Of a stretch of 64,000 bases of DNA, positions 1 to 64,000 are shown piece after piece. The first letter of the stretch is position 1, and the number at the start of each line of letters is the position of its first letter. Under the pieces are notes generated by a model. That model was not told the DNA's origin and did not search any database. It saw only the letters and a program-made list of their open reading frames with translations. The translations under genes and the position numbers were made by a program. Origin of the DNA: Acidobacteriota bacterium. GTDB taxonomy: Bacteria > Acidobacteriota > Thermoanaerobaculia > Multivoradales > JAGPDF01. The stretch covers positions 79,333 through 143,332 of the forward strand of contig JACTMI010000008.1 in NCBI GenBank assembly GCA_014584695.1, written 5' to 3'.

Positions 1-1
1 C

Positions 2-322
2 CTGTCGCGCGTCATCGAGGGGTTGATCCGCAAAGTGGGCGACCTGACGCTCAAGGACGTCCGGCGCCGGCTCGCCACCGTGCTGCTCGACTGGGCGCTC
101 GAGCGGGGACGGCCCGCGCCGGCCGGGGTGGAGGTCGAGCTGCCCGTCAGTCAGGAACAGCTGGCGGCGCTCGTCGGCACCGTGCGCGAGCAGATCTCGC
201 GCGGCCTCTCCCGGCTCGAAGAGAGTGGCCTCCTCGAGGTCGCCCCCGGTGGCCGGCTGGTCTGGATCCGCGACCTCGACCGCCTGCGGGACCTGGTCGA
301 CGGCACCGTCGCCGACGGCTAG
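2..322 (+). CDS. Crp/Fnr-family transcription regulator, C-terminal part (5' truncated)
   Basis: The reading frame is open from the window edge, so the N-terminal cyclic-nucleotide-like sensor domain lies outside. The visible 106 residues are the C-terminal DNA-binding half: a helix of the dimer/linker region (LTLKDVRRRLATVLLDWAL) followed by a winged helix with the typical Crp recognition pattern (VSQEQLAALVGTVREQISRG, then LSRLEESGLLEV) and a short wing. Whether it senses cAMP, oxygen or a redox signal cannot be judged without the missing half. Its stop codon overlaps the stop region of the convergent ftcD gene by a few bases. Confidence 0.85.
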   Translation: MSRVIEGLIRKVGDLTLKDVRRRLATVLLDWALERGRPAPAGVEVELPVSQEQLAALVGTVREQISRGLSRLEESGLLEVAPGGRLVWIRDLDRLRDLVDGTVADG

Positions 323-2013
323 CCCGCGCCAGGCGCCGCCGCCGCGCGCAGCTCCGCGAGCAGCTCGGCTTCCGCGCGCTCGAAGCGCTCGCGGACCGCC
401 CGCCAGGCGACGTCGGCGCGGGCGGCGAGAGCGGCCCGCGCCGCCGCGTCATCGAGCCCCGGCAAGTTGACGCAGACGTTCTGGTAGGCGCCCGAGGCGG
501 CGGCGCGAGCCATCGCGGCGCCGGTACCGGCATCGGTGCGAGAGGCCGCGAGCCCGATCGCCGCCGCTTCGAGACAGAGCTCGACGACCTCGGGGCAACA
601 CTCGAGCGTCGCGAGCGGCACCTCGATGGTGCCGATCGTCGCTTCGGCCATCGCTCGGGAGCGCTGCTGCTCCTCCTCCGCGGTCCCGCGCGGCAGGCGC
701 ATCGCCGCCAGGTAGCGATCGAAGGCCGCGGTGTCGGCGTCGACCGCAGCCAGCAGGCGCGCCATCAGCTCCTGCGCGCGGACCGCGATCCGCTCGAGCT
801 CGCCCTGCCGCTCCTCGAATCCTTTCTTGGCGTGCGAGAGATTCGCCACCATCGCAGCGAGACCGGCGCCGAGCGCCCCGGCGTAGGCCGCCACCGAGCC
901 GCCCCCGGGCGCGGGCGAGTCGGCCGCCAGCTCTTCGGCGAAAGCGCCGAGTGAGAGCGCCACGAGCGGCGCCGGCGCGTTCGCCAGCCGGTACTCGATG
1001 ATCCGCTCCGCGGGATCGAAAGACTTGACCTCGGAGAGGCCGAGCGTGCGCGCCGCGACGTGCACCAGCGCGGCCTCCGACACCCCGGTCGAGCGCCCCA
1101 TCCGGCGCAGGTAGTGCCGCCCGGCCGCGAGCAGCACGTCGCGCGGCACCAGCCCGACGATCTCCGAGCCGGTCACGCGCAGACCGTGCGCCCGCGCCCG
1201 CTCTTCACAGGTGTCGAAGACGACATGGAGCGGCGTCGCGTCGAGGTCGGTGACGTTGATCGACACCTGCGCGCAACCGAACTCCGGGATCGTCCAGCCC
1301 ACCGCCTTGATGCCGGGCAGCAAGCCCGGATCCCAGATCTCCTCGCCGGCGGAGTCCAGCACGGGCTTGCCGGCGGCGTCGAGCCGCTTCCTCCCCTTCT
1401 CGCGGATGTCGCCGGCGATGCGCGTCGCCAGCCGCTTGTCGACGGTGTTCAGGTTGACGTTGTAGGCGACCAGGAACTTGCGCGCGCCGATCACCGTCGC
1501 GCCGGCCTCGGGCCGGAAACGAGCGGGGCCGAAGTCCGGCCGCCAGGCCGGATCGGCGAGCTTGCGCTCGAGGCCCTCGTACTCGCCGGCGCGGATGTCG
1601 GCGAGGTTGCGGCGCGCGGGCGAGGTCGCCGCGTGCTCGTAGAGGTAGACCGGTAGCGCGAGCTCCGCGCCCACGCGCTCGCCCAGCCGGCGGGCGAGGG
1701 CGACGCATTCCGCCATCGTCACGCCCGCGACCGGCACGAACGGCACGACGTCGACGGCGCCGAGCCGCGCGTGCGCGCCCTGGTGACCGCGCATGTCGAT
1801 CCGCTCGAGCGCGGCGGCGACGAGGCGAAACGCCCCCTCGAGCACCGCCTCCGGCTCACCGACGAAGGTGATCACGGTCCGGTTCGTCTCGGCCCCCGGA
1901 TCGACGTCGAGCAGTGTCACGCCCGGCGCCGTGGCGGCCGCCCGGGCGATCGCTTCGTAGACTTCGGGGCGCCGCCCCTCGGAGATGTTCGGCACGCATT
2001 CGACGACGCGCAT
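319..2013 (-). CDS. ftcD: Bifunctional glutamate formimidoyltransferase / formimidoyl-THF cyclodeaminase
   Basis: This cytoplasmic enzyme of histidine degradation moves the formimino group of N-formimino-L-glutamate to tetrahydrofolate, then cyclises it to methenyl-THF with release of ammonia. The 564-residue protein opens with the family signature ECVPNISEGR, has the catalytic-histidine region HARLGAVDVVPFVP in the first half, and from about residue 350 a complete cyclodeaminase domain (SPAPGGGSVAA). The full-length two-domain form resembles the vertebrate enzyme; many bacteria have split or single-domain versions. The ATG at 2013 is chosen because GGAAGGGAGGG lies just upstream and the signature begins at residue 5. 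No hut genes are adjacent. Confidence 0.93.
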   Translation of the reverse strand: MRVVECVPNISEGRRPEVYEAIARAAATAPGVTLLDVDPGAETNRTVITFVGEPEAVLEGAFRLVAAALERIDMRGHQGAHARLGAVDVVPFVPVAGVTMAECVALARRLGERVGAELALPVYLYEHAATSPARRNLADIRAGEYEGLERKLADPAWRPDFGPARFRPEAGATVIGARKFLVAYNVNLNTVDKRLATRIAGDIREKGRKRLDAAGKPVLDSAGEEIWDPGLLPGIKAVGWTIPEFGCAQVSINVTDLDATPLHVVFDTCEERARAHGLRVTGSEIVGLVPRDVLLAAGRHYLRRMGRSTGVSEAALVHVAARTLGLSEVKSFDPAERIIEYRLANAPAPLVALSLGAFAEELAADSPAPGGGSVAAYAGALGAGLAAMVANLSHAKKGFEERQGELERIAVRAQELMARLLAAVDADTAAFDRYLAAMRLPRGTAEEEQQRSRAMAEATIGTIEVPLATLECCPEVVELCLEAAAIGLAASRTDAGTGAAMARAAASGAYQNVCVNLPGLDDAAARAALAARADVAWRAVRERFERAEAELLAELRAAAAPGAG

Positions 2014-2039
2014 GCACCCTCCCTTCCGGTAGAATCGTA
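2014..2039 (-). promoter_or_regulatory. ftcD -10 box and ribosome binding site
   Basis: On the minus strand a TACGAT box (2039-2034) is followed after about 20 bases by the ftcD start; the purine-rich Shine-Dalgarno GGAAGGGAGGG occupies 2027-2017. No clear -35 box is seen. Confidence 0.45.
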
Positions 2040-2071
2040 GCCCGAACTCCGGGTGGTGAGACAATCGCGGC

Positions 2072-2902
2072 GTGGCCTCGCGATCGGAGTCCGAGAGCGC
2101 CGCGACCGGCTGGCGCAACCGCCTGCACCAGGTCGTCTTCGAGGCCGAGACGCCGGCCGGCCGGTTTTTCGATCTCACCGTCCTGGCGCTCATCCTGGGC
2201 AGCGTCGCCACCGTGCTCGCCGAGAGCGAACCGGCGCTGCGGCAGCAGCACGGCCCGCTCCTGCGCGGGCTCGAATGGGTCTTCACCGGCCTGTTCACGG
2301 TCGAGTACGCGCTCCGCCTTCTCGCCGTCCGCCGGCCCGCCGCCTGGGCGCGCAGCTTCTTCGGGATCGTCGACCTGGTCGCCATCCTGCCGACCTACCT
2401 GAGCCTGGTCCTCCCCGGCGCGCAGGCTCTGCTCGTGCTGCGGGCGCTGCGGCTGCTGCGCATCTTCCGCATCCTCAAGCTCGCCCAGCTGCTGCGCGAG
2501 GCCCGCAGCCTGCGCCGGGCGCTGGTCTCGAGCCGGCGCAAGATCCTGGTCTTCTTCACCGCGGTGCTGATCCTGGTGCTGATCCTCGGCTCGATCGTCT
2601 ATCTGGTCGAAGGCGAAGCGCACGGCTTCACCAGCATCCCGATCTCGATCTACTGGGCGATCGTCACGCTGACCACCGTCGGCTACGGCGATCTGTCGCC
2701 GCAGACGCCGCTCGGACGCTTCGTCGCCTCGATCGTGATGCTGCTCGGCTACGCCATCCTCGCCGTCCCCACCGGCATCGTCACCAGCGAGATCCTGGCG
2801 GCGCGCATCCAGAAGCCCTCGACCGAGGCCTGCCCGGCCTGCGGCGTCGACGGCCACGACCCCGACGCCAGACATTGCAAGTACTGCGGCACGGCGCTCT
2901 GA
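2072..2902 (+). CDS. Six-TM voltage-gated K+ channel-like protein with C-terminal zinc ribbon
   Basis: An inner-membrane potassium channel subunit of the Kv/ion-transport family, 276 residues. Segments S1-S3 lie between residues 33 and 115. S4 (about 124-149) carries regularly spaced arginines and lysine (RALRLLRIFRILKL), the pattern of a voltage sensor. S5 is at about 157-178, the selectivity filter TVGYGD at 202-207, and S6 at about 216-240. The short cytoplasmic tail ends in CPAC (254-257) and CKYC (269-272), a four-cysteine zinc ribbon not usual for this family. The GTG start at 2072 is preceded by GACAAT six bases upstream, a near-match to the leaderless promoter box seen elsewhere here. 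It is divergent from ftcD. Confidence 0.9.
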   Translation: MASRSESESAATGWRNRLHQVVFEAETPAGRFFDLTVLALILGSVATVLAESEPALRQQHGPLLRGLEWVFTGLFTVEYALRLLAVRRPAAWARSFFGIVDLVAILPTYLSLVLPGAQALLVLRALRLLRIFRILKLAQLLREARSLRRALVSSRRKILVFFTAVLILVLILGSIVYLVEGEAHGFTSIPISIYWAIVTLTTVGYGDLSPQTPLGRFVASIVMLLGYAILAVPTGIVTSEILAARIQKPSTEACPACGVDGHDPDARHCKYCGTAL

Positions 2903-2951
2903 GCCGGCACTTCCCACCTCGCGGAGCGGTTCCTCGGCGCGGCTGCTGGGA

Positions 2952-2965
2952 TACCCTTGCCGCTC
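2952..2965 (+). promoter_or_regulatory. Leaderless-type -10 box before the DadA-like gene
   Basis: TACCCT at 2952-2957, then eight bases to the GTG at 2966; no Shine-Dalgarno is present. This decides the start over the in-frame TTG at 2957, which lies at the edge of the box. Confidence 0.45.
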
Positions 2966-4243
2966 GTGAAGACCCCACCCCGTGAAGAGCTCCGCGCCCT
3001 GCCCGCGACCGACGTCGCCGTGGTCGGAGGGGGCGTCGTCGGCATCGCTTGCGCGCTCGAGCTGGCCCGCCGCGGCGCCTCCGTCACCGTGCTCGAGCGC
3101 GACCGGATCGGCTCCGGCTGCTCGTTCGGCAACGCCGGCTGGCTGACCCCCTCGCTGTCGCTGCCACTCGCCGCTCCGGGCATGCTCCGGAAGGCCACCC
3201 GGTGGCTGCTCGACCCCGAGAGCCCGCTCTACATCCAGCCGCGCTTCGACGCCGGCCTCGCGCGCTGGATCCTCGGCTTCCTCGCCGCCACCCGCCGCTC
3301 CCGCTTCGAGCGCGGCGCCGCCGCCATGCTGGAGCTCTGCCGAGTGAGCGTCGACCTCTGGGAGGAGCTGGCGCGGCGGGCCCCGGAGCCGTTCGGCTTC
3401 GAGCGGCACGGCCTGGTGTCGGTCTACGAGCACCGGGAGGTGTTCGAGAAGGCGCGCGCGATGGCCGAGCTGGTCGCGCGCCACGGCATCCCGTTCGAGG
3501 CCTGGAGCGCCGACCAGGTGCGCGAGCGCGAGCCGGCGGTCGTCGGAGCGCAGGTCGGCGCCTACTACTTCCCGGACGACGCCCACTGCGAGCCCTATCC
3601 CGCGGTCGTGGCGCTGGCGGCCGAGGCGCGGCGGGCGGGGGTGCGCATCGTCGAGGGGGCCGAGGTCTACGCCGCCGAGCGGACCAACGGCACCGTCGGG
3701 CGCCTGTCGACGACCCTCGGCGCGCTCACCGCCGGCCAGGTCGTGCTCGCCGCCGGGGCCTGGTGCGAGGACCTCGGACGCTCGCTCGGCCTGCGCGTGC
3801 CGATCCTCGGCGCCAAGGGCTACTCGCTGGTGCTGCCGCGGCTCGAGCGCCACCCGCGCCATTCGATCTACCTCGCCGAGCGCAAGATCGCGATCAACCC
3901 GCACGCCGACGCCCTGCGCGTCTCCGGGACGCTCGAGCTGGTGCGCGACGACCTGTCGATCAACCGGCGCCGCGTCGGCGCCATCGTGCGCGGCGCGAGC
4001 GGCATGCTGGCGCTGCCGCGACCGCTCGGCGTGCGCGAGCTCTGGCGGGGGCTACGCCCGTGCGCCCCCGACGGCATGCCGCTGATCGGCCGCGCGCGCG
4101 GCGTCGGCAACCTCTGGCTGGCCACCGGCCACCAGATGACCGGCCTCAAGACCGCCACCGGCACCGGCCGCCTGATCGCGGAGCTGGTCACCGGCCAGCC
4201 GCCGAGCTTCGACCCGGAGCCCTTCCGCGCCGACCGCTACTGA
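2966..4243 (+). CDS. FAD-dependent D-amino-acid dehydrogenase-like oxidoreductase (DadA/DAO family)
   Basis: A 425-residue flavoprotein that probably oxidises a D-amino acid or related amine to the keto acid, passing electrons to the respiratory chain. The N-terminus has the dinucleotide-binding signature VAVVGGGVVGIACALELA followed by the acidic VLERD that binds the FAD ribose, then the DadA-typical GCSFGNAGWL. The C-terminus has the second FAD contact (GLRPCAPDGMPLIGR and GHQMTGLKTATGTG). Length and motifs fit DadA rather than sarcosine or glycine oxidase, but substrate cannot be read from sequence. It stands alone; the following gene has its own promoter. A role in disposing of D-alanine from murein fits the other genes of the window but is inference. 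Confidence 0.85.
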   Translation: MKTPPREELRALPATDVAVVGGGVVGIACALELARRGASVTVLERDRIGSGCSFGNAGWLTPSLSLPLAAPGMLRKATRWLLDPESPLYIQPRFDAGLARWILGFLAATRRSRFERGAAAMLELCRVSVDLWEELARRAPEPFGFERHGLVSVYEHREVFEKARAMAELVARHGIPFEAWSADQVREREPAVVGAQVGAYYFPDDAHCEPYPAVVALAAEARRAGVRIVEGAEVYAAERTNGTVGRLSTTLGALTAGQVVLAAGAWCEDLGRSLGLRVPILGAKGYSLVLPRLERHPRHSIYLAERKIAINPHADALRVSGTLELVRDDLSINRRRVGAIVRGASGMLALPRPLGVRELWRGLRPCAPDGMPLIGRARGVGNLWLATGHQMTGLKTATGTGRLIAELVTGQPPSFDPEPFRADRY

Positions 4244-4250
4244 GCCCGGA

Positions 4251-4262
4251 TACGCTAGCGCC
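4251..4262 (+). promoter_or_regulatory. Leaderless-type -10 box before the NagX-like gene
   Basis: TACGCT at 4251-4256 is followed by exactly six bases and the ATG at 4263. No ribosome binding site is visible between box and start. Confidence 0.5.
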
Positions 4263-5414
4263 ATGAGTCCGGCCTCCGGCGAGCCGGCCCGCGCGGCCGA
4301 GCGGCTCCGCTCGCTCGACGCCTTTCGCGGCGCGACCATCGCGCTGATGATCCTGGTCAACAACGCCGGCGACTGGGGCAAGACCTACGCCCCGCTGCTC
4401 CACGCCGAGTGGCACGGCTGGACCCCGACCGATCTGGTCTTCCCTTTCTTCCTCTTCATCGTCGGCGTCGCGATTCCCTTCGCCCTGGCGCCGCGGCTCG
4501 AGCACGCGGCCGGCGATCTCGGGCCGCTCCACCGCAAGATCCTGAGGCGCGCCGGCATCCTGTTCGCGCTCGGTCTGCTGCTCAACTGGTTCCCGTTCTG
4601 GACCGTCGCCTGGGAGCGCGCGCGCATTCCCGGCGTCCTCCAACGCATCGCCTTGGTCTACCTGGCCGCGGCCCTCGCCTACCTCCACCTGCGGCCGCGC
4701 GGCCGCGCGCTCCTCGGACTCTCGCTGCTCGCCGGCTACTGGGCCGTGATGAAGCTCGTGCCGGCGCCGGGATTCACCGCCGGCGATCTGTCACCCGCCG
4801 GCAACCTCGCCGCCTGGGTCGATCGCCTGGTGCTCGGCGCCCATACCTGGCGCTACGCGCCGGGACCGGGGGATCCCGAGGGGATCCTGTCGACGCTGCC
4901 GGCGATCGTTTCGGCGCTCGCCGGCCTGTTCGTGGGGGACCTCCTCCGCTCCGCGCTCGCACCCGGACGCAAGCTGGCGCGGCTGCTGATCTGGGGCGCG
5001 CTCGCGACCGCCGGCGGTCTCGCCCTCGACCCGCTGTTTCCGATCAACAAGAACCTCTGGACGCCGAGCTACGTCGTCTTCACCACCGGTGCCGCCTTGC
5101 TCGGCCTGGGCGGGGCCTATTTCCTGATCGACCGGCAGGGGATCGCCGGCTGGTCTCGCCCGTTCGCGCTCTACGGCACCAATGCGATCGCCGCCTATGT
5201 CGGCAGCGGCCTGCTGGCGAAGCTCACCCTGGCCATCCGCTGGGAGGCGGCCGACGGCGCGACGGTCAACCTGCAGCAGTGGCTCTACGGCCACCTCTAC
5301 GCCCCTCTCTTGCCCGATTACGTCGCCTCCCTCGCCTGGGCCTCGACCCAGGTCGCGCTCTGGCTGGCCGTCGTCGCCTGGCTGGACCGGCGGCGGATCT
5401 ACCTCAAAGTCTGA
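4263..5414 (+). CDS. NagX / heparan-alpha-glucosaminide N-acetyltransferase-like membrane protein (COG4299)
   Basis: A polytopic inner-membrane protein of 383 residues. The N-terminal motif RLRSLDAFRGATIALMILVN and WTPTDLVFPFFLFIVGVAI are characteristic of the HGSNAT/YeiB-like acyltransferase superfamily (DUF5009), in which transmembrane helices carry the acyl group. About nine to ten hydrophobic segments follow. In proteobacterial chitin/GlcNAc clusters the homologue NagX belongs to the N-acetylglucosamine regulon, and the human relative acetylates terminal glucosamine. A role in amino-sugar acetylation or uptake is therefore plausible here, where other amino-sugar genes lie 22-28 kb away, but is not shown by direct neighbours. 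The start follows the TACGCT box. Confidence 0.82.
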   Translation: MSPASGEPARAAERLRSLDAFRGATIALMILVNNAGDWGKTYAPLLHAEWHGWTPTDLVFPFFLFIVGVAIPFALAPRLEHAAGDLGPLHRKILRRAGILFALGLLLNWFPFWTVAWERARIPGVLQRIALVYLAAALAYLHLRPRGRALLGLSLLAGYWAVMKLVPAPGFTAGDLSPAGNLAAWVDRLVLGAHTWRYAPGPGDPEGILSTLPAIVSALAGLFVGDLLRSALAPGRKLARLLIWGALATAGGLALDPLFPINKNLWTPSYVVFTTGAALLGLGGAYFLIDRQGIAGWSRPFALYGTNAIAAYVGSGLLAKLTLAIRWEAADGATVNLQQWLYGHLYAPLLPDYVASLAWASTQVALWLAVVAWLDRRRIYLKV

Positions 5415-5469
5415 CCTCGCCGGCCCCGGCACGATCTCTGCTTGGTCCTCCGGCACAAGGGGGTGCCCC

Positions 5470-6051
5470 ATGAGAGAACCGGTTCGGCATGGACAGTTCG
5501 GGATCGTCGCCGTCGTAGCTCTGCTCGCCTTGGCAGGGCGCGTGGAGGCCCAGACGGAGGGTGTCGAGCTCTCGCTCCTCTTCGCTCCGGAGGCGACCTA
5601 TTCCAGTGCCGAGGGCCTGGACACTGGCACCAGCTGGGGTCTCGGCGCCGGCGTCCCTCTGCGCAGTGCCTGGACGCTCGAAGCGCGGGGGCTCTTCTCC
5701 CACCAGGAGGCCAGCGGCATCAGCTTCGAGCGCAGAACGCTCGATCTGGGACTGCGGCGCAGCTTCGCGGCCGGAGCGGGCTGGCGCCCCTTCCTGCAGC
5801 TCGGGGCGAGACAACGCGCGACCGAGATCGAGCGCGAGGTCGTCTGTCTCGATAGCTTCCAGTTCCCCTGTCCGGCCGACCGCGAGAAGCGGGACGAGGT
5901 GGGCGCGTTCGTGGGCGGCGGCGTCGATTGGCGCCTGGCTCCGCGGTGGGCCCTGCGCCTCGACGGCCGGCTGTTCCTCTACGAGTCCGACCTCACCGGC
6001 GATTTCGAGGAGGACACCGACCTGACGCTCGGACTCGTCTTTCGCTTCTGA
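5470..6051 (+). CDS. Small outer-membrane beta-barrel protein
   Basis: The protein has 193 residues with a signal peptide (MREPVRHGQFGIVAVVALLA, cleavage probably after VEA). The mature part alternates polar and hydrophobic residues in strands separated by glycine-rich turns, and ends in LTLGLVFRF, the terminal phenylalanine expected of a BAM-assembled barrel. About eight strands can be counted, the size of OmpA/OmpW-type barrels. A pair of cysteines (VVCLDSFQFPCP) in one loop may form a disulfide. The ATG at 5470 has AGGGGGTG just upstream. Function is unknown; structural or adhesion roles are typical. It lies 55 bases after the NagX-like gene and may be co-transcribed. Confidence 0.7.
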   Translation: MREPVRHGQFGIVAVVALLALAGRVEAQTEGVELSLLFAPEATYSSAEGLDTGTSWGLGAGVPLRSAWTLEARGLFSHQEASGISFERRTLDLGLRRSFAAGAGWRPFLQLGARQRATEIEREVVCLDSFQFPCPADREKRDEVGAFVGGGVDWRLAPRWALRLDGRLFLYESDLTGDFEEDTDLTLGLVFRF

Positions 6052-6220
6052 GCCTCGACTCCTTCGACCCCCAGTGCCGAGCGCAACACCCGTGGGCAAG
6101 GGAGCTCGGAGCGAGCCGCCAGGCGAGCGACCGCGGCGGGGTGAGGGCACCGGATTCACTCCGGGGCCCGAGGGGAGGGCGCGTGCCCTCCCCTGTGAGA
6201 TCGACCTCGTGTCGCGGGCT

Positions 6221-6241
6221 CAGGACCCTCGATAGGTCCTG
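6221..6241. other. Short hairpin in the intergenic region after the barrel gene
   Basis: CAGGACC and GGTCCTG form a 7-bp stem with a 7-base loop. There is no T-run, so it is a weak terminator candidate at best. The rest of 6052-6331 shows only G/C-rich sequence and a TACGAT box at 6271-6276, 55 bases before the next start. Confidence 0.25.
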
Positions 6242-6331
6242 AATCCCGGGCGGGGGGCCAGCCCGGCTGCTACGATCGATCCCGTCCGCGCTCCCCTGCA
6301 ACACGACGGGAATCGCGGGCCGTCGATCCCG

Positions 6332-6658
6332 ATGCCAGCTTCGAACGTCGCCCACCTGACCATCCGCCGCGCCCCTCCGGGCGGGCTGGGAGACAAGTAC
6401 CCGATCACGGTCTCTCTGGACGGCGCGCCGTGGGGCACGCTGCGTCCCGGCGAGGCGCTCGCGCGCGAGCTCGCCCCCGGCCGGTACCGGCTGCGCGTCT
6501 ACAACACCCTGGTGTGGAAGAACTTGGAGCTCGAGCTCGCGCCCGGCGACCAGGTCGGCTTCGTCGCTCGCAACCGCGCCGGCCCGGGAACGGAGCTGCT
6601 CGCCCTGCTCGGCGCCGGCCCCCTCTACCTCGCCGTCGAGCGCGAAACGCCGGCATGA
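6332..6658 (+). CDS. Small beta-rich protein of unknown function (PEGA-like)
   Basis: A 108-residue protein without signal peptide or membrane segment. It reads as one compact beta-sandwich: ITVSLDGAPWGTLRPGEALA, then ELAPGRYRLRVYNTLVWKNL, then LAPGDQVGFVARNRAG. The pattern (extended strand, 'DG.PWG', 'PG.YRLRV', 'PG') resembles the PEGA/carboxypeptidase-regulatory-like folds that decorate surface or regulatory proteins. Similar short cytosolic proteins are found in several phyla, without known role. The ATG at 6332 is not preceded by a good ribosome site, so the real start could be slightly upstream. Not clearly linked to either neighbour. Confidence 0.6.
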   Translation: MPASNVAHLTIRRAPPGGLGDKYPITVSLDGAPWGTLRPGEALARELAPGRYRLRVYNTLVWKNLELELAPGDQVGFVARNRAGPGTELLALLGAGPLYLAVERETPA

Positions 6659-6736
6659 CGGCCCAGTTACGGGGGGGACCGAACGGCGGCGCACTCGATC
6701 GCAGCGTGAGCGCTTCGGGCTGGCGTGACGATCTGG

Positions 6737-6815
6737 TAGCATGGCTAGAAGTAGCTTTCAACTCGTTCCGGCTGCGGAGCTCTGAACGCGCCACCACCCA
6801 CCGAGGAGATCGCCC
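6737..6815 (+). promoter_or_regulatory. Promoter and leader of the IPTL-CTERM P-domain gene
   Basis: TAGCAT (6737-6742), preceded by TGG, could be a -10 box. An unusually AT-rich stretch follows (CTAGAAGTAGCTTTCAACTC). The ribosome site GAGGAG sits 8 bases before the ATG at 6816. Confidence 0.4.
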
Positions 6816-8483
6816 ATGTCGAGAAACCGCCCCATCGCAATCTGGACCCTGGCGCTCGTCGCCCTTTCTGCGCCGCTGCTGGCGCAGGGGTTCTCCACCA
6901 ACGAGCAGGGCCGCGGGGAGCAGGTGCTGCCGCTCAAGCACGGTTCGAACCTGGGCGGCTGCGGCTCGGTCACGCTGACGCATTCGGCCTCGCAGGTGAT
7001 CACGGCCTTGAATTCGGTCTCCTGCAACGCGGGCGGTCTCCACGCGGAGAACTCCTACTATCGGGTGTTCGACCTCGCGGCCTTCGGCCAGGCAGACTTC
7101 GACGTCTGCTCGGTCGAGATCGGCGTCGAGCAAGCCGCTGGCGCCGGCGGCTCGCAGCCGATCGAAATCCGCCTCTACACCACCCCGACCGGGACCTTCC
7201 CGGGCGGCGCCCTGACGTCGATCGGGACTTTGGTGACCGCGATCGCCGACCAGTCCCTGACGCTCGCCGACTTCCCCGTCGCCGGATACGCGGACGCCGG
7301 CCTCGACCTGGTGGTCGAGGTGTTCACTCCGGACGGGCAGGCCGCCGGCAACAGCTTCTTCATCGGCTCGAATGCCTCGGGGCAGACCGGGCCCAGTTAC
7401 ATCCGGGCGCCAACCTGCGGCGCCACGGTACCGACGAACCTCGCGGGCCTCGGCTTCCCCGGCATGCACATCGTGATGAACGTGCACGGCGATCCGGGAA
7501 CTCCGGCGCTGCTGCCGACCGAATCCGGCATCGTCGACCAGCCCGGTTTCGCGGATAGCTGCACCCCCTTCCCGGCGAACCAGAACGGCGTTCTCGAGCC
7601 GGGTGAGCAGATCAGTCTGCCGGTGGAGATCTCCGCCATCGGCGGCAGCTTCAGCGGCATCTCCGCGACGCTCGTGAGCAACACGCCGGGCGTCCAGGTC
7701 CTGCTCGGCTCCGCCACCTATCCGAACATCGCCGCCGGCGGCTCGGCCGGGCCGAACAGCCCCTTCCAGCTCTACATCGCCGAGACCGTCCCCTGCGGCA
7801 CGGCGGTCGAGCTCGCGCTGACGATCATCGCCAACGAAGGCGGCCCGTTCGCCTCGAACCTCACCGGACAGATCGGAGCCGATCCGGCGTCGCCGACCGG
7901 TCTGCCCCTGGCGATTCCGGACAATGCTCCGGCCGGAGCGACCAGCACGCTCAACGTGTCCAACAGCTTCGTGCTCACGGACGTCAATGTCGTCTACCAG
8001 ATGAGCCACACCTGGGTCGGCGACGTCGTCATCACCCTGACGCCGCCCGGCGGCGGGCCGATCACCCTGATGGATCGTCCCGGCGTGCCGGCCTCGACCT
8101 TCGGCTGCTCCGGCGACAACATGGACGTCATCTTCGACGACTCCGCGAGCTTCGATCCGGAGACCAACTGCCCGGTCACGGTTCCGGTCTTCAGCGGCCC
8201 GGTGCTGCCGTTCTCGCCGCTCAGCGTGCTCAACGGCACCAACGTCCAGGGCAACTGGACGCTCACCGTCTCCGATCATGCGGGTGGCGACACCGGCACG
8301 GTGACGAACTGGAACCTCCAGACGACGCCCCCGATCCTCGGCAGCTGTAACATCTGCCTCGGCAACGAGCCCGGCGGCGGGCCGATCATCCAGGAGATCC
8401 CGACCCTGTCGAAGTCCAGCCTGGCGCTGCTCGGCGCGCTGCTGGCGGGAGCGGCGGCGCTGCTGATCCGGCGCCGCGGCTGA
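6816..8483 (+). CDS. Secreted P-domain protein with IPTL-CTERM sorting signal
   Basis: An exported protein of 555 residues. It has an N-terminal signal peptide (to about residue 24, LLAQG), then beta-rich regions, and from about 365 to 505 a proprotein-convertase P domain (SNSFVLTDVNVVYQMSHTWV, later NWTLTVSDHAGGDTGTVTNW). The end is a complete sorting signal: PIIQEIPTLSKSSL, a hydrophobic helix and RRR. IPTL-CTERM tails are processed by an exosortase (XrtH type) and lead to surface attachment or release; no exosortase gene is in the window. P domains usually accompany a peptidase, but no catalytic domain is present, so a binding or structural role is likely. The second IPTL-CTERM gene at 45700 shares the extended PIIQEIPTLS. 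Confidence 0.85.
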   Translation: MSRNRPIAIWTLALVALSAPLLAQGFSTNEQGRGEQVLPLKHGSNLGGCGSVTLTHSASQVITALNSVSCNAGGLHAENSYYRVFDLAAFGQADFDVCSVEIGVEQAAGAGGSQPIEIRLYTTPTGTFPGGALTSIGTLVTAIADQSLTLADFPVAGYADAGLDLVVEVFTPDGQAAGNSFFIGSNASGQTGPSYIRAPTCGATVPTNLAGLGFPGMHIVMNVHGDPGTPALLPTESGIVDQPGFADSCTPFPANQNGVLEPGEQISLPVEISAIGGSFSGISATLVSNTPGVQVLLGSATYPNIAAGGSAGPNSPFQLYIAETVPCGTAVELALTIIANEGGPFASNLTGQIGADPASPTGLPLAIPDNAPAGATSTLNVSNSFVLTDVNVVYQMSHTWVGDVVITLTPPGGGPITLMDRPGVPASTFGCSGDNMDVIFDDSASFDPETNCPVTVPVFSGPVLPFSPLSVLNGTNVQGNWTLTVSDHAGGDTGTVTNWNLQTTPPILGSCNICLGNEPGGGPIIQEIPTLSKSSLALLGALLAGAAALLIRRRG

Positions 8484-8508
8484 GCTCGTCGCCGAACCGC
8501 TGAGTCAA

Positions 8509-8538
8509 GGGGCGCGCCCTCGCGGGCGCGCCCTTTTT
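8509..8538 (+). terminator. Rho-independent terminator after the IPTL-CTERM P-domain gene
   Basis: The perfect 10-bp stem GGGCGCGCCC (8510-8519) pairs with the same palindrome at 8524-8533, with loop TCGC, directly followed by TTTTT (8534-8538). It lies 26 bases after the stop codon and separates this gene from the M16 protease gene. Confidence 0.9.
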
Positions 8539-8593
8539 CTTCGTTCTCCGCGGTCTCGGCGCACGATCGCCTTCGCCCCCCCACCGCGGCCGA

Positions 8594-8606
8594 TAGGATG
8601 CGGCCC
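8594..8606 (+). promoter_or_regulatory. Leaderless-type -10 box before the M16 protease gene
   Basis: TAGGAT at 8594-8599, seven bases, then ATG at 8607. The alternative ATG at 8598 overlaps the box itself, so 8607 is preferred. Confidence 0.5.
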
Positions 8607-11537
8607 ATGACTCTCCTCTCCTCGCGTCGTCGCCTCCACCGCCTCGCCTCCGCCCTGGCGGGTCTGCTCGGCCTGGCGGCTCTCGGCGGCCTGCTCGGGT
8701 GCGCCACCGGCGGCGCTCCCGGCTCCTCCGCGCCGGTCGCTCCGCCCCCGCCTCTCGAAGCTGCCTCGACGCTCCGTCCAGGGATCCCCTCGGCGGACGA
8801 GCCGCTGCCGCTCGATCCGGCGGTGCGCGCCGGGCGGCTCGACAACGGGTTGCGCTACTTCGTCCGCGCCAACTCCCGGCCGGCGGCGCGCGCCGCGCTC
8901 TGGCTGGCGGTCGACGCCGGTTCGGTGCAGGAGGACGAAGACCAGGCCGGGCTCGCGCACTTTCTCGAGCACATGGCCTTCAACGGCACCGCGCAGTTCC
9001 CTAAGCGGGAGCTGGTCGCCTGGCTCGAAGGGACCGGCATGCGCTTCGGTCCGGACGTCAACGCCTGGACCAGCTTCGACGAGACCGTCTACATGCTGCT
9101 CGTGCCGACCGACGACCTGGCGATGCTCGGCCGGGGGCTCGAGGTGCTCGAGCAGTGGGCCTGCTGTCTGACCCTCGACCCCGCCGAGGTGGAGGCCGAG
9201 CGCGGCGTCGTGATCGAGGAGTGGCGGCTCGGGCGGGGCGCCGCGGCGCGTGTCCGCGACCGCCAGCTGCCGATCCTCTGGAGCGGCTCGCTCTACGCCG
9301 AGCGGCTGCCGATCGGCCGGCCGGAAGTGCTCGCCGCGGCGACACCCGAGCTGCTGCGCCGGTACCAACGCGAATGGTACCGGCCCGACCTGATGGCGGT
9401 GATCGCGGTCGGTGACTTCGATCCGGCGACGGTCGAGGCCGAGATCCAGGCCCGCTTCTCCGCGCTCGCCGCGCCGGCGGCGCCGCGAGCACGGACCTCG
9501 CCCGAGGTGCCGCTCCTGGACGAAGCGGTCGCCGACGTCGTCACCGACGCGGAGCTGCCGATGGCGGGCCTGTCGATCAGCCGGCGCGGCGAGCGCGAGC
9601 CGCGGGGGCGCGTCGCCGACTTCCGGCGCGATCTGGTGCGGAGCCTCTGGACCGGCCTGGTCAATGCCCGGCTGGACGAGCGGCGGCGCGCCGCCGAAGC
9701 CCCCTTCCTCTTCGCGGCCGCGGGCACCGGCGGCCTGCGCGGCGGGCGGCTCTTCCGGTTTCACACCGCCGCGGCGCCCGACCGGTTGACCGAGGCGTTC
9801 CGGTCGCTCGCGGCCGAAGCCGAGCGCGCCCGCCGCTTCGGCTTCTCGGCCGAGGAGCTCGAGCGGCGCAAGGCCGAGGTCCTGCGCGGCTACGAGAGCG
9901 CGCTCGCCGACCGCGACAAGACCGAGTCGGAGACGCTCGCGCGCGAGCTGCTCGGCCACGTGCTCGAGGGCTACGCCGTGCCCGGCATCGAGCGCGAGCT
10001 CGAGCTGGTCTCCACCCTGCTCCCCGGCATCACCCTGGCCGAAGTGCAGGCGGCCGGCGAGCGCTGGTTCGAGGGGCCCGCGGTGGTGCTGGCGAACCTG
10101 CCCGCGCGCGAGGACATCCCGGCGCCGACTCCCGAATCGCTGCTCGCCGAGCTCACCGCGGCCGCGGCGCTCGAGCTCGAGCCCTACGAGGACCGGACCA
10201 TCGCGGGGCCTCTGGTGCCCGAGGCACCGCAGCCCGGCCGGGTGGTCGAGGAGCGCGCGGTCCCCGAGCTCGAGCTGGTCGATTGGACGCTCTCGAACGG
10301 CGTGCGCGTCCTGCTCCGCCCCACCGATTTCAAGAACGACGAGGTCCTGCTGCGCGGCTTCCGGCCGGGCGGCCACTCGAACGCCACCGAGGAGGAGTAC
10401 GCCTCGGCGCGCTTCGCCTCGTCGATCCTGGCCGAGGGCGGGGCCGGGCGCTTCGACGCCGTGGCCCTGCGCAAGGCGCTCGCCGGCAAGCGCGCCGGCG
10501 CCGGCGCCCGCATCGACGAGCTCGAGGAGGAAGTTTCGGGCCGGGCCTCGCCGCGCGACCTCGAAACGATGTTCGAGCTCGCCTACCTCTCGGTGACCGC
10601 GCCGCGCGCCGATGCCGCCGCCTTCGAGTCGTTCCGCACGCGTCTGCGCGGCATGCTCGAGAACCGCCTGGCGCAGCCGCAGGCGCAGTTCGAGGACGAG
10701 TTCAACCTCCGCTTCTCCCAGCATCACCCGCGCCGGCAGCCCCCCACGCCGGCGAGCCTGGACGAGCTCGACCTCGCCGTCGCCGAGCGCTTCCACCGCT
10801 CGCGCTTCGCGCGCCCCGACGGCTTCACCTTCGTCCTGGTCGGCGCCTTCGAAATCGAAGTCATCCGCCCGTTGGTCGAGCGCTGGCTGGGCGGGCTGCC
10901 GGGCGGCGGCGACACCGCGGCGGCTCCGGGCTGGCGAGATCTCGGCATCGAGGCGCCGGCGGGGGTCCAGAGCTTCGAGCTGCGGCGCGGGCTCGAGCCG
11001 AAGGCGGCGCTCCGCCTGGTTTTCCACGGGCCGGCGAGCTTCGGCCGCGAGGAGCAGCACGTCTTGCGCTCGCTCGCGGACGCGCTCCGGATCGAGCTGC
11101 GCGAAGTCCTGCGCGAGGAAGAGGGGGGCACCTACGGCGTCAGCGTCTCGGGCGGGCTCACCGACCGACCGCGGCCGCGCTTCTCGCTCGCCATCGAGTT
11201 CGGGTGCGATCCGGAGCGTGCCGCCGAGCTCGAAGCAAGCCTCTTCGCGGCGCTCGAGCGGATCCGCGCCGAGGGGCCAGGCGAAGAGACGGTCGCCAAG
11301 GTCCGCGAGACCCAGCGCCGCGAGCGCGAGGTGGCGCTGCGCCAGAACGGCTTCTGGGCCGGCTCGCTGGAGGGCTACCTGCGCAACGGCTGGGACCCGC
11401 GCCTCATCCTCGCCCACGACGAGCTGATCGCGGCCTCGACCCCCGAAGCCCTGGCCGCCGCCGCCCGCCGCTACGCCGACCCGGCGCAGTACCTGCTCGG
11501 CAGACTGCTGCCGCAGGCAGTCCCCGCCACGCCCTGA
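8607..11537 (+). CDS. M16-family (pitrilysin/insulinase) zinc protease lipoprotein
   Basis: A 976-residue exported protease with two tandem M16 halves. The signal peptide ends in a lipobox with the lipidated cysteine at 32 (GGLLGC), so the mature enzyme is membrane-anchored. The first half has the inverted zinc site HxxEH (H118-E121-H122 in AHFLEHMAFNGT), with further acidic ligands in the EVEAERGVVIEEW region. The second half (from about residue 550, LSNGVRVLLRPT) lacks HxxEH, as expected for the non-catalytic partner domain that closes the peptide chamber. Size matches the PqqL/YmxG group of long M16 proteins. Substrates are unknown; peptides in the periplasm are likely. It is transcribed alone after a strong terminator. 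Confidence 0.93.
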   Translation: MTLLSSRRRLHRLASALAGLLGLAALGGLLGCATGGAPGSSAPVAPPPPLEAASTLRPGIPSADEPLPLDPAVRAGRLDNGLRYFVRANSRPAARAALWLAVDAGSVQEDEDQAGLAHFLEHMAFNGTAQFPKRELVAWLEGTGMRFGPDVNAWTSFDETVYMLLVPTDDLAMLGRGLEVLEQWACCLTLDPAEVEAERGVVIEEWRLGRGAAARVRDRQLPILWSGSLYAERLPIGRPEVLAAATPELLRRYQREWYRPDLMAVIAVGDFDPATVEAEIQARFSALAAPAAPRARTSPEVPLLDEAVADVVTDAELPMAGLSISRRGEREPRGRVADFRRDLVRSLWTGLVNARLDERRRAAEAPFLFAAAGTGGLRGGRLFRFHTAAAPDRLTEAFRSLAAEAERARRFGFSAEELERRKAEVLRGYESALADRDKTESETLARELLGHVLEGYAVPGIERELELVSTLLPGITLAEVQAAGERWFEGPAVVLANLPAREDIPAPTPESLLAELTAAAALELEPYEDRTIAGPLVPEAPQPGRVVEERAVPELELVDWTLSNGVRVLLRPTDFKNDEVLLRGFRPGGHSNATEEEYASARFASSILAEGGAGRFDAVALRKALAGKRAGAGARIDELEEEVSGRASPRDLETMFELAYLSVTAPRADAAAFESFRTRLRGMLENRLAQPQAQFEDEFNLRFSQHHPRRQPPTPASLDELDLAVAERFHRSRFARPDGFTFVLVGAFEIEVIRPLVERWLGGLPGGGDTAAAPGWRDLGIEAPAGVQSFELRRGLEPKAALRLVFHGPASFGREEQHVLRSLADALRIELREVLREEEGGTYGVSVSGGLTDRPRPRFSLAIEFGCDPERAAELEASLFAALERIRAEGPGEETVAKVRETQRREREVALRQNGFWAGSLEGYLRNGWDPRLILAHDELIAASTPEALAAAARRYADPAQYLLGRLLPQAVPATP

Positions 11538-11565
11538 TCGCGACGCGAGGCGGCGGCGCGGCCCG

Positions 11566-12735
11566 TCACCCGGCGAGCGCCGCGAGCAGCTGCGCGACGG
11601 CGAGGCCGAGGTAGGTGCCGAGGACGTTGCCGACGACGGCGAGCAGGAGACCGACGGGGGCCAGGCCAGGCTGGTAGATCTCGGCGACGATCGGGGCCGA
11701 GGAGTAGCCGCCGATCGCGGCCTGGCTGGCGGCGCCGAGGAAGAACGAGGGCGCGCGCAGCAGACGCAGCGCGCCCAGGAGCACCAGCGCGTGGACGGCG
11801 ATGACGATCCCCCCCGCGACGATCCACAGCGGCTGGGCGACGACGGTCCGGAGATTCGCCTGCGCCCCCACCGAGGCGAGCAGCAGGAAGAAGGCGGCGT
11901 AGCCCAGGCTCGAGGCGCCCGCGCCGTCGTAGCGCGCGAGCGGCGACAGCGACAGCAGCAGGCCGCCGGTGGTGACGATCAGGATCCCCCAGGCGAACGG
12001 CGTCAGCACGTCACCCAGCGGCGGCAGCAGGCGGCCGAGCGCCATGCCGGCGGCGGCCACCGTGAGCGCGATAGCGACCAGGAGGGTAGCGTCCGCCACC
12101 GTGGTCGGCCGCCGGTCGCGCTCGATCCGCGCCGCGATCCGCCGGCCGATCGTCTCGACGGCGCCCCGCTCGGCACGCAGCCGCCGATCGAGCGCCGGCT
12201 GGCGCGCCGAGAGCGCCACCAGGATCCCCATCCAGCTGTAGCCGACGACCGTGTCGACCAGGATCGCGATCCCCTGCGTGTCCGCGGACAGCCCGAGCGC
12301 GGTCGACACCGCCACCAGGTTCGCGCTGCCGCCGGTCCAGGTCCCCACCAGCGCCGCCAGACCCTTCCACGCGTCCGGCCCGAGCGCCCCGCCGAGCAGC
12401 AGGAACGCCGCGATCGCACCGAGCGAGATGCCGAGGCAGCCGGCGGCCATCGCCAGCAGGGCCTTCGGGCCCAGCCGCGCGATCATCCGCAGGTCCGAGG
12501 AGAGCAGCAGCAGCACCAGCGCCGCCGGCAGCAGGTGGCGGGCGAGAGCTCCGTAGAGCGGGCTCGCCGCCGGCAGCAGGCCCAACGAGGTCGCGACCAT
12601 GGGCAGCAGATAGATCCAGAAGATCGCCGGCAGCCGGCGGAAGAGCGGCTGGAGCGCCGGCAGCCGGTCGAGCTGCAGCACCAGGGCGACCAGGGCGGCG
12701 AGAACGGCGAGCAGGGCGAAGGGGGACTCGATCAA
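11566..12735 (-). CDS. DUF819-family polytopic membrane protein
   Basis: A 389-residue inner-membrane protein with about ten hydrophobic segments. The start (LFRRLPAIFWIYLLPMVAT), the charged-free helices around GCLGISLGAIAAFLLLG and the motif GTWTGGSANLVAVSTALGLS are typical of DUF819 (YjcL) proteins, relatives of the glutamate/CPA-type symporters. Substrate is unknown. The TTG at 12735 is the only in-frame start near the first helix, preceded by a GGGGGA-type site. It is convergent with the M16 gene and divergent from the sigma factor gene, so it forms a single-gene unit. Confidence 0.85.
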   Translation of the reverse strand: MIESPFALLAVLAALVALVLQLDRLPALQPLFRRLPAIFWIYLLPMVATSLGLLPAASPLYGALARHLLPAALVLLLLSSDLRMIARLGPKALLAMAAGCLGISLGAIAAFLLLGGALGPDAWKGLAALVGTWTGGSANLVAVSTALGLSADTQGIAILVDTVVGYSWMGILVALSARQPALDRRLRAERGAVETIGRRIAARIERDRRPTTVADATLLVAIALTVAAAGMALGRLLPPLGDVLTPFAWGILIVTTGGLLLSLSPLARYDGAGASSLGYAAFFLLLASVGAQANLRTVVAQPLWIVAGGIVIAVHALVLLGALRLLRAPSFFLGAASQAAIGGYSSAPIVAEIYQPGLAPVGLLLAVVGNVLGTYLGLAVAQLLAALAG

Positions 12736-12809
12736 CCGGCGCAGCTTCCCCCACGGGCGCGCGAGCGGTCAACCAGGCCGCCCGCTCGACGGCCGGCCCG
12801 CCCGAGCGC

Positions 12810-12822
12810 TAGTCTCGGTCCG
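12810..12822 (+). promoter_or_regulatory. Leaderless-type -10 box before the ECF sigma gene
   Basis: TAGTCT at 12810-12815, seven bases, then GTG at 12823; there is no Shine-Dalgarno sequence. Confidence 0.5.
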
Positions 12823-13509
12823 GTGACCGATGGCGCGCTCGAATCGTCCGCTCAGGACCGCCAGCGCCGCGGCTCCGGGCCCGGGCCGGCCGGCGCCGAT
12901 GGCGCGACGTCGAACCGCGTCGACGACGAGGCCGCGTTGTTGACCGCGCTGCGCGCCGGCGACGAACGGGCCTTCGAGCGGCTGGTCGTCGAGCAGGGGG
13001 GCCGGCTGCTGGCGGTCGCCCGCCGCCTCCTGCGCAACGACGAGGACGCCCGCGACTGCCTGCAAGAGTGCTTCGTGCAGGCGTTCCGGGCCCTGCCCCG
13101 CTTCGAGGGTCAGGCCAAGCTCTCGACCTGGCTCCACCGCATCGTCGTCAACGCCGCGCTGATGAAGCTGCGCGGCCGGCGCGCCCGCCCCGAGGGGTCG
13201 ATCGAGTCGCTGCTCCCCAGCTTCCACGAGGACGGTCACTCGACGGTCTCCTTCCGAGACTGGACACCCGGGGCCGACGAGCTGCTCGAGCGCGAGGAGG
13301 TCCGGGCGCTGGTGCGCGCGGCGATCGACCAGCTGCCCGAGAGCCATCGCACGGTGCTCGTCCTGCGCGACCTCGAAGAGCTCGACACCGCCGAGGCCGC
13401 CGCCGCCTTGGGCATCAGCCCGAACGCCGTCAAGATCCGGCTCCATCGCGCCCGCCAGGCGCTGCGCCAGCAGCTGGACCTGCGACTGAGAGAGGGGTAC
13501 CTGGCTTGA
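12823..13509 (+). CDS. ECF-type RNA polymerase sigma factor
   Basis: A 228-residue sigma-70 family protein. A roughly 35-residue, probably flexible N-terminal extension precedes region 2, where the core-binding and -10 reading helices are clear (NDEDARDCLQECFVQAFRAL, then LSTWLHRIVVNAALMKLR). After a variable linker comes region 4 with the -35 reading helix-turn-helix (LDTAEAAAALGISPNAVKIR, then LHRARQALRQQL). The gene overlaps by 4 bases a small zinc-finger protein at 13506, its likely anti-sigma factor. Such pairs often respond to envelope or oxidative stress. The GTG at 12823 follows the TAGTCT box; the open frame extends far upstream only because of GC bias. Confidence 0.9.
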   Translation: MTDGALESSAQDRQRRGSGPGPAGADGATSNRVDDEAALLTALRAGDERAFERLVVEQGGRLLAVARRLLRNDEDARDCLQECFVQAFRALPRFEGQAKLSTWLHRIVVNAALMKLRGRRARPEGSIESLLPSFHEDGHSTVSFRDWTPGADELLEREEVRALVRAAIDQLPESHRTVLVLRDLEELDTAEAAAALGISPNAVKIRLHRARQALRQQLDLRLREGYLA

Positions 13510-13784
13510 GATCCCGCATCGGCAAGCTGGTCGAATCCGGGGGTGAGCTCTACCTCACTTGCGAAGAGGTCATCGGCTTCCTGCTCGAGTACCTGGACCA
13601 CGAGCTCGAACCCGAGGAGGAGCGCAACTTCGAACGGCACCTGGCGATCTGCCCATCGTGCGTCGCCTACCTCGCCACCTACCGGGAGTCGATCCGGCTC
13701 GCGCGTGGCGCCGAGGCGGCCGCGCCGGTGCCGGAGCCGGCGCCCGAGCTGGTGCGCGCCATTCTCGCCGCCCGCGGGCGCTAA
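13506..13784 (+). CDS. Small soluble zinc-finger (zf-HC2/ZAS-type) anti-sigma factor
   Basis: A 92-residue protein begins at a TTG that overlaps the stop of the sigma gene (TTGA), showing translational coupling. It carries the anti-sigma zinc signature CEEVIGFLLEYLDHELEPEE followed by FERHLAICPSC: a cysteine, a histidine and the closing CxxC. The helix LLEYLDHEL is the part that normally packs against the sigma factor. There is no transmembrane segment, so it is cytoplasmic, like RsrA or ChrR, and may release sigma on oxidation of the zinc thiols. Predicted partner: the ECF factor at 12823. Confidence 0.85.
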   Translation: MRSRIGKLVESGGELYLTCEEVIGFLLEYLDHELEPEEERNFERHLAICPSCVAYLATYRESIRLARGAEAAAPVPEPAPELVRAILAARGR

Positions 13785-13810
13785 GCGGGTCGACGCCGGA
13801 GAGGAAAACC

Positions 13811-14533
13811 ATGACCTTCGATCTCTCGGGGCAAGTGGCGCTGGTGACCGGGGCGTCCGGGGCGCTCGGCGGCGTGCTGACGCGGCGTCTGGTGGCCGCC
13901 GGGGCGCGCGTCGCCGCGACCGGCCGCGACGGCGAGCGGCTGCTGGCCGCCCTCCTCGACGCCGGCCTCGAGCCGTCCGCACGGCTGACGGCGCACGCGG
14001 TCGACCTGGTGGACGCGGCCGCGGTCGAGGCGCTGGTCGCGGAGGTCGTCCGCCGCCATGGGCGGCTGGACCACCTGTTCAACGTCGCCGGGACCTTCGC
14101 GGCCGCCGACAGCGTCGAAGCCACCCCGGACGAGCTCTGGGCCCGGCTCTGGGACGCCAACTTCCGCGCCACCCTCCACGCCTGCCGGGCCGCGGCGCCG
14201 GTGATGAAGCGGCAGGGCGCCGGCACGATCGTCAACGTCGGCGCGCGCGCCGCGCTCGCGGGTGGCGCCGGCGTCGCCGCTTACAGCGTGTCGAAGACCG
14301 CCGTGATGCGGCTGACCGAGAGCCTGGCGGCCGAGGGCAAGCGGCACGGCGTGCGGGTCAATTGCGTCCTGCCGGGGACGCTCGACACCCCGGCCAACCA
14401 CGCCGCCATGCCGACCGCGAAGCCCGCCGGCTGGATCGAGCTCGACGCCCTGGTCGACGTTCTGCTCTTCCTCGCCTCCCCCGCCGCCCGCGCGCTCCAC
14501 GGCGCCGCCATCCCGGTCTTCGGCGCCGGCTAG
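13811..14533 (+). CDS. Short-chain dehydrogenase/reductase (SDR)
   Basis: An NAD(P)-dependent oxidoreductase of 240 residues, the standard classical SDR length. The cofactor motif TGASGALG follows the first strand (VALVTGASGALGGVLTRRL); the adenine-site region is HAVDLVD and the central NVAG is present. The catalytic YxxxK is in AAYSVSKTAV. The usual catalytic serine position reads NVGARAAL, where a serine is not obvious, so activity may be altered or the residue shifted. The C-terminal part (VNCVLPGTLDTPANHAAMP) fits an SDR acting on a small alcohol or a sugar. Ribosome site GAGAGGAA precedes the ATG. It begins 26 bases after the anti-sigma gene and may be in the same transcript. Confidence 0.88.
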   Translation: MTFDLSGQVALVTGASGALGGVLTRRLVAAGARVAATGRDGERLLAALLDAGLEPSARLTAHAVDLVDAAAVEALVAEVVRRHGRLDHLFNVAGTFAAADSVEATPDELWARLWDANFRATLHACRAAAPVMKRQGAGTIVNVGARAALAGGAGVAAYSVSKTAVMRLTESLAAEGKRHGVRVNCVLPGTLDTPANHAAMPTAKPAGWIELDALVDVLLFLASPAARALHGAAIPVFGAG

Positions 14534-14558
14534 CTCCCGCCACCCGACACCCCGCCCT

Positions 14559-14573
14559 TAGAATCGTCGCGCC
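14559..14573 (+). promoter_or_regulatory. -10 box directly before the dipeptide epimerase gene
   Basis: TAGAAT at 14559-14564, nine bases, then ATG at 14574. No Shine-Dalgarno sequence; the leader would be about two or three bases. Confidence 0.45.
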
Positions 14574-15584
14574 ATGACGACCTTCCGCCACCGGACGATC
14601 GAGCTCGCGCTGCGCACGCCGTTCCGGCTCTCGCGCGGCACTTCCGCCACCCGCCACAACGTGCTCTTCGAGCTCGAGCACGACGGTGCTCGCGGCCGCG
14701 GCGAGGCGGCGCCGATTCCGCGCTACGGCGAGAGCGCCGAGTCGGCGACGGCCGCCCTCGAGGCGATGGCCGCCGGCCTGGACGATCCGCGCGCTTACGC
14801 CGAGCTCGCCGCCGAGCGCGCCGTCCCCGGCCAGCGGGCGGCGCAGGCCGCGTTCGACGTCGCGCTCCACGACCTCGCCGCCCGCCGGCTCGGCGTGCCG
14901 GTCCGCGAGCTGCTCGGCATCGGCCGGCGCGATCTGCCGCCGACTTCGTGGACGATCGGCGTCGATCCGATCCCGGAAGCGCTGGAAAAGGTGGCGGCGG
15001 CGCGGCGGTTCGAGGTGCTCAAGGTCAAGATGGGGGTCGAGGGCGACCTCGAGCTGCTGCGGGCGATTCGTGGCGCCACGGGGCAGGCGATCCGGATCGA
15101 CGCCAACGAGGGTTGGACGCTCGAGGGCGCGCGGGAGCGGCTGCCGGAGCTCGCTCGGCTGGGGGTCGAGCTGGTCGAGCAGCCGCTGCCCGCGGGGCGG
15201 CTCGAACAGACCCGGGCGCTGCGCGCGGCGAGCCCGCTGCCGCTGGTCGCAGACGAGGATGTCCACGACGCGGCGGACGTGCCGAAGCTGGCCGGCGTCT
15301 ACGACGGCATCAACGTCAAGCTGGCCAAGTGCGGAGGGATCTCGGGGGCGCTGGCGCTGATCGCGACGGCGCGGGCGCACGGCATGAAGATCCTGCTCGG
15401 CTGCATGGTCGAGAGCTCGCTCGGGATCGCGGCGGCGTTGGCGGTGGCGCCGCTCGTGGACTGGATCGATCTCGACGGGAGCCTGCTGGTGTCGAACGAT
15501 CCGTTCTCCGGCCTGGAGCTCGACGGCGGGCGATTGCGGCTGCCGGAGGGTCCGGGTTTGGGGGTCGAGCCGGTGGCCAGTTGA
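14574..15584 (+). CDS. L-Ala-D/L-Glu (dipeptide) epimerase, enolase superfamily
   Basis: A cytoplasmic enzyme of 336 residues that interconverts L-Ala-D-Glu and L-Ala-L-Glu, a step of murein peptide recycling (YcjG/YkfB type). The muconate-lactonising fold is complete: general base KVK (K150, K152 in LKVKMG), metal ligands D176 (RIDANEGW), E202 (VEQPLP) and D227 (VADED), and the opposing lysine K249 (INVKLAKCGG). GCMVESS near the end is the dipeptide-epimerase specificity region. It has its own -10 box and is followed after 21 bases by lysA, itself overlapping a penicillin-binding-fold lipoprotein gene, so peptides, DAP and wall enzymes cluster here. Confidence 0.9.
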   Translation: MTTFRHRTIELALRTPFRLSRGTSATRHNVLFELEHDGARGRGEAAPIPRYGESAESATAALEAMAAGLDDPRAYAELAAERAVPGQRAAQAAFDVALHDLAARRLGVPVRELLGIGRRDLPPTSWTIGVDPIPEALEKVAAARRFEVLKVKMGVEGDLELLRAIRGATGQAIRIDANEGWTLEGARERLPELARLGVELVEQPLPAGRLEQTRALRAASPLPLVADEDVHDAADVPKLAGVYDGINVKLAKCGGISGALALIATARAHGMKILLGCMVESSLGIAAALAVAPLVDWIDLDGSLLVSNDPFSGLELDGGRLRLPEGPGLGVEPVAS

Positions 15585-15593
15585 GCCCCTCGA

Positions 15594-15605
15594 TATGATT
15601 CCTGG
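15594..15605 (+). promoter_or_regulatory. Leaderless-type -10 box before lysA
   Basis: TATGAT at 15594-15599, six bases, then ATG at 15606. No ribosome site. It begins inside the 21-base gap after the epimerase gene. Confidence 0.55.
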
Positions 15606-17012
15606 ATGAGCTCTTTCGAATGGCGCGACGGCCGCCTCCACGCCGACGAGATTCCGGTGGAGGCGATCGCGGAAGCGGTCGGCACGCCGACGTACGTCTA
15701 CTCGGCGACCGCGATCCGGGCGGCGTACCGACGGCTCCAGACCGCCTTCGCGCCGCTCGACGCCGAGCTGCACTACGCCGTCAAGGCGAGCCCGAACCTC
15801 CACCTGTGCCGGCTCTTGCGCTCGCTCGGCGCGGGCATGGACGTGGTCTCGGGGGGCGAGCTGGAGCGGGCCTGGCTCGCCGGCGCGCCGATGTCGGAGA
15901 TCGTGTTCGCGGGGGTGGGCAAGAGCGACGACGAGCTGCGGGCCGCGCTCGACGGGCGGGCGAGCCCGCTCACCGCCGCCGAGGCCGCGCGCTTCGGCGC
16001 TCCGGATCCGGCGGGCCGCGGGCCGGTCGGCCGCTTCAACGTCGAGTCGGAGAGCGAGCTCGAGCGGATCGCGGCGATCGCCACCGAGCTGGGGGCGACG
16101 GCGCGCTTCTGTCTGCGGGTGAATCCGAACGTCGATCCGCACACCCACGAATACACGACCACCGGCAAGAAGGAGAACAAGTTCGGCATCGACGCCGACC
16201 GGATCGCCGGCGTGGTCGAGCGCTGGGGGGGAGCGCCCGGGCTCGCCTTCGAGGGCCTGCACGTCCACATCGGCTCGCCGGTGCCGGAGATCGAGCCCTA
16301 CGCCGAGGCCATCGCGGTCGTGCTCGAGCTCGCCGACGAGCTCGGGCGTCGGGGGCACCCGGTCTCGACGCTGAACCTGGGCGGCGGCTGGCCGATCCCT
16401 TACACCGAAGGCGCGGTGCCGCCGATCGAGGCCTACGCCGAGCGCATCGTGCCGCTGCTCGAGGAGCGCGCCCGCGGAGGCCTCGCGGTGCTGCTCGAGC
16501 CGGGCCGCTCGATCCTCGCCAACTCCGGCGTGCTGGTGGCGCGCGTCCAGCACGTCAAGCGCGGCCGCGCCAAGACCTTCGTCATCTGCGACGGCGGCAT
16601 GCACACGTTGATCCGGCCAGCGCTCTACCGCGCCTTCCACTTCGTCTGGCCGGCGGCCTGGAGCGGGCCGGCGCCGCGCTGGGTCGAGGACTCGGCGGCG
16701 GAGGGCGGCGGGCAGGGCGACGGCCTCGAGGTCTGCGACATCGTCGGACCGATCTGCGAGACCGGCGACTTCCTGGCGCGCGATCGCGCCCTGCCGCCGA
16801 TGCGGCGCGGCGAGCTGCTGGCGGTCTTCTCGGCCGGCGCCTACGGCATGTCGATGGCCTCGAACTACAACGATCACGGCCGGCCCGCCGAGGTTTTGGT
16901 CGACGGCGACCGGGCGCGCGTCATCAACGAGCGCCAGCCGCTCGCGGCGCTGCTCGCGACCGAGGCGAGCGTGCGCGAGCTACGGCTCGCGCGCCCCGGC
17001 GTGCCGGCGTGA
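15606..17012 (+). CDS. lysA: Diaminopimelate decarboxylase
   Basis: A PLP-dependent fold-type III decarboxylase converting meso-diaminopimelate to L-lysine. The 468-residue protein has the PLP lysine K60 in HYAVKASPN, the glycine-rich phosphate site (LNLGGGWPI), the substrate-binding EPGRSI segment, and the catalytic cysteine region EVCDIVGPICETGDFL near the C-terminus. An insertion around residues 355-375 (AWSGPAPRWVEDSAAEGG) makes it longer than the 420-residue norm. In this setting, next to a dipeptide epimerase and a wall hydrolase-fold lipoprotein, it may serve both biosynthesis and use of recycled DAP. Its stop overlaps the next start (GTGA). Confidence 0.95.
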   Translation: MSSFEWRDGRLHADEIPVEAIAEAVGTPTYVYSATAIRAAYRRLQTAFAPLDAELHYAVKASPNLHLCRLLRSLGAGMDVVSGGELERAWLAGAPMSEIVFAGVGKSDDELRAALDGRASPLTAAEAARFGAPDPAGRGPVGRFNVESESELERIAAIATELGATARFCLRVNPNVDPHTHEYTTTGKKENKFGIDADRIAGVVERWGGAPGLAFEGLHVHIGSPVPEIEPYAEAIAVVLELADELGRRGHPVSTLNLGGGWPIPYTEGAVPPIEAYAERIVPLLEERARGGLAVLLEPGRSILANSGVLVARVQHVKRGRAKTFVICDGGMHTLIRPALYRAFHFVWPAAWSGPAPRWVEDSAAEGGGQGDGLEVCDIVGPICETGDFLARDRALPPMRRGELLAVFSAGAYGMSMASNYNDHGRPAEVLVDGDRARVINERQPLAALLATEASVRELRLARPGVPA

Positions 17013-18286
17013 GAGCGGCCACTCTGCCGCTGACCGCCCTGCTGCTGACCGCCCTGCTGCTGCCTTCGATGCTCACCGGCTGCGCCGCGCCACCGTCCGC
17101 CCGCGAGCCGGGCGATCTCTCCGCGACCTCGGAGCCGCTGCGCTCCATCCTCCGGAGCCGGCCGGCGCTGGCGCCGATTCTCGCCGGCGCCGCGCAGTAC
17201 CGGCCGCAGATCCTGCTCGGCTGGTTCGAGGAGGGGCCGGACGGGCGCCAAGTGCTTCGGCAGGCGGGTTTTCGCGACGGCGGAGAGTACTTCTATCCGG
17301 CCAGCGCGGTGAAGCTGTTCGCCGCGATCGCCGCGCTCGAACGGCTGGCCGAGCTGCGGCGGGAGACCGGCCTCGATCTCGGGCCCGACACGCCGCTCGT
17401 CTACCACCCACTGTTCGAGGGCGAGCTGCTGGTCGACCGCGACGAGACCCACCTCGCCGGCGGCACGGTCACCGTCCGCCACGAGATCCGCAAGCTCTTC
17501 CTGGTCTCCGACAACGAGGCCTTCAACCGCCTTTACGAGCTGGTCGGGCAGGACCGGCTGGCGGCTTCGATGGCGCGCGCCGGAATCATCGACGCGCGCG
17601 TCGTCCACCGGCTCGCCGAGCCGCGGAGCGCCGAGGAGAACCGGCGCTCGCCGCGCATCGACTTCCGCGGCGCGGGGTTCGTCCACACCGTCGACGAGCG
17701 GACCTCCGAGCCGCTCGATCCGGCGCCCGAGGTGATCGGCCTGCGCATCGGCGATGCCTATCTCGCCGGAGACGGCCGCGTCGACGGGCCGATGGACTTC
17801 TCGACCAAGAACTACTTCCCGCTGGTCGAGCTGCAGCGCGGCCTGTGCCGACTCGTCCGCCCCAACGCCGACTGCGGTCCGGGCGAGCCCTTCGCGCTCG
17901 CCGAGGGCGACCGTGAGCTGCTGCTCGAGGCGATGCGCCTCTATCCGCGCGAATCGGCGGACCCGGTCTACGACCCGGCCGAGTATCCGGACGCCTGGGG
18001 CAAGAACCTGCTCCCCGGGCTGACCCGGCGCATCGCCCAGGCCGATCTCGAGATCCACAACAAGACCGGACGGGCCTACGGCTTCTCGGTCGAGAACGCC
18101 TGGGTCTACGACCGCGTGAGCGGGCGCGGCTGCTTCCTCGCCGCCACCATCTACACCAACGCCGACGGCGTCTTGAACGACGACGCCTACGAGTATCGCG
18201 AGGTCGCCGATCCCTTCTTCGCCGACCTCGGCGAGGCGCTGGCGATCTGGCTGCGGCGACCGGAGGCTCAGGCGAAGAACAGGTAG
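17009..18286 (+). CDS. Class A beta-lactamase-fold serine hydrolase lipoprotein
   Basis: A 425-residue exported lipoprotein: leucine-rich signal peptide with lipobox MLTGC (Cys25). It has the three penicillin-binding motifs: SxxK with S99 and K102 (PASAVKLF), SDN (VSDNEAFNRLY) and KTG (IHNKTGRAYG). It is much larger than a typical class A beta-lactamase, with a long insertion between SDN and KTG, so a murein peptidase or esterase role in the periplasm is more likely than antibiotic resistance. The GTG start overlaps the lysA stop by 4 bases, so both are in one operon. Its last 19 bases overlap the convergent SpmAB-like gene. Confidence 0.85.
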   Translation: MRAATLPLTALLLTALLLPSMLTGCAAPPSAREPGDLSATSEPLRSILRSRPALAPILAGAAQYRPQILLGWFEEGPDGRQVLRQAGFRDGGEYFYPASAVKLFAAIAALERLAELRRETGLDLGPDTPLVYHPLFEGELLVDRDETHLAGGTVTVRHEIRKLFLVSDNEAFNRLYELVGQDRLAASMARAGIIDARVVHRLAEPRSAEENRRSPRIDFRGAGFVHTVDERTSEPLDPAPEVIGLRIGDAYLAGDGRVDGPMDFSTKNYFPLVELQRGLCRLVRPNADCGPGEPFALAEGDRELLLEAMRLYPRESADPVYDPAEYPDAWGKNLLPGLTRRIAQADLEIHNKTGRAYGFSVENAWVYDRVSGRGCFLAATIYTNADGVLNDDAYEYREVADPFFADLGEALAIWLRRPEAQAKNR

Positions 18287-19497
18287 CAGACCAGGATCGC
18301 GGCGACGAGGCCGGCCAGATCGGCCGACAGGCCGCAGGCGACGGCGTAGCGCTCGCGGCGGATGCCGACCGCGCCGAAGTAGACCGCCAGCGTGTAGAAC
18401 GTCGTCTCGGTGCTGCCCTGGATGACGCTCGCGAGCCGCCCGGCGAACGAATCGGCGCCGTGCGTCTTCATGGTCTCGAGCATCATGCCGCGCGCGCCGC
18501 TGCCCGACAGCGGCCGCATCAGCGCCGTCGGCAGGCCGTCGACCCAGCGGTGGTCGATGCCGGCCGCGGTCACCCCCCAGCGGATGCCGTCGAGCAGCAG
18601 GTCGAGCGCGCCGCTGGCGCGCAGCACGCCGATCGCCACCAGCATCGCGACCAGGTAGGGGATGATCCCGACCGCCACCTCGAAGCCCTCCTTGGCGCCG
18701 GCGACGAAGCTCTCGTAGACCGCCACCTTCCGCCGCACGGCGAGCCCCACGAAGGCCACGATCACCGCGAAGATCAGGAAGTTCGACACGATCGAGGACT
18801 GCCGCTCCATCGCCTCGCGCTCGAGCCCGCCGAAGTAGACGACCATGCCGGCCACCAGCGCGGTCATGCCGCCGAGATAGGCGAGCACGACCGGATCCGC
18901 GAGCCGCAGGCGCTGGATCGCCGACGTCACGAGCAGGCCGACCAGGGTCGAGCAGAAGGTCGCGATCAGGAGCGGGATGAAGACATCGGTCGGATCGGCG
19001 GCGCCGAGCTGGGCGCGGTAGACGAAGATCGAGATCGGGATCAGCGTCACCGCCGAGGTGTTGATCACCAGGAAGAGGATCTGCGCGTCGGTGGCGCGCT
19101 CCGGCTCCGGATTGAGCGTCTGCAGCTCCTTCATCGCCTTGAGGCCGAGGGGCGTCGCGGCGTTGTCGAGCCCCAGCATGTTGGCCGCCATGTTCATGAC
19201 GATCGAGCCCATCGCCGAGTGGCCCGCCGGCACGCCCGGAAAGAGCCGGCGCAGCAGCGGTCCGAAGGCCCAGGCGACGAAGTCGATCGCGCCCCCCTTC
19301 TCGCCCAGCTTCATGATGCCGAGCCACAGGCACATCATGCCGGTCAGGCCGAGCGCGATCTCGAAACCGGTCTTGGCCATCTCGAAGGAGGACGACACCA
19401 TCGCCGCCCACACCGCGTGGTCGCCCTGCAGCAGCGAGCGCACCGCCGCGGCGACGAGCGCGACGAAGAAGAAGGCGGCCCAGATCCGGTTCAGCAT
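18268..19497 (-). CDS. SpmA-SpmB fusion, nucleoside-recognition (Gate) domain membrane protein
   Basis: A 409-residue membrane protein combining two halves that are separate proteins, SpmA and SpmB, in spore formers. The first half (about 1-195) starts MLNRIWAAFFFVAL and holds GSIVMNMAANMLGLDNAATP and INTSAVTLIPISI. The second (about 230-409) contains ESFVAGAKEGFEVAVGIIPY and LPTALMRPLSGSGARGMMLE, with QGSTETTFYTLAVYFGAVGI near the end. Both are Gate (nucleoside-recognition) domains. In Bacillus the pair affects spore core dehydration; fused forms are common in non-sporulating bacteria with unknown role. It starts 24 bases after the M20 amidohydrolase gene and has no own promoter box, so the two are probably co-transcribed. 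Confidence 0.9.
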   Translation of the reverse strand: MLNRIWAAFFFVALVAAAVRSLLQGDHAVWAAMVSSSFEMAKTGFEIALGLTGMMCLWLGIMKLGEKGGAIDFVAWAFGPLLRRLFPGVPAGHSAMGSIVMNMAANMLGLDNAATPLGLKAMKELQTLNPEPERATDAQILFLVINTSAVTLIPISIFVYRAQLGAADPTDVFIPLLIATFCSTLVGLLVTSAIQRLRLADPVVLAYLGGMTALVAGMVVYFGGLEREAMERQSSIVSNFLIFAVIVAFVGLAVRRKVAVYESFVAGAKEGFEVAVGIIPYLVAMLVAIGVLRASGALDLLLDGIRWGVTAAGIDHRWVDGLPTALMRPLSGSGARGMMLETMKTHGADSFAGRLASVIQGSTETTFYTLAVYFGAVGIRRERYAVACGLSADLAGLVAAILVCYLFFA

Positions 19498-19521
19498 GGT
19501 CGGGGGCGCCGCGCCGCGGGC

Positions 19522-20748
19522 TCAGCCCTCCAGCACCGCGAGGGCGTTGAGGACCTGGAGCGCGGCGCCGTAGGCGAGGCACTCCTCGTCGACGTCGAAG
19601 CGGTCGTTGTGGACCGGGTGGACGATCCCGCGCGCCTCGTTGCGGACACCGAGCGAGAAGAAAGCGCCCGGCACGTGGGTGAGGTAGAAACCGAAGTCCT
19701 CGACCCCCATGTTGGGGCGGTCGAAGATCGTTACCCGAGCGCCCCCGACCAGCCGCTCCGCGGAGGCGCGCACGAGGTCGATCATCCGGTCGTCGTTGAT
19801 CACCGGGTCGTAGCTCGGCTCGATCTCGACCTCGGCGCGGGCGCCGAGGCCGGCGGCGACCCCGGTGGCGATCTCCCGCACGCGGGTCCGGACCAGCTCG
19901 CGGGTCGAGCGGTCGAGGGTCCGCAGCGTGCCCACCATCCGCACCACCTGGGCGACGACGTTGCCCACGGTGCCGCCCTCGATCGACCCGAGGGTGACCA
20001 CCCCGGAGCTGCGCGCGTCGAGGTTGCGCGACACCACGGTCTGGAGCGCCGTGACGACGTGGGCGGCGGCGACGATGGCGTCGACGCCCGAGGCCGGATA
20101 GGCGCCGTGACAGGAGCGGCCGTGGATGGTGATGGTGAGATTGTCCGAGGCGGCGTTGCGCTGGCCGTAGCGCAGGCCGACCGTTCCCACCTCGAGCTCC
20201 GGATCGACGTGCAGGCCGAAGATGGCCTCGACGCGCGGCGCCTCGAGCACGCCAGCTTCGACCAGCAGCCTCGCGCCGCCGACGGTCTCCTCCGCCGGCT
20301 GGAAGATCAGCTTGACCAGTCCGGGCCGGTGCCGCAGCCGGGGGCCGAGCAGCCGCGCGGCGCCGAGCGCGATCGCGGTGTGGACGTCGTGCCCGCAGGC
20401 GTGCATCCGCGCCGGCACCTCGGAGCGGTAGGGGACCTCTTTGGCGTCCTGGATCGGCAGCGCGTCGAGGTCGGCGCGCAGGGCGACCACCCGCCCCGGG
20501 CCGGCGCCGGGAAGCAGGCCCAGGACGCCGGTCCCCGCGAGGCCCGCCACGTGCTCGATGCCGAGCTCTCGCAGCCGCTCCTGGACCCGGCCGCTGGTGC
20601 GGTGCTCCTCGAGCCCCAGCTCGGGGTGACGGTGGAGATCGCGGCGGATCTCGACCATCCACGGCAGGATGTCGCGCGCCTCGGCGAGCAGCGCGGCCGC
20701 TTCGCCAACGGCCGCGGCGCGGCGCTCGTCGAGGCTCGGTTCCGGCAT
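19522..20748 (-). CDS. M20D-family amidohydrolase (hippurate/IAA-amino-acid hydrolase-like)
   Basis: A 408-residue metallo-amidase or peptidase of the M20D group, which removes acyl groups from N-acyl amino acids. Metal-binding motifs are all present: HACGHDVHTAIALG, the catalytic glutamate in IFQPAEETVGGA, LHVDPELEVG and the C-terminal HPVHNDRFDVDEECL. The lid or dimerisation domain lies between about residues 190 and 305 (ITIHGRSCHGAYPASGVDAI). No signal peptide, so it is cytoplasmic. Physiological substrate is unknown; N-acyl-D-amino acids, N-acetyl-DAP or hippurate-like compounds are all possible. It has a leaderless promoter box facing that of the sulfatase gene. Confidence 0.9.
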   Translation of the reverse strand: MPEPSLDERRAAAVGEAAALLAEARDILPWMVEIRRDLHRHPELGLEEHRTSGRVQERLRELGIEHVAGLAGTGVLGLLPGAGPGRVVALRADLDALPIQDAKEVPYRSEVPARMHACGHDVHTAIALGAARLLGPRLRHRPGLVKLIFQPAEETVGGARLLVEAGVLEAPRVEAIFGLHVDPELEVGTVGLRYGQRNAASDNLTITIHGRSCHGAYPASGVDAIVAAAHVVTALQTVVSRNLDARSSGVVTLGSIEGGTVGNVVAQVVRMVGTLRTLDRSTRELVRTRVREIATGVAAGLGARAEVEIEPSYDPVINDDRMIDLVRASAERLVGGARVTIFDRPNMGVEDFGFYLTHVPGAFFSLGVRNEARGIVHPVHNDRFDVDEECLAYGAALQVLNALAVLEG

Positions 20749-20761
20749 GACGGGGAGCGTA
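20749..20761 (-). promoter_or_regulatory. Leaderless-type -10 box before the M20 amidohydrolase gene
   Basis: On the minus strand TACGCT (20761-20756), seven bases, then ATG at 20748. It stands back to back with the sulfatase promoter in a 54-base gap. Confidence 0.5.
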
Positions 20762-20789
20762 GCAGAGCGTGCCGCGCGCGCCGCCGGGT

Positions 20790-20802
20790 TAGAGTCCGGT
20801 CG
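20790..20802 (+). promoter_or_regulatory. Leaderless-type -10 box before the sulfatase-TPR gene
   Basis: TAGAGT at 20790-20795, seven bases, then ATG at 20803. No Shine-Dalgarno sequence. Confidence 0.5.
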
Positions 20803-22842
20803 ATGCGACGATCGGCCCCGCTCGCCGCCCTGCTCACCGCCCTGCTCGCTGCTGCCGCCGCCGGCTGCGCGCGCGAGCCTCCGGCGCCGGCCCCGCCGCC
20901 GCGGCCCGCGCTGCTCCTGGTGACGCTCGACACCACGCGGGCCGACGCTGTCGCGCCCGAGGCCGACGCCGCGGTCACCCCGCACCTCGCCGCGCTCGCG
21001 GCGCGCGGCATCACTTTCGCCCACGCCTACTCGACGGCGCCGACGACGCTGCCCGCCCACGCCTCGATGATGACCGGCCTCTACCCCGCCGGCCACGGCG
21101 TGCACGAGAACGGCCGCCGGCTCGACGACGGCGTCCCGCTGGTCGCCGAACGGTTGCGCGAGCTCGGCTACGCCACCGCCGCGTTCGTCTCCGGCTACCC
21201 GCTCGAACGCCAGTACGGCCTCGCCCGCGGCTTCGATCACTACGACGACGAGATGCCCGTGCGCGGCGTCGAGCGGAGCGCGGCAGCGACCACCGAACGC
21301 GCGCTCGCCCACCTCGAGTCGCTCTCCGGCCGAGCGCACTTCCTCTGGGTCCACTACTTCGACCCGCACGACCCCTACGAACCGCCGGAGCCGTTCCGCT
21401 CGCGCTTCGCCGCCGACCCCTACCGCGGCGAGATCGCCGCCATGGATCACCAGCTCGGCCGTCTGCTCGCGGCCTTCGAGGCCGCCTGCGGCGAGCGTCC
21501 GTGGCGGCTCGTCGTCGCCGCCGACCACGGCGAGGGGCGCGGCGACCACGGTGAGATGCTGCACGGCAACCTGCTCTACCAGGGCGTGATGAGGGTGCCG
21601 CTGGTCGTCGCCGGCAGCGGTCTCGCGCCCGGACGGCGCGAGGATGCGGTGAGCTTGCGCCAGATCCGCGCCACCCTCCTCGACTGGGCTGGCGACCGGA
21701 GCGAAGGGAGCTTGCTCGCCGCCCACGCCGAGCCGGTCCTGGGCGAGGCGATGCAGCCGTTCCTCAACTACCGCTGGCAGCCCCAGGTGATGGCGGTCGA
21801 TGGCCGCCAGAAGCTGATCCGCTCCGGTCGGCTCGAGCTCTACGACCTGCTCGCCGATCCGGCCGAGCGCCGCGATCTGGCGGACGAGATCGCCCCGCCG
21901 CGCGAGCTGGCGCGCGCGGTCGCCGACTATCCCCTGCCGGCGACCCGGCCGGCGGGCGGCGGCCAACCGCTCGACGAGGAGGCGCGGCGCCGCCTGGCCA
22001 GCCTCGGCTACCTGGGCGGCGGGGAAACTCCCCACCGAGTGCCTCCGGACGCGCCGCGCGCCGCCGACATGACCCACCTCTTCGACGACCTCGACCTCGT
22101 GTCGCGGCGGTTCTCCGAGGAGGACTACGAACGGGTGCTACCGCCGCTCGGCCGGGTGCTCGCCGCCGACCCCGGCAACTTGATGGCCACCGTCCGGCTG
22201 GCGGTCAGCCACGCGCTCCTGGGCGACGACGCACGGGCGCTCGCGGCCTTCGCCGCCGCCCGGCGCATCGATCCCGACTCGATCGAGGTCCGCCACTATC
22301 TCGGCCTCCACCACGCCCGCCGCGGCCGCGCCGAGGAGGCCGCGCCGCTGCTCGAGGAGGTGCTCGCCGTGCAGCCGGACCGCTTCCCGGCGCTGGTGGC
22401 GCTGGCGGAGATCCGCGCCCGCCGCGGCCGCCTCGCCGAGGCGGCGAGCCTCCTCGAGCGGGCGCTGCCGCTAGCGCGCGAGCCGGCGCCGCTCGCGGTC
22501 GAGCTCGGCCAGCTGCGGATGGGGCTGGGCGAGACCGGCGCGGCGCTCGCCGCCTTCGAGCGGGCGCGCGGCCTCCAGGGACCGAGCTTCGGCCACGATC
22601 TCGAGCTGGGGGTGCTCTATCTCGCCGCCCGTCGTCCCGAGGAGGCGCGCGCCGCGCTCGACCGCGTCCCCGCCACGCACCCCGGCTACGCCATGGCGCT
22701 GTTCAAGCGCGCACAGGTGAGCGTCCTGCTGGGCGAGCCCGACCGCGCCGAGCGCGTGCGCGCCGCCTGGGCCGCCGCCGACCCCGAAACCCGCCCCCTG
22801 ATCCAGAACGAGCGCCTCTTCACCGGCCTCCTCCCGCCCTGA
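20803..22842 (+). CDS. Sulfatase-like lipoprotein with C-terminal TPR repeats
   Basis: A 679-residue exported protein: signal peptide and lipobox (AAAAAGC, Cys22), then an alkaline-phosphatase-superfamily domain (about 35-390), then TPR repeats (about 430-660). Metal ligands are visible in LVTLDTTRAD (D43) and AADHGEGRGDHGEMLHG. The position normally converted to formylglycine (C/S-x-P-S/A-R) reads T82-L-P-A-H86, so the residue cannot be a formylglycine precursor and the arginine is lost. A threonine nucleophile, as in phosphoethanolamine transferases, is possible. This sulfatase-TPR architecture recurs in Acidobacteriota without known function. Transcribed alone. Confidence 0.88.
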   Translation: MRRSAPLAALLTALLAAAAAGCAREPPAPAPPPRPALLLVTLDTTRADAVAPEADAAVTPHLAALAARGITFAHAYSTAPTTLPAHASMMTGLYPAGHGVHENGRRLDDGVPLVAERLRELGYATAAFVSGYPLERQYGLARGFDHYDDEMPVRGVERSAAATTERALAHLESLSGRAHFLWVHYFDPHDPYEPPEPFRSRFAADPYRGEIAAMDHQLGRLLAAFEAACGERPWRLVVAADHGEGRGDHGEMLHGNLLYQGVMRVPLVVAGSGLAPGRREDAVSLRQIRATLLDWAGDRSEGSLLAAHAEPVLGEAMQPFLNYRWQPQVMAVDGRQKLIRSGRLELYDLLADPAERRDLADEIAPPRELARAVADYPLPATRPAGGGQPLDEEARRRLASLGYLGGGETPHRVPPDAPRAADMTHLFDDLDLVSRRFSEEDYERVLPPLGRVLAADPGNLMATVRLAVSHALLGDDARALAAFAAARRIDPDSIEVRHYLGLHHARRGRAEEAAPLLEEVLAVQPDRFPALVALAEIRARRGRLAEAASLLERALPLAREPAPLAVELGQLRMGLGETGAALAAFERARGLQGPSFGHDLELGVLYLAARRPEEARAALDRVPATHPGYAMALFKRAQVSVLLGEPDRAERVRAAWAAADPETRPLIQNERLFTGLLPP

Positions 22843-22922
22843 CCACGAGATTCGCGAGGACCACAGCGACCACGACGAGGAGCGAGAGGGAGATGGCGGA
22901 AGCGTCGCCGTTGCGAGGGGCA

Positions 22923-22992
22923 GGTGAGAAGCAGAAAGGAAAGGAACACAGGAGAGAAGAGGGGAAGAGAAGAGAAAGGAAGAAAGAACAAA
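22923..22992 (+). repeat. Purine-rich low-complexity tract
   Basis: About 70 bases almost entirely A and G (GAGAAG, GGAAAGG, AAGAGAAG units), much lower in GC than the rest of the window. It faces the pyrimidine tract at 23201-23262, so a transcript crossing both could fold into a long imperfect hairpin. Confidence 0.6.
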
Positions 22993-23160
22993 GCCCATAG
23001 AAGGGAAAGCCTTCAGGCGGGGCGGGCTGGGCGTGCAGCGGCGCTCGAGGCGGGCGAGACGGCTGACACCAGCGAGATAAACGAGGCAGCTTGGCAACCG
23101 GGCCGCGGCAGCGGACGGAATCCTCGACGCCACCCACCCGCAGCCGCCACCCCGGCCAGC

Positions 23161-23186
23161 CCCCGCCCCGCCCCCCACCTCCCCCC
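23161..23186 (-). repeat. Potential G-quadruplex motif
   Basis: Read on the minus strand this block has four runs of at least four guanines separated by short loops (runs of 6, 6, 4 and 4; loops of four, one and one bases). That meets the usual G-quadruplex pattern. It lies just downstream of the TonB receptor terminator in the direction of that gene. Confidence 0.6.
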
Positions 23187-23200
23187 TTCAATGGGCTCTT

Positions 23201-23262
23201 GCTTTTCGCCTTTCTCTTTCGCTTTTCCTTTTCGCTTCTGCTTTTCGCTCTTGCCTTCGGAC
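23201..23262 (+). repeat. Pyrimidine tract with degenerate CTTTTCGC repeats
   Basis: GCTTTTCGC-like units occur about four times with small variations, separated by CTTTCTCTTT-type sequence. It probably grew by slippage. Confidence 0.5.
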
Positions 23263-23355
23263 TTGCCTTGGCTCTGGCTCTCGCTCCAGGCCCTGTATCT
23301 GGTCCCGCGACGGCGCTTCCCCTCGAGCTCGCTTCGCTTCGAGCTGAACGGCGCG

Positions 23356-23391
23356 CCAAGAGAAAGGCCCGCGGATTGCTCCGCGGGCCTT
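23356..23391 (-). terminator. Rho-independent terminator of the TonB receptor gene
   Basis: On the minus strand an 11-bp stem AAGGCCCGCGG pairs with CCGCGGGCCTT around loop AGCAAT, followed by TTTCTCTT. It lies 55 bases after the receptor stop codon. Confidence 0.8.
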
Positions 23392-23445
23392 GGGCTGGAT
23401 TCCGGGCGCGGGGTCAGCGCGCCGCGGGTGGCTCCCTGCGGGAGC

Positions 23446-26400
23446 TCAGAACTGGAACTTCAGCGCCGCCTGGAAACGCCGCGGTGCGTAGAACGTCTGC
23501 ATCTGGCCGAAGGTGGCCGGGACGCGCCGGTTCTCCTGCGGGTTGTAACCCGTCTGGTTGTCGAAAATGTTGAACACGTCCACGCGGGCCTGGATGTTGA
23601 ACCGGTCGCCGATCGGGAAGTCCTGGGTGTAGTTGAGGTCGACCTGATAGTGGTCGTCGGTGCGCCGCGATCCCGCCGGCTCGCCGTAGCGGTTCGTGCT
23701 CGACGTGCTGGTCGAGCCGGTGGCGGTGAGCAGCGCCCGATAGACCTCGACGTCGGTCGCCTGCCAGGGCTGGCCCGACTGGTAGATCGCGTAGCCGCCG
23801 ACGCTGGCATTCCAGGGCAGCGCGTAATAGCCGAAGAGCTTGAGCTGGTGGCGGCGGTCGCCGGTCAAGTCGCCGTACTTGAAGTCCCAGAGCTGGCGGC
23901 CGGCGCCGTCGGCGATGTTCGACGACCCGATGAAGATGTTGCCGTCGTTGGCCAGGTTGGTGGTGCTGCTGTCCTGGTCGAAGTTGCCGTAATAGTGGCT
24001 CCAGACGTAGGAGCCACGGAAATAGGCCTGGCGGCCGCGCCACTCGGTCTCGACGCCCGCCTCCCAGTACTTGGTGAAGGAGTTGTCGAGCTCGGCGATG
24101 ACGTAGGAGGAGCCGCCGATCTCGCCGCGCACCTGACCGAGGTTGCCGATGTAGAGCTCGCGCGGGATGCCCGCCGGCGGGTTGTACCTGAGCCGGGAGT
24201 CGTTCTCGGTGTCTTCCCAGAAGTTGTAGCCGTAGCGATAGCGGGCGTGGGCGCGCGCCGACCAGCCGTTACCGAAGGCGCGCGAAGTGCCGATCAGGTA
24301 CTCGTCGACCGTGCGCGGATCGAGCCCCTCCTGAAAGAACTTGCCCGACGAGGAGGCTTCCGGGGTCGAGCCGATGAAGTTGCCGTTCTGGTCGAAGTAG
24401 GCGTTGACGATCACCGCCAGGTTGCGCGCCCAGGACGCCGCGCGCGGCAGCGAGCTCGCGGCCGGCATGTAACGAGCGAAGTTGGCGTAGACGGTGTTGG
24501 CGCCGTCGTAGGCCCAGATCGCGCCCAGCCGGGGCTGGATCATGTCGTCGAAGTCGAGCTCGTACATCTTGTACCTGCTGTTCTTGTCGAGCTCGAAGCC
24601 GGAGACGCGGCTGGAATTGGGCCGCAAGCCCTGGCCGTAGAGCTGATCGTTGCTGATCAGCAAGCCGGCGTTGAAGGTGAAGTTGCCGGAGCGGATGGTG
24701 TCGTTGATCTCGAAGTTCTGGGACTCGTACTCCGAGTGGATGACCGGCACCCGGCTGCCGTCCGGCAGCGTGATGCCCTGCTGCTGGACCTGGGCTTGGA
24801 AGAAGATCGGCTGGCCGGCGCAGGTGGAGTTCGCCGGGCAGTTGAGGCGCCCGCCGGGGACCGTGATCGCGCCCCAGCCGTTCGAGCTCCGGTCCAGGTC
24901 CTCCTCGTCGCGGAACCACTGATAGCCGATGTGGATCTCGTGGGTGACCTTCTCGCCGCGGAAGAAGTCGTAGCCGATCTGGTAGCTGGTGCGGTAGAAG
25001 TCCTGGTTGTTGATCTCGGCGCCGCCGCCGACGATGCCGCCACCCACCCGCACGCCGTTCTGCACGTAGCCATAGCGCTGGATGATCGAGGCGATGAAGT
25101 TGTTGTAGTTGGTCTGGTTGGCGATCGGCGCGGGCACGCTGAGGCGACCCATCCGGTCCAGGTTCGCGACATCGAGGCCGACGCTGCCGTTGAGCGGCGT
25201 CTGGAAGCCGAAGAGAGTGTCCGGACGCCCCAGCGTCTCGTTCGCGAAGTCGGTGAACTTGAAGGTGAAGAAGCTCTTGTCGTTGATCACCCAGGTGCCC
25301 TCGAAGATGCCGATGTCGAGGGTCGCCTCCTCGCCCAGGCTGGCCGTGCCGGAGGTCGTGCCGCTGCCGACGCTGGCGCCGAAGACCTCGCGCTCGGAGG
25401 CCCGGTAGCTGCCGTGCAGGAGGATCGAGCTGGTCGGCGCGAAGGTCAGCTTGCCGAAGATCTCGTCGCGCGTGCTGTCGTAGTCGGGGACCTCGCCGTA
25501 GAGGTTGGCTCGGTTCTCGCGCGCGACCGTCGGCCGGTAGTAGGAAGCGTAGAAGAAGAGCCGCTCGCGCACCAGCGGACCGCCGAGGCTCGCGACCAGC
25601 CAGTCCTTGTCCTCCTCGAACACCGACGCGCTGGCCGTGGTGCGATCGCTGGTCATGTCTTCCGTCTGAATCTGGTACGACACCGAGCCGGCGAACCTAT
25701 TGGTCCCCGAGCGGCTGATCGAGTTGATCGAGAAGCCGCCGGAGCGATTGAAGTCGGTGGCGTCGGCGCCGCCCTTGACCACGGAGATCTGATCGATGTC
25801 GTGGGAGGAGGGCTCGGCCGAAAGCGTACCGAACAGCGGCAGGTTCACGTTCACGCCGTCGAACTGGTAGACGTTGTCCTGGCCGCTGCCGCCGGCCGAC
25901 GGGCCGCGCACGACGTTCTCGGTGTACTGGACGCCCGGGATCAGCTTGACCAGATCGCGGTACTCCTGGCCGACCGGCATCTTGTCGATGACATCGGCCG
26001 TGACCGCGGCCTTGAGCTCGGCCGAGGAGGTGTCGACCAGGGTCGCCAGGCCGACCACCTGGATCTCCTCGCTCATCGCCTCCGGCGCCATCGTCACCGA
26101 GACGGCGGAGTTCTGCTGCAGCGCCACCTGGACGCTGCGCCGCTCCGACGCGAGACCGGAGAGGGTGAAGGTCAACTCGTAACTGCCGGGCGGCAGGAGC
26201 GGCAGGCGGAACTCGCCGGTGGCGCCCGTGACCACCGTGCGGGCCTGCGGCAGCACGCTCGAAGTCGCCTCGACGGTGACGCCCGGCATCGCGTCGCCGT
26301 CGGGAGAGGTCACTCGGCCGGAGATCGAACCGGTTTGCTGGGCGAGCGCCGGGACGGCGCCCAGGGCCAGCACGAATACCCACGCGAGCCACTTCCTCAT
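23446..26400 (-). CDS. TonB-dependent receptor with N-terminal carboxypeptidase-like domain
   Basis: A 984-residue outer-membrane receptor. Signal peptide MRKWLAWVFVLALGAVPALA is followed by a carboxypeptidase-regulatory-like beta-sandwich (about 22-110: GSISGRVTSPDGDAMPGVTV, GEFRLPLLPPGSYELTF), a plug domain (about 120-230, with VDTSSAELKAAVTADVIDKM) and a large barrel ending in AALKFQF with the C-terminal phenylalanine. This is the OmpA-related TonB receptor layout abundant in Acidobacteriota, used for uptake of peptides or glycans; the ligand is unknown. AGGAGAAGGGGAGAAAG is the ribosome site. It lies 118 bases downstream of murQ on the same strand, which hints at amino-sugar or muropeptide uptake but is not proof. 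Confidence 0.93.
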   Translation of the reverse strand: MRKWLAWVFVLALGAVPALAQQTGSISGRVTSPDGDAMPGVTVEATSSVLPQARTVVTGATGEFRLPLLPPGSYELTFTLSGLASERRSVQVALQQNSAVSVTMAPEAMSEEIQVVGLATLVDTSSAELKAAVTADVIDKMPVGQEYRDLVKLIPGVQYTENVVRGPSAGGSGQDNVYQFDGVNVNLPLFGTLSAEPSSHDIDQISVVKGGADATDFNRSGGFSINSISRSGTNRFAGSVSYQIQTEDMTSDRTTASASVFEEDKDWLVASLGGPLVRERLFFYASYYRPTVARENRANLYGEVPDYDSTRDEIFGKLTFAPTSSILLHGSYRASEREVFGASVGSGTTSGTASLGEEATLDIGIFEGTWVINDKSFFTFKFTDFANETLGRPDTLFGFQTPLNGSVGLDVANLDRMGRLSVPAPIANQTNYNNFIASIIQRYGYVQNGVRVGGGIVGGGAEINNQDFYRTSYQIGYDFFRGEKVTHEIHIGYQWFRDEEDLDRSSNGWGAITVPGGRLNCPANSTCAGQPIFFQAQVQQQGITLPDGSRVPVIHSEYESQNFEINDTIRSGNFTFNAGLLISNDQLYGQGLRPNSSRVSGFELDKNSRYKMYELDFDDMIQPRLGAIWAYDGANTVYANFARYMPAASSLPRAASWARNLAVIVNAYFDQNGNFIGSTPEASSSGKFFQEGLDPRTVDEYLIGTSRAFGNGWSARAHARYRYGYNFWEDTENDSRLRYNPPAGIPRELYIGNLGQVRGEIGGSSYVIAELDNSFTKYWEAGVETEWRGRQAYFRGSYVWSHYYGNFDQDSSTTNLANDGNIFIGSSNIADGAGRQLWDFKYGDLTGDRRHQLKLFGYYALPWNASVGGYAIYQSGQPWQATDVEVYRALLTATGSTSTSSTNRYGEPAGSRRTDDHYQVDLNYTQDFPIGDRFNIQARVDVFNIFDNQTGYNPQENRRVPATFGQMQTFYAPRRFQAALKFQF

Positions 26401-26518
26401 CTTTCTCCCCTTCTCCTGTAACGGCCTGGACGCCAAGTCGACGACCGGCATTGGATCGTGCTCCGGACTGTAACACCACCGTCGCCCGGAGGGCACCTGC
26501 CGCTGTGGCGCTCCGGGC

Positions 26519-27469
26519 TCAGTCAGAGGCCTCGCCCAGCGCCCGCCAGACCTGCCCGCGCGCCGCCGCCAGCCGGGTCCGCGCCTCGGCGGGCGAGAGT
26601 CCGAGCCGGCCCGCCACCAGGGCGATCTTGACCTCTCCGCCGCTCGCCTCGAGCCACCGCGCCGCGGTCTCGCGGTCCACTCCCCCGGCGGCGGCGACGA
26701 TGCGCAGCGCGCGGTCACGCAGCTTCGCCGAGCCGGGGCGCAGGTCCACCATCCAGTTGCGGTAGGCCTTGCCGAGGCGGACCATGGCGGCGGTGGTGAT
26801 CGCGTTGAGCGCGGCCTTGGTGGCGGAACCGGCCTTGAGGCGCGTCGAGCCGGTGAGAACCTCGGGACCGGTGGCGAGCGCGATCACCAGATCGGCCCGG
26901 TCCGCCACCGCGCCGGGGGCGGCGCAGGTCAGCAGCACCGTGCGCCCGCCGCGCGCGCGCGCGGCGCTCAGCGCGCCCGCGACGTAGGGGGTCACCGAGC
27001 TGGCGGAGACGGCGATCAAGAGATCTCCGCTGGAGAGCCCGGCCGCCGCTTCCACTCCATCCTCCACGCGGTCCTCCGCCCCTTCGCGAGCGTGGAAGAC
27101 CGCCTCGGGGCCGCCGGCGATCACGGCGCGCAGGCGCGCCGGATCGGTGCCGAACGTCGGCGGGCACTCGGCCGCCTCGAGCACCGCCAGGCGCCCGCTG
27201 GTGCCGGCGCCGGCGATCAGGACTTCGCCGCCGGCGGCGTAGGTCTCGGCCAGCCACTCGGCCGCGCGGGCGATCTCGCCGACCCGCTCGAGCGCCCGCT
27301 CGACGCCGGCGCGATCCTCCGCGAGCAGCAGCGCCACCGCTCGCTCGGTGGGCATCCGGTCGAGCCTCTCGCTCGCCGGATGGCGCGCCTCGGTGGCGAG
27401 TGACGACCACGCCGTCTCCTCCGCGTGGCCGAGTCCCGCTGGGTCTCTCCTCTCCCGGTCTCCGCTCAC
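26519..27469 (-). CDS. murQ: N-acetylmuramic acid 6-phosphate etherase
   Basis: A cytoplasmic SIS-fold lyase that cleaves the D-lactyl ether of MurNAc-6-phosphate to give GlcNAc-6-phosphate, the entry of muramic acid into amino-sugar metabolism. The 316 residues contain the family hallmarks: TEARHPASERLDRMPTERAV at the start, GAGTSGRLAVLEAAECPPTFG, AVSASSVTPYVAGAL and LKAGSATKAALNAITTAAMV, and a C-terminal UBA-like helical part. The GTG at 27469 is chosen because GGAGGAG lies 10 bases upstream and the protein then begins about 20 residues before the TEARxP motif, as in other MurQ proteins. It is divergent from the symporter gene and the amino-sugar operon. Confidence 0.95.
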   Translation of the reverse strand: MSGDRERRDPAGLGHAEETAWSSLATEARHPASERLDRMPTERAVALLLAEDRAGVERALERVGEIARAAEWLAETYAAGGEVLIAGAGTSGRLAVLEAAECPPTFGTDPARLRAVIAGGPEAVFHAREGAEDRVEDGVEAAAGLSSGDLLIAVSASSVTPYVAGALSAARARGGRTVLLTCAAPGAVADRADLVIALATGPEVLTGSTRLKAGSATKAALNAITTAAMVRLGKAYRNWMVDLRPGSAKLRDRALRIVAAAGGVDRETAARWLEASGGEVKIALVAGRLGLSPAEARTRLAAARGQVWRALGEASD

Positions 27470-27519
27470 CTGCCCGCCGCTCCTCCCCCGCGTCGTCGCC
27501 GCGCCGGGGTCCGATCTCG

Positions 27520-27574
27520 TAGGATCGGTCGCCCCGGCGCCGGCTGGATTCCGACGAAACGATTCGGAGAATAC
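27520..27574 (+). promoter_or_regulatory. Promoter and leader of the alanine/glycine symporter gene
   Basis: TAGGAT (27520-27525) could be the -10 box; a leader of about 43 bases with GGAG (27567-27570) precedes the ATG at 27575. Confidence 0.4.
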
Positions 27575-28897
27575 ATGCTCGAGGCCCTGACGCGCGGAGT
27601 CACGACGGTCAGCAACCTGGTCTGGGGACCCTGGACGATCGCGCTGCTGTTCGGCACCGGGATCTTCCTCACCCTCCGCTTCCGCTGCGTCCAGGTCACC
27701 CGCCTGGGCCGAGCGTTGAGGTCGCTGCGACCCGCCGCGGCGGAGGGTGCCGCCGGCGCGCTGACCCCGTTCCAGGCTTTCATGACCGGGCTCGCGGGCT
27801 CGGTCGGTACCGGCAACATCGCCGGCGTCGCCACCGCGATCGTCGCCGGCGGGCCCGGGGCGGTCTTCTGGATCTGGTGCTACGGCTTCTTCGCCACCGC
27901 CGTCAAGCTGGCCGAAGCGATGCTCGCCGTCCGTTTCCGGCGCCCCGACGCCGCCGGGCTCTCGGCGGGGCCGATGCACTACCTCGAGCAGGGTCTCGGG
28001 CAGCGCTGGCTCGGTCTGCTCTATGCCGCGATCGCCGGCGTCGCCGCGCTGACCACCACCCCCTTCACCCAGCCGAACTCGATCGCGGTGGCGTTCGAGA
28101 GCGAGCTCGGCGTCCCGCGCTGGGCCTGCGGCGTCGCGCTCGCGCTGCTCACCTGGATGGTGGTCATCGGCGGCGTCCGCTCGATCGGCCGGGCGGCGGA
28201 GCGGCTGGCACCGGCCATGGTCGTGCTCTACCTGGTCGGCGGCTTGGTGGTGATCGTCACCTTCGCCGGCCGCATCCCGGAGGTCCTGGCGACCATCCTC
28301 ACCGCGGCGTTCTCGACCGAGGCGGCGGCCGGCGGCGCGGCCGGCACCGGCATGATGCTGGCGGTGCGCTACGGCTTGGCGCGCGGCATCTACGCCAACG
28401 AGGCCGGCTACGGCACCGCCGCGGTCGCCTACGGCAGCGCCCGTTCGGCGCGGCCGGCGCAGCAGGGGCTCAACGCGATGGTCGAGGTCTACATCGTCTC
28501 CTTCGTCACCTCGAGCGTCAGCGCGCTCACCATCCTGCTGAGCGGCGCCGCGATCGGCGGCGCGACCAGCACCTCCCTGGTCGCCGCCGCCTTCGGCTCG
28601 GTGATCCCCTTCGGCGGCTACCTGGTGATGGTCTGCGCGCTGCTGTTCGGCTACACGACGCTGATCGGCTGGGGCTACTACGGCGAGCAGTTCCTCGCCT
28701 ATCTCGCCGGGCCGCGGATCATCGTCCCCTACCGTTGGCTCTATTGCGCCCTGGTCGTCCTCGGCGCCACCACGAGCGTCGAGCTGGTCTGGTCCTGGGG
28801 CGACCTCATGAACGGCCTGCAGATCTTCCCCAATCTCGTCGGCGTGCTCGGCCTGTCGGGCGTGGTCGCCAAGATGTTGCGCGACGACCCGCGCTGA
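27575..28897 (+). CDS. AGCS-family sodium:alanine/glycine symporter
   Basis: A 440-residue inner-membrane transporter with about eleven helices that takes up alanine or glycine with sodium. Family signatures are clear: GPWTIALLFGTGIFLTLRF at the start, the sodium-site region AGSVGTGNIAGVATAIVAGG, TTPFTQPNSIAVAF and YGLARGIYANEAGYGTA. AGCS carriers can also transport D-alanine, a murein breakdown product. Divergent from murQ and followed by the kinase gene 62 bases on, so it may form part of a wall-recycling locus. Confidence 0.93.
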   Translation: MLEALTRGVTTVSNLVWGPWTIALLFGTGIFLTLRFRCVQVTRLGRALRSLRPAAAEGAAGALTPFQAFMTGLAGSVGTGNIAGVATAIVAGGPGAVFWIWCYGFFATAVKLAEAMLAVRFRRPDAAGLSAGPMHYLEQGLGQRWLGLLYAAIAGVAALTTTPFTQPNSIAVAFESELGVPRWACGVALALLTWMVVIGGVRSIGRAAERLAPAMVVLYLVGGLVVIVTFAGRIPEVLATILTAAFSTEAAAGGAAGTGMMLAVRYGLARGIYANEAGYGTAAVAYGSARSARPAQQGLNAMVEVYIVSFVTSSVSALTILLSGAAIGGATSTSLVAAAFGSVIPFGGYLVMVCALLFGYTTLIGWGYYGEQFLAYLAGPRIIVPYRWLYCALVVLGATTSVELVWSWGDLMNGLQIFPNLVGVLGLSGVVAKMLRDDPR

Positions 28898-28924
28898 GCG
28901 CCCGAGGCGTCCGAAGCCGCGTGC

Positions 28925-28959
28925 TAGGCTTTCGCCTCGCTTCGACGGATGCCCCGCGC
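28925..28959 (+). promoter_or_regulatory. Possible -10 box of the amino-sugar operon
   Basis: TAGGCT at 28925-28930 lies about 29 bases before the TTG chosen as kinase start. If real it rules out the in-frame GTG at 28921. No strong ribosome site. Confidence 0.35.
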
Positions 28960-29898
28960 TTGCGTTACGTCATCGGAATCGACGCCGGAGGGACCAAGAC
29001 GGTCGGCCTGCTCGCCGACGAGTCCGGCGCCGTGCTGCGCGAGGCGCGCGGTGGCGGCGCCAACCTGCGCGCGCACGGCGAGCTGGGCGTCGAGAAGTCG
29101 CTCTTCCAGGTGATCGACGCGCTCGACTCACCGCGGCCGGTCGACGCGCTCTGCCTGGGCATCGCCGGCGTCGGGCGCGAAGCGGATCGGCTGGTGGTGC
29201 GCGACCTGCTGCGCCGGCTCGGCATCCGCAAGGCGGTGTCGATCGTCACCGACGCGCTCGTCGCGCTGGTGGCCGGCGCACCAGACGGCCACGGCATCGT
29301 GCTGGTCGCCGGCACCGGGTCGATCGCCTACGGCGTCGACCCTTCGGGCCGGAGCGCCCGCTCCGGCGGCTGGGGCTACCTGCTGGGCGACGAGGGGTCG
29401 GCGTTCTGGCTCGGGCACGCCGCCGTGCGCCTGGGGATCCGCGCCGCGGACGGCCGCGGTCCGGCGACGACGCTCTACGCCCGGATCCTCGCGCGGCTCG
29501 AGCTCGCCGAGCCGGCCGACCTGGTCGAGTGGTTCTACGACCAAGAGCTGTCGCGCACGCGCGTGGCGCAGCTGGCGCGGGTGGTCGAAGAGGCGGCCGC
29601 CGAGGGCGACGAATCGGCGCAGGACCTGCTCGACCAGGCCGCCCGCCACCTGACGCGCGCGGCGCGGGCCGTGGACCGGCAGCTCGAGTTCCCCGGCCCC
29701 TACCCGCTGGTGCTCTCCGGCGGTGCCTTCCGCGCCTGCCCCAGCCTCGCGCGCCGCATCGAGGCCCGTCTCGACGACCTGCCCGACGCGCGCGTGGTCC
29801 GGCTCGAAGTCGAGCCGGCCAACGGCGCCGTCCTGCTCGCGCTCCGGCTGCTCGCCGCGAGCGACGCCGCCGACCGGCCGGAGCCAGCTCCCTCGTGA
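28960..29898 (+). CDS. BadF/BadG-type ATPase, N-acetylglucosamine (amino-sugar) kinase
   Basis: A 312-residue sugar kinase of the ASKHA superfamily. Phosphate-1 motif YVIGIDAGGTKTVGLL is at the very N-terminus, phosphate-2 VLVAGTGSIAYG is in the middle with GGWGYLLGDEGSAFWLG, and the adenosine loop LVLSGGAF is near the end. This is the family of human NAGK and of bacterial GlcNAc/MurNAc kinases (MurK), which phosphorylate free amino sugars from cell-wall recycling. With MurQ nearby, phosphorylation of both GlcNAc and MurNAc would be consistent. The TTG start at 28960 is uncertain. Its stop overlaps the chbG start (GTGA). Confidence 0.88.
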   Translation: MRYVIGIDAGGTKTVGLLADESGAVLREARGGGANLRAHGELGVEKSLFQVIDALDSPRPVDALCLGIAGVGREADRLVVRDLLRRLGIRKAVSIVTDALVALVAGAPDGHGIVLVAGTGSIAYGVDPSGRSARSGGWGYLLGDEGSAFWLGHAAVRLGIRAADGRGPATTLYARILARLELAEPADLVEWFYDQELSRTRVAQLARVVEEAAAEGDESAQDLLDQAARHLTRAARAVDRQLEFPGPYPLVLSGGAFRACPSLARRIEARLDDLPDARVVRLEVEPANGAVLLALRLLAASDAADRPEPAPS

Positions 29899-30647
29899 GC
29901 CGCTGCCTGATCGTCAACGCCGACGACCTCGGCCGCAGCACCGGCATCAACGACGGCATCTTCGAGGCGCACCGGCGCGGGCTGGTGTCGAGCGCCACGC
30001 TGATGGTCGGTTTCGCCGCCGCCCGTGACGCCGCGGCTCGGCTCGCCGAATACCCGTCGCTCGGCGTCGGCCTCCACGTCACCTTGACCGGCGCCCGGCC
30101 GACGCTGCCGCCCGAGCGCGTCGCCAGCCTGGTCGACGCCGCCGGGCGGCTGCCGCGCCGGCCGGAGGCGATCGCCGGCTTCGACCCCGCCGAAGCGCGC
30201 GCCGAGATCGAGCATCAGCTGCGGCTCTTTTACGTGCTCACCGGCCGCGCACCGACCCATCTCGACAGCCATCACCACGCCCACGCCGTACCCGTGGTGC
30301 TCGACCAGATGGTCGCCGTGGCGCGCGCGGCGGCGCTGCCGGTCCGCAGCTCCACGCCGGCGATCGCCGAGCGGCTGCGCGCCGAGGGGATCCCGACGAC
30401 CGACCGCTTCGTCGATGCCTTCTACGGTGACGGCGCGACGCTCGAGCGGCTGCTCGAGATCCTGCGCGAGACCGGCGAGGGGACCACGGAGGTGATGTGC
30501 CACCCCGGGCGCGCCGACGACGAGCTGCGGCGGGAGAGCGCCTACGCCGAACCGCGGGAACGCGAGGTCGAGCTGCTCTGTCACCCGGCCGCGCTCGCGC
30601 TGCGCCGCGAGCTCGGTCTCGAGCTCACGCGCTTCGGAGCCCCGTGA
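29895..30647 (+). CDS. chbG: YdjC/ChbG-family carbohydrate deacetylase
   Basis: A 250-residue metal-dependent deacetylase. NADDLG (the metal/catalytic aspartates) is at residues 7-12, GLHVTLTG and DSHHHAHAVPVV supply histidine ligands, and EVMCHPG is near the end. ChbG of E. coli removes one acetyl group from chitobiose and chitobiose-6-phosphate. Here it lies between an amino-sugar kinase and a NagB homologue, where the GlcNAc-6-phosphate deacetylase NagA would be expected, so it may do that job. It overlaps both neighbours by 4 bases, indicating strict co-translation. Confidence 0.88.
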   Translation: MSRCLIVNADDLGRSTGINDGIFEAHRRGLVSSATLMVGFAAARDAAARLAEYPSLGVGLHVTLTGARPTLPPERVASLVDAAGRLPRRPEAIAGFDPAEARAEIEHQLRLFYVLTGRAPTHLDSHHHAHAVPVVLDQMVAVARAAALPVRSSTPAIAERLRAEGIPTTDRFVDAFYGDGATLERLLEILRETGEGTTEVMCHPGRADDELRRESAYAEPREREVELLCHPAALALRRELGLELTRFGAP

Positions 30648-31393
30648 AGGTCCGGACGGTCGCCGACGCCGCCGCCGCCGCGCGCGCGGCCGCCCGCCGG
30701 ATCGCTGCAGCAGCCGAGCTCCGGCCCGAGCTCGTCCTCGGCCTGCCGACCGGCCGGACCATGGTCCCGCTCTACGGCGAGCTCGCCCGCCGCCACGCCG
30801 CCGGCGAGCTCGCGCTCGGCCGCGCGCGCGCCTTCAACCTCGACGAGTTGCTGCTGCCGCGCGACCATCCGGCCAGCTTCCGCGCCTACATGGCGCGACA
30901 CGCCTGGGAGCGGATCGGACTCGACCGGGCGCGCTGCGAGATCCCGGACGCCGAGGCCGAAGCCGCGGCCGAATGCCGGCGCTACGAAGGCGCCCTCGCC
31001 GCCGCCGGCGGGCTCGACCTGGCGATCCTCGGCCTGGGGGCCGACGGCCATATCGCCTACAACCTCCCCGGGCCGCCCGAGTCGGTCACCCACGTCGTCA
31101 CCCTCCCCACCCCCCTCGCCGACCAGCTCCAGGTGCCAGCCGATTGGCGGCCCCTGCGCGCGATCACGCTCGGCCTCGGGGCCTTCCTGGGCGCCCGCCA
31201 GCTGCTGGTACTCGCCACCACGGCGGACAAGCTCGAAGCGGTCCGGGCGCTCCTCTCCGGCCGGCCCGACCCACGCTGGCCCTGCTCGCTGCTCGCCGGC
31301 CACGCCGCCCTCGAGCTCCTGCTGACGCCGGAGTCCACCCCCCCGCCCGGCGGAGATCCCGGGCAACCGGAACGGGAATCGGCTGGCACCTGA
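30644..31393 (+). CDS. NagB-family glucosamine-6-phosphate deaminase homologue, altered active site
   Basis: A 249-residue member of the NagB/6-phosphogluconolactonase fold. Substrate phosphate loop LGLPTGRTMVPLYGELARRH and the catalytic-base region FNLDELLLPRDHPASFRAYM match glucosamine-6-phosphate deaminases (SYR/SF Y-M helix). The catalytic stretch reads GLGADGHIAYNLPGPP, where NagB has DGHIAFNEP: Asp and His are kept, but the glutamate of the catalytic triad is replaced by leucine. It may still act on glucosamine-6-phosphate, or on another sugar phosphate. Position after a kinase and a deacetylase strongly suggests amino-sugar catabolism to fructose-6-phosphate. It overlaps both flanking genes. 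Confidence 0.85.
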   Translation: MKVRTVADAAAAARAAARRIAAAAELRPELVLGLPTGRTMVPLYGELARRHAAGELALGRARAFNLDELLLPRDHPASFRAYMARHAWERIGLDRARCEIPDAEAEAAAECRRYEGALAAAGGLDLAILGLGADGHIAYNLPGPPESVTHVVTLPTPLADQLQVPADWRPLRAITLGLGAFLGARQLLVLATTADKLEAVRALLSGRPDPRWPCSLLAGHAALELLLTPESTPPPGGDPGQPERESAGT

Positions 31394-32838
31394 TGAGCCT
31401 CTCGGCGCTCGACGGCGGGCTGCTCGCCGCTTACCTGCTCGCGGTCCTGGCGTGGGGACTCTGGATCGGTCGCGGCACCTCGACGGCGTCGGACTACATG
31501 CTCGGCGGGCGCCATCTGCCCTGGTGGGTGATCCTCTTCTCGATCGTCGCCACCGAGACCTCGACCGTCACTTTCCTCTCGATTCCCGGTTTCGCCTACG
31601 GCCGCGACCTGACCTGGCTGCAGATTCCGCTCGGGTTCCTGCTCGGCCGCTACCTGGTCGCCTGGCTGTTGCTGCCGCGCTACTTCGAGGGCAACCTGTT
31701 CACCGCCTACGAGGTCCTGCGCGAGCGCTTCGGCGGCGGCGCCCAGCGCGCGGCGTCGGTACTGTTCGTCGTCACGCGCAGCCTCGCCGACGGGCTCCGG
31801 CTCTTCCTCTCCGCGCTCGTCCTGCAGGAGATGACCGGCATCGCCCTGCCCTGGGCGGTGATCGCCCTCGGCGTCACGACCATCGTCTACACCTACGCCG
31901 GCGGCATGCGCGCGGTGCTGTGGACCGACCTCGTGCAGTTCGTGGTCTACATCGGCGGCGCCCTGCTGGCGCTCGGCCTGCTGCTCGACCGGCTGCCGGA
32001 CGGCTTCGCCGGCCTGCTGGCGGCCGGCGGCGAGGCCGGGAAGCTCCACGTCCTCGATCTGCGCCTCGACTGGGCCGAACCCTACGCGCTCTGGACCGGG
32101 CTCCTGGGCGGCGCCTTCGTCACCCTGGGCTCGCACGGGGTCGACCAGATGATGGTGCAGCGCTACCTCTGCGCCCCCTCCCTGCGCGACGCGCGGCGCG
32201 CCCTGGTGGTGAGCGGCTACGTCGTGGTCGCGCAGTTCGCGCTGTTTCTGCTGATCGGCGTCGGCCTGTTCCTGTTCTACCAGCTCCATCCGCCGGCGGT
32301 CCCCTTCGAGCGCACCGACCGCGTCTTCGCCCGCTTCATCCTGGACGAGCTGCCGGTGGGGGTGGTCGGGATCCTGCTCGGCGCCATCTTCGCCGCGGCG
32401 ATGTCGACGCTCTCTTCCTCGCTCAACTCGTGCGCCACGGCGGTCACGCGGGACCTCTACCTGCCGCTCGCCGGGGCGCGCGCCAACCCGGTGAAGGAGC
32501 TGCGGGTGACGCGCGCCATGACCGCGGTCTTCGGCGTCGTCCAGATCGCCGTCGGCATCGGCGGACTCTGGCTCGAGTCGACGGTGGTCGCGAGCGTGCT
32601 CGGAATCGCCGCGTTCACCACCGGCATCGTGCTCGGGATCTTCTTCCTCGGCCGCTTCGCCCCGCGCGTCGGCCAGCGCGCCGCGCTCGCCGGTCTGGTG
32701 ACCGGCTTCGCCGCCATGACCGCGATCTACTTCGCCACACCGCTCGCCTGGACCTGGTACGCGCTGGTCGGCTCCGCCATCACCTTCGCCTCCGGCTGGG
32801 CCGCCAGCCACCTCTGGCCGCGCGCGCGGCCGGCCTGA
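31393..32838 (+). CDS. Sodium:solute symporter (SSS family), probable amino-sugar transporter
   Basis: A 481-residue membrane carrier with about thirteen helices. Hallmarks are the N-terminal YMLGGRHLPWWVILFSIVAT, the sodium-site region ETSTVTFLSIPGFAYGRDLT and DQMMVQRYLCAPSLRDARRA, with LLGAIFAAAMSTLSSSLNS in the TM8-9 region that binds sodium. SSS carriers in similar operons take up N-acetylglucosamine, MurNAc, sialic acid or disaccharides. Its ATG overlaps the NagB-like stop by one base (TGATG), so the operon order is kinase, deacetylase, deaminase, carrier. Confidence 0.92.
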   Translation: MSLSALDGGLLAAYLLAVLAWGLWIGRGTSTASDYMLGGRHLPWWVILFSIVATETSTVTFLSIPGFAYGRDLTWLQIPLGFLLGRYLVAWLLLPRYFEGNLFTAYEVLRERFGGGAQRAASVLFVVTRSLADGLRLFLSALVLQEMTGIALPWAVIALGVTTIVYTYAGGMRAVLWTDLVQFVVYIGGALLALGLLLDRLPDGFAGLLAAGGEAGKLHVLDLRLDWAEPYALWTGLLGGAFVTLGSHGVDQMMVQRYLCAPSLRDARRALVVSGYVVVAQFALFLLIGVGLFLFYQLHPPAVPFERTDRVFARFILDELPVGVVGILLGAIFAAAMSTLSSSLNSCATAVTRDLYLPLAGARANPVKELRVTRAMTAVFGVVQIAVGIGGLWLESTVVASVLGIAAFTTGIVLGIFFLGRFAPRVGQRAALAGLVTGFAAMTAIYFATPLAWTWYALVGSAITFASGWAASHLWPRARPA

Positions 32839-33083
32839 CCCAGCTCCGCGGCCCGAGCAAAGAAGCTCCTCAGAAGGGTCGCAGTTCGAGCTGTCGCGGC
32901 TGCGGCCGGGCGACCGTGGCGGAACAGGCTGTGAGCGCTCCAGCCGCCGAAGGCGCGCCCGTCAAGCCACTCCGGTCACGGTCCCAACCCTTCTATGGAG
33001 CTTCTCGCTCGGGCGGCCCCGGCGCCAGGGCTCGAGCGGACGTTGGCTCCTCCCGTGGAACGGCGGGGTGCCATCTGCCGGGC

Positions 33084-33803
33084 TCAGCCGCCGTGGAGCT
33101 TGCGCAGGGCGGCCTGCTTGAGGGCCATGCTGGTGGCGGCACCCTTGGCGATGGCGCGGATCTCGTGGTCGGGGAGAGTCGGCAGGATCCGCAGCGCGAA
33201 GGGGAGCGGGGTCTTGGCGTTCTGGATCAGCGCCAGCCGGACGTCGAGGTTGGAAAACCACGGGCTGGTCTTGAGGATCAGCTCGGCGGCCTGAAAGGAG
33301 AGGAAGGAGGACTTGGCGACCCGCACGACCTCGTCGATCGACAGCCGCGGGTTCTTGAGCAGCGCGAAGAGCACCTGCGGGTCGCTCTCCTGGACGAGCA
33401 GCGCGCGGGTGACCCGGTCGGCCTTGGGCGCGAGCAGCACCTTCTGCGGCGGCGTCAGGTTGCGCAGTCGCTCCCAGAGCGACTGGCGCACCGCCTCGTC
33501 GGGCTCGTCTCCCGCTGCGCCGCCGCTCGGGGTGCGCAGGGCCGCGAGGTGAGCGGCGGGGTCGCCATCGATCTGGAGCGCCAGCGCTCCAGGCAGCGTC
33601 GCCACGACCTGAGCCGCGAGCCGGAGCTCGCCGCCGCCGACGAGCCGGAGGATCACCTCGACCCGAGTCAGCGCCGGTAGCGCGTCGACGCCGGGAAGGA
33701 GGAGCCCACCCATCGCCAGGTGCGCGCGCTCCTCGCGGTCGAGCTCCGCTTCGTTCTCGAGCTCGATCAGGAAGACCCCCGGCTCCGGACGGCTGATCCG
33801 CAT
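33084..33803 (-). CDS. Hypothetical protein: PilZ-like N-domain plus helical repeats
   Basis: A 239-residue soluble protein without signal peptide. The N-terminal 90 residues alternate beta strands (EVILRLVGGGELRLAAQVVA) in a way that resembles a PilZ-like small barrel, but no clear c-di-GMP motif (RxxxR, DxSxxG) is present. From about residue 110 an all-helical part contains evenly spaced repeats: RALLVQESDPQVLFALLKNP, SFQAAELILKTSPWFSNLD, ALIQNAKTPLPFALRILPTL. Each has an asparagine/proline turn, the form seen in DUF2336-like or leucine-rich-variant solenoids. The role is unknown; such proteins have been linked to motility and development in delta-proteobacteria (family recall). It is isolated from both neighbours. 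Confidence 0.65.
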   Translation of the reverse strand: MRISRPEPGVFLIELENEAELDREERAHLAMGGLLLPGVDALPALTRVEVILRLVGGGELRLAAQVVATLPGALALQIDGDPAAHLAALRTPSGGAAGDEPDEAVRQSLWERLRNLTPPQKVLLAPKADRVTRALLVQESDPQVLFALLKNPRLSIDEVVRVAKSSFLSFQAAELILKTSPWFSNLDVRLALIQNAKTPLPFALRILPTLPDHEIRAIAKGAATSMALKQAALRKLHGG

Positions 33804-33939
33804 CGGTAGGGCCAGGATCTCACGAACCGGCGCCGGACTTCGCTCGCGATCGCGACTCAGTGAACCCCGCCACAGACGGCGACGGGCGCGACGCTTCAGG
33901 ATCGCCCCGCTCTCTCCAGGCCTGGAGGTTCGCCACCCG

Positions 33940-36906
33940 ATGCGTCGAAGATCCCGCTGGCTCGTCACCTCGTCGCTGCTCGCGACCGCTTTCGCCGGCG
34001 CGCTCGCCGCGAGCGTGCCCTACGACATGGTCTACGTCCGGCAGCCCCGCTTTGGCGACTCGACCAACACGATCTGGCCCGAGGTCTTCCATCCCGCCCG
34101 GCTCGACCCGGGGGCCGACCTGATGCTCCTGCGCCCGGATGGGACGGAAGAAGTGCTGGTCGCCGGCGGCCATGGCGGCGTGACCGATCCGTTCGTCTCT
34201 TTCGACGGGCAGTGGGTCTACTACTCGTACTTCCCGGACCTGCGCCCCGGGTCGCTGAATCCTCAGCGCGAGCATCTCCCCTACGCCGGCGCCGACATCT
34301 ACCGGATCCACGTCCCCAGCCGCACCGTTCAGCGCCTGACCTTCGGCGAGTTCACCCCCAACACGGGCGCCGGGAACTGGGACGAGTCGAACCCGGTGAA
34401 TCCCCCGGCGGGGTTCAACCGGCTCGGCTACGGCATCCTCAACCTCGGCCCCTGTCCGCTTCCGGGCGGCCGGATCGCCTTCACCAGCAACCGGAACGGC
34501 TTCTGGCCGCAGAAGGGCTTCACCAGCCCGACCCTGCAGCTCTTCGTGATGGACGAGGACGGTTCCAACGTCACGCCGATCGCGCCGATGACGATCTCCT
34601 CGGCGCTCCATCCCACCGTGCTGGCCGACGGCCGCCTCCTCTTCTCCAGCCACGAGGACCAGGGGCTGCGCGACCTGCGGCTCTGGGGGATCTGGTCGAT
34701 CTACCCCGATGGCCGGAATTGGGATCCGGTCGTCTCGGCGTTCCGCGAGCCGCAGGCCTTCCACTTCATGACCCAGCTCTCGGGCGGCGATCTGGTGGTC
34801 GTCGACTACTACAACCTCAACAACAACGGTTTCGGAGCGCTCTACCGGATGCCCGTGGCGCCGCCTCCCGGAATGCCCCGATTCCACTCCGCCTTCCCCG
34901 ACGACAATCCGCCGATCGACCAGACGGTCGAGCAGGGATTCTCCTATCCGTTCCGGATGCCGTTCACCCCGCGTGGGCTCCATTCGATCTCGCCCTTCAC
35001 GCACGGCAACGACGAAGCGGCGCCGGTCGGCGCGGGAGGCGTGCGGGTCGGCAAGTTCACGCATCCGTCCGCCGCGCCGGGCGGCGACCTGCTGGTCGCG
35101 TGGACCCCCGGTCCGGCCAACGACCTGAATCGTCCGACCCCGATCCCCTACTACGACAGCGGCCTCTACCTCGTTCCGGACGGCGCCGTGATGGCGGGGC
35201 CCCAGGACCTGGTCCCGATCAAGAACGACCCGGCCTACAACGAGGCCTGGCCGCGGGCGCTCGTTCCGTACTCGGCGGTTCACGACGTCGCGGAGCCCGT
35301 GGAGATCCCCTGGCTGCCCAACGACGGTACCGTCCACGAGGAGCTGCCGGCGGGGACGCCGTTCGGCCTCGTCGGCGCTTCGAGTGTCTACAAGCGGGAG
35401 AGCTTCCCGGGTTGGGTGACGCCTTGGTCCGACACCTTCGACGGCCTCGACGCGTTCAACACCTCGGAGAACGGGCAGAGCAGCAACTGGTTCGTTCAAG
35501 GGGCCGAAGCTGGGCGCTATGCCAACGCCGACATCTGGGCGATCCGCCTGCTGGCGATGGAAGCCAACAGCCATCGCAGCTATGGCCCCCAGGAGGGCAA
35601 GCACTTCAGCAGTCACGCGGAGGAACGCCTGCGCATCCTGGGCGAGATCCCGCTGCGAAAGCAGGATGGCCAGGGCAACCCGATCCTCGACGCCGAGGGG
35701 AATCCCGACACCAGCTTCCTGGTCAGGATCCCGGCCGACACGCCGTTCACTTTCCAGACGCTCGACCGCAAGGGCATGGTGCTCCACGCCGCGCAGACCT
35801 GGCATCAGGTGCGACCCGGAGAGGCGCGGACCAACTGCGGCGGCTGCCATGCCCACAGCCAGATGCCGCTCTCCTTCGAGACCACGGCCGCCGGTCAACC
35901 TGGCTTCCAGGTCTGGGATCTGGCGCGCGAGACTCCGCTGCTGACCCGGAATCCGGACGGTACGCCGGGCCTCGCCGTCTCCCATCTGCCGGTGGTCAAC
36001 GTCGAGTTCTACCGCGACATCCGGCCGCTGCTGCAGCGCAGCTGCGTCTCCTGTCACGCCGGCGGCGCGGCCGCTCCCGGAGCGCTCGATCTCTCGGTCA
36101 CCACGTTGACGAACGGCCTGCCCGGCGACTATCGCCGCCTGGCCGCGGATGGCCAGGCGCAGTGGGGATTTCCGCCCGTGATCGCCAACGGGACTTGGCG
36201 TCAGACCAACGCCAGCCGCTACGTGCGGGCCTTCCAGAGCCGCAGGAGCCTGCTGGTCTGGAAGCTGTTCGGCGAGCGGCTCGACGGCTGGTCCAACGCC
36301 GACCATCCGACCGAGTCGACTCCGGGAGATCCTTCGACCCTGCCGCCGGGGGAGGATCCGAACGAAGCCGACCTCGATTTCTCGGGCTCGATCATGCCGC
36401 CTCCCGGCTCGGGCGCGCCACCGCTCAGCGACGCCGAGCGACTCACGATCGTCCGCTGGATCGACCTCGGCTGCCCGATCGACACCGGGCAGGGCTCCGC
36501 CGCGGAATTCGGCTGGCACCTGGACGACCAGCGACCGACGGTGGCGCTCTCGCTGCCCCGGCCGGGAATCAACCCGGAGCCGCTGGACCGCCTCCGGTTC
36601 GGCCTCGCCGACGCCTACAAGGGGCTCGATCTGGGATCCCTGTCCGTGACGGCCGACACGGAGCTGGCGGGCAGGCCCGCCGGCAGCCAGCTCGCTGACC
36701 TCGCGGCGCCCGTGGAGGACGGTATCTGGGAGATCGGTCTGGGCGCCCCCATTCCTCCTCTGCCTCGGCTTCACCTCGAGGTCTCGGTGCGCGACCTCCA
36801 GGGCAACGTCACGCGGGTTCGCCGCCGGTTCTCGACCCTGGTGCCGCTGTTCGCCGACGACTTCGAGCGCGGCCACGCGGGGGCCTGGTCGCAGCTCGCC
36901 CCCTGA
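33940..36906 (+). CDS. Large secreted protein related to hydrazine synthase alpha subunit, with two CxxCH motifs
   Basis: A 988-residue exported protein: signal peptide MRRRSRWLVTSSLLATAFAG, then a beta-propeller-like region with WD40/TolB-type blades (GTEEVLVAGGHGG, ADIYRIHVPSRTVQRLTFGE, GRIAFTSNRNGFWPQ, SHEDQGLRDLRLWGIW), then two heme c-binding motifs, C633-G-G-C636-H637 and C702-V-S-C705-H706, and a C-terminal beta region. This order resembles HzsA-like proteins found far beyond anammox bacteria, whose role is unknown; nothing here suggests hydrazine synthesis. It is expected in the periplasm or on the surface as a redox or binding protein. The tail ends ADDFERGHAGAWSQLAP, a short motif shared with the neighbouring FG-GAP protein. 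Upstream TGGAGG may be the ribosome site. Confidence 0.75.
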   Translation: MRRRSRWLVTSSLLATAFAGALAASVPYDMVYVRQPRFGDSTNTIWPEVFHPARLDPGADLMLLRPDGTEEVLVAGGHGGVTDPFVSFDGQWVYYSYFPDLRPGSLNPQREHLPYAGADIYRIHVPSRTVQRLTFGEFTPNTGAGNWDESNPVNPPAGFNRLGYGILNLGPCPLPGGRIAFTSNRNGFWPQKGFTSPTLQLFVMDEDGSNVTPIAPMTISSALHPTVLADGRLLFSSHEDQGLRDLRLWGIWSIYPDGRNWDPVVSAFREPQAFHFMTQLSGGDLVVVDYYNLNNNGFGALYRMPVAPPPGMPRFHSAFPDDNPPIDQTVEQGFSYPFRMPFTPRGLHSISPFTHGNDEAAPVGAGGVRVGKFTHPSAAPGGDLLVAWTPGPANDLNRPTPIPYYDSGLYLVPDGAVMAGPQDLVPIKNDPAYNEAWPRALVPYSAVHDVAEPVEIPWLPNDGTVHEELPAGTPFGLVGASSVYKRESFPGWVTPWSDTFDGLDAFNTSENGQSSNWFVQGAEAGRYANADIWAIRLLAMEANSHRSYGPQEGKHFSSHAEERLRILGEIPLRKQDGQGNPILDAEGNPDTSFLVRIPADTPFTFQTLDRKGMVLHAAQTWHQVRPGEARTNCGGCHAHSQMPLSFETTAAGQPGFQVWDLARETPLLTRNPDGTPGLAVSHLPVVNVEFYRDIRPLLQRSCVSCHAGGAAAPGALDLSVTTLTNGLPGDYRRLAADGQAQWGFPPVIANGTWRQTNASRYVRAFQSRRSLLVWKLFGERLDGWSNADHPTESTPGDPSTLPPGEDPNEADLDFSGSIMPPPGSGAPPLSDAERLTIVRWIDLGCPIDTGQGSAAEFGWHLDDQRPTVALSLPRPGINPEPLDRLRFGLADAYKGLDLGSLSVTADTELAGRPAGSQLADLAAPVEDGIWEIGLGAPIPPLPRLHLEVSVRDLQGNVTRVRRRFSTLVPLFADDFERGHAGAWSQLAP

Positions 36907-37029
36907 AGTCGGAGGTCGGGCCACGGGCGGCGAGCGGCCCCAAGGCCGGGGGAGCGCCGCAGCCGGCGATCTCAAGGCGCGCCGCTCGGCCAGGTGCCAG
37001 CCGACTGGTCCGGGGCTCGTACCACGTGA

Positions 37030-38721
37030 TCACGGACTCGAGAACGACCACTCGAAGCGGTCGCCGGTCTCGAAGCCGTCGACGAACAGCTGCCCGAAGA
37101 GGACCGCGACCGCCCCCACGTCGGGTTGCTCCGGCAGGTCCCTGAGCGGTGCGCCGATCGCCAGGTCCGAAAAGCCGTTGCCGTCGAAGTCGCCGGCGGC
37201 AAGGGACCGGCCGAAGGTCGGACTCCCGATCGCCAGATCCGGGATCATCCCCGGATGGATCGTGAGCGGGGATTCCAGCTTGGGAGTCAGCCATCTCGCG
37301 GCCGTGCCCTGGGGGAACAGATTGATCGGGCGGCCGAGAAGGATCGATATCGAGCCGGCAAAGGGGGCCCCGATGAGGGATTCACCCGGTGAGCCAATCG
37401 CCAGATCCTCGATGCCGTCGCCATTGAAGTCGCCGGCGGCGAGCGCGCTGCCGAAGAAGTCCTCGGCCTCGCTGTGGCCGGGACCGTGGAGCAGGTCCTC
37501 CCAGAGGTACTTGTGCCCGAAGGCCAGTCCCAAGGGGTTACCGGGGATCACCATCACCATCCCGATGTTGCGCGGTTCGCCAGCGTTGGCGTCCTCGCCC
37601 GGAATGCCGATCGCGAGGTCGTCCAGACCGTCGCCGTTGAAGTCGCCCGCCGCAAGCGCCTGGCCGAAGTCGTCACCGCTCTCGGGAAACGCTTCGAAAA
37701 TGAGCCTCGGCGCCGGCACGCCACCGCTGCCCGTCAAGATCAGTGAGAAGCTGCTCCCGTAGACGACCTGGGTCGCGCCGGTTCCATTCTCCTTGGGCAC
37801 GCCGATCGCCAGGTCGTCGAACCCGTCGCCGTTGAAGTCGCCGGCGCAGACCACTGCCCCGAACCGATCCCCGGCCTCCGGAGCATCGGGCACGTCGAAG
37901 ATCCCCTGGTAGATCTCGAACCCCTCGTAAGGCGAGAGCCCCGCACCGAGTCCCCGGTCGGGATGGCCGTGCGCGACGAAGACCATGCCGGCATCGTTGG
38001 CACTGCTGGAGATCCAAGACCGAGGTGCGCCGATCGCCAGGTCGTCGAACCCGTCGCCGTTGAAATCGCCGGCGGCGAGCGCAAAGCCCGTATTGGATCC
38101 AAATGGAGGCTGCGACGCCCCCGGCATCCCGTGCGTGCCCGGCTTGAGGAAGCTGCTCGCCACCGATTCGATGCCGCCCAGGCTCCCTGGCAGTCCGCGA
38201 TGGATCTGCACCATGCCGAGTCTCCAGGTCGGGTTCCCAGGAAGCCCTTTTCGCATGGGAACCCCGACCGCGAGGTCGTCGAAGCCGTCGGCGTCGAAGT
38301 CTCCGACCGCCAGCGCTCGACCGTACATGTCGTTCGCCGCCGCGGGCTCCGCGGGGTGGAGCTCGGGATTCAGGACGACGACGGTCTGGAGCGAACCGGC
38401 CGGCCCGCCGAAGCGCACCTGGACCGTGCCGCAGTCCCAGATCACGAAGTCGCAATCGTTGCCCGGGATGCCGACGGCCAGGTCGTCGTAGCCATCGGCG
38501 TTGAAATCGCCGGTCGCCACGGCGAAGCCGTATTCGTCCGCCGCGCCCGGCGCGTCATGGCCCGTCCCCTCCTCGAGCAGGAGGCGCGCGCCGACCGGCG
38601 AGAGGCCGATCCCTGGTCGCGGTTGAGCCTCGAGCGAGCTGAAGCCTGGGAGGGCCGCCGCGAAGAGAGCCGCGAGCGCCACTCGGTTCCCGAGCCGCGA
38701 CTCTCGAACTGGGTCCTTCAT
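37030..38721 (-). CDS. Secreted FG-GAP (integrin alpha-like) repeat protein
   Basis: A 563-residue exported protein with a signal peptide (cleavage near SSLEAQ) and seven FG-GAP repeats, each containing the calcium-loop pattern GDFNxDGxDDLAxGxP (for example VATGDFNADGYDDLAVGIPG and AAGDFNGDGIEDLAIGSPG). The set should form a seven-bladed beta-propeller like integrin alpha. It ends in LFVDGFETGDRFEWSFSSP, the same DGFExG...WS tail as the protein encoded on the other strand at 33940. The ATG at 38721 is chosen over the GTG at 38730 because AAGGAG lies 9 bases upstream. Role: probably surface adhesion or scaffold; ligand unknown. Confidence 0.88.
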   Translation of the reverse strand: MKDPVRESRLGNRVALAALFAAALPGFSSLEAQPRPGIGLSPVGARLLLEEGTGHDAPGAADEYGFAVATGDFNADGYDDLAVGIPGNDCDFVIWDCGTVQVRFGGPAGSLQTVVVLNPELHPAEPAAANDMYGRALAVGDFDADGFDDLAVGVPMRKGLPGNPTWRLGMVQIHRGLPGSLGGIESVASSFLKPGTHGMPGASQPPFGSNTGFALAAGDFNGDGFDDLAIGAPRSWISSSANDAGMVFVAHGHPDRGLGAGLSPYEGFEIYQGIFDVPDAPEAGDRFGAVVCAGDFNGDGFDDLAIGVPKENGTGATQVVYGSSFSLILTGSGGVPAPRLIFEAFPESGDDFGQALAAGDFNGDGLDDLAIGIPGEDANAGEPRNIGMVMVIPGNPLGLAFGHKYLWEDLLHGPGHSEAEDFFGSALAAGDFNGDGIEDLAIGSPGESLIGAPFAGSISILLGRPINLFPQGTAARWLTPKLESPLTIHPGMIPDLAIGSPTFGRSLAAGDFDGNGFSDLAIGAPLRDLPEQPDVGAVAVLFGQLFVDGFETGDRFEWSFSSP

Positions 38722-38843
38722 TTCACACACTCCTTGCCCTGGCTCAGGGCTGTTCGTGTCGCTACGCCGCGCTCGCCTCGCCAGGCGGCGCCTTCATCTT
38801 CGTCCCGCGGCGACCGGAAGCGGCCACGCCGCGCCACGTTCGC

Positions 38844-39422
38844 TCAGCCGGCGCCCACCTCGATGGCGACCTCGGTGCCGTTGAGCAAAACGTCGAGGAC
38901 GGCCGAACGCGCCCGCGACTGGTCGACGATCGACCGCAACGTCTCCGGCGACGCATCGCCCTCGACGTCGAGACGCATCCGGATGCCGTGGTAGCCGTTA
39001 CGGACCGTTTCCGAGAGGCCGAGAATGCCGCGCAGGTCCATGTCGCCTTCGATCCGCGACTCGAGCTTCGTCAGCGCGACGCCACGGGCGGAGGCGATGT
39101 TGGCGACGCCGGCCGTGATGCACGAGGCCAGCGCGTAGAGGAGGAACTCCACCGGCGTGGGCCCCTCGTCGCCGCCGACGAGGACGGCGGGATGGTCGGC
39201 GGAAAAGCGGAAAGCCTCGGCATGCGCGTGCTCCCCGCCCGCGCCCGTGAATCCTTCGGCCCGGTTGACGCTGTGCGTCCCCGCGACCCAGCGATTGCTG
39301 GCCCGCCAGGTGAACCGCGCCAGCTCAGGGCTCTGCCGCACGGCGTTCACGGTCGCCAGCAGCGTCGGCGTATCGACACCGTTCAGCACCTTCGGCTCGC
39401 GCTTCGTCTCGGAAATCGTCAT
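38844..39422 (-). CDS. OsmC-family protein lacking the second active-site cysteine
   Basis: A cytoplasmic OsmC/Ohr-fold protein of 192 residues. VGGDEGPTPVEFLLYALASC gives the conserved PxE and first cysteine of the peroxide-reducing site. The position of the second cysteine in the C-terminal half reads VDQSRARSAVLDVLL, with no cysteine, so it may not be a normal peroxiredoxin-like hydroperoxide reductase. Similar one-cysteine members exist in the OsmC superfamily. AAGGAG precedes the ATG. It is divergent from the sigma factor gene at 39568. Confidence 0.85.
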   Translation of the reverse strand: MTISETKREPKVLNGVDTPTLLATVNAVRQSPELARFTWRASNRWVAGTHSVNRAEGFTGAGGEHAHAEAFRFSADHPAVLVGGDEGPTPVEFLLYALASCITAGVANIASARGVALTKLESRIEGDMDLRGILGLSETVRNGYHGIRMRLDVEGDASPETLRSIVDQSRARSAVLDVLLNGTEVAIEVGAG

Positions 39423-39554
39423 TTCGTCACTCCTTTCGGGTTGAGAGTCGGGCTGCGTCGGCATCGGCCCGCAGCCCTCGTTCGACCCAATTCCGCGCGA
39501 GAGCGCCGCGCGCGGGGACAGGGCCCTGCCGTCTGGCGGAAAAGGCGCCTGACG

Positions 39555-39567
39555 TAGGATCCGGCCC
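39555..39567 (+). promoter_or_regulatory. Leaderless-type -10 box before the second ECF sigma gene
   Basis: TAGGAT at 39555-39560, seven bases, then ATG at 39568. No ribosome site. Confidence 0.55.
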
Positions 39568-40136
39568 ATGGCCAACCCGCCGGATTCCGAAGACGTCACC
39601 GACCTGCTCGCGGCCTGGCGCGCGGGGGACGCGGAAGCGGAGGCCAGGCTGCTCGACCGCGCCTACGTGACGCTGCGGCACATCGCGATCGCGCAGCTTC
39701 GCGCCGAGCGCCCGGGCCACACGCTGCAGCCGACGGCGCTCGTCCACGAGGCCTACCTGCGGCTGCTCGGTCAACGCGAGATCGACTGGCGCGACCGCGC
39801 GCACTTCTACGGGCTCGCAGCCCTCACGATGCGACGCGTGCTCGTCGATCATGCCCGGCGACGCCTCGCGAAGAAGCGCAAGGCCGGCGAGGTCGCGCCG
39901 CCTTTGACGGTGGCCGACGACTCGGGGGCGGCGATCGACCTGCTCGACCTCGATCGAACGCTGACGCGCCTCGCCGAGCGGTTCCCACGCCAGGCCCGCG
40001 TCGTCGAGCTGCGCTACTTCGCCGATCTCGAGCTCGACGAGATCGCGGCGCTGCTCGAAGTGTCGGAGCGCACGGTCAAGCGCGACTGGCGGTTCGCGCG
40101 GGTCTGGCTGCGGGAGGAGCTGGGCGGACCGGCCCC

Positions 40137-40140
<4 letters not shown>
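39568..40140 (+). CDS. ECF-like sigma factor (TIGR02999 type) paired with a Ser/Thr kinase
   Basis: A 190-residue sigma-70 family factor. Region 2 holds HTLQPTALVHEAYLRLLGQR, characteristic of the TIGR02999/ECF-like group, with AHFYGLAALTMRRVLVDHAR; region 4 is RVVELRYFADLELDEIAALL then VSERTVKRDWRFARVWL. There is no anti-sigma gene; instead the stop overlaps the start of a transmembrane Ser/Thr kinase gene (GTGA). In known ECF-kinase pairs (EcfP/PknT of Vibrio) the kinase activates the sigma factor by threonine phosphorylation. A similar control is likely here but untested. Confidence 0.9.
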
Positions 40141-42896
<2,756 letters not shown>

Positions 42897-42927
42897 AGAG
42901 GCCCGCCCTCGCTCCTCGAACCGCTCT

Positions 42928-43896
42928 CTACCAGGACAGCGCCGGGCCCGAGCCGAAGGTGTAGCGGACGAGATGGAAGAAGAGCGGTGCGGCGAAGCAG
43001 AGGGAGTCCACTCGATCCAGGATGCCGCCGTGGCCGGCGAGGATCGTGCCGAAGTCCTTGATCCCACGGTCACGTTTGATCGCCGAGGCGACGAGACCAC
43101 CCGCGAACCCGAAGAGACAGATCGCCAGAGCGAAGCCGGCCGCCTGGGCGGGCGAAAAGGGCGTGGCCCAGTGCAGCGCCGCGCCGATGGCCGTCGCGGT
43201 CGCCACACCTCCGACGAATCCCTCGACGGTCTTGCTCGGGCTCACCTGGGGCGCTATCGGCCGCCGGCCCAGGAGCTTCCCCCAGACGTACTGGAAGACG
43301 TCCGAGAGCTGAACGACGATCACGAGGAACAGCAAGAGCTTGGCATTCGCCGCCTCGCCCGCGGCAGCGGGCAGCGGCAGCATCAGGAGAGCGGGAGCAT
43401 GGCTGAGGCAGTAGACGGCGATCATCAGGCCCCACTGGATCTTGGCGACCCGCTCGAGGAAGTGCCGTGTGTCACCCGCCAGGGCGCTGCGCGCCGGCAC
43501 GAAGAGGAACGCGTAGACGGGGATCAAGATCGCGAACAATCCGTACCAGCGCGCCGCCACCAGCGCGTACTGCAGCGGCAGCACGACGAAGAAGCTGTAG
43601 AACAGCGTGGCGTGGTCGCCGCGCCCGGTCGGCGTCAAGGTGATGAACTCCCGCAGCGCCAGGAACGAGAGCAGGGCATAGAGCACCACCGTGCCGATCG
43701 GACCCAGCAGCAGCGCCGCGCAGAAGACCCCTACCATGACCCACCAGGCGTTGACCCGAGCGACGAGGTTCTCGACCGTCGCGCGGGCCGCACCGGTGCC
43801 CACCCGCCGCCGCAGGATCGCCGAGACCAACGAAGCCACTGTCAGCAGCGCCAGGACGCCGCCGAGCAAGAAGCGCAGATCGTCGTCGATGCTCAT
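42928..43896 (-). CDS. cdsA: Phosphatidate cytidylyltransferase
   Basis: An integral membrane enzyme of 322 residues making CDP-diacylglycerol from phosphatidic acid and CTP. The CdsA signature is almost complete: SAIKRDRGIKDFGTILAGHG followed by GILDRVDS, with SPSKTVEGFVGGVAT before it and DVFQYVWGKLLGRRPIAPQ containing the magnesium/CTP aspartate. The N-terminal helices form the usual eight to nine spans. Its ATG overlaps the plsC stop by 4 bases (ATGA), so it is translated together with the acyltransferase. Confidence 0.93.
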   Translation of the reverse strand: MSIDDDLRFLLGGVLALLTVASLVSAILRRRVGTGAARATVENLVARVNAWWVMVGVFCAALLLGPIGTVVLYALLSFLALREFITLTPTGRGDHATLFYSFFVVLPLQYALVAARWYGLFAILIPVYAFLFVPARSALAGDTRHFLERVAKIQWGLMIAVYCLSHAPALLMLPLPAAAGEAANAKLLLFLVIVVQLSDVFQYVWGKLLGRRPIAPQVSPSKTVEGFVGGVATATAIGAALHWATPFSPAQAAGFALAICLFGFAGGLVASAIKRDRGIKDFGTILAGHGGILDRVDSLCFAAPLFFHLVRYTFGSGPALSW

Positions 43897-44600
43897 CGCG
43901 CCTCCGCAACCTCCGCCGGCCGTGGCCGATCTCCCCAGAGCTCCACCAGGGCGCCACGCGCCCGCTCGAGAAAGGCCTCCCGCTCCTCTCCGGGCGCCAG
44001 CCGCATCGGAGCCCCGAACGTCGCGGTGGCCGAGAGCGGAACCGGGACGAATTCCCCCTTGGGCAACACGCGATTCAAGTGGTCGAGCCACACCGGCACG
44101 AGCTCGATCGCGGGGCGCGCGGCGCAGAGGTGAAACAACCCGCTCTTGAACGGCAGGGGCATTCCTCCGGGCCCGCGGGTCCCCTCCGGAAAGAGGATGA
44201 GCGAAGCCCCGCCGTCGAGCGCCGCGACGGTCGCCTCGACGGCGCGGCGCGCCGCGGTGACGATCTCTTCCCGGGGCCGGTCGCCGGCCAGCCGGCGCTC
44301 GATCAGCACGGCGCGAAAGGCCCGCTCTGCGAGCAGGCGGCGAAACGAAGTCTGACGCCAGTAGTCGGCTCCCGCCACGGGTCGGGTTCGGGCGCGCAGA
44401 GCCGGAGGCAGCGACGACCAGAGGACGACGAAGTCGAGATGGCTGCTGTGGTTGGCGAAATAGACTCGCTGTTGCAGCTCGGGCTGACACCCCACCCAAC
44501 GGGCGGTGGCGCCGGTCAACAACCAAGCGAGCGCGGCCACCGAGCGAGCGAGCCCGCGTTCGATCCGATTCGGTTCCAAGGTCTGGTCGCTAGGAAGCAT
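43893..44600 (-). CDS. 1-acylglycerol-3-phosphate acyltransferase (PlsC family)
   Basis: A membrane-associated acyltransferase of 235 residues that would make phosphatidic acid from lysophosphatidic acid. Motif I NHSSHLDFVVLW (HxxxxD) and motif III LILFPEGTRGPGG are conserved; the glycerophosphate-binding region is AFRAVLIERR. One N-terminal hydrophobic helix anchors it. It sits between the CDP-alcohol transferase (11-base overlap) and cdsA (4-base overlap). The product of this gene is the substrate of CdsA, and CDP-diacylglycerol is a substrate class of the upstream enzyme, so the three form one phospholipid operon. Confidence 0.92.
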   Translation of the reverse strand: MLPSDQTLEPNRIERGLARSVAALAWLLTGATARWVGCQPELQQRVYFANHSSHLDFVVLWSSLPPALRARTRPVAGADYWRQTSFRRLLAERAFRAVLIERRLAGDRPREEIVTAARRAVEATVAALDGGASLILFPEGTRGPGGMPLPFKSGLFHLCAARPAIELVPVWLDHLNRVLPKGEFVPVPLSATATFGAPMRLAPGEEREAFLERARGALVELWGDRPRPAEVAEAR

Positions 44601-45294
44601 CAGCGCGCCGCCGGAGCGCCTCGGCCAGCGACTGCAACCGGCGGAGGGAGGTCACCAGCGCACCCGCGGCGATGACCGCCAGCCCGACCACCAGCGCGCC
44701 CCCCGGCGGCGCGCCGAGACCAGCCTCCAACGGACTCGCCAGCGCGGCGAGCGTCAGCGTGAACATCCGGTGCTGCTTGGCCATCGGTCCGCGAAAATCC
44801 TGGGCAAGTCCCAACGCGCCGCCGAGCTGCCGGAGATAGGCCGTACCCATCGACAGGAGCGCCGCGCACCAGCCCAGCAGCGGGCTGATCGCTCCGAGGA
44901 GTCCTTCCGACGAAAGAGCGGCGATGCCGTAGCCAGCCCCTAGCAAGAGAACGACATCAGCGAAACGGTCCGGCACCTCGTTCCAGAGGTCGCCCGTCGC
45001 CTGCTTGCGGCCGTGCTCGACGGCGACCATGCCATCGAGGAGATTGGCGATCAACCGGAGCTGGATGCAGGCCGCGGCCGCGATCGCCCAGACCCAACGG
45101 GCAGAGGCTCCACCGCCGAGCTGGTAGAGCGCGACGGCGCCCAGCAGCGCCGACACCATGCTCGAGAGCGAGATCGCGTTGGGTCGGACCCCGGCGCGGG
45201 CGAGCCAGCGCGCCGAGGCTCGTGCCCAACCGGTCTCGCGGCTCGACAAGGGGCGGCGCGGCGCAGGGGTTCGGACGGGCTCGATGGGTCGCAC
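44590..45294 (-). CDS. CDP-alcohol phosphatidyltransferase with divergent catalytic motif
   Basis: A 234-residue membrane enzyme with about six helices. The family motif D-x2-D-G-x2-A-R-x8-G-x3-D-x3-D is recognisable but altered: NLLDGMVAVEHGRKQATGDL followed by WNEVPDRFAD. The first and third aspartates are asparagine and AR is AV. Similar NLLDGMVA sequences occur as a subfamily in other bacteria, so the change is likely conserved and the enzyme active on a different alcohol. The head-group product cannot be predicted. It begins at GTG 45294 behind a TATCCT box and leads the three-gene phospholipid operon. Confidence 0.85.
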   Translation of the reverse strand: MRPIEPVRTPAPRRPLSSRETGWARASARWLARAGVRPNAISLSSMVSALLGAVALYQLGGGASARWVWAIAAAACIQLRLIANLLDGMVAVEHGRKQATGDLWNEVPDRFADVVLLLGAGYGIAALSSEGLLGAISPLLGWCAALLSMGTAYLRQLGGALGLAQDFRGPMAKQHRMFTLTLAALASPLEAGLGAPPGGALVVGLAVIAAGALVTSLRRLQSLAEALRRRADAS

Positions 45295-45307
45295 CGCGCG
45301 GAGGATA
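45295..45307 (-). promoter_or_regulatory. Leaderless-type -10 box of the phospholipid operon
   Basis: On the minus strand TATCCT (45307-45302), seven bases, then GTG at 45294. No ribosome site is present. Confidence 0.5.
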
Positions 45308-45699
45308 CCCGAGAAGCTCGAGGGCAAGGCCCTCCCGCGCAGCGGTCTCGGTGGCGGCGCGCTCTTGGCGCGAAGCCTCCCGAGGTCAGAGCTTCGACGC
45401 GCGGGCCAGGTGCCCTCTGGAGTCGGCCCTGGACCGCCCGGCACGTTCCGTTCACCAGGAACCCGGGCGGCACGATGCGAAGGCCGCGACCCATGCAGAC
45501 CGGAAACGCCTCTCGTGCGCCCCGACTCGCGGCGATTCGGTTGGCACCTCGACGCAGCCGCTGCGTCTTCCGGTCGAGTCGACGCGAGCGGGCGGGTCGA
45601 GGACGGACAGGGCCGTCGCCTGGCCGAGTTTGCTTCAACGACGCGCTTGCGACTAGAATGCGCATTGAAGCTCTCCCGACCGACCGAAAAGAGGCCGAT
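45308..45699 (+). other. Intergenic region before the second IPTL-CTERM gene
   Basis: About 390 bases between divergent genes. Apart from a TAGAAT box at 45654-45659 (likely -10 for the gene at 45700) and the ribosome site AGAGG (45690-45694), I see no gene-like frame or strong hairpin. Confidence 0.5.
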
Positions 45700-46284
45700 A
45701 TGCGATTCTTCCGTAGACCCGTCTCGCTCCTCGTCGTCGCGCTGGTCGCTGCCGCACCGCTCGCCGCCGGGACCTTCACGGCGTCCGTCGACGGCTTCGT
45801 CGGGCCGGGCGATCCCAACATGCTGGTCGCCATCATCTCGACGCCGAATTGCACCGGGGGCTACGGTTCGGTCGACGTCTTCTACGATCTCTACGCGCTG
45901 GCGGTCGGCGAAGCCGGAACCTACCAAGTGGAGCTCCTGAGCTCGACGGGGAACACGGCCTTCTACCTCTACGAGAACACCTTCAATCCAGGTGCGGCGG
46001 CGGACAACTGCTACGCTGCCTCGAACTCCGGTAACCCGCAGGTCGTCTCCGTTCAGCTGAACCCCGGGACGCAGTACTTCGTCGCCGCGATCGACGACAC
46101 CTTCGCTCAACTCGGGGACAGCTACACGCTCTCGGTCGAAGGTCCGGGTCCGATCAGCCTGGGCGACTACGTCCCCCCCATCATCCAGGAGATTCCCACG
46201 CTGTCGACCTGGAGCTTGGGAGCTCTGGGGCTCGCGCTCGCGCTCCTCGGGCTCGTCTTGGTGCGGCGGCGCGCCGTCGCCTGA
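45700..46284 (+). CDS. Small secreted protein with IPTL-CTERM sorting signal
   Basis: A 194-residue exported protein. The signal peptide MRFFRRPVSLLVVALVAAAP is cleaved near LAAG; the middle (about 25-150) is beta-rich with cysteines (TPNCTGGYGSVDVFYDLYAL, ADNCYAASNSG) and looks like a single beta-sandwich of the kind seen in bacterial pre-peptidase C-terminal domains (GTYQVELLSSTGNTAFYLYE). The C-terminus is an IPTL-CTERM signal: PPIIQEIPTLSTWSLGALG, then a hydrophobic helix and RRR. The sorting motif shares the extended PIIQEIPTLS with the P-domain protein at 6816, so both are likely substrates of the same exosortase. Function unknown. Confidence 0.85.
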   Translation: MRFFRRPVSLLVVALVAAAPLAAGTFTASVDGFVGPGDPNMLVAIISTPNCTGGYGSVDVFYDLYALAVGEAGTYQVELLSSTGNTAFYLYENTFNPGAAADNCYAASNSGNPQVVSVQLNPGTQYFVAAIDDTFAQLGDSYTLSVEGPGPISLGDYVPPIIQEIPTLSTWSLGALGLALALLGLVLVRRRAVA

Positions 46285-46304
46285 AATCTTGCGCGTCGGG
46301 CGCT

Positions 46305-49300
46305 CTATGGCGCCCGGCACGCATCGCCGTAGAGCAGCGCCGATCGGGTCTCGTGCCACCAAGCGTCGGCGCCTGCCATGCTGGACCCGGTGATCGATTC
46401 GTCGCCACGCCGACGGACCTCGAGGAGCACTTCCGGCGTCCCGGTCAGCCAGGTCAGGGCCTCACCTCCGCGCAGCCACTCGAACCGCGGTTGCCGCGAC
46501 AGCTCGCGCAGTAGCTCGATCCCCAGGCGGTAGCCGTCCGCGACGTCGGGATCCGTCACCTCGATCCGGAACCCCGCGCACTCGACATCGCGGTACTTGG
46601 GATCAGGCGCCTCCGGAGAGGCTCGCGGCGTGAATCGCGTCGGCGCGAGCCGGAAGCCGGGCACGGTGACCGCCACTTGCGCCGGGTCGAGCCAGGGAGC
46701 GCCGATGCGCAAGAACGGTGCTTCGGTGCCCCGCCCCTCCGAGACGTTCGTCGCCTCGAGCAACGCGATCCCGGGGTAGGCGAGCGCCGCCTCGGCGCTG
46801 CGCAGGTTCGGCGACGGCGCTACCCACCGCCGCCCCGTCGCCGGCCAGGTCATCTCCCGGCGCCAGCCCGCCATCGGGACCACCGTGAGCCGCGCCGGCC
46901 GCGCCCGCCGAGCGTTGGCGTAGCGCGCCATCTCGCCCATCGTCAGGCCGTGAACCAACGGCCCGGGGGCGCGACTGACCAGACTGAGTGGGACCTCCTC
47001 GGGCGGCGCCCGCCGAGGTCCGGCGACCCTCCTGCCCCCGAGCGGGTTGGGGCGGTCGAGCACGATCAACTCGATGTCCGCCTCCGCGGCCGCGTCGAGG
47101 CAGAGCAAGAGCGTGCTCGCGTAGGTGTAGAAGCGGACCCCGGCATCCTGCAGATCGAACACCAGCGCATCGAGGCCCGCCAGATCCTCCGCCGTCGGCT
47201 GCGGGTGACCTCCGTAGAGGCTCACCACCGGCAGTCCGCTCTCGCCGTCGATGCCGCTCGGGACACTCTCTCCCGCCGCCGCCAACCCGCGCAGCCCGTG
47301 TTCCGGCGAGAACAGCCGGACGAGATCGAGCCCCTGTTCGCGCAACACCGCGATCGCGTGGCGGCCGTCCGTGGTGACCGAGGCGGCATGGGCGACCAGA
47401 CCGAGCCGCTTGCCCGCGAGCGGCGCGGCATCTCCGGCCGCGATCCGATCGAGCCCGACCTGCACGGCGGCGGGGCCTCCGACTTCGATCTCTCGGTCCG
47501 GATCCGACAGAGCCCGGATCACGGCGTCCGCTAGCGCCGGTCGCACCGCCGCGATCTTCCGGTTCTCTCGCGTCGGGTGGACACGGTTCGTGAGCAGGAT
47601 GAGGAACAGGTCGCGCCCCGGGTCGATCCAGATCGACGTCCCGGTGAAGCCGGTGTGCCCGAACGAGTCGCCCGAGAAGAGCTCCCCGGCCGAGGATCCG
47701 GACGGCGACTTGGTATCCCAGCCGAGCGCCCGCGAGGAGCCCTCCGGGCTCCCCGCCGCCCGCGTGAACAGCTCGACCGTCTCTCGCCGCACGATCCGCT
47801 GGCCGCCGTAGGCCCCTTTCCAGAGCAGCATCTGCGCGAACCGCGCGAGGTCCCGCGCCGTTCCGAACAGTCCGGCGTGCGGCGCGACGCCGCCCAGCGC
47901 GAATGCGTTCTCGTCGTGGACCTCGCCGTGGACGACGCGTCCGCGCCAGGGATCGAATTCCGTCGGCGCGATGCGCGTCGCGAGCCGGGCCTCCGGCCGC
48001 CATCCCGTATCTCGCATGCCGAGCGGCTCGAACAGTCGCTCGCGCACCAACTCGTCGACGGGCCGGCCGGCGACGCGCTCGAGAACCTCCCCGAGCAGCA
48101 GGATGCCGAGGTCGCTGTACCTCATCTGCGCGCCCGGCTCCGAGACGAGCGGCATCGAATAGATGCGGTCCAGAAACGCCGCGCGGCCGGAGAGCTCGCG
48201 ATAGAGCGGCGCCCACCAGTCGATCCCCGAGCTGTGGGTCAGCAGGTGACGGACGGTGACGCGGTCCTTCCCGCTTCCAGCGAAGCGCGGGAGAAAGCTC
48301 GCCACGCGAGCGTCGAGATCGAGCCGCCCCTCGTCGACCAGCAACATCGCCGCGGTGGTCGTCGCAACGACCTTGGTCAGGCTCGCGAGATCGTAGATCG
48401 TGTCGGCCTCGACCTGGGGGGCATCCGGCGCATAGGTCTGCCGTCCGAAAGGCCGCAAGTGCGCGAGCCGGCCGTTCCTGCCGATCGCCACGACTCCGCC
48501 CGGGAAGGCGCCGTCGGCCACCGCCGCCGCGATCAGCCGGTCGACCTCGGCCAGCCCCTCCGGCCGGAAGCCCGCGGTTTCCGGCGAGGAGGGCTCCAAC
48601 TCGAGGCGGCGCGCCGGCCGCTCGATGCCATGTCCGAACGGCGCGACGCCCGGGATCGTGACCGGCAGCTTGCCGGCGATCGGATGCTCTCCGAACAGCG
48701 CCGCGACCGCCGCGCGCTGGCTCGACTCCTCCGCCCCGTAGGCGCACAGATAGACGGGCACGGAGGGGAACTGGGTGAGCAGATACGGGCTGCCGTACGA
48801 GACCACGATCACCGGCGTGCCGCCGGCGGCGAGCCGCTCGACCAGCGCCGCGTGCGTCGCGTCCATGTCGGCGCGCCCCTTCGACGAGGTCACGCGGACG
48901 AAGGCCGAGACGACGACGTGCGTGAAGCCGGGAGCGAGAGCGGCGATCTCGCCGGCGGTCACCTCGGAGATCGCCGGTCCGAGCCGCTTGGTCATCGACA
49001 CGGCGCCCCTGCGCGCCAGCTCGGCCTCCGGCAGCCCGACGATCGCCGCGTTGACCCAGTCGCTCGAGGCCACCAGGTGGAGGATCCGCAGCGGGTCCTC
49101 GATCCGCAGCGGCAGCGTCCGCCGGTCGTCGCGCACCAGCGTGATCGCCGCGCGCGCGATCTCGTCGGCGCGCCGCAGGTCGTCCGGGCGACCGATGTCC
49201 GAGCGGCGGGCCCGGAGCTCCCGCTCGCGCTCGGCGCGGCTCCGATGGAGCCCGAGGCGCGCCTTGGCGGCGAGGATCCGCGCCACCGACGCCTCGATCC

Positions 49301-50414
49301 GCTCGGGCGTGAGCAGCCCCTCCTCGACCGCGCGCAGCAGCGACCGCACCGCCACGCGGGGGTCGGCGGGCAGCAGGACGACGTCGGCCCCGGCCGCGAC
49401 GGCCTCGACCACCGCCTCGCCCATCCACACGCCGCCGACGCCGCGCATCTCCATCGCGTCGGTCACCACCAAGCCGTCGAAGCCGAGCTCGCCGCGCAGC
49501 AGGCCGGTCGAGATCGGGCGGGATAGCGTCGCCGGCCGGCCGCTCGGATCGAGCGCCGGCACGGCGAGGTGACCGACCATCACCGAGTCGACGCCGGCGG
49601 CGATCGCGGCGCGGAACGGTGCGAGCTCGACCCGATCGAGCCGCGCGCGGTCACCCGGAATCGTCGGCAGCTCGAGGTGGCTGTCGAGCGCGGTCTCGCC
49701 GTGGCCGGGGAAGTGCTTGGCGGAGGTCAGGATCCCCCCAGCTCGCGCCCCTTCGACGAAGGCGGCGACCAGCTCCGCGACCAGCTCGGGCCGTTCGCCG
49801 AACGAGCGCAGGTTGATGATTGGATTGGCGGGGTCGCTGTTGACGTCGGCGACCGGGGCGAAAGCCCAGTGGATCCCGGCCGCGCGCCCCTCGCGGGCCG
49901 TCAGCTCGCCTGCGAAGCGCGCCGCCGCGACGGACCGCGTCGCACCCAGCGCCATCGCGTCGGGCAGCGGCGTCGAACCCGACACCACCCGGAAGGAGAG
50001 GCTCCGCTCGAGATCGGAGGCCACCAGGAGCGGCACCGGTGCGGCATCCTCGAGCTCGGCGATCAGCCGCGGGATCGAATCGACCTCCGAGCGGAAGAGC
50101 ACGACGCCACCCACGCCGAGCTCGGAGACCTCGGCGGCGAGCGCCCGGCGCTCCGGAGTGGCGGGATGGTCAGGGCGCCCGTAGGCCCGCACCATCACCA
50201 TCTGCCCGACCCGGCCGGCGAGGTCGAGGCGGCGAAGCGTCGCTTCCGCCCAGGCTCGGCCGTCCGCATCGAGGCCGTCGAAGGCCAGGCGGAGGGAATC
50301 GGGTCCCGGCGCCTCGGGCGAGCTCCCGACACCGCCCGACCGGCAGGCCCAAGTGCCAGCCGCCAGCACCAGGACGCCGGCCGACAACAGACCCCTCCAA
50401 CGCCGGGCGCTCAC
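46305..50414 (-). CDS. Trifunctional murein-recycling lipoprotein: NagZ (GH3) - AmiE-type serine amidase - NamZ (DUF1343) fusion
   Basis: A 1369-residue exported protein, probably a lipoprotein (signal peptide ending AAGTWAC, Cys24). Part 1 (about 40-595) is a NagZ-type GH3 beta-N-acetylglucosaminidase: KHFPGHGETALDSH (234-246, holding the Asp/His dyad) and the nucleophile D319 in LVVTDAMEMRG, with a GH3 C-terminal domain. Part 2 (about 610-970) is a penicillin-binding-fold serine hydrolase like AmiE: S678xxK681 (DLASLTKV), Y766 (RYSDLG) and HTG (920-922). Part 3 (about 985-1369) is DUF1343/NamZ: LFSPEHG, VFDLQDAGVRFYTYAS, DRPNPLGG. In Bacillus these are three genes whose products strip GlcNAc, peptide and MurNAc from wall fragments. 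It overlaps the M14 peptidase gene by 4 bases. Confidence 0.92.
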   Translation of the reverse strand: MSARRWRGLLSAGVLVLAAGTWACRSGGVGSSPEAPGPDSLRLAFDGLDADGRAWAEATLRRLDLAGRVGQMVMVRAYGRPDHPATPERRALAAEVSELGVGGVVLFRSEVDSIPRLIAELEDAAPVPLLVASDLERSLSFRVVSGSTPLPDAMALGATRSVAAARFAGELTAREGRAAGIHWAFAPVADVNSDPANPIINLRSFGERPELVAELVAAFVEGARAGGILTSAKHFPGHGETALDSHLELPTIPGDRARLDRVELAPFRAAIAAGVDSVMVGHLAVPALDPSGRPATLSRPISTGLLRGELGFDGLVVTDAMEMRGVGGVWMGEAVVEAVAAGADVVLLPADPRVAVRSLLRAVEEGLLTPERIEASVARILAAKARLGLHRSRAERERELRARRSDIGRPDDLRRADEIARAAITLVRDDRRTLPLRIEDPLRILHLVASSDWVNAAIVGLPEAELARRGAVSMTKRLGPAISEVTAGEIAALAPGFTHVVVSAFVRVTSSKGRADMDATHAALVERLAAGGTPVIVVSYGSPYLLTQFPSVPVYLCAYGAEESSQRAAVAALFGEHPIAGKLPVTIPGVAPFGHGIERPARRLELEPSSPETAGFRPEGLAEVDRLIAAAVADGAFPGGVVAIGRNGRLAHLRPFGRQTYAPDAPQVEADTIYDLASLTKVVATTTAAMLLVDEGRLDLDARVASFLPRFAGSGKDRVTVRHLLTHSSGIDWWAPLYRELSGRAAFLDRIYSMPLVSEPGAQMRYSDLGILLLGEVLERVAGRPVDELVRERLFEPLGMRDTGWRPEARLATRIAPTEFDPWRGRVVHGEVHDENAFALGGVAPHAGLFGTARDLARFAQMLLWKGAYGGQRIVRRETVELFTRAAGSPEGSSRALGWDTKSPSGSSAGELFSGDSFGHTGFTGTSIWIDPGRDLFLILLTNRVHPTRENRKIAAVRPALADAVIRALSDPDREIEVGGPAAVQVGLDRIAAGDAAPLAGKRLGLVAHAASVTTDGRHAIAVLREQGLDLVRLFSPEHGLRGLAAAGESVPSGIDGESGLPVVSLYGGHPQPTAEDLAGLDALVFDLQDAGVRFYTYASTLLLCLDAAAEADIELIVLDRPNPLGGRRVAGPRRAPPEEVPLSLVSRAPGPLVHGLTMGEMARYANARRARPARLTVVPMAGWRREMTWPATGRRWVAPSPNLRSAEAALAYPGIALLEATNVSEGRGTEAPFLRIGAPWLDPAQVAVTVPGFRLAPTRFTPRASPEAPDPKYRDVECAGFRIEVTDPDVADGYRLGIELLRELSRQPRFEWLRGGEALTWLTGTPEVLLEVRRRGDESITGSSMAGADAWWHETRSALLYGDACRAP

Positions 50415-52117
50415 CGATCCCCCGGCGATAACTCGATGCCTCCCAGGAAGATCCGCTCCAACTCCCCCGACAGCGGGTCCTCCCCCGCCGCCGCGACGAC
50501 CAGGAAATCGGCTGGCACCTCGGGGCGCAGGGGGTGGCTCCAGAGGGCGGCGAGGCGGGCGGTTGGCGGGGCGGGCGGGGCGGCCGTCGCTCGTTCGAGC
50601 GCCCCGACCTGGGCGGCCAGGCTCGGTTCGGCCGGCCGCTCGAGCCGGCGCTCCAGCCGCCGACGCGGCAGGTCGGATCGGTCCGTCGTCACCTCGAGCG
50701 CGGGCCGGCGCGGGCCGCTGAGCTCCGCCGCCCGCCGCAGCGCACCCTCCAGCCGCCGCTCCGGGACCCACCAGCGCACCTTCGCCACGCCGCTGCGCGC
50801 CAGGGCTTCGAGGCCCGGGCCGTCGAGCAGCCGCCGGGCCCGCCAGCCCTCGGCGCCGACCACGAACGCCGGCAGGATCCGCCGCCCCGTGGCGTCGATC
50901 TCCCGCCCGGCGCCGAAGACGTGGGCGTCGCCCAGCTCGACGATCTTCGACCTCGGCGGCCCCACCGCGGCGCAGCCCTCCCGCTCGCGATCGCTCACCA
51001 GCTGGTCGAAGGCGAGATCGGCCCGATAGCGCGTGAGCCCCCGCCCGTCGCCGCCGATCGGCTGCAGCAGCTCGCCGCCGCGCAACGCGACGTCCGCCCA
51101 GACGTCGGCGTTGTTCTCCGGCAGGGCCGCGTAGTCTGCCGGGTCGAAACCGGCCAGATCGTCACGCGCCAGCTCGCCCAGCACGAAGCCGAGGGCGACG
51201 AAATTGAGGCGCGTCAGCTCGGCGAGCGAGCTTTCCGCCGGCACGCCGCCGCTCTCGACCAGCAGCACCGGCGTCCCCCACGCCGTCACCTGGTCGCCGA
51301 AGGAACGCGGGCTGTAGCTGTCGTCGAAGCGCGCCAGCCCCCCGGGCGCGAAGGGCTCGATCGCCGTTGCCACCGCCGCGCCCGCGCGCATCGCGCGCAG
51401 TCGCCCCGGCGTCACCGTCTTCTCGGCGTCGCCCACCACCGCGAGCACCGCGCCGGCGGCCAGTCTGCGTGTCTCGCCCACCGTCCGCCGCCGATTCTGG
51501 TCGTGGAGGTTGAAGCCCAGGATCGGCCGGTGCTCCTCGCGCAGGCGCGCCAGCAGGCGCCCCTCCGGAGTCGCGAGGTGGAGCGCGTCGCGGTTGACAT
51601 CGATCCCCTGCGCGTTGCGGCGCGTGTAGCGCTCGGCGCCGTCCGGGTTGAGCATCGGCACCATCACCAGCGTCAACCGGTCCAGCAGGCGCGCGACCTC
51701 GGGCTCCCCAGCGCGGCTCAGCAGGTAGTCGGCCAGATCGAGCAGCGCCGGCGTCGCCGAGGGCTCGTCGCCGTGCATCTGCGACCAGAGCAGCACGCTC
51801 GCCGGCCCCGCTCCGAGAATCATCCGGTGGATCGGGCGCCCCTCGACCGAGCGCCCCACCTCCTCCAGCCGCAGGGCGCCGGGATGGCGGCCGGCGAGCT
51901 CGCGCAGCCGCTCCTCGAGCTCGGCCGGCCGCAGGCAGGGCGCGACGGTCTGGACCACTCGCGCCGCGGGCCACGCTGCCCAGAGCGTCCGCGGCGTCAA
52001 CGGCTCGGCGGCGCCCGCCGGCGGCGCGGCGAGCGGGAGGCCGAGCGTCAGGAGGAGGATCGGGTAGGCCCGCGCGACGCGGATCGTCGGGGCTCGGCTG
52101 GTCGGAGCTCGGCTCAT
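50411..52117 (-). CDS. M14-family zinc carboxypeptidase, secreted
   Basis: A 568-residue exported metallopeptidase; signal peptide to about residue 37 (PPAGAAEP). The zinc ligands H115 and E118 are in WSQMHGDEPSA, the third, H205, in GFNLHDQN, with substrate-binding N174-R175 in GIDVNRD and catalytic E288 in LLVESGG. The sequence after about residue 330 is a long, less conserved C-terminal region. M14 enzymes of the Mpl/MpaA-type group cut D-Glu-DAP or other wall peptides, which would suit its operon: symporter, this peptidase and the murein-recycling fusion. Other peptide substrates are possible. It overlaps both neighbours (ATGA and GTGA), so the three are co-translated. Confidence 0.9.
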   Translation of the reverse strand: MSRAPTSRAPTIRVARAYPILLLTLGLPLAAPPAGAAEPLTPRTLWAAWPAARVVQTVAPCLRPAELEERLRELAGRHPGALRLEEVGRSVEGRPIHRMILGAGPASVLLWSQMHGDEPSATPALLDLADYLLSRAGEPEVARLLDRLTLVMVPMLNPDGAERYTRRNAQGIDVNRDALHLATPEGRLLARLREEHRPILGFNLHDQNRRRTVGETRRLAAGAVLAVVGDAEKTVTPGRLRAMRAGAAVATAIEPFAPGGLARFDDSYSPRSFGDQVTAWGTPVLLVESGGVPAESSLAELTRLNFVALGFVLGELARDDLAGFDPADYAALPENNADVWADVALRGGELLQPIGGDGRGLTRYRADLAFDQLVSDREREGCAAVGPPRSKIVELGDAHVFGAGREIDATGRRILPAFVVGAEGWRARRLLDGPGLEALARSGVAKVRWWVPERRLEGALRRAAELSGPRRPALEVTTDRSDLPRRRLERRLERPAEPSLAAQVGALERATAAPPAPPTARLAALWSHPLRPEVPADFLVVAAAGEDPLSGELERIFLGGIELSPGDR

Positions 52118-53925
52118 CGGGTTTCGACTTCCTGGACGGCGAGCCGGCGGGTCGCGCGCGACCAGAGGGCTCGAATGAGGAGCGCAGCCACGGCCGCGAC
52201 CGCCGCGAGCGCCAGCGCGCGCAGCGGCCGGCCGTAGAGCGCCGCGCCGGTGGCGAAGAGCGCCGCGTAGACCGCCGCCGCGCCGAGCGCCGCGCAGGCG
52301 ATGCCCGCCGGCAGCTCGCCCAGACCCGCCGGCAGCGGCTCGCCCGCCGCGGCGGCCCGCTGGCGCACCCGCGTCCACCCGGGCCCGCCGGGACGGGTCG
52401 CGCGGACGAAGCGGCGGAGCGTGGCCTCGTCGGTCGCCGGGCCGAGCAACGCGGCGGTCACCCAGGCCACCGTCGTGATCGCCACCCCGGTCACCAGCTG
52501 CCGCCACTCGGGCAGCGGCGCGAAGCCGAGCGCCCCGTGGACGAACTGGAAGTAGACCGCGACCAGGAACGAGACCCCCATCGCGACCACTTCGGAGACC
52601 GCGTTGACCCGCCACCAGAACCAGCGCAGCAGGAACAGGGCGCCCGTTCCGGCGCCGATCTGGAGCAGGATCTGGAAGGCCTGGAGCGCGTTCGACAGCA
52701 GCAGGGAGACGCCGCCCGCGGCGGCCATCAACCCCAGGGTCGCCCAGCGGCCGAAACGGACCAGCTCGCGCTCGGTCGCCGCCGGCGCGACGAAACGGCG
52801 GTAGAAGTCGTGGACGAGGTAGGAGGCGCCCCAGTTGAGATGGGTCGAGATGGTCGACATGTACGCCGCCGCGAGCGAGGCGACGACGATCCCCAGCAGC
52901 CCGGCCGGCAGGAACGTGAGCATCGCCGGGTAGGCGAGGTCATCGCGCAGGACCCGCGGATCGACCCCCGGGAAGGCGGCGCGCAGCGCGTCGAGATCGG
53001 GGAAGACGACCAGCGAAGCGAGCGCCACCAGGATCCAGGGCCAGGGCCGCAGCGCGTAGTGGGCGACGTTGAACAGCAGCGTCGCGCCCTGCGCGTGCGC
53101 CTCGCTCTTCGCCGCCAGCATCCGCTGCGCCACGTAGCCGCCGCCGCCCGGCTCGGAGCCGGGGTACCAGACGCTCCACCACTGCACCGCGAGCGGCACC
53201 AGGAGGAGGCTGACGAACAGCGCCGGGTCGGAGGCGTCGGGCAAGAAGTCGAGCCGCGCGGCGACCGCGGGGTGCGCGAGCAGCCCGTCGAGCCCGCCGA
53301 CCTCCGGCCGCCGCAACGCCCACACCGCGGCCGCCACCGAACCCGCCATGGCGACCGTGAACTGCAGGAAGTCGGTGATCAGCACGCCCGTCAGGCCGCC
53401 CAGCATCGCGTAGACAACGGTCACCGCGCCCGCGATCACCACCGTCTGGACCGGCGTCAGGCCGAGCAGCACGCCGCCGATCTTGATCGCGGCGAGCGTC
53501 ACCGAGGCCATGATCATGATGTTGAAAAAGGCCCCCAGATAGATCGCCCGGAACCCCCTCAGGAAGCGCGCCAGCCGGCCCGAGTAGCGCAGCTCGTAGA
53601 AGCCGACGTCGGTCTCGACCCCGGAGCGCCGCCAGAGACGGGCGTAGACGAAGGTCGTGGTCATGCCGGTGAGCAAGAAGGCCCACCAGATCCAGTTGCC
53701 GGCGACGCCGCGGGTGCGCACGATGTCGGTGACCAGGTTCGGCGTGTCGGTCGAAAACGTCGTCGCGACCATCGACACGCCGAGCAGCCACCAGGGCATC
53801 CGCCGCCCCGACAGGAAGAACTCCCCGGCGGAAGAGCCCGCCCGCCGCGTCACCGCCAGCCCCACCGCCAGCGACAGCGCCAGAAACCCGACCACGAACA
53901 CCCAGTCGATCGTCTGCAGCCTCAC
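52114..53925 (-). CDS. Sodium:solute symporter (SSS family) of the murein operon
   Basis: A 603-residue polytopic carrier with about fourteen helices. SSS hallmarks: EFFLSGRRMPWWLLGVSMVA, TFSTDTPNLVTDIVRTRGVA, a central YMSTISTHLNWGASYLVHDF and the C-terminal extra helices. The GTG at 53925 follows an excellent AGGAGGTG ribosome site and a TAGACT box (53960-53955). Position as first gene of an operon with a wall peptidase and the triple murein hydrolase suggests uptake of a released sugar, amino acid or peptide, perhaps MurNAc or anhydro-free GlcNAc. Substrate is inference. Confidence 0.92.
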   Translation of the reverse strand: MRLQTIDWVFVVGFLALSLAVGLAVTRRAGSSAGEFFLSGRRMPWWLLGVSMVATTFSTDTPNLVTDIVRTRGVAGNWIWWAFLLTGMTTTFVYARLWRRSGVETDVGFYELRYSGRLARFLRGFRAIYLGAFFNIMIMASVTLAAIKIGGVLLGLTPVQTVVIAGAVTVVYAMLGGLTGVLITDFLQFTVAMAGSVAAAVWALRRPEVGGLDGLLAHPAVAARLDFLPDASDPALFVSLLLVPLAVQWWSVWYPGSEPGGGGYVAQRMLAAKSEAHAQGATLLFNVAHYALRPWPWILVALASLVVFPDLDALRAAFPGVDPRVLRDDLAYPAMLTFLPAGLLGIVVASLAAAYMSTISTHLNWGASYLVHDFYRRFVAPAATERELVRFGRWATLGLMAAAGGVSLLLSNALQAFQILLQIGAGTGALFLLRWFWWRVNAVSEVVAMGVSFLVAVYFQFVHGALGFAPLPEWRQLVTGVAITTVAWVTAALLGPATDEATLRRFVRATRPGGPGWTRVRQRAAAAGEPLPAGLGELPAGIACAALGAAAVYAALFATGAALYGRPLRALALAAVAAVAALLIRALWSRATRRLAVQEVETR

Positions 53926-53960
53926 CCGCGGGCACCTCCTGGAGCGTCGGCGCGAGTCTA
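53926..53960 (-). promoter_or_regulatory. Promoter and ribosome site of the murein operon
   Basis: On the minus strand TAGACT (53960-53955) precedes AGGAGGTG, which is about 7 bases before the GTG. The TACGCT box of the divergent D-aminoacylase gene lies at 53999-54004, so the two promoters are about 40 bases apart. Confidence 0.5.
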
Positions 53961-53998
53961 CAGGCAGCAGCGCGGCCGGCTGGCTGCCGACGCTGCGA

Positions 53999-54035
53999 TA
54001 CGCTCACGATTCGAGGTCGGAGGGGTCTGGACGCG
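53999..54035 (+). promoter_or_regulatory. Promoter and ribosome site of the D-aminoacylase-like gene
   Basis: TACGCT (53999-54004) could be the -10 box; GGAGGGG (54019-54025) is 10 bases before the ATG at 54036. Confidence 0.45.
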
Positions 54036-55724
54036 ATGAGAATCTGGGGACTCGTAGGGGCCGCGGGCGCCCTGGCCGGGCTCGCGATCGGCTGCGCGAG
54101 CGGACCGCGCGGGGAGACTACGGCACGGGAGGTCGAGGTGGCCGTTCACGACGTGCTGCTGCGGGGCGGGACGATCTACGACGGCGGTGGCGGGGCGGCG
54201 TTCGTCGCCGACGTCGCGATCGACGGCGACCGCATCGTGGCGATCGGCGAGCTCGCCGGCGCGCGCGGCAGGCTCGACCTCGACGTCTCCGGCCTGGCGG
54301 TGGCGCCCGGTTTCGTCAACATGCTGAGCTGGGCCGACGAGTCGCTGCTGGTCGACGGCCGCTCGCTCTCGGACATCGTCCAGGGGGTGACGCTCGAGGT
54401 CTTCGGCGAGGGGACCTCGATGGGTCCGCTCTCGGAGCCGATGCGTGAACGGCTGCTCACCAACCAGAGCGAGCTGCGCTACGAGGTCCCCTGGACGACG
54501 CTCGCCGGCTACCTCGCGCACCTCGAGGCCAAGGGGGTGTCGACCAACGTCGCTTCCTTCGTCGGCGCGGCCACCGTGCGCATCCACGAGCTGGGTTACG
54601 AGGATCGCGCGCCGACTCCGGAGGAGCTCGATCGAATGCGCTCCCTGGTCGCCGCGGCGATGCGCGAGGGGGCGATGGGGGTCGGCTCCTCGCTCCCCTA
54701 CATCCCCGCCGCCTTCGCCTCGACCGACGAGCTGGTGGCACTCGCCGAAGTCGCCGCCGCCCACGGCGGCATGTACATCTCGCACATCCGCGACGAAGGC
54801 GGTCAATTACTCGAGTCGCTCGACGAGCACCTCGAGATCCTCCGCCGCTCCGGCGCGCGCGGCGAGGTCTACCACTTCAAGGCCTCCGGCAAGGCCAACT
54901 GGGGCAAGTTCGACGCCGCCATCGCCAAGCTCGAGGCCGCGCGCGCCCAAGGGCTCGCCGTCACCGCCGATGTCTATCCCTACCCGGCGAGCTCGACGGG
55001 CCTGACCTACGCGCTGCCGGCCTGGGTGCAAGAGGGCGGACTCGAGAAGATGCTCGAGCGGATCGCCGACCCGGAGATCCGCGCGCTGGTGCTGCCCGAG
55101 CTCAGCCTGATCCCGCCCGAGGACCTGCTGCTGATCGAGTTCCGCAATCCCGCGTTGCGCCGCTACGTCGGCTGGACGCTGGCCGCCGTCGCCGCCGAGC
55201 GCGGCACCTCGCCGGAACAGACGCTGTTCGACCTGCTGGTCGAAGACCGGAGTCGGATCGGCACCGTCCGTTTCACGATGAGCGAGGAGAACGTCCGCAA
55301 GGCGATCGCCCTCCCCTGGGTCTCGTTCTGCTCCGACGGCGAGTCGGTCGCGCCCGAGCCGCCGTTCACCCACTCGCAGCCCCACCCGCGCTCCTACGGC
55401 AGCTTCGCGCGCATCCTGGGCAAGTACGTGCGCGAGGAGGGGGTGCTGCCGCTCGCCGAGGCGATCCGCAAGCTCACGGGCTTGCCGGCCGAGAACCTCC
55501 GCCTCGACCGGCGCGGCCGCCTGCTCACCGGCTACTTCGCCGATGTCGTGGTCTTCGATCCCGCGACCGTGATCGACCGCGCGACCTTCGAGCGCCCGCA
55601 CCAGCTGGCGACCGGTGTTCAACATGTCCTCGTCAACGGAGTGCCGGTGATCAGCGACGGCGCGCACACCGGCGCCACCCCGGGGCGCTTCGTGCGCGGA
55701 CCGGGCGTGGAGGTGAAGCGATGA
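54036..55724 (+). CDS. D-aminoacylase (amidohydrolase) homologue lipoprotein lacking the HxH metal motif
   Basis: A 562-residue exported lipoprotein (lipobox LAIGC, Cys20). The fold is that of N-acyl-D-amino-acid deacylases, which release D-amino acids from N-acyl forms. The normal metal motif after PGF (H-x-H-x-D) reads L97-S-W99-A-D101, and the metal-bridging cysteine position is E126 (VFGEGTSMGP). Other ligand-type histidines remain: H250 in YISHIRDE and H280 in VYHFKASGKANW, and an aspartate in FCSDGES. So a one-metal or altered enzyme is likely. It is divergent from the murein operon and overlaps a serine hydrolase gene (ATGA), so it may act in the same process. Confidence 0.85.
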   Translation: MRIWGLVGAAGALAGLAIGCASGPRGETTAREVEVAVHDVLLRGGTIYDGGGGAAFVADVAIDGDRIVAIGELAGARGRLDLDVSGLAVAPGFVNMLSWADESLLVDGRSLSDIVQGVTLEVFGEGTSMGPLSEPMRERLLTNQSELRYEVPWTTLAGYLAHLEAKGVSTNVASFVGAATVRIHELGYEDRAPTPEELDRMRSLVAAAMREGAMGVGSSLPYIPAAFASTDELVALAEVAAAHGGMYISHIRDEGGQLLESLDEHLEILRRSGARGEVYHFKASGKANWGKFDAAIAKLEAARAQGLAVTADVYPYPASSTGLTYALPAWVQEGGLEKMLERIADPEIRALVLPELSLIPPEDLLLIEFRNPALRRYVGWTLAAVAAERGTSPEQTLFDLLVEDRSRIGTVRFTMSEENVRKAIALPWVSFCSDGESVAPEPPFTHSQPHPRSYGSFARILGKYVREEGVLPLAEAIRKLTGLPAENLRLDRRGRLLTGYFADVVVFDPATVIDRATFERPHQLATGVQHVLVNGVPVISDGAHTGATPGRFVRGPGVEVKR

Positions 55725-57214
55725 TCTGTTCGACGCGGAACGATCTCGGCGGCTCGGCGGTCGCGCTCGCGCTGGGAATCTCGATCGCGCTCGCCGCCAC
55801 GGGCCAGGGCCGCTCGGCCGAGCCCGGCCTGGCGCAGCACCCGAAGGTCGCCGACGCCATCCGGCTCTACGACCTCTGGGCCGGCGAGCAGCTCGCCTAC
55901 CACGGCGTCCCCGGCGTCGCCATCGGCATCGTCCACGGCGGCGAGCTGGTCTGGGCGCGCGGTTACGGCGTCGCCGACCTCGCGACCGGCGAGCCGGTGA
56001 CCCCCAGGACGCTCTTCCGCATCGGCTCGGTGACCAAGCTCTTCACCGCCACCGCGATCCTGCAGCTGCGCGACGCCGGCAAGCTCCGGCTCGACGACCC
56101 GGTGGCGCGCCACTTGCCCTGGTTCCAGATCGAGTCGCCGTTCCCGGATGCCCCGGCGATCACGATCGAGCACCTCCTGACCCACACCTCCGGCTTGCCG
56201 CGCGAGGGGGCCTTCCCGTACTGGACGACGCACGAGTTCCCGACGCCAGCAGCGCTGCGCGCCGCGCTCCCCACCCAGAGCGCGATCCACCCGCCGGGCG
56301 AGACGTACAAGTACTCGAACCTCGGCATGGCGCTGCTCGGCGAAGTCGTCACCGCGGTCGCCGGCGAGCCCTGGGCGGCTTACGTCCAGCGCCACATCCT
56401 GGCGCCGCTCGGGATGACCGCGAGCTCCGCCGCGCCGGACGCGGAGCTGATCGGCCGGCTCGCCCGCCAGCACCGCCGCAAGCAGCCGGACGGCGGCCGC
56501 GGCAGCCTCGACTACTACGAGACAGACGCCATCGCCCCGGCGGCCGCCGTGGTCTCGACGATCGAGGATCTCGCCCGCTTCGCCGCGCTCCACCTCTCCG
56601 CCGGCCCGGCGGGGCCACCGGCCGGGGGCGCGCAGATCGTCGCCGGTCCGACGCTCGCCGAGATGCACCGCGCGCGCTTCGTGCTGCCGAGCTGGACCAG
56701 CGGCCGCGGCCTCGGCTTCGCCGTCTCGCGGCGCGACGGCCGGACGCTGGTCGCGCACGGCGGCTGGATCGGCGGCCACCGCGCCGACCTGGTGCTCGAC
56801 CCCACCCGACGGCTCGCCGTGGTGACGCTCACCAACGCCGACGACGCCAGCCCCGCCCTCTTCGGCCGCAAGGCGCTCGACGTCGTGGGCGGCGCGATCG
56901 CCGTGGCGACCGCGCCGCCGCCCGCGCCGGCGCCAGGGCCCGACCCCTCCTGGCGGGCCTATCTCGGCCGCTACACCGACCCTTGGGATTGGGAGTCCGA
57001 GGTCCTGATCCTGGACGGAGCTCTCACGCTCTACGACCACGGCTATCCGCCCGACGACGACCCGGACAGCGCGATCATCCGCCTGACACCCACCGGCGCG
57101 CCCCATACGTTCAAGATGTCCGACGGCGAGACGGTCCGCTTCGAGCTCGACGAGCGCGGCGAAGTCGTCCGGCTCTGGCGCCGCTACGAGTACCTGACGC
57201 CGATTCGGCCCTGA
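55721..57214 (+). CDS. Secreted class C beta-lactamase-fold serine hydrolase
   Basis: A 497-residue exported hydrolase with a signal peptide (about 1-33, ending RSAEPG). Penicillin-binding motifs: SxxK in FRIGSVTKLFTATAI, YxN in YKYSNLGMALLGEVV, and HGG (VAHGGWIGG) in place of KTG, as in AmpC-related esterases and D,D-peptidases. A C-terminal beta extension (about 410-497, LGRYTDPWDWESEVLILDG) resembles the small lipocalin-like domain found in such enzymes. The ATG overlaps the stop of the D-aminoacylase-like gene, so both are in one operon. Possible roles: D-amino-acid amidase or muropeptide hydrolase; not resistance-specific. Confidence 0.9.
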   Translation: MICSTRNDLGGSAVALALGISIALAATGQGRSAEPGLAQHPKVADAIRLYDLWAGEQLAYHGVPGVAIGIVHGGELVWARGYGVADLATGEPVTPRTLFRIGSVTKLFTATAILQLRDAGKLRLDDPVARHLPWFQIESPFPDAPAITIEHLLTHTSGLPREGAFPYWTTHEFPTPAALRAALPTQSAIHPPGETYKYSNLGMALLGEVVTAVAGEPWAAYVQRHILAPLGMTASSAAPDAELIGRLARQHRRKQPDGGRGSLDYYETDAIAPAAAVVSTIEDLARFAALHLSAGPAGPPAGGAQIVAGPTLAEMHRARFVLPSWTSGRGLGFAVSRRDGRTLVAHGGWIGGHRADLVLDPTRRLAVVTLTNADDASPALFGRKALDVVGGAIAVATAPPPAPAPGPDPSWRAYLGRYTDPWDWESEVLILDGALTLYDHGYPPDDDPDSAIIRLTPTGAPHTFKMSDGETVRFELDERGEVVRLWRRYEYLTPIRP

Positions 57215-57342
57215 GCGGCCGGTCGACGGGGGCTCGCGCCTCCGGAGCCGGCGCCCCGGGGGTCTCGAGCGGCGCCCGAGTCCCGCTCGTGCGCCGCTCG
57301 TCCCGCTGGTCGTCCCGCCGGGCCGGGAGAGTGGGGGTCGAC

Positions 57343-57354
57343 TACACTGACCCC
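57343..57354 (+). promoter_or_regulatory. Leaderless-type -10 box before the histidine kinase gene
   Basis: TACACT at 57343-57348, exactly six bases, then ATG at 57355. No ribosome site. Confidence 0.55.
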
Positions 57355-58458
57355 ATGGTCGACTCCGAGGCCGGCCCGGGAGCCTTCTGGCGGGGGGTGG
57401 CGTCCGTCTTCGTCGTCTGCACGGCGCTCGGCGTCCTGATGGGGCTGCACTTCGCCTTCGACGCCACCGCCCACGGCCGGCCGGCGCCGGTGGCCAGGCG
57501 CCTGATCGAGGAGACCACCGGGTTCTGGGCGGCCGGGCTCCTCTTCTTTCCGCTGCGTTGGGTGGCTCTCCGTTGGCGCTTGGACCGCCCCGGTTGGGCG
57601 CGTTCGCTCCCGGCCCACCTCCTGGCGCTGCCGGCGATCGCCTCGACGCACACCTTGCTGATGTGGGGCTCCCGATCGTTGGCCTACCCGGCCCTCGGCC
57701 TCGGCCGCTACGACTACGGCAGCGTGCCCTGGCGCTTCTTGATGGAGCTGCCGACTCAAGCGCTCGGGTACGCGGTCACGACGGGCGGCGTCTACCTCTT
57801 CGCGCGGGCGCGCGAGGCAAGGGAGCGCGAGCTGCGCGCCGCGCAGCTCGCCGCGGGTCTCAAGCAGGCGCGCCTGGAGAACCTCGAGCTGCGATTGCGA
57901 CCGCACTTCCTCTTCAATGCGCTCAACACGATCGCGGCCACGATGTACGACGACCCTCACGCGGCGGACGAACAGATCGGCCGCCTCTCCGAACTGCTCC
58001 GGGCCTCGCTGCGTCCGGGCGGCGAACACGAGGTACCGCTCGGCGACGAGCTGGAGATTCTGGAGCACTACCTGGCGCTCGTGCGCGCCCGCTTCTCCGA
58101 CGACCTCGCGATCACCGTCGATGCCTCCACCGAAGCGCGTGGCGTCAAGGTCCCTCAACTCCTGCTGCAGCCTCTGGTCGAGAACGCCGTCCGACACGGC
58201 CGGGCTTCGCGCGACGGACGAGGCGCCATCTCGATCCGGGCGCGCCTCGACGACGGCATCCTGGAACTGGTGGTGGCCGACGACGGTCCGGGCCTCGGCG
58301 AGGAGCTCGCCCCGGGGCTGGGGCTGAGTCTCACGGCCGAGCGGCTCGAGCTGCTCTACGGCGCTCGGGCGGAGCTCCGCGCCGGCCGGCGGGACGGCGG
58401 TTTCGAGGTGGTGATCCGGCTTCCGGCCCGCAGGGAAAGCGAGCTCGCAGAGGAATGA
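57355..58458 (+). CDS. LytS/YehU-type sensor histidine kinase
   Basis: A 367-residue inner-membrane kinase. Three to four hydrophobic helices (about 12-36, 56-74, 85-108, 130-150) have no large extracellular domain, so it probably senses a membrane-linked or small-molecule signal. A coiled linker leads to the phosphoacceptor H184 in LRPHFLFNALNTIAA and an HATPase domain (LLLQPLVENAVRHG, VADDGPGLGEE, GLGLSLTAERL). It overlaps the response regulator gene by 4 bases. LytS-LytR pairs often control wall hydrolysis or nutrient use; its upstream neighbours are wall-related, but no target is shown. Confidence 0.92.
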   Translation: MVDSEAGPGAFWRGVASVFVVCTALGVLMGLHFAFDATAHGRPAPVARRLIEETTGFWAAGLLFFPLRWVALRWRLDRPGWARSLPAHLLALPAIASTHTLLMWGSRSLAYPALGLGRYDYGSVPWRFLMELPTQALGYAVTTGGVYLFARAREARERELRAAQLAAGLKQARLENLELRLRPHFLFNALNTIAATMYDDPHAADEQIGRLSELLRASLRPGGEHEVPLGDELEILEHYLALVRARFSDDLAITVDASTEARGVKVPQLLLQPLVENAVRHGRASRDGRGAISIRARLDDGILELVVADDGPGLGEELAPGLGLSLTAERLELLYGARAELRAGRRDGGFEVVIRLPARRESELAEE

Positions 58459-59219
58459 GCGGTCCCCGCGTCCTGATCGTCGACGACGAAGCACCCGCGC
58501 GGCGTCGATTGCGACAGCTGCTCGCCGGCGAGACCGAGTGGCAGGTCGTGGCCGAGGCGAACGACGTCGCTTCGGCCGTCGCCGAGATCGAGCAGTCGCG
58601 ACCGGATGTGGTCTTCCTCGACATCCGGATCCCCGGCGGGGACGGCTTCGAGGTGGTGAGGAGAGTCGGCGTCGCGAGAATGCCACTCGTGGTCTTCGTC
58701 ACCGCATTCGACGATCGCTCGCTCGAGGCGTTCGAGGTCGGCGCGCGCGACTACCTCGTCAAGCCGGTCACGCCGGCCCGGCTTCGAACAGCAGTCGAGC
58801 GGTTGCGACGCCGCCTCGAGGTCCCCGACTCCCCGGCGCTCGCCGCCGAGCTCGAGGCGATCCTGCGGCGACTCGCGAAGCCTGAGTACCTCGAGCGCGT
58901 CACGGTCTGGAACGGGGACCGCGGGACGTTGCTCGCGGTCCTGAAGATCGACTACTTCGAGGCGGCTCGTTCTCATGTCTGGGTCCACGTCGGAGGCAGC
59001 CGGTACCTCCTCCGGCACGGCCTGGGCGAGCTCGCGGAGCGACTCGATCCGGCGCGCTTCCAACGCATCCATCGATCCCATATCGTCCGCCTCGACGCGA
59101 TCCGCGAGCTGCGATCGTGGTTCCACGGTGATCTGAAGGTCGTCCTGGCGGACGGCACCGAGCTCATGTGGAGCCGGCGGTTCCGGACTCGCGAGCCCGC
59201 TGCGCGCCTTCTCGAATGA
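58455..59219 (+). CDS. LytR/AlgR-type response regulator (receiver + LytTR domain)
   Basis: A 254-residue transcription factor paired with the kinase above. The receiver domain has the acidic pocket D10-D11, phosphoacceptor D56 (VVFLDIRIP), a conserved threonine (VTAF) and K103 (YLVKPV). The DNA-binding LytTR domain is about 150-254 (ERVTVWNGDRGTLLAVLKID, FQRIHRSHIVRLDAIRELR). LytTR factors bind direct repeats upstream of targets; none was identified here. The ATG overlaps the kinase stop. Confidence 0.93.
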   Translation: MSGPRVLIVDDEAPARRRLRQLLAGETEWQVVAEANDVASAVAEIEQSRPDVVFLDIRIPGGDGFEVVRRVGVARMPLVVFVTAFDDRSLEAFEVGARDYLVKPVTPARLRTAVERLRRRLEVPDSPALAAELEAILRRLAKPEYLERVTVWNGDRGTLLAVLKIDYFEAARSHVWVHVGGSRYLLRHGLGELAERLDPARFQRIHRSHIVRLDAIRELRSWFHGDLKVVLADGTELMWSRRFRTREPAARLLE

Positions 59220-59243
59220 GCCGCGGGCCGATCGGGCACACCG

Positions 59244-60836
59244 TCAGCTGAACTCCTTGACCTGCGGCCAGAGATCGTCGAGAGCGCCCCGGAGCCCGCG
59301 GCAGAGCCAGATCGGGACGACCGAGCGCGGCAGAGCCCAGGGATGGTAGACGTAGCCGCGCAGCGCGACCTCCTCGTAGGCCGCTTCGAGACCCTCCGGT
59401 TGGCCGCCGACGACGATCACGACCTCGCCCGTGTGGCCACGCGGTCCCCAGTGGAAGTACGCCAGATGGCCACTGATCGCCTTCTTGAGGCCTAGCTCGG
59501 GGCCGAATCGGTCGATGGCCCCGGCGCGGCCGTAGTCCCCGGCGAAGATCGCGGCCACAACCTGCTCCTGCGGCGTCAGCGACTCGAAAACGGCGGCCAC
59601 GGCCTCGGCGGTCTCGCGCCAGCCGAAACGGTCGGCATGGAGGTGGGGCAGGGCACCGAGGCCGACGTTCTCGAGACGCGGGGCCGAGATTCCGAGCGCG
59701 TTCGAGTAGCGGACATGGGTCGCGGGCGGCAGACAGGGAAAGGCGAGCGGGGCGAGCACGGCGCCCGTGACCGCGACGAAGGTCAGGACGGCGGTCGACC
59801 GCGCCCGGCTCTCGCCCAGGCGCAACCGCCGCTCGATCGCGACGCTGCCCGCGGCGAGCAGGGGTGTCCAGACAGGATTCGTGTAGTAGATCCGGGCGTC
59901 GACCAGGATGAGGAGCGAGATCGCGATCAGGAACGACCAGGCCAGGAAACGGAAGTGGACGGCGCCCGGCCGCGCCCAGAGCCAGACGAGCCCGGTCGCG
60001 CTGATGAGAGCTCCCGCTGGGCCCACGACCGCGACCTGTTGCGCCAGAAAGGCGAGCGCTCCCAGATCGACGTCGCGCTGGTTCTCCGCGATGTTGGCGA
60101 GCACCTCGAGATGGGGAAACCCGTGCGCGGCCATCCAGATCAGATTCGGAAGAAAGAGCAGCGCCGCGATGCCGCCGGCGGCCCAGAACGCCGGCTCACG
60201 AAACCAGCGGCGCTCGGGTGTCAGAGCCAGGCCGACGAGAGCGGCCAGGCCGAAGAGGATCCCGGTGTGCTTCGTCAGCAGCGCGAGCCCGGCCAGTAGC
60301 CCGAACAGCAGCCAGTGACCGCGCGCACCACCGTTCGCGAGACGGGCGAGCGTCCACGCCGCGGCCGCCCAGAGCAGGGGCTCGTAGCCGTTCATCGAGT
60401 TGTAGCTGGTCGCCGCGAGGTAGACGGGAGCCGTCAGCGCCGCGAGAGCCGCGAGCGCCTGGGCGTGGCGGCCTCCTCCGAGCTCACGGGCGAGCAACCC
60501 TGCGAGCAGGACCAGACCTCCACCGGTGAACACGACGAAGATCCGGGTGGCGAGCAGTCCGTTTCCGAACAGGGACACCTGCAGCGCCGTCAACGCCGGC
60601 ATCAGCGGGGCCAGGTCGACATAGCCCCAATCCAGATGTTCGGCGGCGGCGAGGAAGTAGAGCTCGTCGACGAAATAGGAATAGTCGAGCCCCACGGTCG
60701 TGACGACGTGGACTACGACTTTGACCAGCGCGACGAACAGAACCGCACCGAGCCCTGCGGCCCAGGCCCAGGACGAGCGGGGCACTTCGTCGAGTCCAGC
60801 GTGTGGTGAGTCGACCAGCTCAGCGTGAGAGCTCAT
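59244..60836 (-). CDS. GT39-type (ArnT/PMT-like) membrane glycosyltransferase
   Basis: A 530-residue protein with about ten to eleven helices. Its first extracytoplasmic loop has the acidic catalytic motif of GT-C enzymes in YFVDELYFLAAAEHLDWGYV, and PLMPALTALQVSLFGN follows. Such enzymes transfer a sugar from a polyprenyl phosphate to lipid A, protein or other acceptors outside the cytoplasmic membrane. The C-terminal third (about 400-530, PQEQVVAAIFAGDYGRAGAI, HWGPRGHTGEVVIVVGG) is a soluble periplasmic domain common in these homologues. GAGGAG precedes the ATG by 8 bases. Acceptor unknown. It is convergent with the response regulator gene. Confidence 0.88.
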   Translation of the reverse strand: MSSHAELVDSPHAGLDEVPRSSWAWAAGLGAVLFVALVKVVVHVVTTVGLDYSYFVDELYFLAAAEHLDWGYVDLAPLMPALTALQVSLFGNGLLATRIFVVFTGGGLVLLAGLLARELGGGRHAQALAALAALTAPVYLAATSYNSMNGYEPLLWAAAAWTLARLANGGARGHWLLFGLLAGLALLTKHTGILFGLAALVGLALTPERRWFREPAFWAAGGIAALLFLPNLIWMAAHGFPHLEVLANIAENQRDVDLGALAFLAQQVAVVGPAGALISATGLVWLWARPGAVHFRFLAWSFLIAISLLILVDARIYYTNPVWTPLLAAGSVAIERRLRLGESRARSTAVLTFVAVTGAVLAPLAFPCLPPATHVRYSNALGISAPRLENVGLGALPHLHADRFGWRETAEAVAAVFESLTPQEQVVAAIFAGDYGRAGAIDRFGPELGLKKAISGHLAYFHWGPRGHTGEVVIVVGGQPEGLEAAYEEVALRGYVYHPWALPRSVVPIWLCRGLRGALDDLWPQVKEFS

Positions 60837-61073
60837 GAAAATCTCCTCGGTCCGGAGTCTCGGGGATCGACGCGCGCGCTGGCGAGGCCCGTCCGATGAC
60901 CGGGACCGAGACGAGCCGAGCGGGAACCTCCGGTCAACGAGCCCCGTCCCGCCCGCCATGCGATGGCGAATCGAGGGGTCTTCGGCCCTCCGCCTCGCCA
61001 GCTCGAGCAAGTCCCGACCATCGAAGTGGAGTCCCGTTGGTGGGACCCGAGGCCCATTCGTCCACCAGCCCTA

Positions 61074-61089
61074 CGGCGCGATCGCGCCG
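61074..61089. promoter_or_regulatory. Perfect 16-bp palindrome, possible operator
   Basis: CGGCGCGATCGCGCCG is identical on both strands. It lies 51 bases before the esterase start and 238 bases before the divergent glycosyltransferase start, in the right place for a dimeric regulator. Short palindromes of this kind also arise by chance in GC-rich DNA. Confidence 0.35.
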
Positions 61090-61111
61090 ATCGGAGATCG
61101 TCGATTCGCAT

Positions 61112-61135
61112 GGAGCCGCCACGGCTCCGGGAGGT
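61112..61135 (+). promoter_or_regulatory. Hairpin next to the esterase ribosome binding site
   Basis: GGAGCCG (61112-61118) and CGGCTCC (61122-61128) form a 7-bp stem with a 3-base loop, directly followed by the ribosome site GGGAGGT (61129-61135), four bases before the ATG. It could influence translation. Confidence 0.35.
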
Positions 61136-61139
61136 CGGA

Positions 61140-62303
61140 ATGGGCCATCGGCACGGCAGGGTGATCGCGTTCGCCGGGACGGCGCTGCCGCTCGCGCTGG
61201 CGCTCCTCGTTGGTTGCAGCGATGCTCGCGGCCCCGGCAAGACGGTCGCGGTCGAGATCCCCGCGCCTTCCCTGGCGGGAAGCGTAGTCGGAGAACCCGA
61301 TCGGCAACCGGCGAGGATCTACCTGCCGCCGTCTTACGTCGATGGCAGGCGGAGGTACCCGGTGGTCTACTACCTGCCCGGTTTCGACTCCTCCGTCGAC
61401 GAGTACTTCGATGGCTCGCTTTCCGGCTGGAATCTGGCCGCCGATCTCGAGCGCTTGCACGCGACCAGAGCTCTCTCGGAGTTCATCGTCGTGGTGCTCA
61501 ACGGCCGCAACCGGCTGGGCGGCAGCTTCTACGTCGATTCTCCGCTCACCGGAGGCTGGGAATCGTTCGTCGTCGACGACGTCGTGAGCTTCACCGATCG
61601 GGAGTTCCGGACGCTCCCGGATGCTCGATCTCGCGCGCTGGTCGGGGACTCGATGGGCGGGAGCGGGGCCTTGCGGATCGCGATGCGGCATTCAGATCGT
61701 TTCTCGAGCGTGTATGCGCTCAGCCCGGGCCTCTTCGCGCCGGACGGGATCGTCCAGGCCGGCCTGCTCTCGGCGCATCGGGCGGCGGCGACGGCGTGGT
61801 GGCGACGCCGGATGGAGGTCGACCCGGAGATCGAGCGGGCCGGGGGCCTTCCGGGGCTCGTCGATACGCTGCTCAGCTCGCATGATCGCTTCAACCATCG
61901 GCTCGCCTTCACCTGGGCCTACACTGCGGCATTCGCGCCCGCGGCGGCGCTGACGCTCCTGCCCGGCTTGGCGGGCGACGTTGCTTCCAGGGTCGCACCC
62001 AAGTCAGCGGACCAGTCCCTGCGCGAGGCGCTCGAACGGGGATTCGGCGACTTGGAGCGCAAGGTGCAGGACCACCGGGAGAATCTCCTCTCGCTCAGCG
62101 GCATCGCCGTCGACTGTGGGCGTGACGACCGCCTCGCCTGGATTCCGGCTGGATGCCAGCATCTCGCTGATCTGCTCGCTGCGGCGGCCATCCCTCACGA
62201 CCTGCGGCTCCACGAAGGGGGGCATATCGACCGCCTTCCCCTGCGACTCCGGGACGAAGCGTGGCCCTATCTGGCGAAACGACTGCGGCAGGACGGCGAG
62301 TGA
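61140..62303 (+). CDS. Esterase/alpha-beta hydrolase lipoprotein (esterase D-like)
   Basis: A 387-residue exported lipoprotein: signal peptide with lipobox LLVGC (Cys24). The catalytic part is an esterase-D/feruloyl-esterase type alpha-beta hydrolase: nucleophile serine in VGDSMGGSGALR, acid in AVDCGRDDRLAW and histidine in LHEGGHIDRLP. RRYPVVYYLPGFDSSVDEYF is the usual oxyanion-hole region. An insertion between the nucleophile and acid (about 220-300) probably forms a lid. ATG at 61140 has a strong GGGAGGT site; an earlier in-frame ATG at 61110 lacks one. Substrate unknown; a sugar or polymer ester outside the cytoplasm is likely. Confidence 0.88.
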   Translation: MGHRHGRVIAFAGTALPLALALLVGCSDARGPGKTVAVEIPAPSLAGSVVGEPDRQPARIYLPPSYVDGRRRYPVVYYLPGFDSSVDEYFDGSLSGWNLAADLERLHATRALSEFIVVVLNGRNRLGGSFYVDSPLTGGWESFVVDDVVSFTDREFRTLPDARSRALVGDSMGGSGALRIAMRHSDRFSSVYALSPGLFAPDGIVQAGLLSAHRAAATAWWRRRMEVDPEIERAGGLPGLVDTLLSSHDRFNHRLAFTWAYTAAFAPAAALTLLPGLAGDVASRVAPKSADQSLREALERGFGDLERKVQDHRENLLSLSGIAVDCGRDDRLAWIPAGCQHLADLLAAAAIPHDLRLHEGGHIDRLPLRLRDEAWPYLAKRLRQDGE

Positions 62304-62360
62304 GGTCCCCAGCGCGCCGGCTCCTCCGGTTCGTCAGGCTGCCGAAAGCTCACCCGGACC

Positions 62361-63824
62361 TCAGGGCGGTGGCGGCCGGGTGCCGCGGGGGTAGAACAGC
62401 AGCGCGTCGCCGTTCTCGCGCTCGCCGTCGCGGTCCGACGGCTGGTTGACGATCTCGCCCCGGATCACCATCGTGGTCGAGCCGCCGCCGTCGAGGTTCA
62501 CCGCGTCGACCGCGCCCAGGTCGAGGAAGAGATCGGTGAGCTCGCCGAGCGACATGCCGACGCTGTGCCCCGGCTGCCGGCCGTCGACGATGACCGCGAG
62601 CAGGGTGCCGTCGGCGCGCGCGCCGACCGCCGTGCGGGGATGGCGCGCGAGCCCGAACACACGCGAGATCGCTTCGGCCTCCGGCGCCTCGACCCGCCGC
62701 CCGCCGGCGAGCAGCAACGGTCCGGCGCCCAGCGCGTCGGTGACCCGCGGCCAGAGACGCTGCGGATCCGGATCGAGCGAAACCAGCTCCGTGGCGAGCT
62801 CGACCGGGTCACCTGGCGCGAGCTCCGGCGCGCGGCGCCCCGCCGCGAAGGAGAGGACGAAGCCGTCCGTGGGGATCCGCGAGCTGCCGGCGCCGGAGCG
62901 GATCCGGAGGACTCTGCCCGCCGATACCAGCATCTCCGTACCCTCGGGCCCGGTGAGCGTCGTGCGGTGGAACTCGGGCGTGAAGGCGATCACTTCGCCG
63001 GGCTTGCGCGCGCGGTTGACGCCGTCGAGCGCGATCACGGTGCCGTCGGCCAACCGCGCTTCGAGCCGCGCATCGAGCCGCGCGAACGCCGCGCGGACGC
63101 GGCCCCCGTCGACGAAGAAACCCGCCCCGGCCCGCCCCCGGTCGGGCTCCGAGAGCAGGCGGCCGTCGATCATCAGCACCCCTTCGCTGTCGCCGCGGGT
63201 CGGGCCCGCGACGACGTAGAAGCCGCCGTTGACCGCCGCCAGCGCGCCGTGCCGGCGCGCCAGCGAGCGGGTCGATTCGACGCCGATCGCCGCGTCGACG
63301 GCGCGGGCGACCACCACTTCGACGCGCGCGGGATCGATTTCGAGCACCTGCACCTCGAACGGTCCTCCGGGGTGGGTCGGGTCGTGGCCGATCTCGAGCC
63401 AGCGGGTCTCGATCCCGGCCGCGGCGAGGCGGGCCTGGGTGGCCTGCGCCTCGGCCCCGCCGGCGAGCCCGGCGACGCGGATCTCGTAGCCCTCCGGGCT
63501 CGTCGCGACGCGGATCTCGCCCTGCCCGGCCGCCGCTTCGACGCGCGCCAGCCAGGCGTCGGCCTCGCGCTGGCGCGAGAACGGACCCAGCGCGAGCACG
63601 ACCCTCGTCGCGCCGTCGGCCGCCGCCGAGCAGAGCACGTGGTGGATGAGCCCGGGAGCGAGCTCGGTCGAGCGCCGGCTCCATGGCTCGAGCTCCGCCA
63701 CCGCACCCTGCGCCAGGAGTCCGGCGGTCAAGCCGAGCCCCAAGGCGAGCCCCGCCCCGTGCCCGGCCCACGGCCGCGTCCCGTGGGGCCTCACCACTGC
63801 TCCCTGGTCGATCGCCCTCCGCAT
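62361..63824 (-). CDS. SPOR-domain phosphodiester glycosidase (NAGPA-like) exported protein
   Basis: A 487-residue protein with an N-terminal hydrophobic signal (ALGLGLTAGLLAQGAVAE). A SPOR-like repeat domain (about 50-150: ATRVVLALGPFSRQREADAW, YEIRVAGLAGGAEAQATQAR) could bind denuded septal murein. The C-terminal domain (about 160-487) is the phosphodiester glycosidase family related to mammalian GlcNAc-1-phosphodiester N-acetylglucosaminidase: GALAAVNGGFYVV, GVLMIDGRLL, GLARHPRTAVGARADGTLLA and AVNLDGGGSTTMVIRG are hallmarks. It may remove a sugar from a phosphodiester such as a wall polymer or lipid. ATG at 63824 follows AGGAGGG. Convergent with the esterase gene. Confidence 0.9.
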   Translation of the reverse strand: MRRAIDQGAVVRPHGTRPWAGHGAGLALGLGLTAGLLAQGAVAELEPWSRRSTELAPGLIHHVLCSAAADGATRVVLALGPFSRQREADAWLARVEAAAGQGEIRVATSPEGYEIRVAGLAGGAEAQATQARLAAAGIETRWLEIGHDPTHPGGPFEVQVLEIDPARVEVVVARAVDAAIGVESTRSLARRHGALAAVNGGFYVVAGPTRGDSEGVLMIDGRLLSEPDRGRAGAGFFVDGGRVRAAFARLDARLEARLADGTVIALDGVNRARKPGEVIAFTPEFHRTTLTGPEGTEMLVSAGRVLRIRSGAGSSRIPTDGFVLSFAAGRRAPELAPGDPVELATELVSLDPDPQRLWPRVTDALGAGPLLLAGGRRVEAPEAEAISRVFGLARHPRTAVGARADGTLLAVIVDGRQPGHSVGMSLGELTDLFLDLGAVDAVNLDGGGSTTMVIRGEIVNQPSDRDGERENGDALLFYPRGTRPPPP

Positions 63825-63915
63825 CCCCGGCGGCCCTCCTCGTCCCCCGGCGGGCCCCATCGCGGCGCCCCCCTTGGTCGGTAACGGTATCCGATGAGAA
63901 GCTCGCCGGCACGCG

Positions 63916-64000
63916 ATGAGGCCACGACGCTCCGCTCTCGCTCTCGGCTCGCTGGTCCTCGGCCTGGGCCTGGCCGTCGCCGCCGGTGCGCGGCAGGACG
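63916..64000 (+). CDS. Exported protein, N-terminal fragment (3' truncated by window)
   Basis: ATG at 63916 opens a frame running off the edge: MRPRRSALALGSLVLGLGLA and then VAAGARQD. This is a signal peptide with arginine-rich n-region and a hydrophobic core; cleavage could be after AGA. Nothing can be said of the mature protein. It is divergent from the SPOR-domain gene. The upstream sequence has TAACGGTATCC but no clear ribosome site. Confidence 0.5.
   Translation, partial: MRPRRSALALGSLVLGLGLAVAAGARQD

Follow-up and report, generated by a model that had tools for sequence, protein, structure and literature searches.

A YdjC-family ChbG protein as the probable GlcNAc-6-phosphate deacetylase of a peptidoglycan-catabolism locus without NagA in an Acidobacteriota bacterium

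Gene content of the locus

The window (the whole stretch of 64,000 nucleotides analysed here) comes from an Acidobacteriota bacterium whose genome is 97.84% complete in 48 contigs, and contains a six-gene cluster at 26519-32838. The murQ gene (MurNAc-6-phosphate etherase; 26519..27415) is on the minus strand. On the plus strand are an AgcS sodium:alanine-type symporter (27575..28897; TIGR00835 389 bits, PF01235), a MurK/NagK-like BadF/BadG sugar kinase (28960..29898; TTG start, PF01869 141 bits), a YdjC/ChbG-family deacetylase (29895..30647), a NagB homologue resembling GlcN-6-P deaminase (30644..31393) and an SSS sodium:solute symporter (31393..32838; PF00474 162 bits). The original prediction placed murQ next to the kinase, ChbG, NagB homologue and a symporter. 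Its genes and frames are as claimed, but murQ is divergently oriented, AgcS stands between murQ and the kinase, and there are two symporters. The 4-base overlaps (GTGA) that it described on both sides of chbG, with the kinase gene and with nagB, are borne out by the gene coordinates, and nagB overlaps the SSS gene by 1 base.

In profile searches, MurQ exceeds the cut-off of NF003915 (316.3 bits; cut-off 168) and that of NF009222, but not that of TIGR00274 (272.7 bits vs 302), and its closest PDB relatives are the MurNAc-6-P etherases 4s12 and 4lzj. For the kinase, the top PDB match is 8zo3, “N-acetylmuramic acid/N-acetylglucosamine kinase” (164 bits, residues 1-294). It scores 97.8 bits against NF046058 (cut-off 370), and its likeness to the MurNAc kinase chains 8ow9/8oqw, the former presumably the Tannerella enzyme, is distant (E 1.2e-7). 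The SSS symporter is a candidate MurNAc/GlcNAc importer, and AgcS could possibly carry alanine from murein peptides.

The NagB homologue is divergent and falls under the TIGR00502 cut-off (131.2 bits vs 236.9). Among the catalytic residues of NagB, which we take to be Asp72, Asp141, His143 and Glu148 (E. coli numbering), the first three are kept and Leu stands in the column of Glu148; all 14 aligned NagBs from ChbG-clade genomes have Leu or Met there. Identity as a 6-phosphogluconolactonase was rejected (60 bits vs 124), and the FNLDE...HP motif is NagB-like. The “complete route” to fructose-6-P that had been predicted depends on this divergent NagB homologue, and some sister operons have no NagB. 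From the Leu/Met at Glu148 and these absences, GlcN-6-P may also feed biosynthesis.

Other peptidoglycan genes were found in the window. A fused ORF on the minus strand (46305..50771), assigned from domains and PDB matches, combines a GH3 (NagZ-like) domain, a beta-lactamase fold (AmiE-like) and NamZ (PF00933 261.6, PF00144 256, PF07075 234.7 and PF20732 94.5 bits), with NamZ_N (234.7 bits) and NamZ_C (94.5 bits) both present. A lipobox-like stretch can be seen by eye ahead of the GH3 domain. NamZ and NagZ-like domains release monosaccharides. On the plus strand, an L-Ala-D/L-Glu epimerase-like protein of the enolase superfamily (14574..15584; MR_MLE domains) is 55% identical to an epimerase-like gene within the sister operon L037, and its PDB matches include 1jpd. 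The fusion and the epimerase-like gene therefore mark the window as a peptidoglycan-catabolism island. There is also an outer-membrane receptor-like ORF on the minus strand (23446..26718; CarboxypepD_reg and OMP_b-brl_4 domains), with its true start inside the ORF, and a similar gene adjoins murQ in L037.

The ChbG protein and its clade

ChbG matches PF04794 at 201.7 bits (cut-off 29.7) over positions 2-262 of the 266-position profile, and is the sole PF04794 (YdjC) match in the host genome. It lies below NF002559 (chitin disaccharide deacetylase, E. coli type; 193.7 bits, cut-off 227), and HpnK was rejected as its identity (126.9 bits, cut-off 232.6). The best structural matches of its AF2 model (pLDDT 96.4) are the EF3048 and ChbG folds, with a TM of 0.88-0.89 and about 33% identity to 7vi8.

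For comparison, 56 loci were collected by a scan with two sequence patterns, 24 of them from Acidobacteriota. Residues D10, D11, H61, H126 and H203 are invariant in 51 of 51 aligned sequences (alignment A2: the window and 50 of the 56 scan loci, omitting L212, L230, L237, L241, L243 and L246), and correspond to D10, D11, H61, H125 and H206 of kpChbG in the available text of PMC9402603. We also built a tree from 53 of the 56 scan loci (omitting L212, L230 and L246), the window, E. coli ChbG and 83 phylum rows. The phylum rows come from 84 loci, a selected part of the phylum-sample matches, after a length filter of 180 aa, and L027/L077/L210 and L025/L045 repeat one gene. The window ChbG groups with 25 other rows in a clade of its own (99), apart from E. 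coli ChbG, which clusters with Bacillus/Brevibacillus rows (98). Position 14 is an invariable Arg throughout the window clade, while chb-type enzymes have Tyr or Leu. Arg14 carries less weight as evidence since VNADDLGR, one of the two scan patterns, includes this residue; it nevertheless occurs in 13 of 13 rows of alignment A1, which was compiled by searching genomes with HMM and BLAST.

Recurrence of the kinase-ChbG pair and scarcity of NagA

Among the 24 Acidobacteriota loci of the pattern scan, the kinase is immediately upstream of chbG in 22, so the pairing is more than chance. NagB lies immediately downstream in 13 of the 24, and MurQ, NamZ or the epimerase is near the pair in 18. All six Chloroflexota sister-clade loci have GH3, kinase, MurQ or NamZ. 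Arrangements vary: chbG is directly preceded by murQ in two loci (L221 and L225), kinase and ChbG stand together with murQ on a separate contig in several genomes, and in one case (G221/L210) ChbG adjoins hpt, with neither kinase nor nagB as a neighbour.

In the recycling of amino sugars and peptidoglycan, NagA is regarded as the enzyme that deacetylates GlcNAc-6-P. The original prediction held that it is missing here, and the genome-wide search agrees: TIGR00221 matches nothing in the host beyond fragments scoring 22-30 bits, and no conventional nagA was found elsewhere in this 97.84%-complete genome. No nagA reaches the cut-off in any of the 72 genomes of the order. Using the scan loci (50 of 56, in 48 genomes; omitting L243, L245, L246, L247, L248 and L249), NagA over the curated cut-off was found in 0 of 29 ChbG-clade genomes vs 12 of 19 others, and a sub-cut-off NagA-like gene (190-221 bits) in 3 of the 29. 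This count is not independent of the order and phylum counts, because 12 of its 23 Acidobacteriota genomes, identified by contigs of equal length, are shared with them.

Within the order, murQ is present in 11 of 12 genomes with a close ChbG vs 8 of 60 without (Fisher p 2.6e-7, which ignores kinship). NagA is missing from nearly the entire order, including the 60 genomes without a close ChbG, and therefore its loss is not tied to ChbG there. The eight murQ-positive genomes without a close ChbG comprise G296, which carries a NagA-like gene (222 bits), four in which neither close ChbG nor NagA was seen (G152, G248, G249 and G284), and G272, G275 and G282, which may be incomplete. In the phylum sample, nagA is absent from 18 of 63 nagB-positive genomes, with the ChbG clade in only 3 of these 18, and both are absent in the other 15.

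Proposed route, alternative readings and known systems

From the above, ChbG probably serves as a GlcNAc-6-phosphate deacetylase replacing NagA within a peptidoglycan-catabolism system, and the earlier proposal of ChbG in NagA's place gains support: the context is one of murein genes, the pairing of ChbG with the kinase is conserved, the clade stands apart and retains every catalytic residue, and genomes that carry it rarely have NagA. The locus would form the cytoplasmic arm of peptidoglycan catabolism. Outside the cytoplasm, the GH3-AmiE-like-NamZ fusion would convert peptidoglycan fragments to GlcNAc and MurNAc, which would be imported by the SSS symporter and phosphorylated by the MurK-like kinase to GlcNAc-6-P and MurNAc-6-P. 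MurQ would turn MurNAc-6-P into GlcNAc-6-P and lactate, and ChbG would then strip the acetyl group from GlcNAc-6-P by zinc-dependent hydrolysis, doing the job of NagA with an unrelated fold. Asp10 would act as base, Asp11/His61/His126 as metal site and His203 as acid. The NagB homologue would convert GlcN-6-P to fructose-6-P; in sister operons without nagB, GlcN-6-P would enter cell-wall synthesis. Of this scheme, the gene content, its conservation, the clade, the predicted fold and the catalytic residues rest on observation, and the substrates, the direction and the localisation are inferred.

The repetition of this NagA-less arrangement with ChbG in related bacteria suggests that a textbook metabolic step has a new enzyme. 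With somewhat less confidence, though still on balance, we suggest that a previously unrecognised YdjC clade, spanning at least two Acidobacteriota classes and Chloroflexota, represents a novel type of GlcNAc-6-phosphate deacetylase that replaces NagA without being homologous to it and is reserved for peptidoglycan sugars. Its Arg14 would be a candidate contact of the 6-phosphate, and its partner would be a NagB homologue that lost Glu148. A literature search of titles and abstracts, with most subscription journals outside its coverage, found no report tying YdjC/ChbG to GlcNAc-6-P deacetylation. If the proposal is true, Acidobacteriota and Chloroflexota genomes without nagA gain a working murein-sugar route, and their “chitin disaccharide deacetylase” annotations need correction.

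It is unlikely that ChbG instead works on a disaccharide (chitobiose, chitobiose-6-P or GlcNAc-MurNAc), with the NagA step performed by another enzyme or by none. EF3048 and ChbG are the top structural matches, and in the available text of PMC9402603 the only characterised activity of close sequences is on diacetylchitobiose and its 6-phosphate; the statement there that ChbG also accepts diacetylchitobiose-6-phosphate, a 6-phosphorylated sugar, counts for the GlcNAc-6-P reading too. However, E. coli ChbG falls outside the clade, the window protein scores under the NF002559 cut-off, and no PTS or phospho-chitobiase gene was seen in the six-gene cluster, unlike the chb operon and unlike the Bacillus and Brevibacillus chbG loci, which adjoin PTS EIIC. 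NamZ and NagZ-like domains, moreover, would yield monosaccharides. A classical chb operon was rejected, as the cluster has neither PTS nor a ChbF-like gene.

Deacetylation of free GlcNAc (or MurNAc) by ChbG, followed by phosphorylation of the amino sugar, is improbable. Of all units the kinase-ChbG pair is indeed conserved best (22 of 24), and substrates vary among BadF-type kinases, but the best solved relative of this kinase is a MurNAc/GlcNAc kinase, and since the MurQ product is already 6-phosphorylated, the murQ branch would still need a GlcNAc-6-P deacetylase. Very improbable is that ChbG deacetylates MurNAc-6-P, leaving muramic acid-6-P to MurQ or another enzyme: murQ immediately precedes chbG in L221 and L225, but MurNAc-6-P is the defined substrate of MurQ, and kinase and ChbG stay paired in several genomes with murQ on another contig. 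The slightest chance falls to NagA being unneeded, with GlcNAc-6-P passing directly to cell-wall recycling or to an unrelated deacetylase and ChbG having another role; the 15 of 63 nagB-positive phylum-sample genomes and four murQ-positive order genomes with neither gene fit this, but it leaves unexplained the overlap of chbG with kinase and nagB and the pairing with murein-sugar genes in two phyla.

The preferred reading, ChbG in place of NagA, can be compared with known systems. NagA (amidohydrolase superfamily, TIGR00221) belongs to a family unrelated to ChbG, and the window protein is proposed to carry out the same reaction at the same position between MurQ and NagB. E. coli/Klebsiella ChbG shares with it the fold and all five catalytic/metal residues, but has Leu/Tyr in place of Arg14 and falls in a separate clade, and the E. 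coli gene lies in the PTS chb operon whereas that of the window lies in a murein-sugar operon. The murT-murK-murQ operon of Tannerella forsythia, as described in the available text of PMC5790795, has a sodium symporter (MurT, of the sodium symporter superfamily), a sugar kinase and MurQ for MurNAc, like the window; ChbG, present in the window, is not named in that text. In Bacillus subtilis, murQ-murR-murP-amiE-nagZ-ybbC(namZ) provides, in the available text of PMC5061867, the same extracellular enzymes and MurQ; ChbG is not named there, import is by PTS, and the genes are separate, whereas in the window the extracellular enzymes form one fused ORF.

The six-gene cluster and its missing NagA

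All six genes of the original prediction, with the overlaps described for them, were found at 26519-32838. AgcS (27575-28897), a BadF/BadG-type kinase (28960-29898), YdjC/ChbG (29895-30647), a NagB homologue (30644-31393) and an SSS symporter (31393-32838) follow one another on the plus strand, and murQ (26519-27415, minus strand) is divergent from these five. The closest solved structure to the kinase is the MurNAc/GlcNAc kinase 8zo3 (164 bits), those closest to MurQ are MurNAc-6-P etherases, and the ECPPTFG and EGAED stretches are retained in MurQ. As predicted from sequence, the cluster products match a route in which MurNAc/GlcNAc is taken up and phosphorylated, the ether bond is cleaved, and the sugar is deacetylated and then deaminated. 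Downstream of the operon, a large protein (33940-36906, plus strand) has two CxxCH motifs and matches the hydrazine synthase alpha middle domain (PF18582, 50.7 bits).

The original prediction noted that NagA is missing from the cluster, and a TIGR00221 profile search of the source genome returned only fragments of 22-30 bits. No NagA over the TIGR00221 cut-off was found in the 72 genomes of the order, whose single near-full match (G296, 222 bits) adjoins a different NagB type in a genome without a close ChbG. In the phylum sample, NagA is over the cut-off in 78 of 247 genomes. We compared NagA with membership of the clade of window-like ChbG proteins in 48 genomes, which between them account for 50 of the 56 loci that the ChbG scan gave. 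A NagA over the cut-off occurs in none of the 23 Acidobacteriota clade genomes, in none of the six genomes of the Chloroflexota sister clade, and in 12 of the 19 remaining genomes. A sub-cut-off NagA-like gene of 190-221 bits is present in three of the clade genomes (G307, G309 and G329); the scarcity of NagA in clade genomes gives a Fisher value of 7e-7 for the cut-off counts and 2.5e-4 with sub-cut-off matches counted, both uncorrected for kinship.

YdjC/ChbG as a candidate deacetylase

In a YdjC/ChbG tree of 138 rows (SH-aLRT support), the window ChbG falls inside a 26-row clade (99). A group of six Chloroflexota rows (99) is the neighbour of this clade, and the fork that joins the two has a support of 80. 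E. coli ChbG groups with Bacillus and Brevibacillus (98), apart from the window clade, which is also apart from the phylum's other YdjC rows. The predicted model of the window ChbG (pLDDT 96.4) matches EF3048 with a TM of 0.94, and ChbG with 0.88-0.89. All 51 aligned proteins retain the catalytic and metal residues of Klebsiella ChbG given in PMC9402603. Position 14 is near the acetate-holding residue reported there, written as L13; E. coli ChbG as aligned has Gly at 13 and Leu at 14. This position is Arg in all clade rows, Leu or Tyr in chb-type proteins and mostly Leu or Met in 81 other YdjC rows, and Arg14 might, as a guess, be a phosphate contact. ChbG reportedly accepts diacetylchitobiose-6-phosphate (PMC9402603), so a GlcNAc-6-P deacetylase would be a short functional step away. 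In the literature searched, whose coverage leaves out most subscription journals, we found no paper describing action of a YdjC protein on GlcNAc-6-P.

Among the 72 order genomes, 12 contain a close ChbG (at least 53% identity), eight a close NagB (at least 54%) and 19 murQ (at least 59%). MurQ occurs in 11 of the 12 close-ChbG genomes versus 8 of the 60 remaining ones, and close ChbG in seven of the eight close-NagB genomes. The scan of genome contigs gave 24 Acidobacteriota clade loci, including L208 from the order member G280. The kinase is directly upstream of ChbG in 22 of them and NagB directly downstream in 13; within these loci we found SSS (10), MurQ (8), NamZ (7) and epimerase (8), with at least one of the last three in 18 of 24. 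The exceptions to the kinase-ChbG pair are L195, where no kinase is seen and the contig begins about 500 bases upstream, and L210, where ChbG directly follows hpt, away from kinase and nagB. This ChbG gene (also L077, 9386-10144) belongs to G221, a genome without nagA and with three nagB homologues. Six loci (L194, L203, L204, L207, L208 and L217) are kinase-ChbG-SSS operons lacking nagB. In Chloroflexota, L225 has GH3, beta-lactamase-fold, AnmK, kinase, MurQ and ChbG genes in a row, and the others are kinase-MurQ-ChbG (L221), MurQ-ChbG (L220), kinase-ChbG-NamZ-beta-lactamase (L219) and GH3-ChbG (L218 and L222).

Counter-evidence and the NagB step

The main evidence against ChbG replacing NagA lies in three observations. 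Almost all genomes of the order lack NagA, whether or not they have a close ChbG. In the phylum sample, 15 of 63 nagB-positive genomes lack both clade ChbG and nagA (a genome counting as nagA-less if it had no match at E 1e-30 or better), and four murQ-positive order genomes (G152, G248, G249 and G284) show neither NagA nor close ChbG.

The final step to fructose-6-P is less secure than the deacetylation step, because the window NagB homologue is under the TIGR00502 cut-off, the column of E. coli NagB Glu148 is Leu or Met in 14 of 14 aligned NagBs from ChbG-clade genomes (including the window, L196, L197, L201 and L209), and the NagB of the sister genome G015 (L163) is away from its ChbG, as far as contigs reach. 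In NagB homologues adjoining a NagA-like gene, this column is Asp in six and Glu in two.

Other peptidoglycan genes and known systems

Peptidoglycan is the theme of the whole window. A second murein-peptide-like cluster (13543-17012, plus strand) consists of an L-Ala-D/L-Glu epimerase-like gene (14574-15584) and, after it, a gene of the Orn/DAP/Arg decarboxylase family (15606-17012, plus strand), with a Beta-lactamase2 domain beyond this pair in a different frame. In G015, an epimerase relative is located within the operon, between AgcS and kinase. The HGSNAT_cat (NagX-like) family, frequently near GlcNAc-use genes, is represented by a membrane protein at 4263-5414 (plus strand), and one ORF at 62361-63860 (minus strand) encodes a NAGPA phosphodiester-glycosidase domain and also weakly matches the peptidoglycan-binding SPOR domain.

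One uninterrupted ORF at 46305-50771 (minus strand), with a lipobox-like N-terminus, contains GH3 (NagZ-like), beta-lactamase-fold (AmiE-like) and NamZ_N/NamZ_C domains. Among the solved structures nearest to it are those of GH3 N-acetylglucosaminidases and B. subtilis YbbD/NagZ. From its domains, it could be a single-polypeptide peptidoglycan exo-degrader. A second NamZ lies outside the window in the source genome. Beside the fusion, 50411-57214 encodes an M14 carboxypeptidase, a second SSS symporter, an Amidohydro_3 (D-aminoacylase-like) protein and a beta-lactamase-fold protein, which are likely to serve murein-peptide and D-amino-acid use.

The ybbC gene of B. subtilis is now called namZ. 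The symporter-kinase-MurQ operon of Tannerella, as described in PMC5790795, is of the same kind as the window cluster. In B. subtilis, amiE, nagZ and ybbC are separate genes adjoining murQ (PMC5061867), whereas the GH3, AmiE-like and NamZ domains are joined in one ORF in the window.

Follow-up and report, generated by a model that had tools for sequence, protein, structure and literature searches.

The window analysed, a stretch of 64,000 nucleotides in all, contains on its minus strand one open reading frame that starts with GTG at 50414 and runs to 46305, with zero internal stops in its translation. The encoded protein joins GH3, S12 and NamZ domains in a single chain. The frame, its domains and the genes around it are as follows:

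46305..50414, minus strand: GH3-S12-NamZ triple protein, 1369 amino acids, GTG start
49269..50213, minus strand: GH3 N-terminal catalytic domain (NagZ-like), residues 68-382 (Pfam GH3_N, 1e-77)
48648..49142, minus strand: GH3 C-terminal domain, residues 425-589 (Pfam GH3_C, 37 bits, cut-off 31)
47553..48545, minus strand: S12 (beta-lactamase fold) serine hydrolase, residues 624-954 (Pfam PF00144, 7e-76)
46794..47402, minus strand: NamZ N-terminal domain, residues 1005-1207 (PF07075, 8e-70, 235 bits)
46329..46781, minus strand: NamZ C-terminal domain, residues 1212-1362 (PF20732, 1e-26, 95 bits)
50411..52117, minus strand: M14 peptidase, probably exported, directly upstream in the same operon, weakly similar to the MpaA murein tripeptide amidase
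52114..53925, minus strand: sodium:solute symporter, first gene of the operon
54036..55724, plus strand: divergent amidohydrolase (Amidohydro_3 family, possibly D-aminoacylase-like)
55721..57214, plus strand: divergent second S12 serine hydrolase, which adjoins the fusion also at loci L032, L036, L037 and L043

The Pfam domains follow one another in the order GH3_N, GH3_C, Beta-lactamase/S12, NamZ_N and NamZ_C, each above its cut-off. The GH3 domain belongs to the NagZ family by its GH3_N match together with the Asp-His dyad motif KHFPGHGETALDSH at residue 233 (KHFPGHG..DSH) and the Asp nucleophile D319 within VVTDAMEM, while the S12 assignment combines the PF00144 match with S678LTK (S678xxK681), Y766 and H920TG (HxG), the Tyr motif being YSD and not YxN; the GH3 and S12 motifs are all conserved in the homologous fusions. 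Both NamZ matches lie above their cut-offs, placing the last part in NamZ/GH171, and the motif at residue 1085 reads VFDLQDAGVRFYTY, where homologous fusions usually read LQGAGVRFYTY. A sequence-only reading of this DNA had claimed three complete catalytic domains (GH3, beta-lactamase, DUF1343/GH171) with their signature residues, and the domain search and the motifs at these positions bear it out.

Structure prediction agreed with these assignments. The GH3-S12 model (pLDDT 89.6, pTM 0.86) had B. subtilis NagZ as its top Foldseek match, with NagZ holding bound GlcNAc-MurNAc among the nearest structures, and the S12-NamZ model (pLDDT 88.0, pTM 0.56) found the DUF1343 structures 4k05 and 4jja, as well as EstG, near the top. 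The linker between S12 and NamZ (protein residues 973-980) was modelled with low confidence, and, judging by the models, GH3 and S12 make up one defined unit, with the position of NamZ being loose.

The N-terminal cysteine of the triple protein sits in TWAC, a poor lipobox that, read by eye, does not match the canonical L-[ASTVI]-[GAS]-C, and most homologues have no cysteine at this position and carry ordinary export-type N-termini. Judged from these N-termini, the triple protein is likely exported; lipid anchoring, which the sequence-only reading had assumed in calling it a lipoprotein, is not supported. The GTG start overlaps the stop codon of the upstream M14 gene (GTGA), so the two genes are probably translationally coupled, and an M14 peptidase gene is also a neighbour of the fusion, or of its split form, in further genomes.

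Elsewhere in the window lie genes of amino-sugar and peptide catabolism:

26519..27361, minus strand: MurQ, MurNAc-6-phosphate etherase (NCBIfam PRK05441, 298 bits, cut-off 168)
27575..28897, plus strand: sodium:alanine symporter
28921..29898, plus strand: BcrAD/BadFG-type sugar kinase, of the Pfam family of T. forsythia MurK (nearest NCBIfam model NagK, below cut-off)
29895..30647, plus strand: YdjC/ChbG-type deacetylase
30644..31393, plus strand: NagB-like glucosamine-6-phosphate deaminase
31393..32838, plus strand: second sodium:solute symporter, with a homologue next to the fusion at L034 and L035
14574..15584, plus strand: dipeptide epimerase or N-acyl-Glu racemase of the enolase superfamily (below cut-off)
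15606..17012, plus strand: diaminopimelate decarboxylase LysA (429 bits, cut-off 298)
2966..4243, plus strand: D-amino acid dehydrogenase-like oxidoreductase (weaker match, below cut-off)
4263..5414, plus strand: NagX-like transmembrane protein (weaker match, below cut-off)

As a point against a joint role in murein breakdown, the fusion is at least 13 kb away from the MurNAc genes in the source genome. At eight loci of relatives (L032, L033, L034, L035, L038, L039, L040 and L042), various of the kinase, YdjC, NagB, symporter, NagX, epimerase and LysA genes are neighbours of the fusion or of the split arrangement. MurQ was present in 13 of 13 genomes that carry the NamZ clade of the triple fusions and in 0 of the 11 compared genomes that do not (p 4e-7 by an exact calculation that ignores kinship, the 11 controls being chosen by us and the genomes being related to one another), a contrast that recurs within one genus (G000 and G003 with, G001 and G002 without). 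AnmK was not found in any of the 12 genomes searched, which fits a release of free MurNAc and not of anhydroMurNAc. A search of 12 genomes for NagA gave no match above the cut-off, so that a later step of the pathway is missing; the YdjC/ChbG gene overlaps nagB (window 29895-31393), and, as a lead only, its product may substitute for NagA as GlcNAc-6-phosphate deacetylase. Two further genes were observed in the window: a DUF819 membrane protein near the dipeptide epimerase (11566-12735), possibly a transporter of murein products, and, at the window edge (62361-63860), a phosphodiester glycosidase (NAGPA) domain with a weak SPOR match.

In B. subtilis, NamZ releases peptide-free MurNAc; its gene, namZ, was earlier called ybbC. 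The B. subtilis genes amiE, nagZ and ybbC come after murQRP, which agrees with the earlier statement that nagZ, amiE and namZ are neighbours there; NagZ takes the terminal GlcNAc, and only after that loss does AmiE cleave off the peptide (PMC5061867). The present locus shares with this system the three enzyme families and the murQ neighbourhood, but the B. subtilis trio, which acts sequentially outside the cell, consists of three separate proteins and relies on PTS uptake by MurP, whereas here there is a single chain, and sodium symporters and a kinase are encoded in its vicinity. The latter arrangement resembles MurT-MurK-MurQ of Tannerella forsythia, which comprises a MurNAc transporter, a BcrAD/BadFG-family kinase and MurQ (PMC5790795); that paper assigns MurT to the sodium symporter superfamily in its introduction and to the major facilitator superfamily in its discussion. 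Unlike the present case, T. forsythia has separate NamZ1 and NamZ2, according to a title cited in PMC10465942, and no triple fusion is described for it in the parts of the open-access literature covered by our search.

Taken together, we consider it probable (roughly 0.78) that the triple protein is an exported three-enzyme hydrolase of murein fragments, which would remove GlcNAc, then peptide, then MurNAc, and whose products would be used by genes of the kind found nearby; the activities, their order, their location and the transported substrates are all deduced from sequence comparison. The GH3 domain would cut off the terminal GlcNAc, the S12 domain would take the stem peptide off the newly exposed MurNAc, and the NamZ domain would release the peptide-free MurNAc and so expose the next GlcNAc, a cycle that could be repeated from the non-reducing end outside the cytoplasm. 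The released peptide would pass to the M14 peptidase, the epimerase, the DAP decarboxylase and D-amino acid enzymes, and the sugars, imported via sodium symporters, to a MurK/NagK-type kinase, MurQ and NagB. That NagZ, an AmiE-like hydrolase and NamZ are joined in one chain is independent evidence for their sequential action on one substrate. Of the earlier label 'three-enzyme murein exolyase', the murein-dismantling trio stands, on the strength of the domains, the motifs, the recurrence of the fusion, its split-operon relatives and the catabolic genes, but 'exolyase' is wrong, the enzymes being hydrolases.

S12 proteins comprise esterases, carboxypeptidases and amidases, and the S12 domain of the triple protein is a putative MurNAc-peptide amidase. 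The pathway could instead run unchanged with this domain acting as a carboxypeptidase or as an esterase, O-acetylated MurNAc being one conceivable substrate, and with another enzyme removing the stem peptide. Such a role would suit the nearest NCBIfam model, the PBP4B equivalog PRK03642, which matched with 181 bits, below its curated cut-off of 385, and the solved structures closest to the S12 part, which are a carboxylesterase and EstG. In favour of the main reading, the domain shares 35% identity with E. coli PBP4B (YfeW), whose gene comes after murQ-murP. We regard the alternative as unlikely, given that genes for S12 proteins of the same subfamily are repeatedly fused with GH3 and NamZ genes or located next to them, and that in the B. 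subtilis trio the amidase is AmiE, whose Pfam assignment is S12 (PMC5061867; PMC10653849).

A GH3 domain acting mainly on chitin oligosaccharides, with the fusion serving general amino-sugar scavenging and not murein, is a far less probable reading. It draws on the YdjC/ChbG protein within the catabolic cluster and on RmNag3 of Rhodothermus marinus, a related GH3-S12 enzyme that is active on acetyl-chitooligosaccharides (PMC6987092), yet it sits poorly with a NamZ domain in the same chain, with the strict co-occurrence with MurQ, and with a DAP decarboxylase and an epimerase in the same window. RmNag3 and the other GH3-S12 fusions, already known as the sequence-only reading had said, are like the triple protein in being exported and in having a C-terminal S12 domain after GH3, but they are without a NamZ domain (PMC6987092).

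In a survey of three-domain chains, a full-length profile was run against 72 genomes from the order (Thermoanaerobaculia, Acidobacteriota) and recovered the complete triple frame in eight, namely G000, G008, G016, G029, G037, G040, G045 and G434. In G023 the frame is interrupted at a contig end, and in G003, of the same genus as G000, the parts are split over two contigs. The homologues examined share ~57-62% identity and keep every motif. That the triple frame is an artefact of assembly or sequencing that merged separate genes, an idea to which the two-gene form in Vicinamibacteria lends some colour, is ruled out by eight complete frames in independent genomes, with motifs intact and S12-NamZ linkers that are short and vary in length.

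Among 396 sampled Acidobacteriota genomes, the full-length profile found the complete triple frame in no order but this one, and phyla beyond Acidobacteriota were covered through the 80 top-ranking loci of a single scan. In other parts of the phylum, nine long frames with NamZ (G387, G414, G371, G176, G422, G229, G222, G297 and G185) were considered as triple fusions and rejected, six being S12-NamZ and three NamZ alone. The plasmid collection held no record covering 80% of the triple protein. GH3/NagZ and DUF1343/NamZ genes lie close together on megaplasmids of Haladaptatus, Halorussus and Halosolutus (H1-H7); archaea produce no murein, and these haloarchaea may scavenge bacterial cell walls. 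An S12 gene of the same subfamily was also seen on a contig labelled Thermoprotei archaeon (L087), reflecting either a binning error or gene transfer.

Three loci, from an Acidobacteria metagenome-assembled genome (L054) and from Vicinamibacteria (L057 and L058), carry a GH3-S12 gene with a separate NamZ gene immediately after it; at L054 and L058 the GH3-S12 stop overlaps the NamZ start (ATGA), and the NamZ N-termini are signal-like. In the NamZ tree the domains of the triple fusions form one group (99/96), and the separate NamZ proteins of these three loci are its nearest outgroups. The simplest reading is that the triple protein arose by a single fusion of operon neighbours, because in the sister group Vicinamibacteria a GH3-S12 fusion stands directly before a separate NamZ gene. 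In G011 GH3-S12 and NamZ are encoded separately, at a distance of 5.4 kb, and in G039 a NamZ from the triple-fusion clade lacks GH3 and S12 alongside; later splitting is therefore likely. Other arrangements found elsewhere are GH3-S12 with a divergent NamZ, S12-NamZ, and three neighbouring genes. A second, stand-alone NamZ of another clade (G000:C10:205782-206948, L044) is found in almost every genome of the order, whatever the MurQ status.

Fusions of S12 with NamZ (DDPept-DUF1343) were listed in 2008 (PMC2605481), and we found them in Hydrogenedentota, Lachnospiraceae, other Acidobacteria, Burkholderia and Cupriavidus. They have S12 and then NamZ in one chain, as here, but are without GH3, and their NamZ domains fall outside the triple-fusion clade in a tree built without the Burkholderia and Cupriavidus sequences. 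No description of a triple GH3-S12-NamZ fusion was found in the open-access papers covered, subscription papers and protein databases lying outside this search, in keeping with the earlier remark that none was known; within that literature, what is new is the triple fusion, the GH3-S12 and S12-NamZ pairs being known already.

One protein might even hand a single glycan strand among its three sites in repeated exo removal of GlcNAc, peptide and MurNAc, a doubtful extension which, if true, would make it a self-contained exo-acting machine degrading murein. The triple protein offers one candidate enzyme for the complete trimming of murein fragments, and with it a direct way to see whether fusion brings any cooperation, and it points to a murein-eating lifestyle in a little-studied acidobacterial class.
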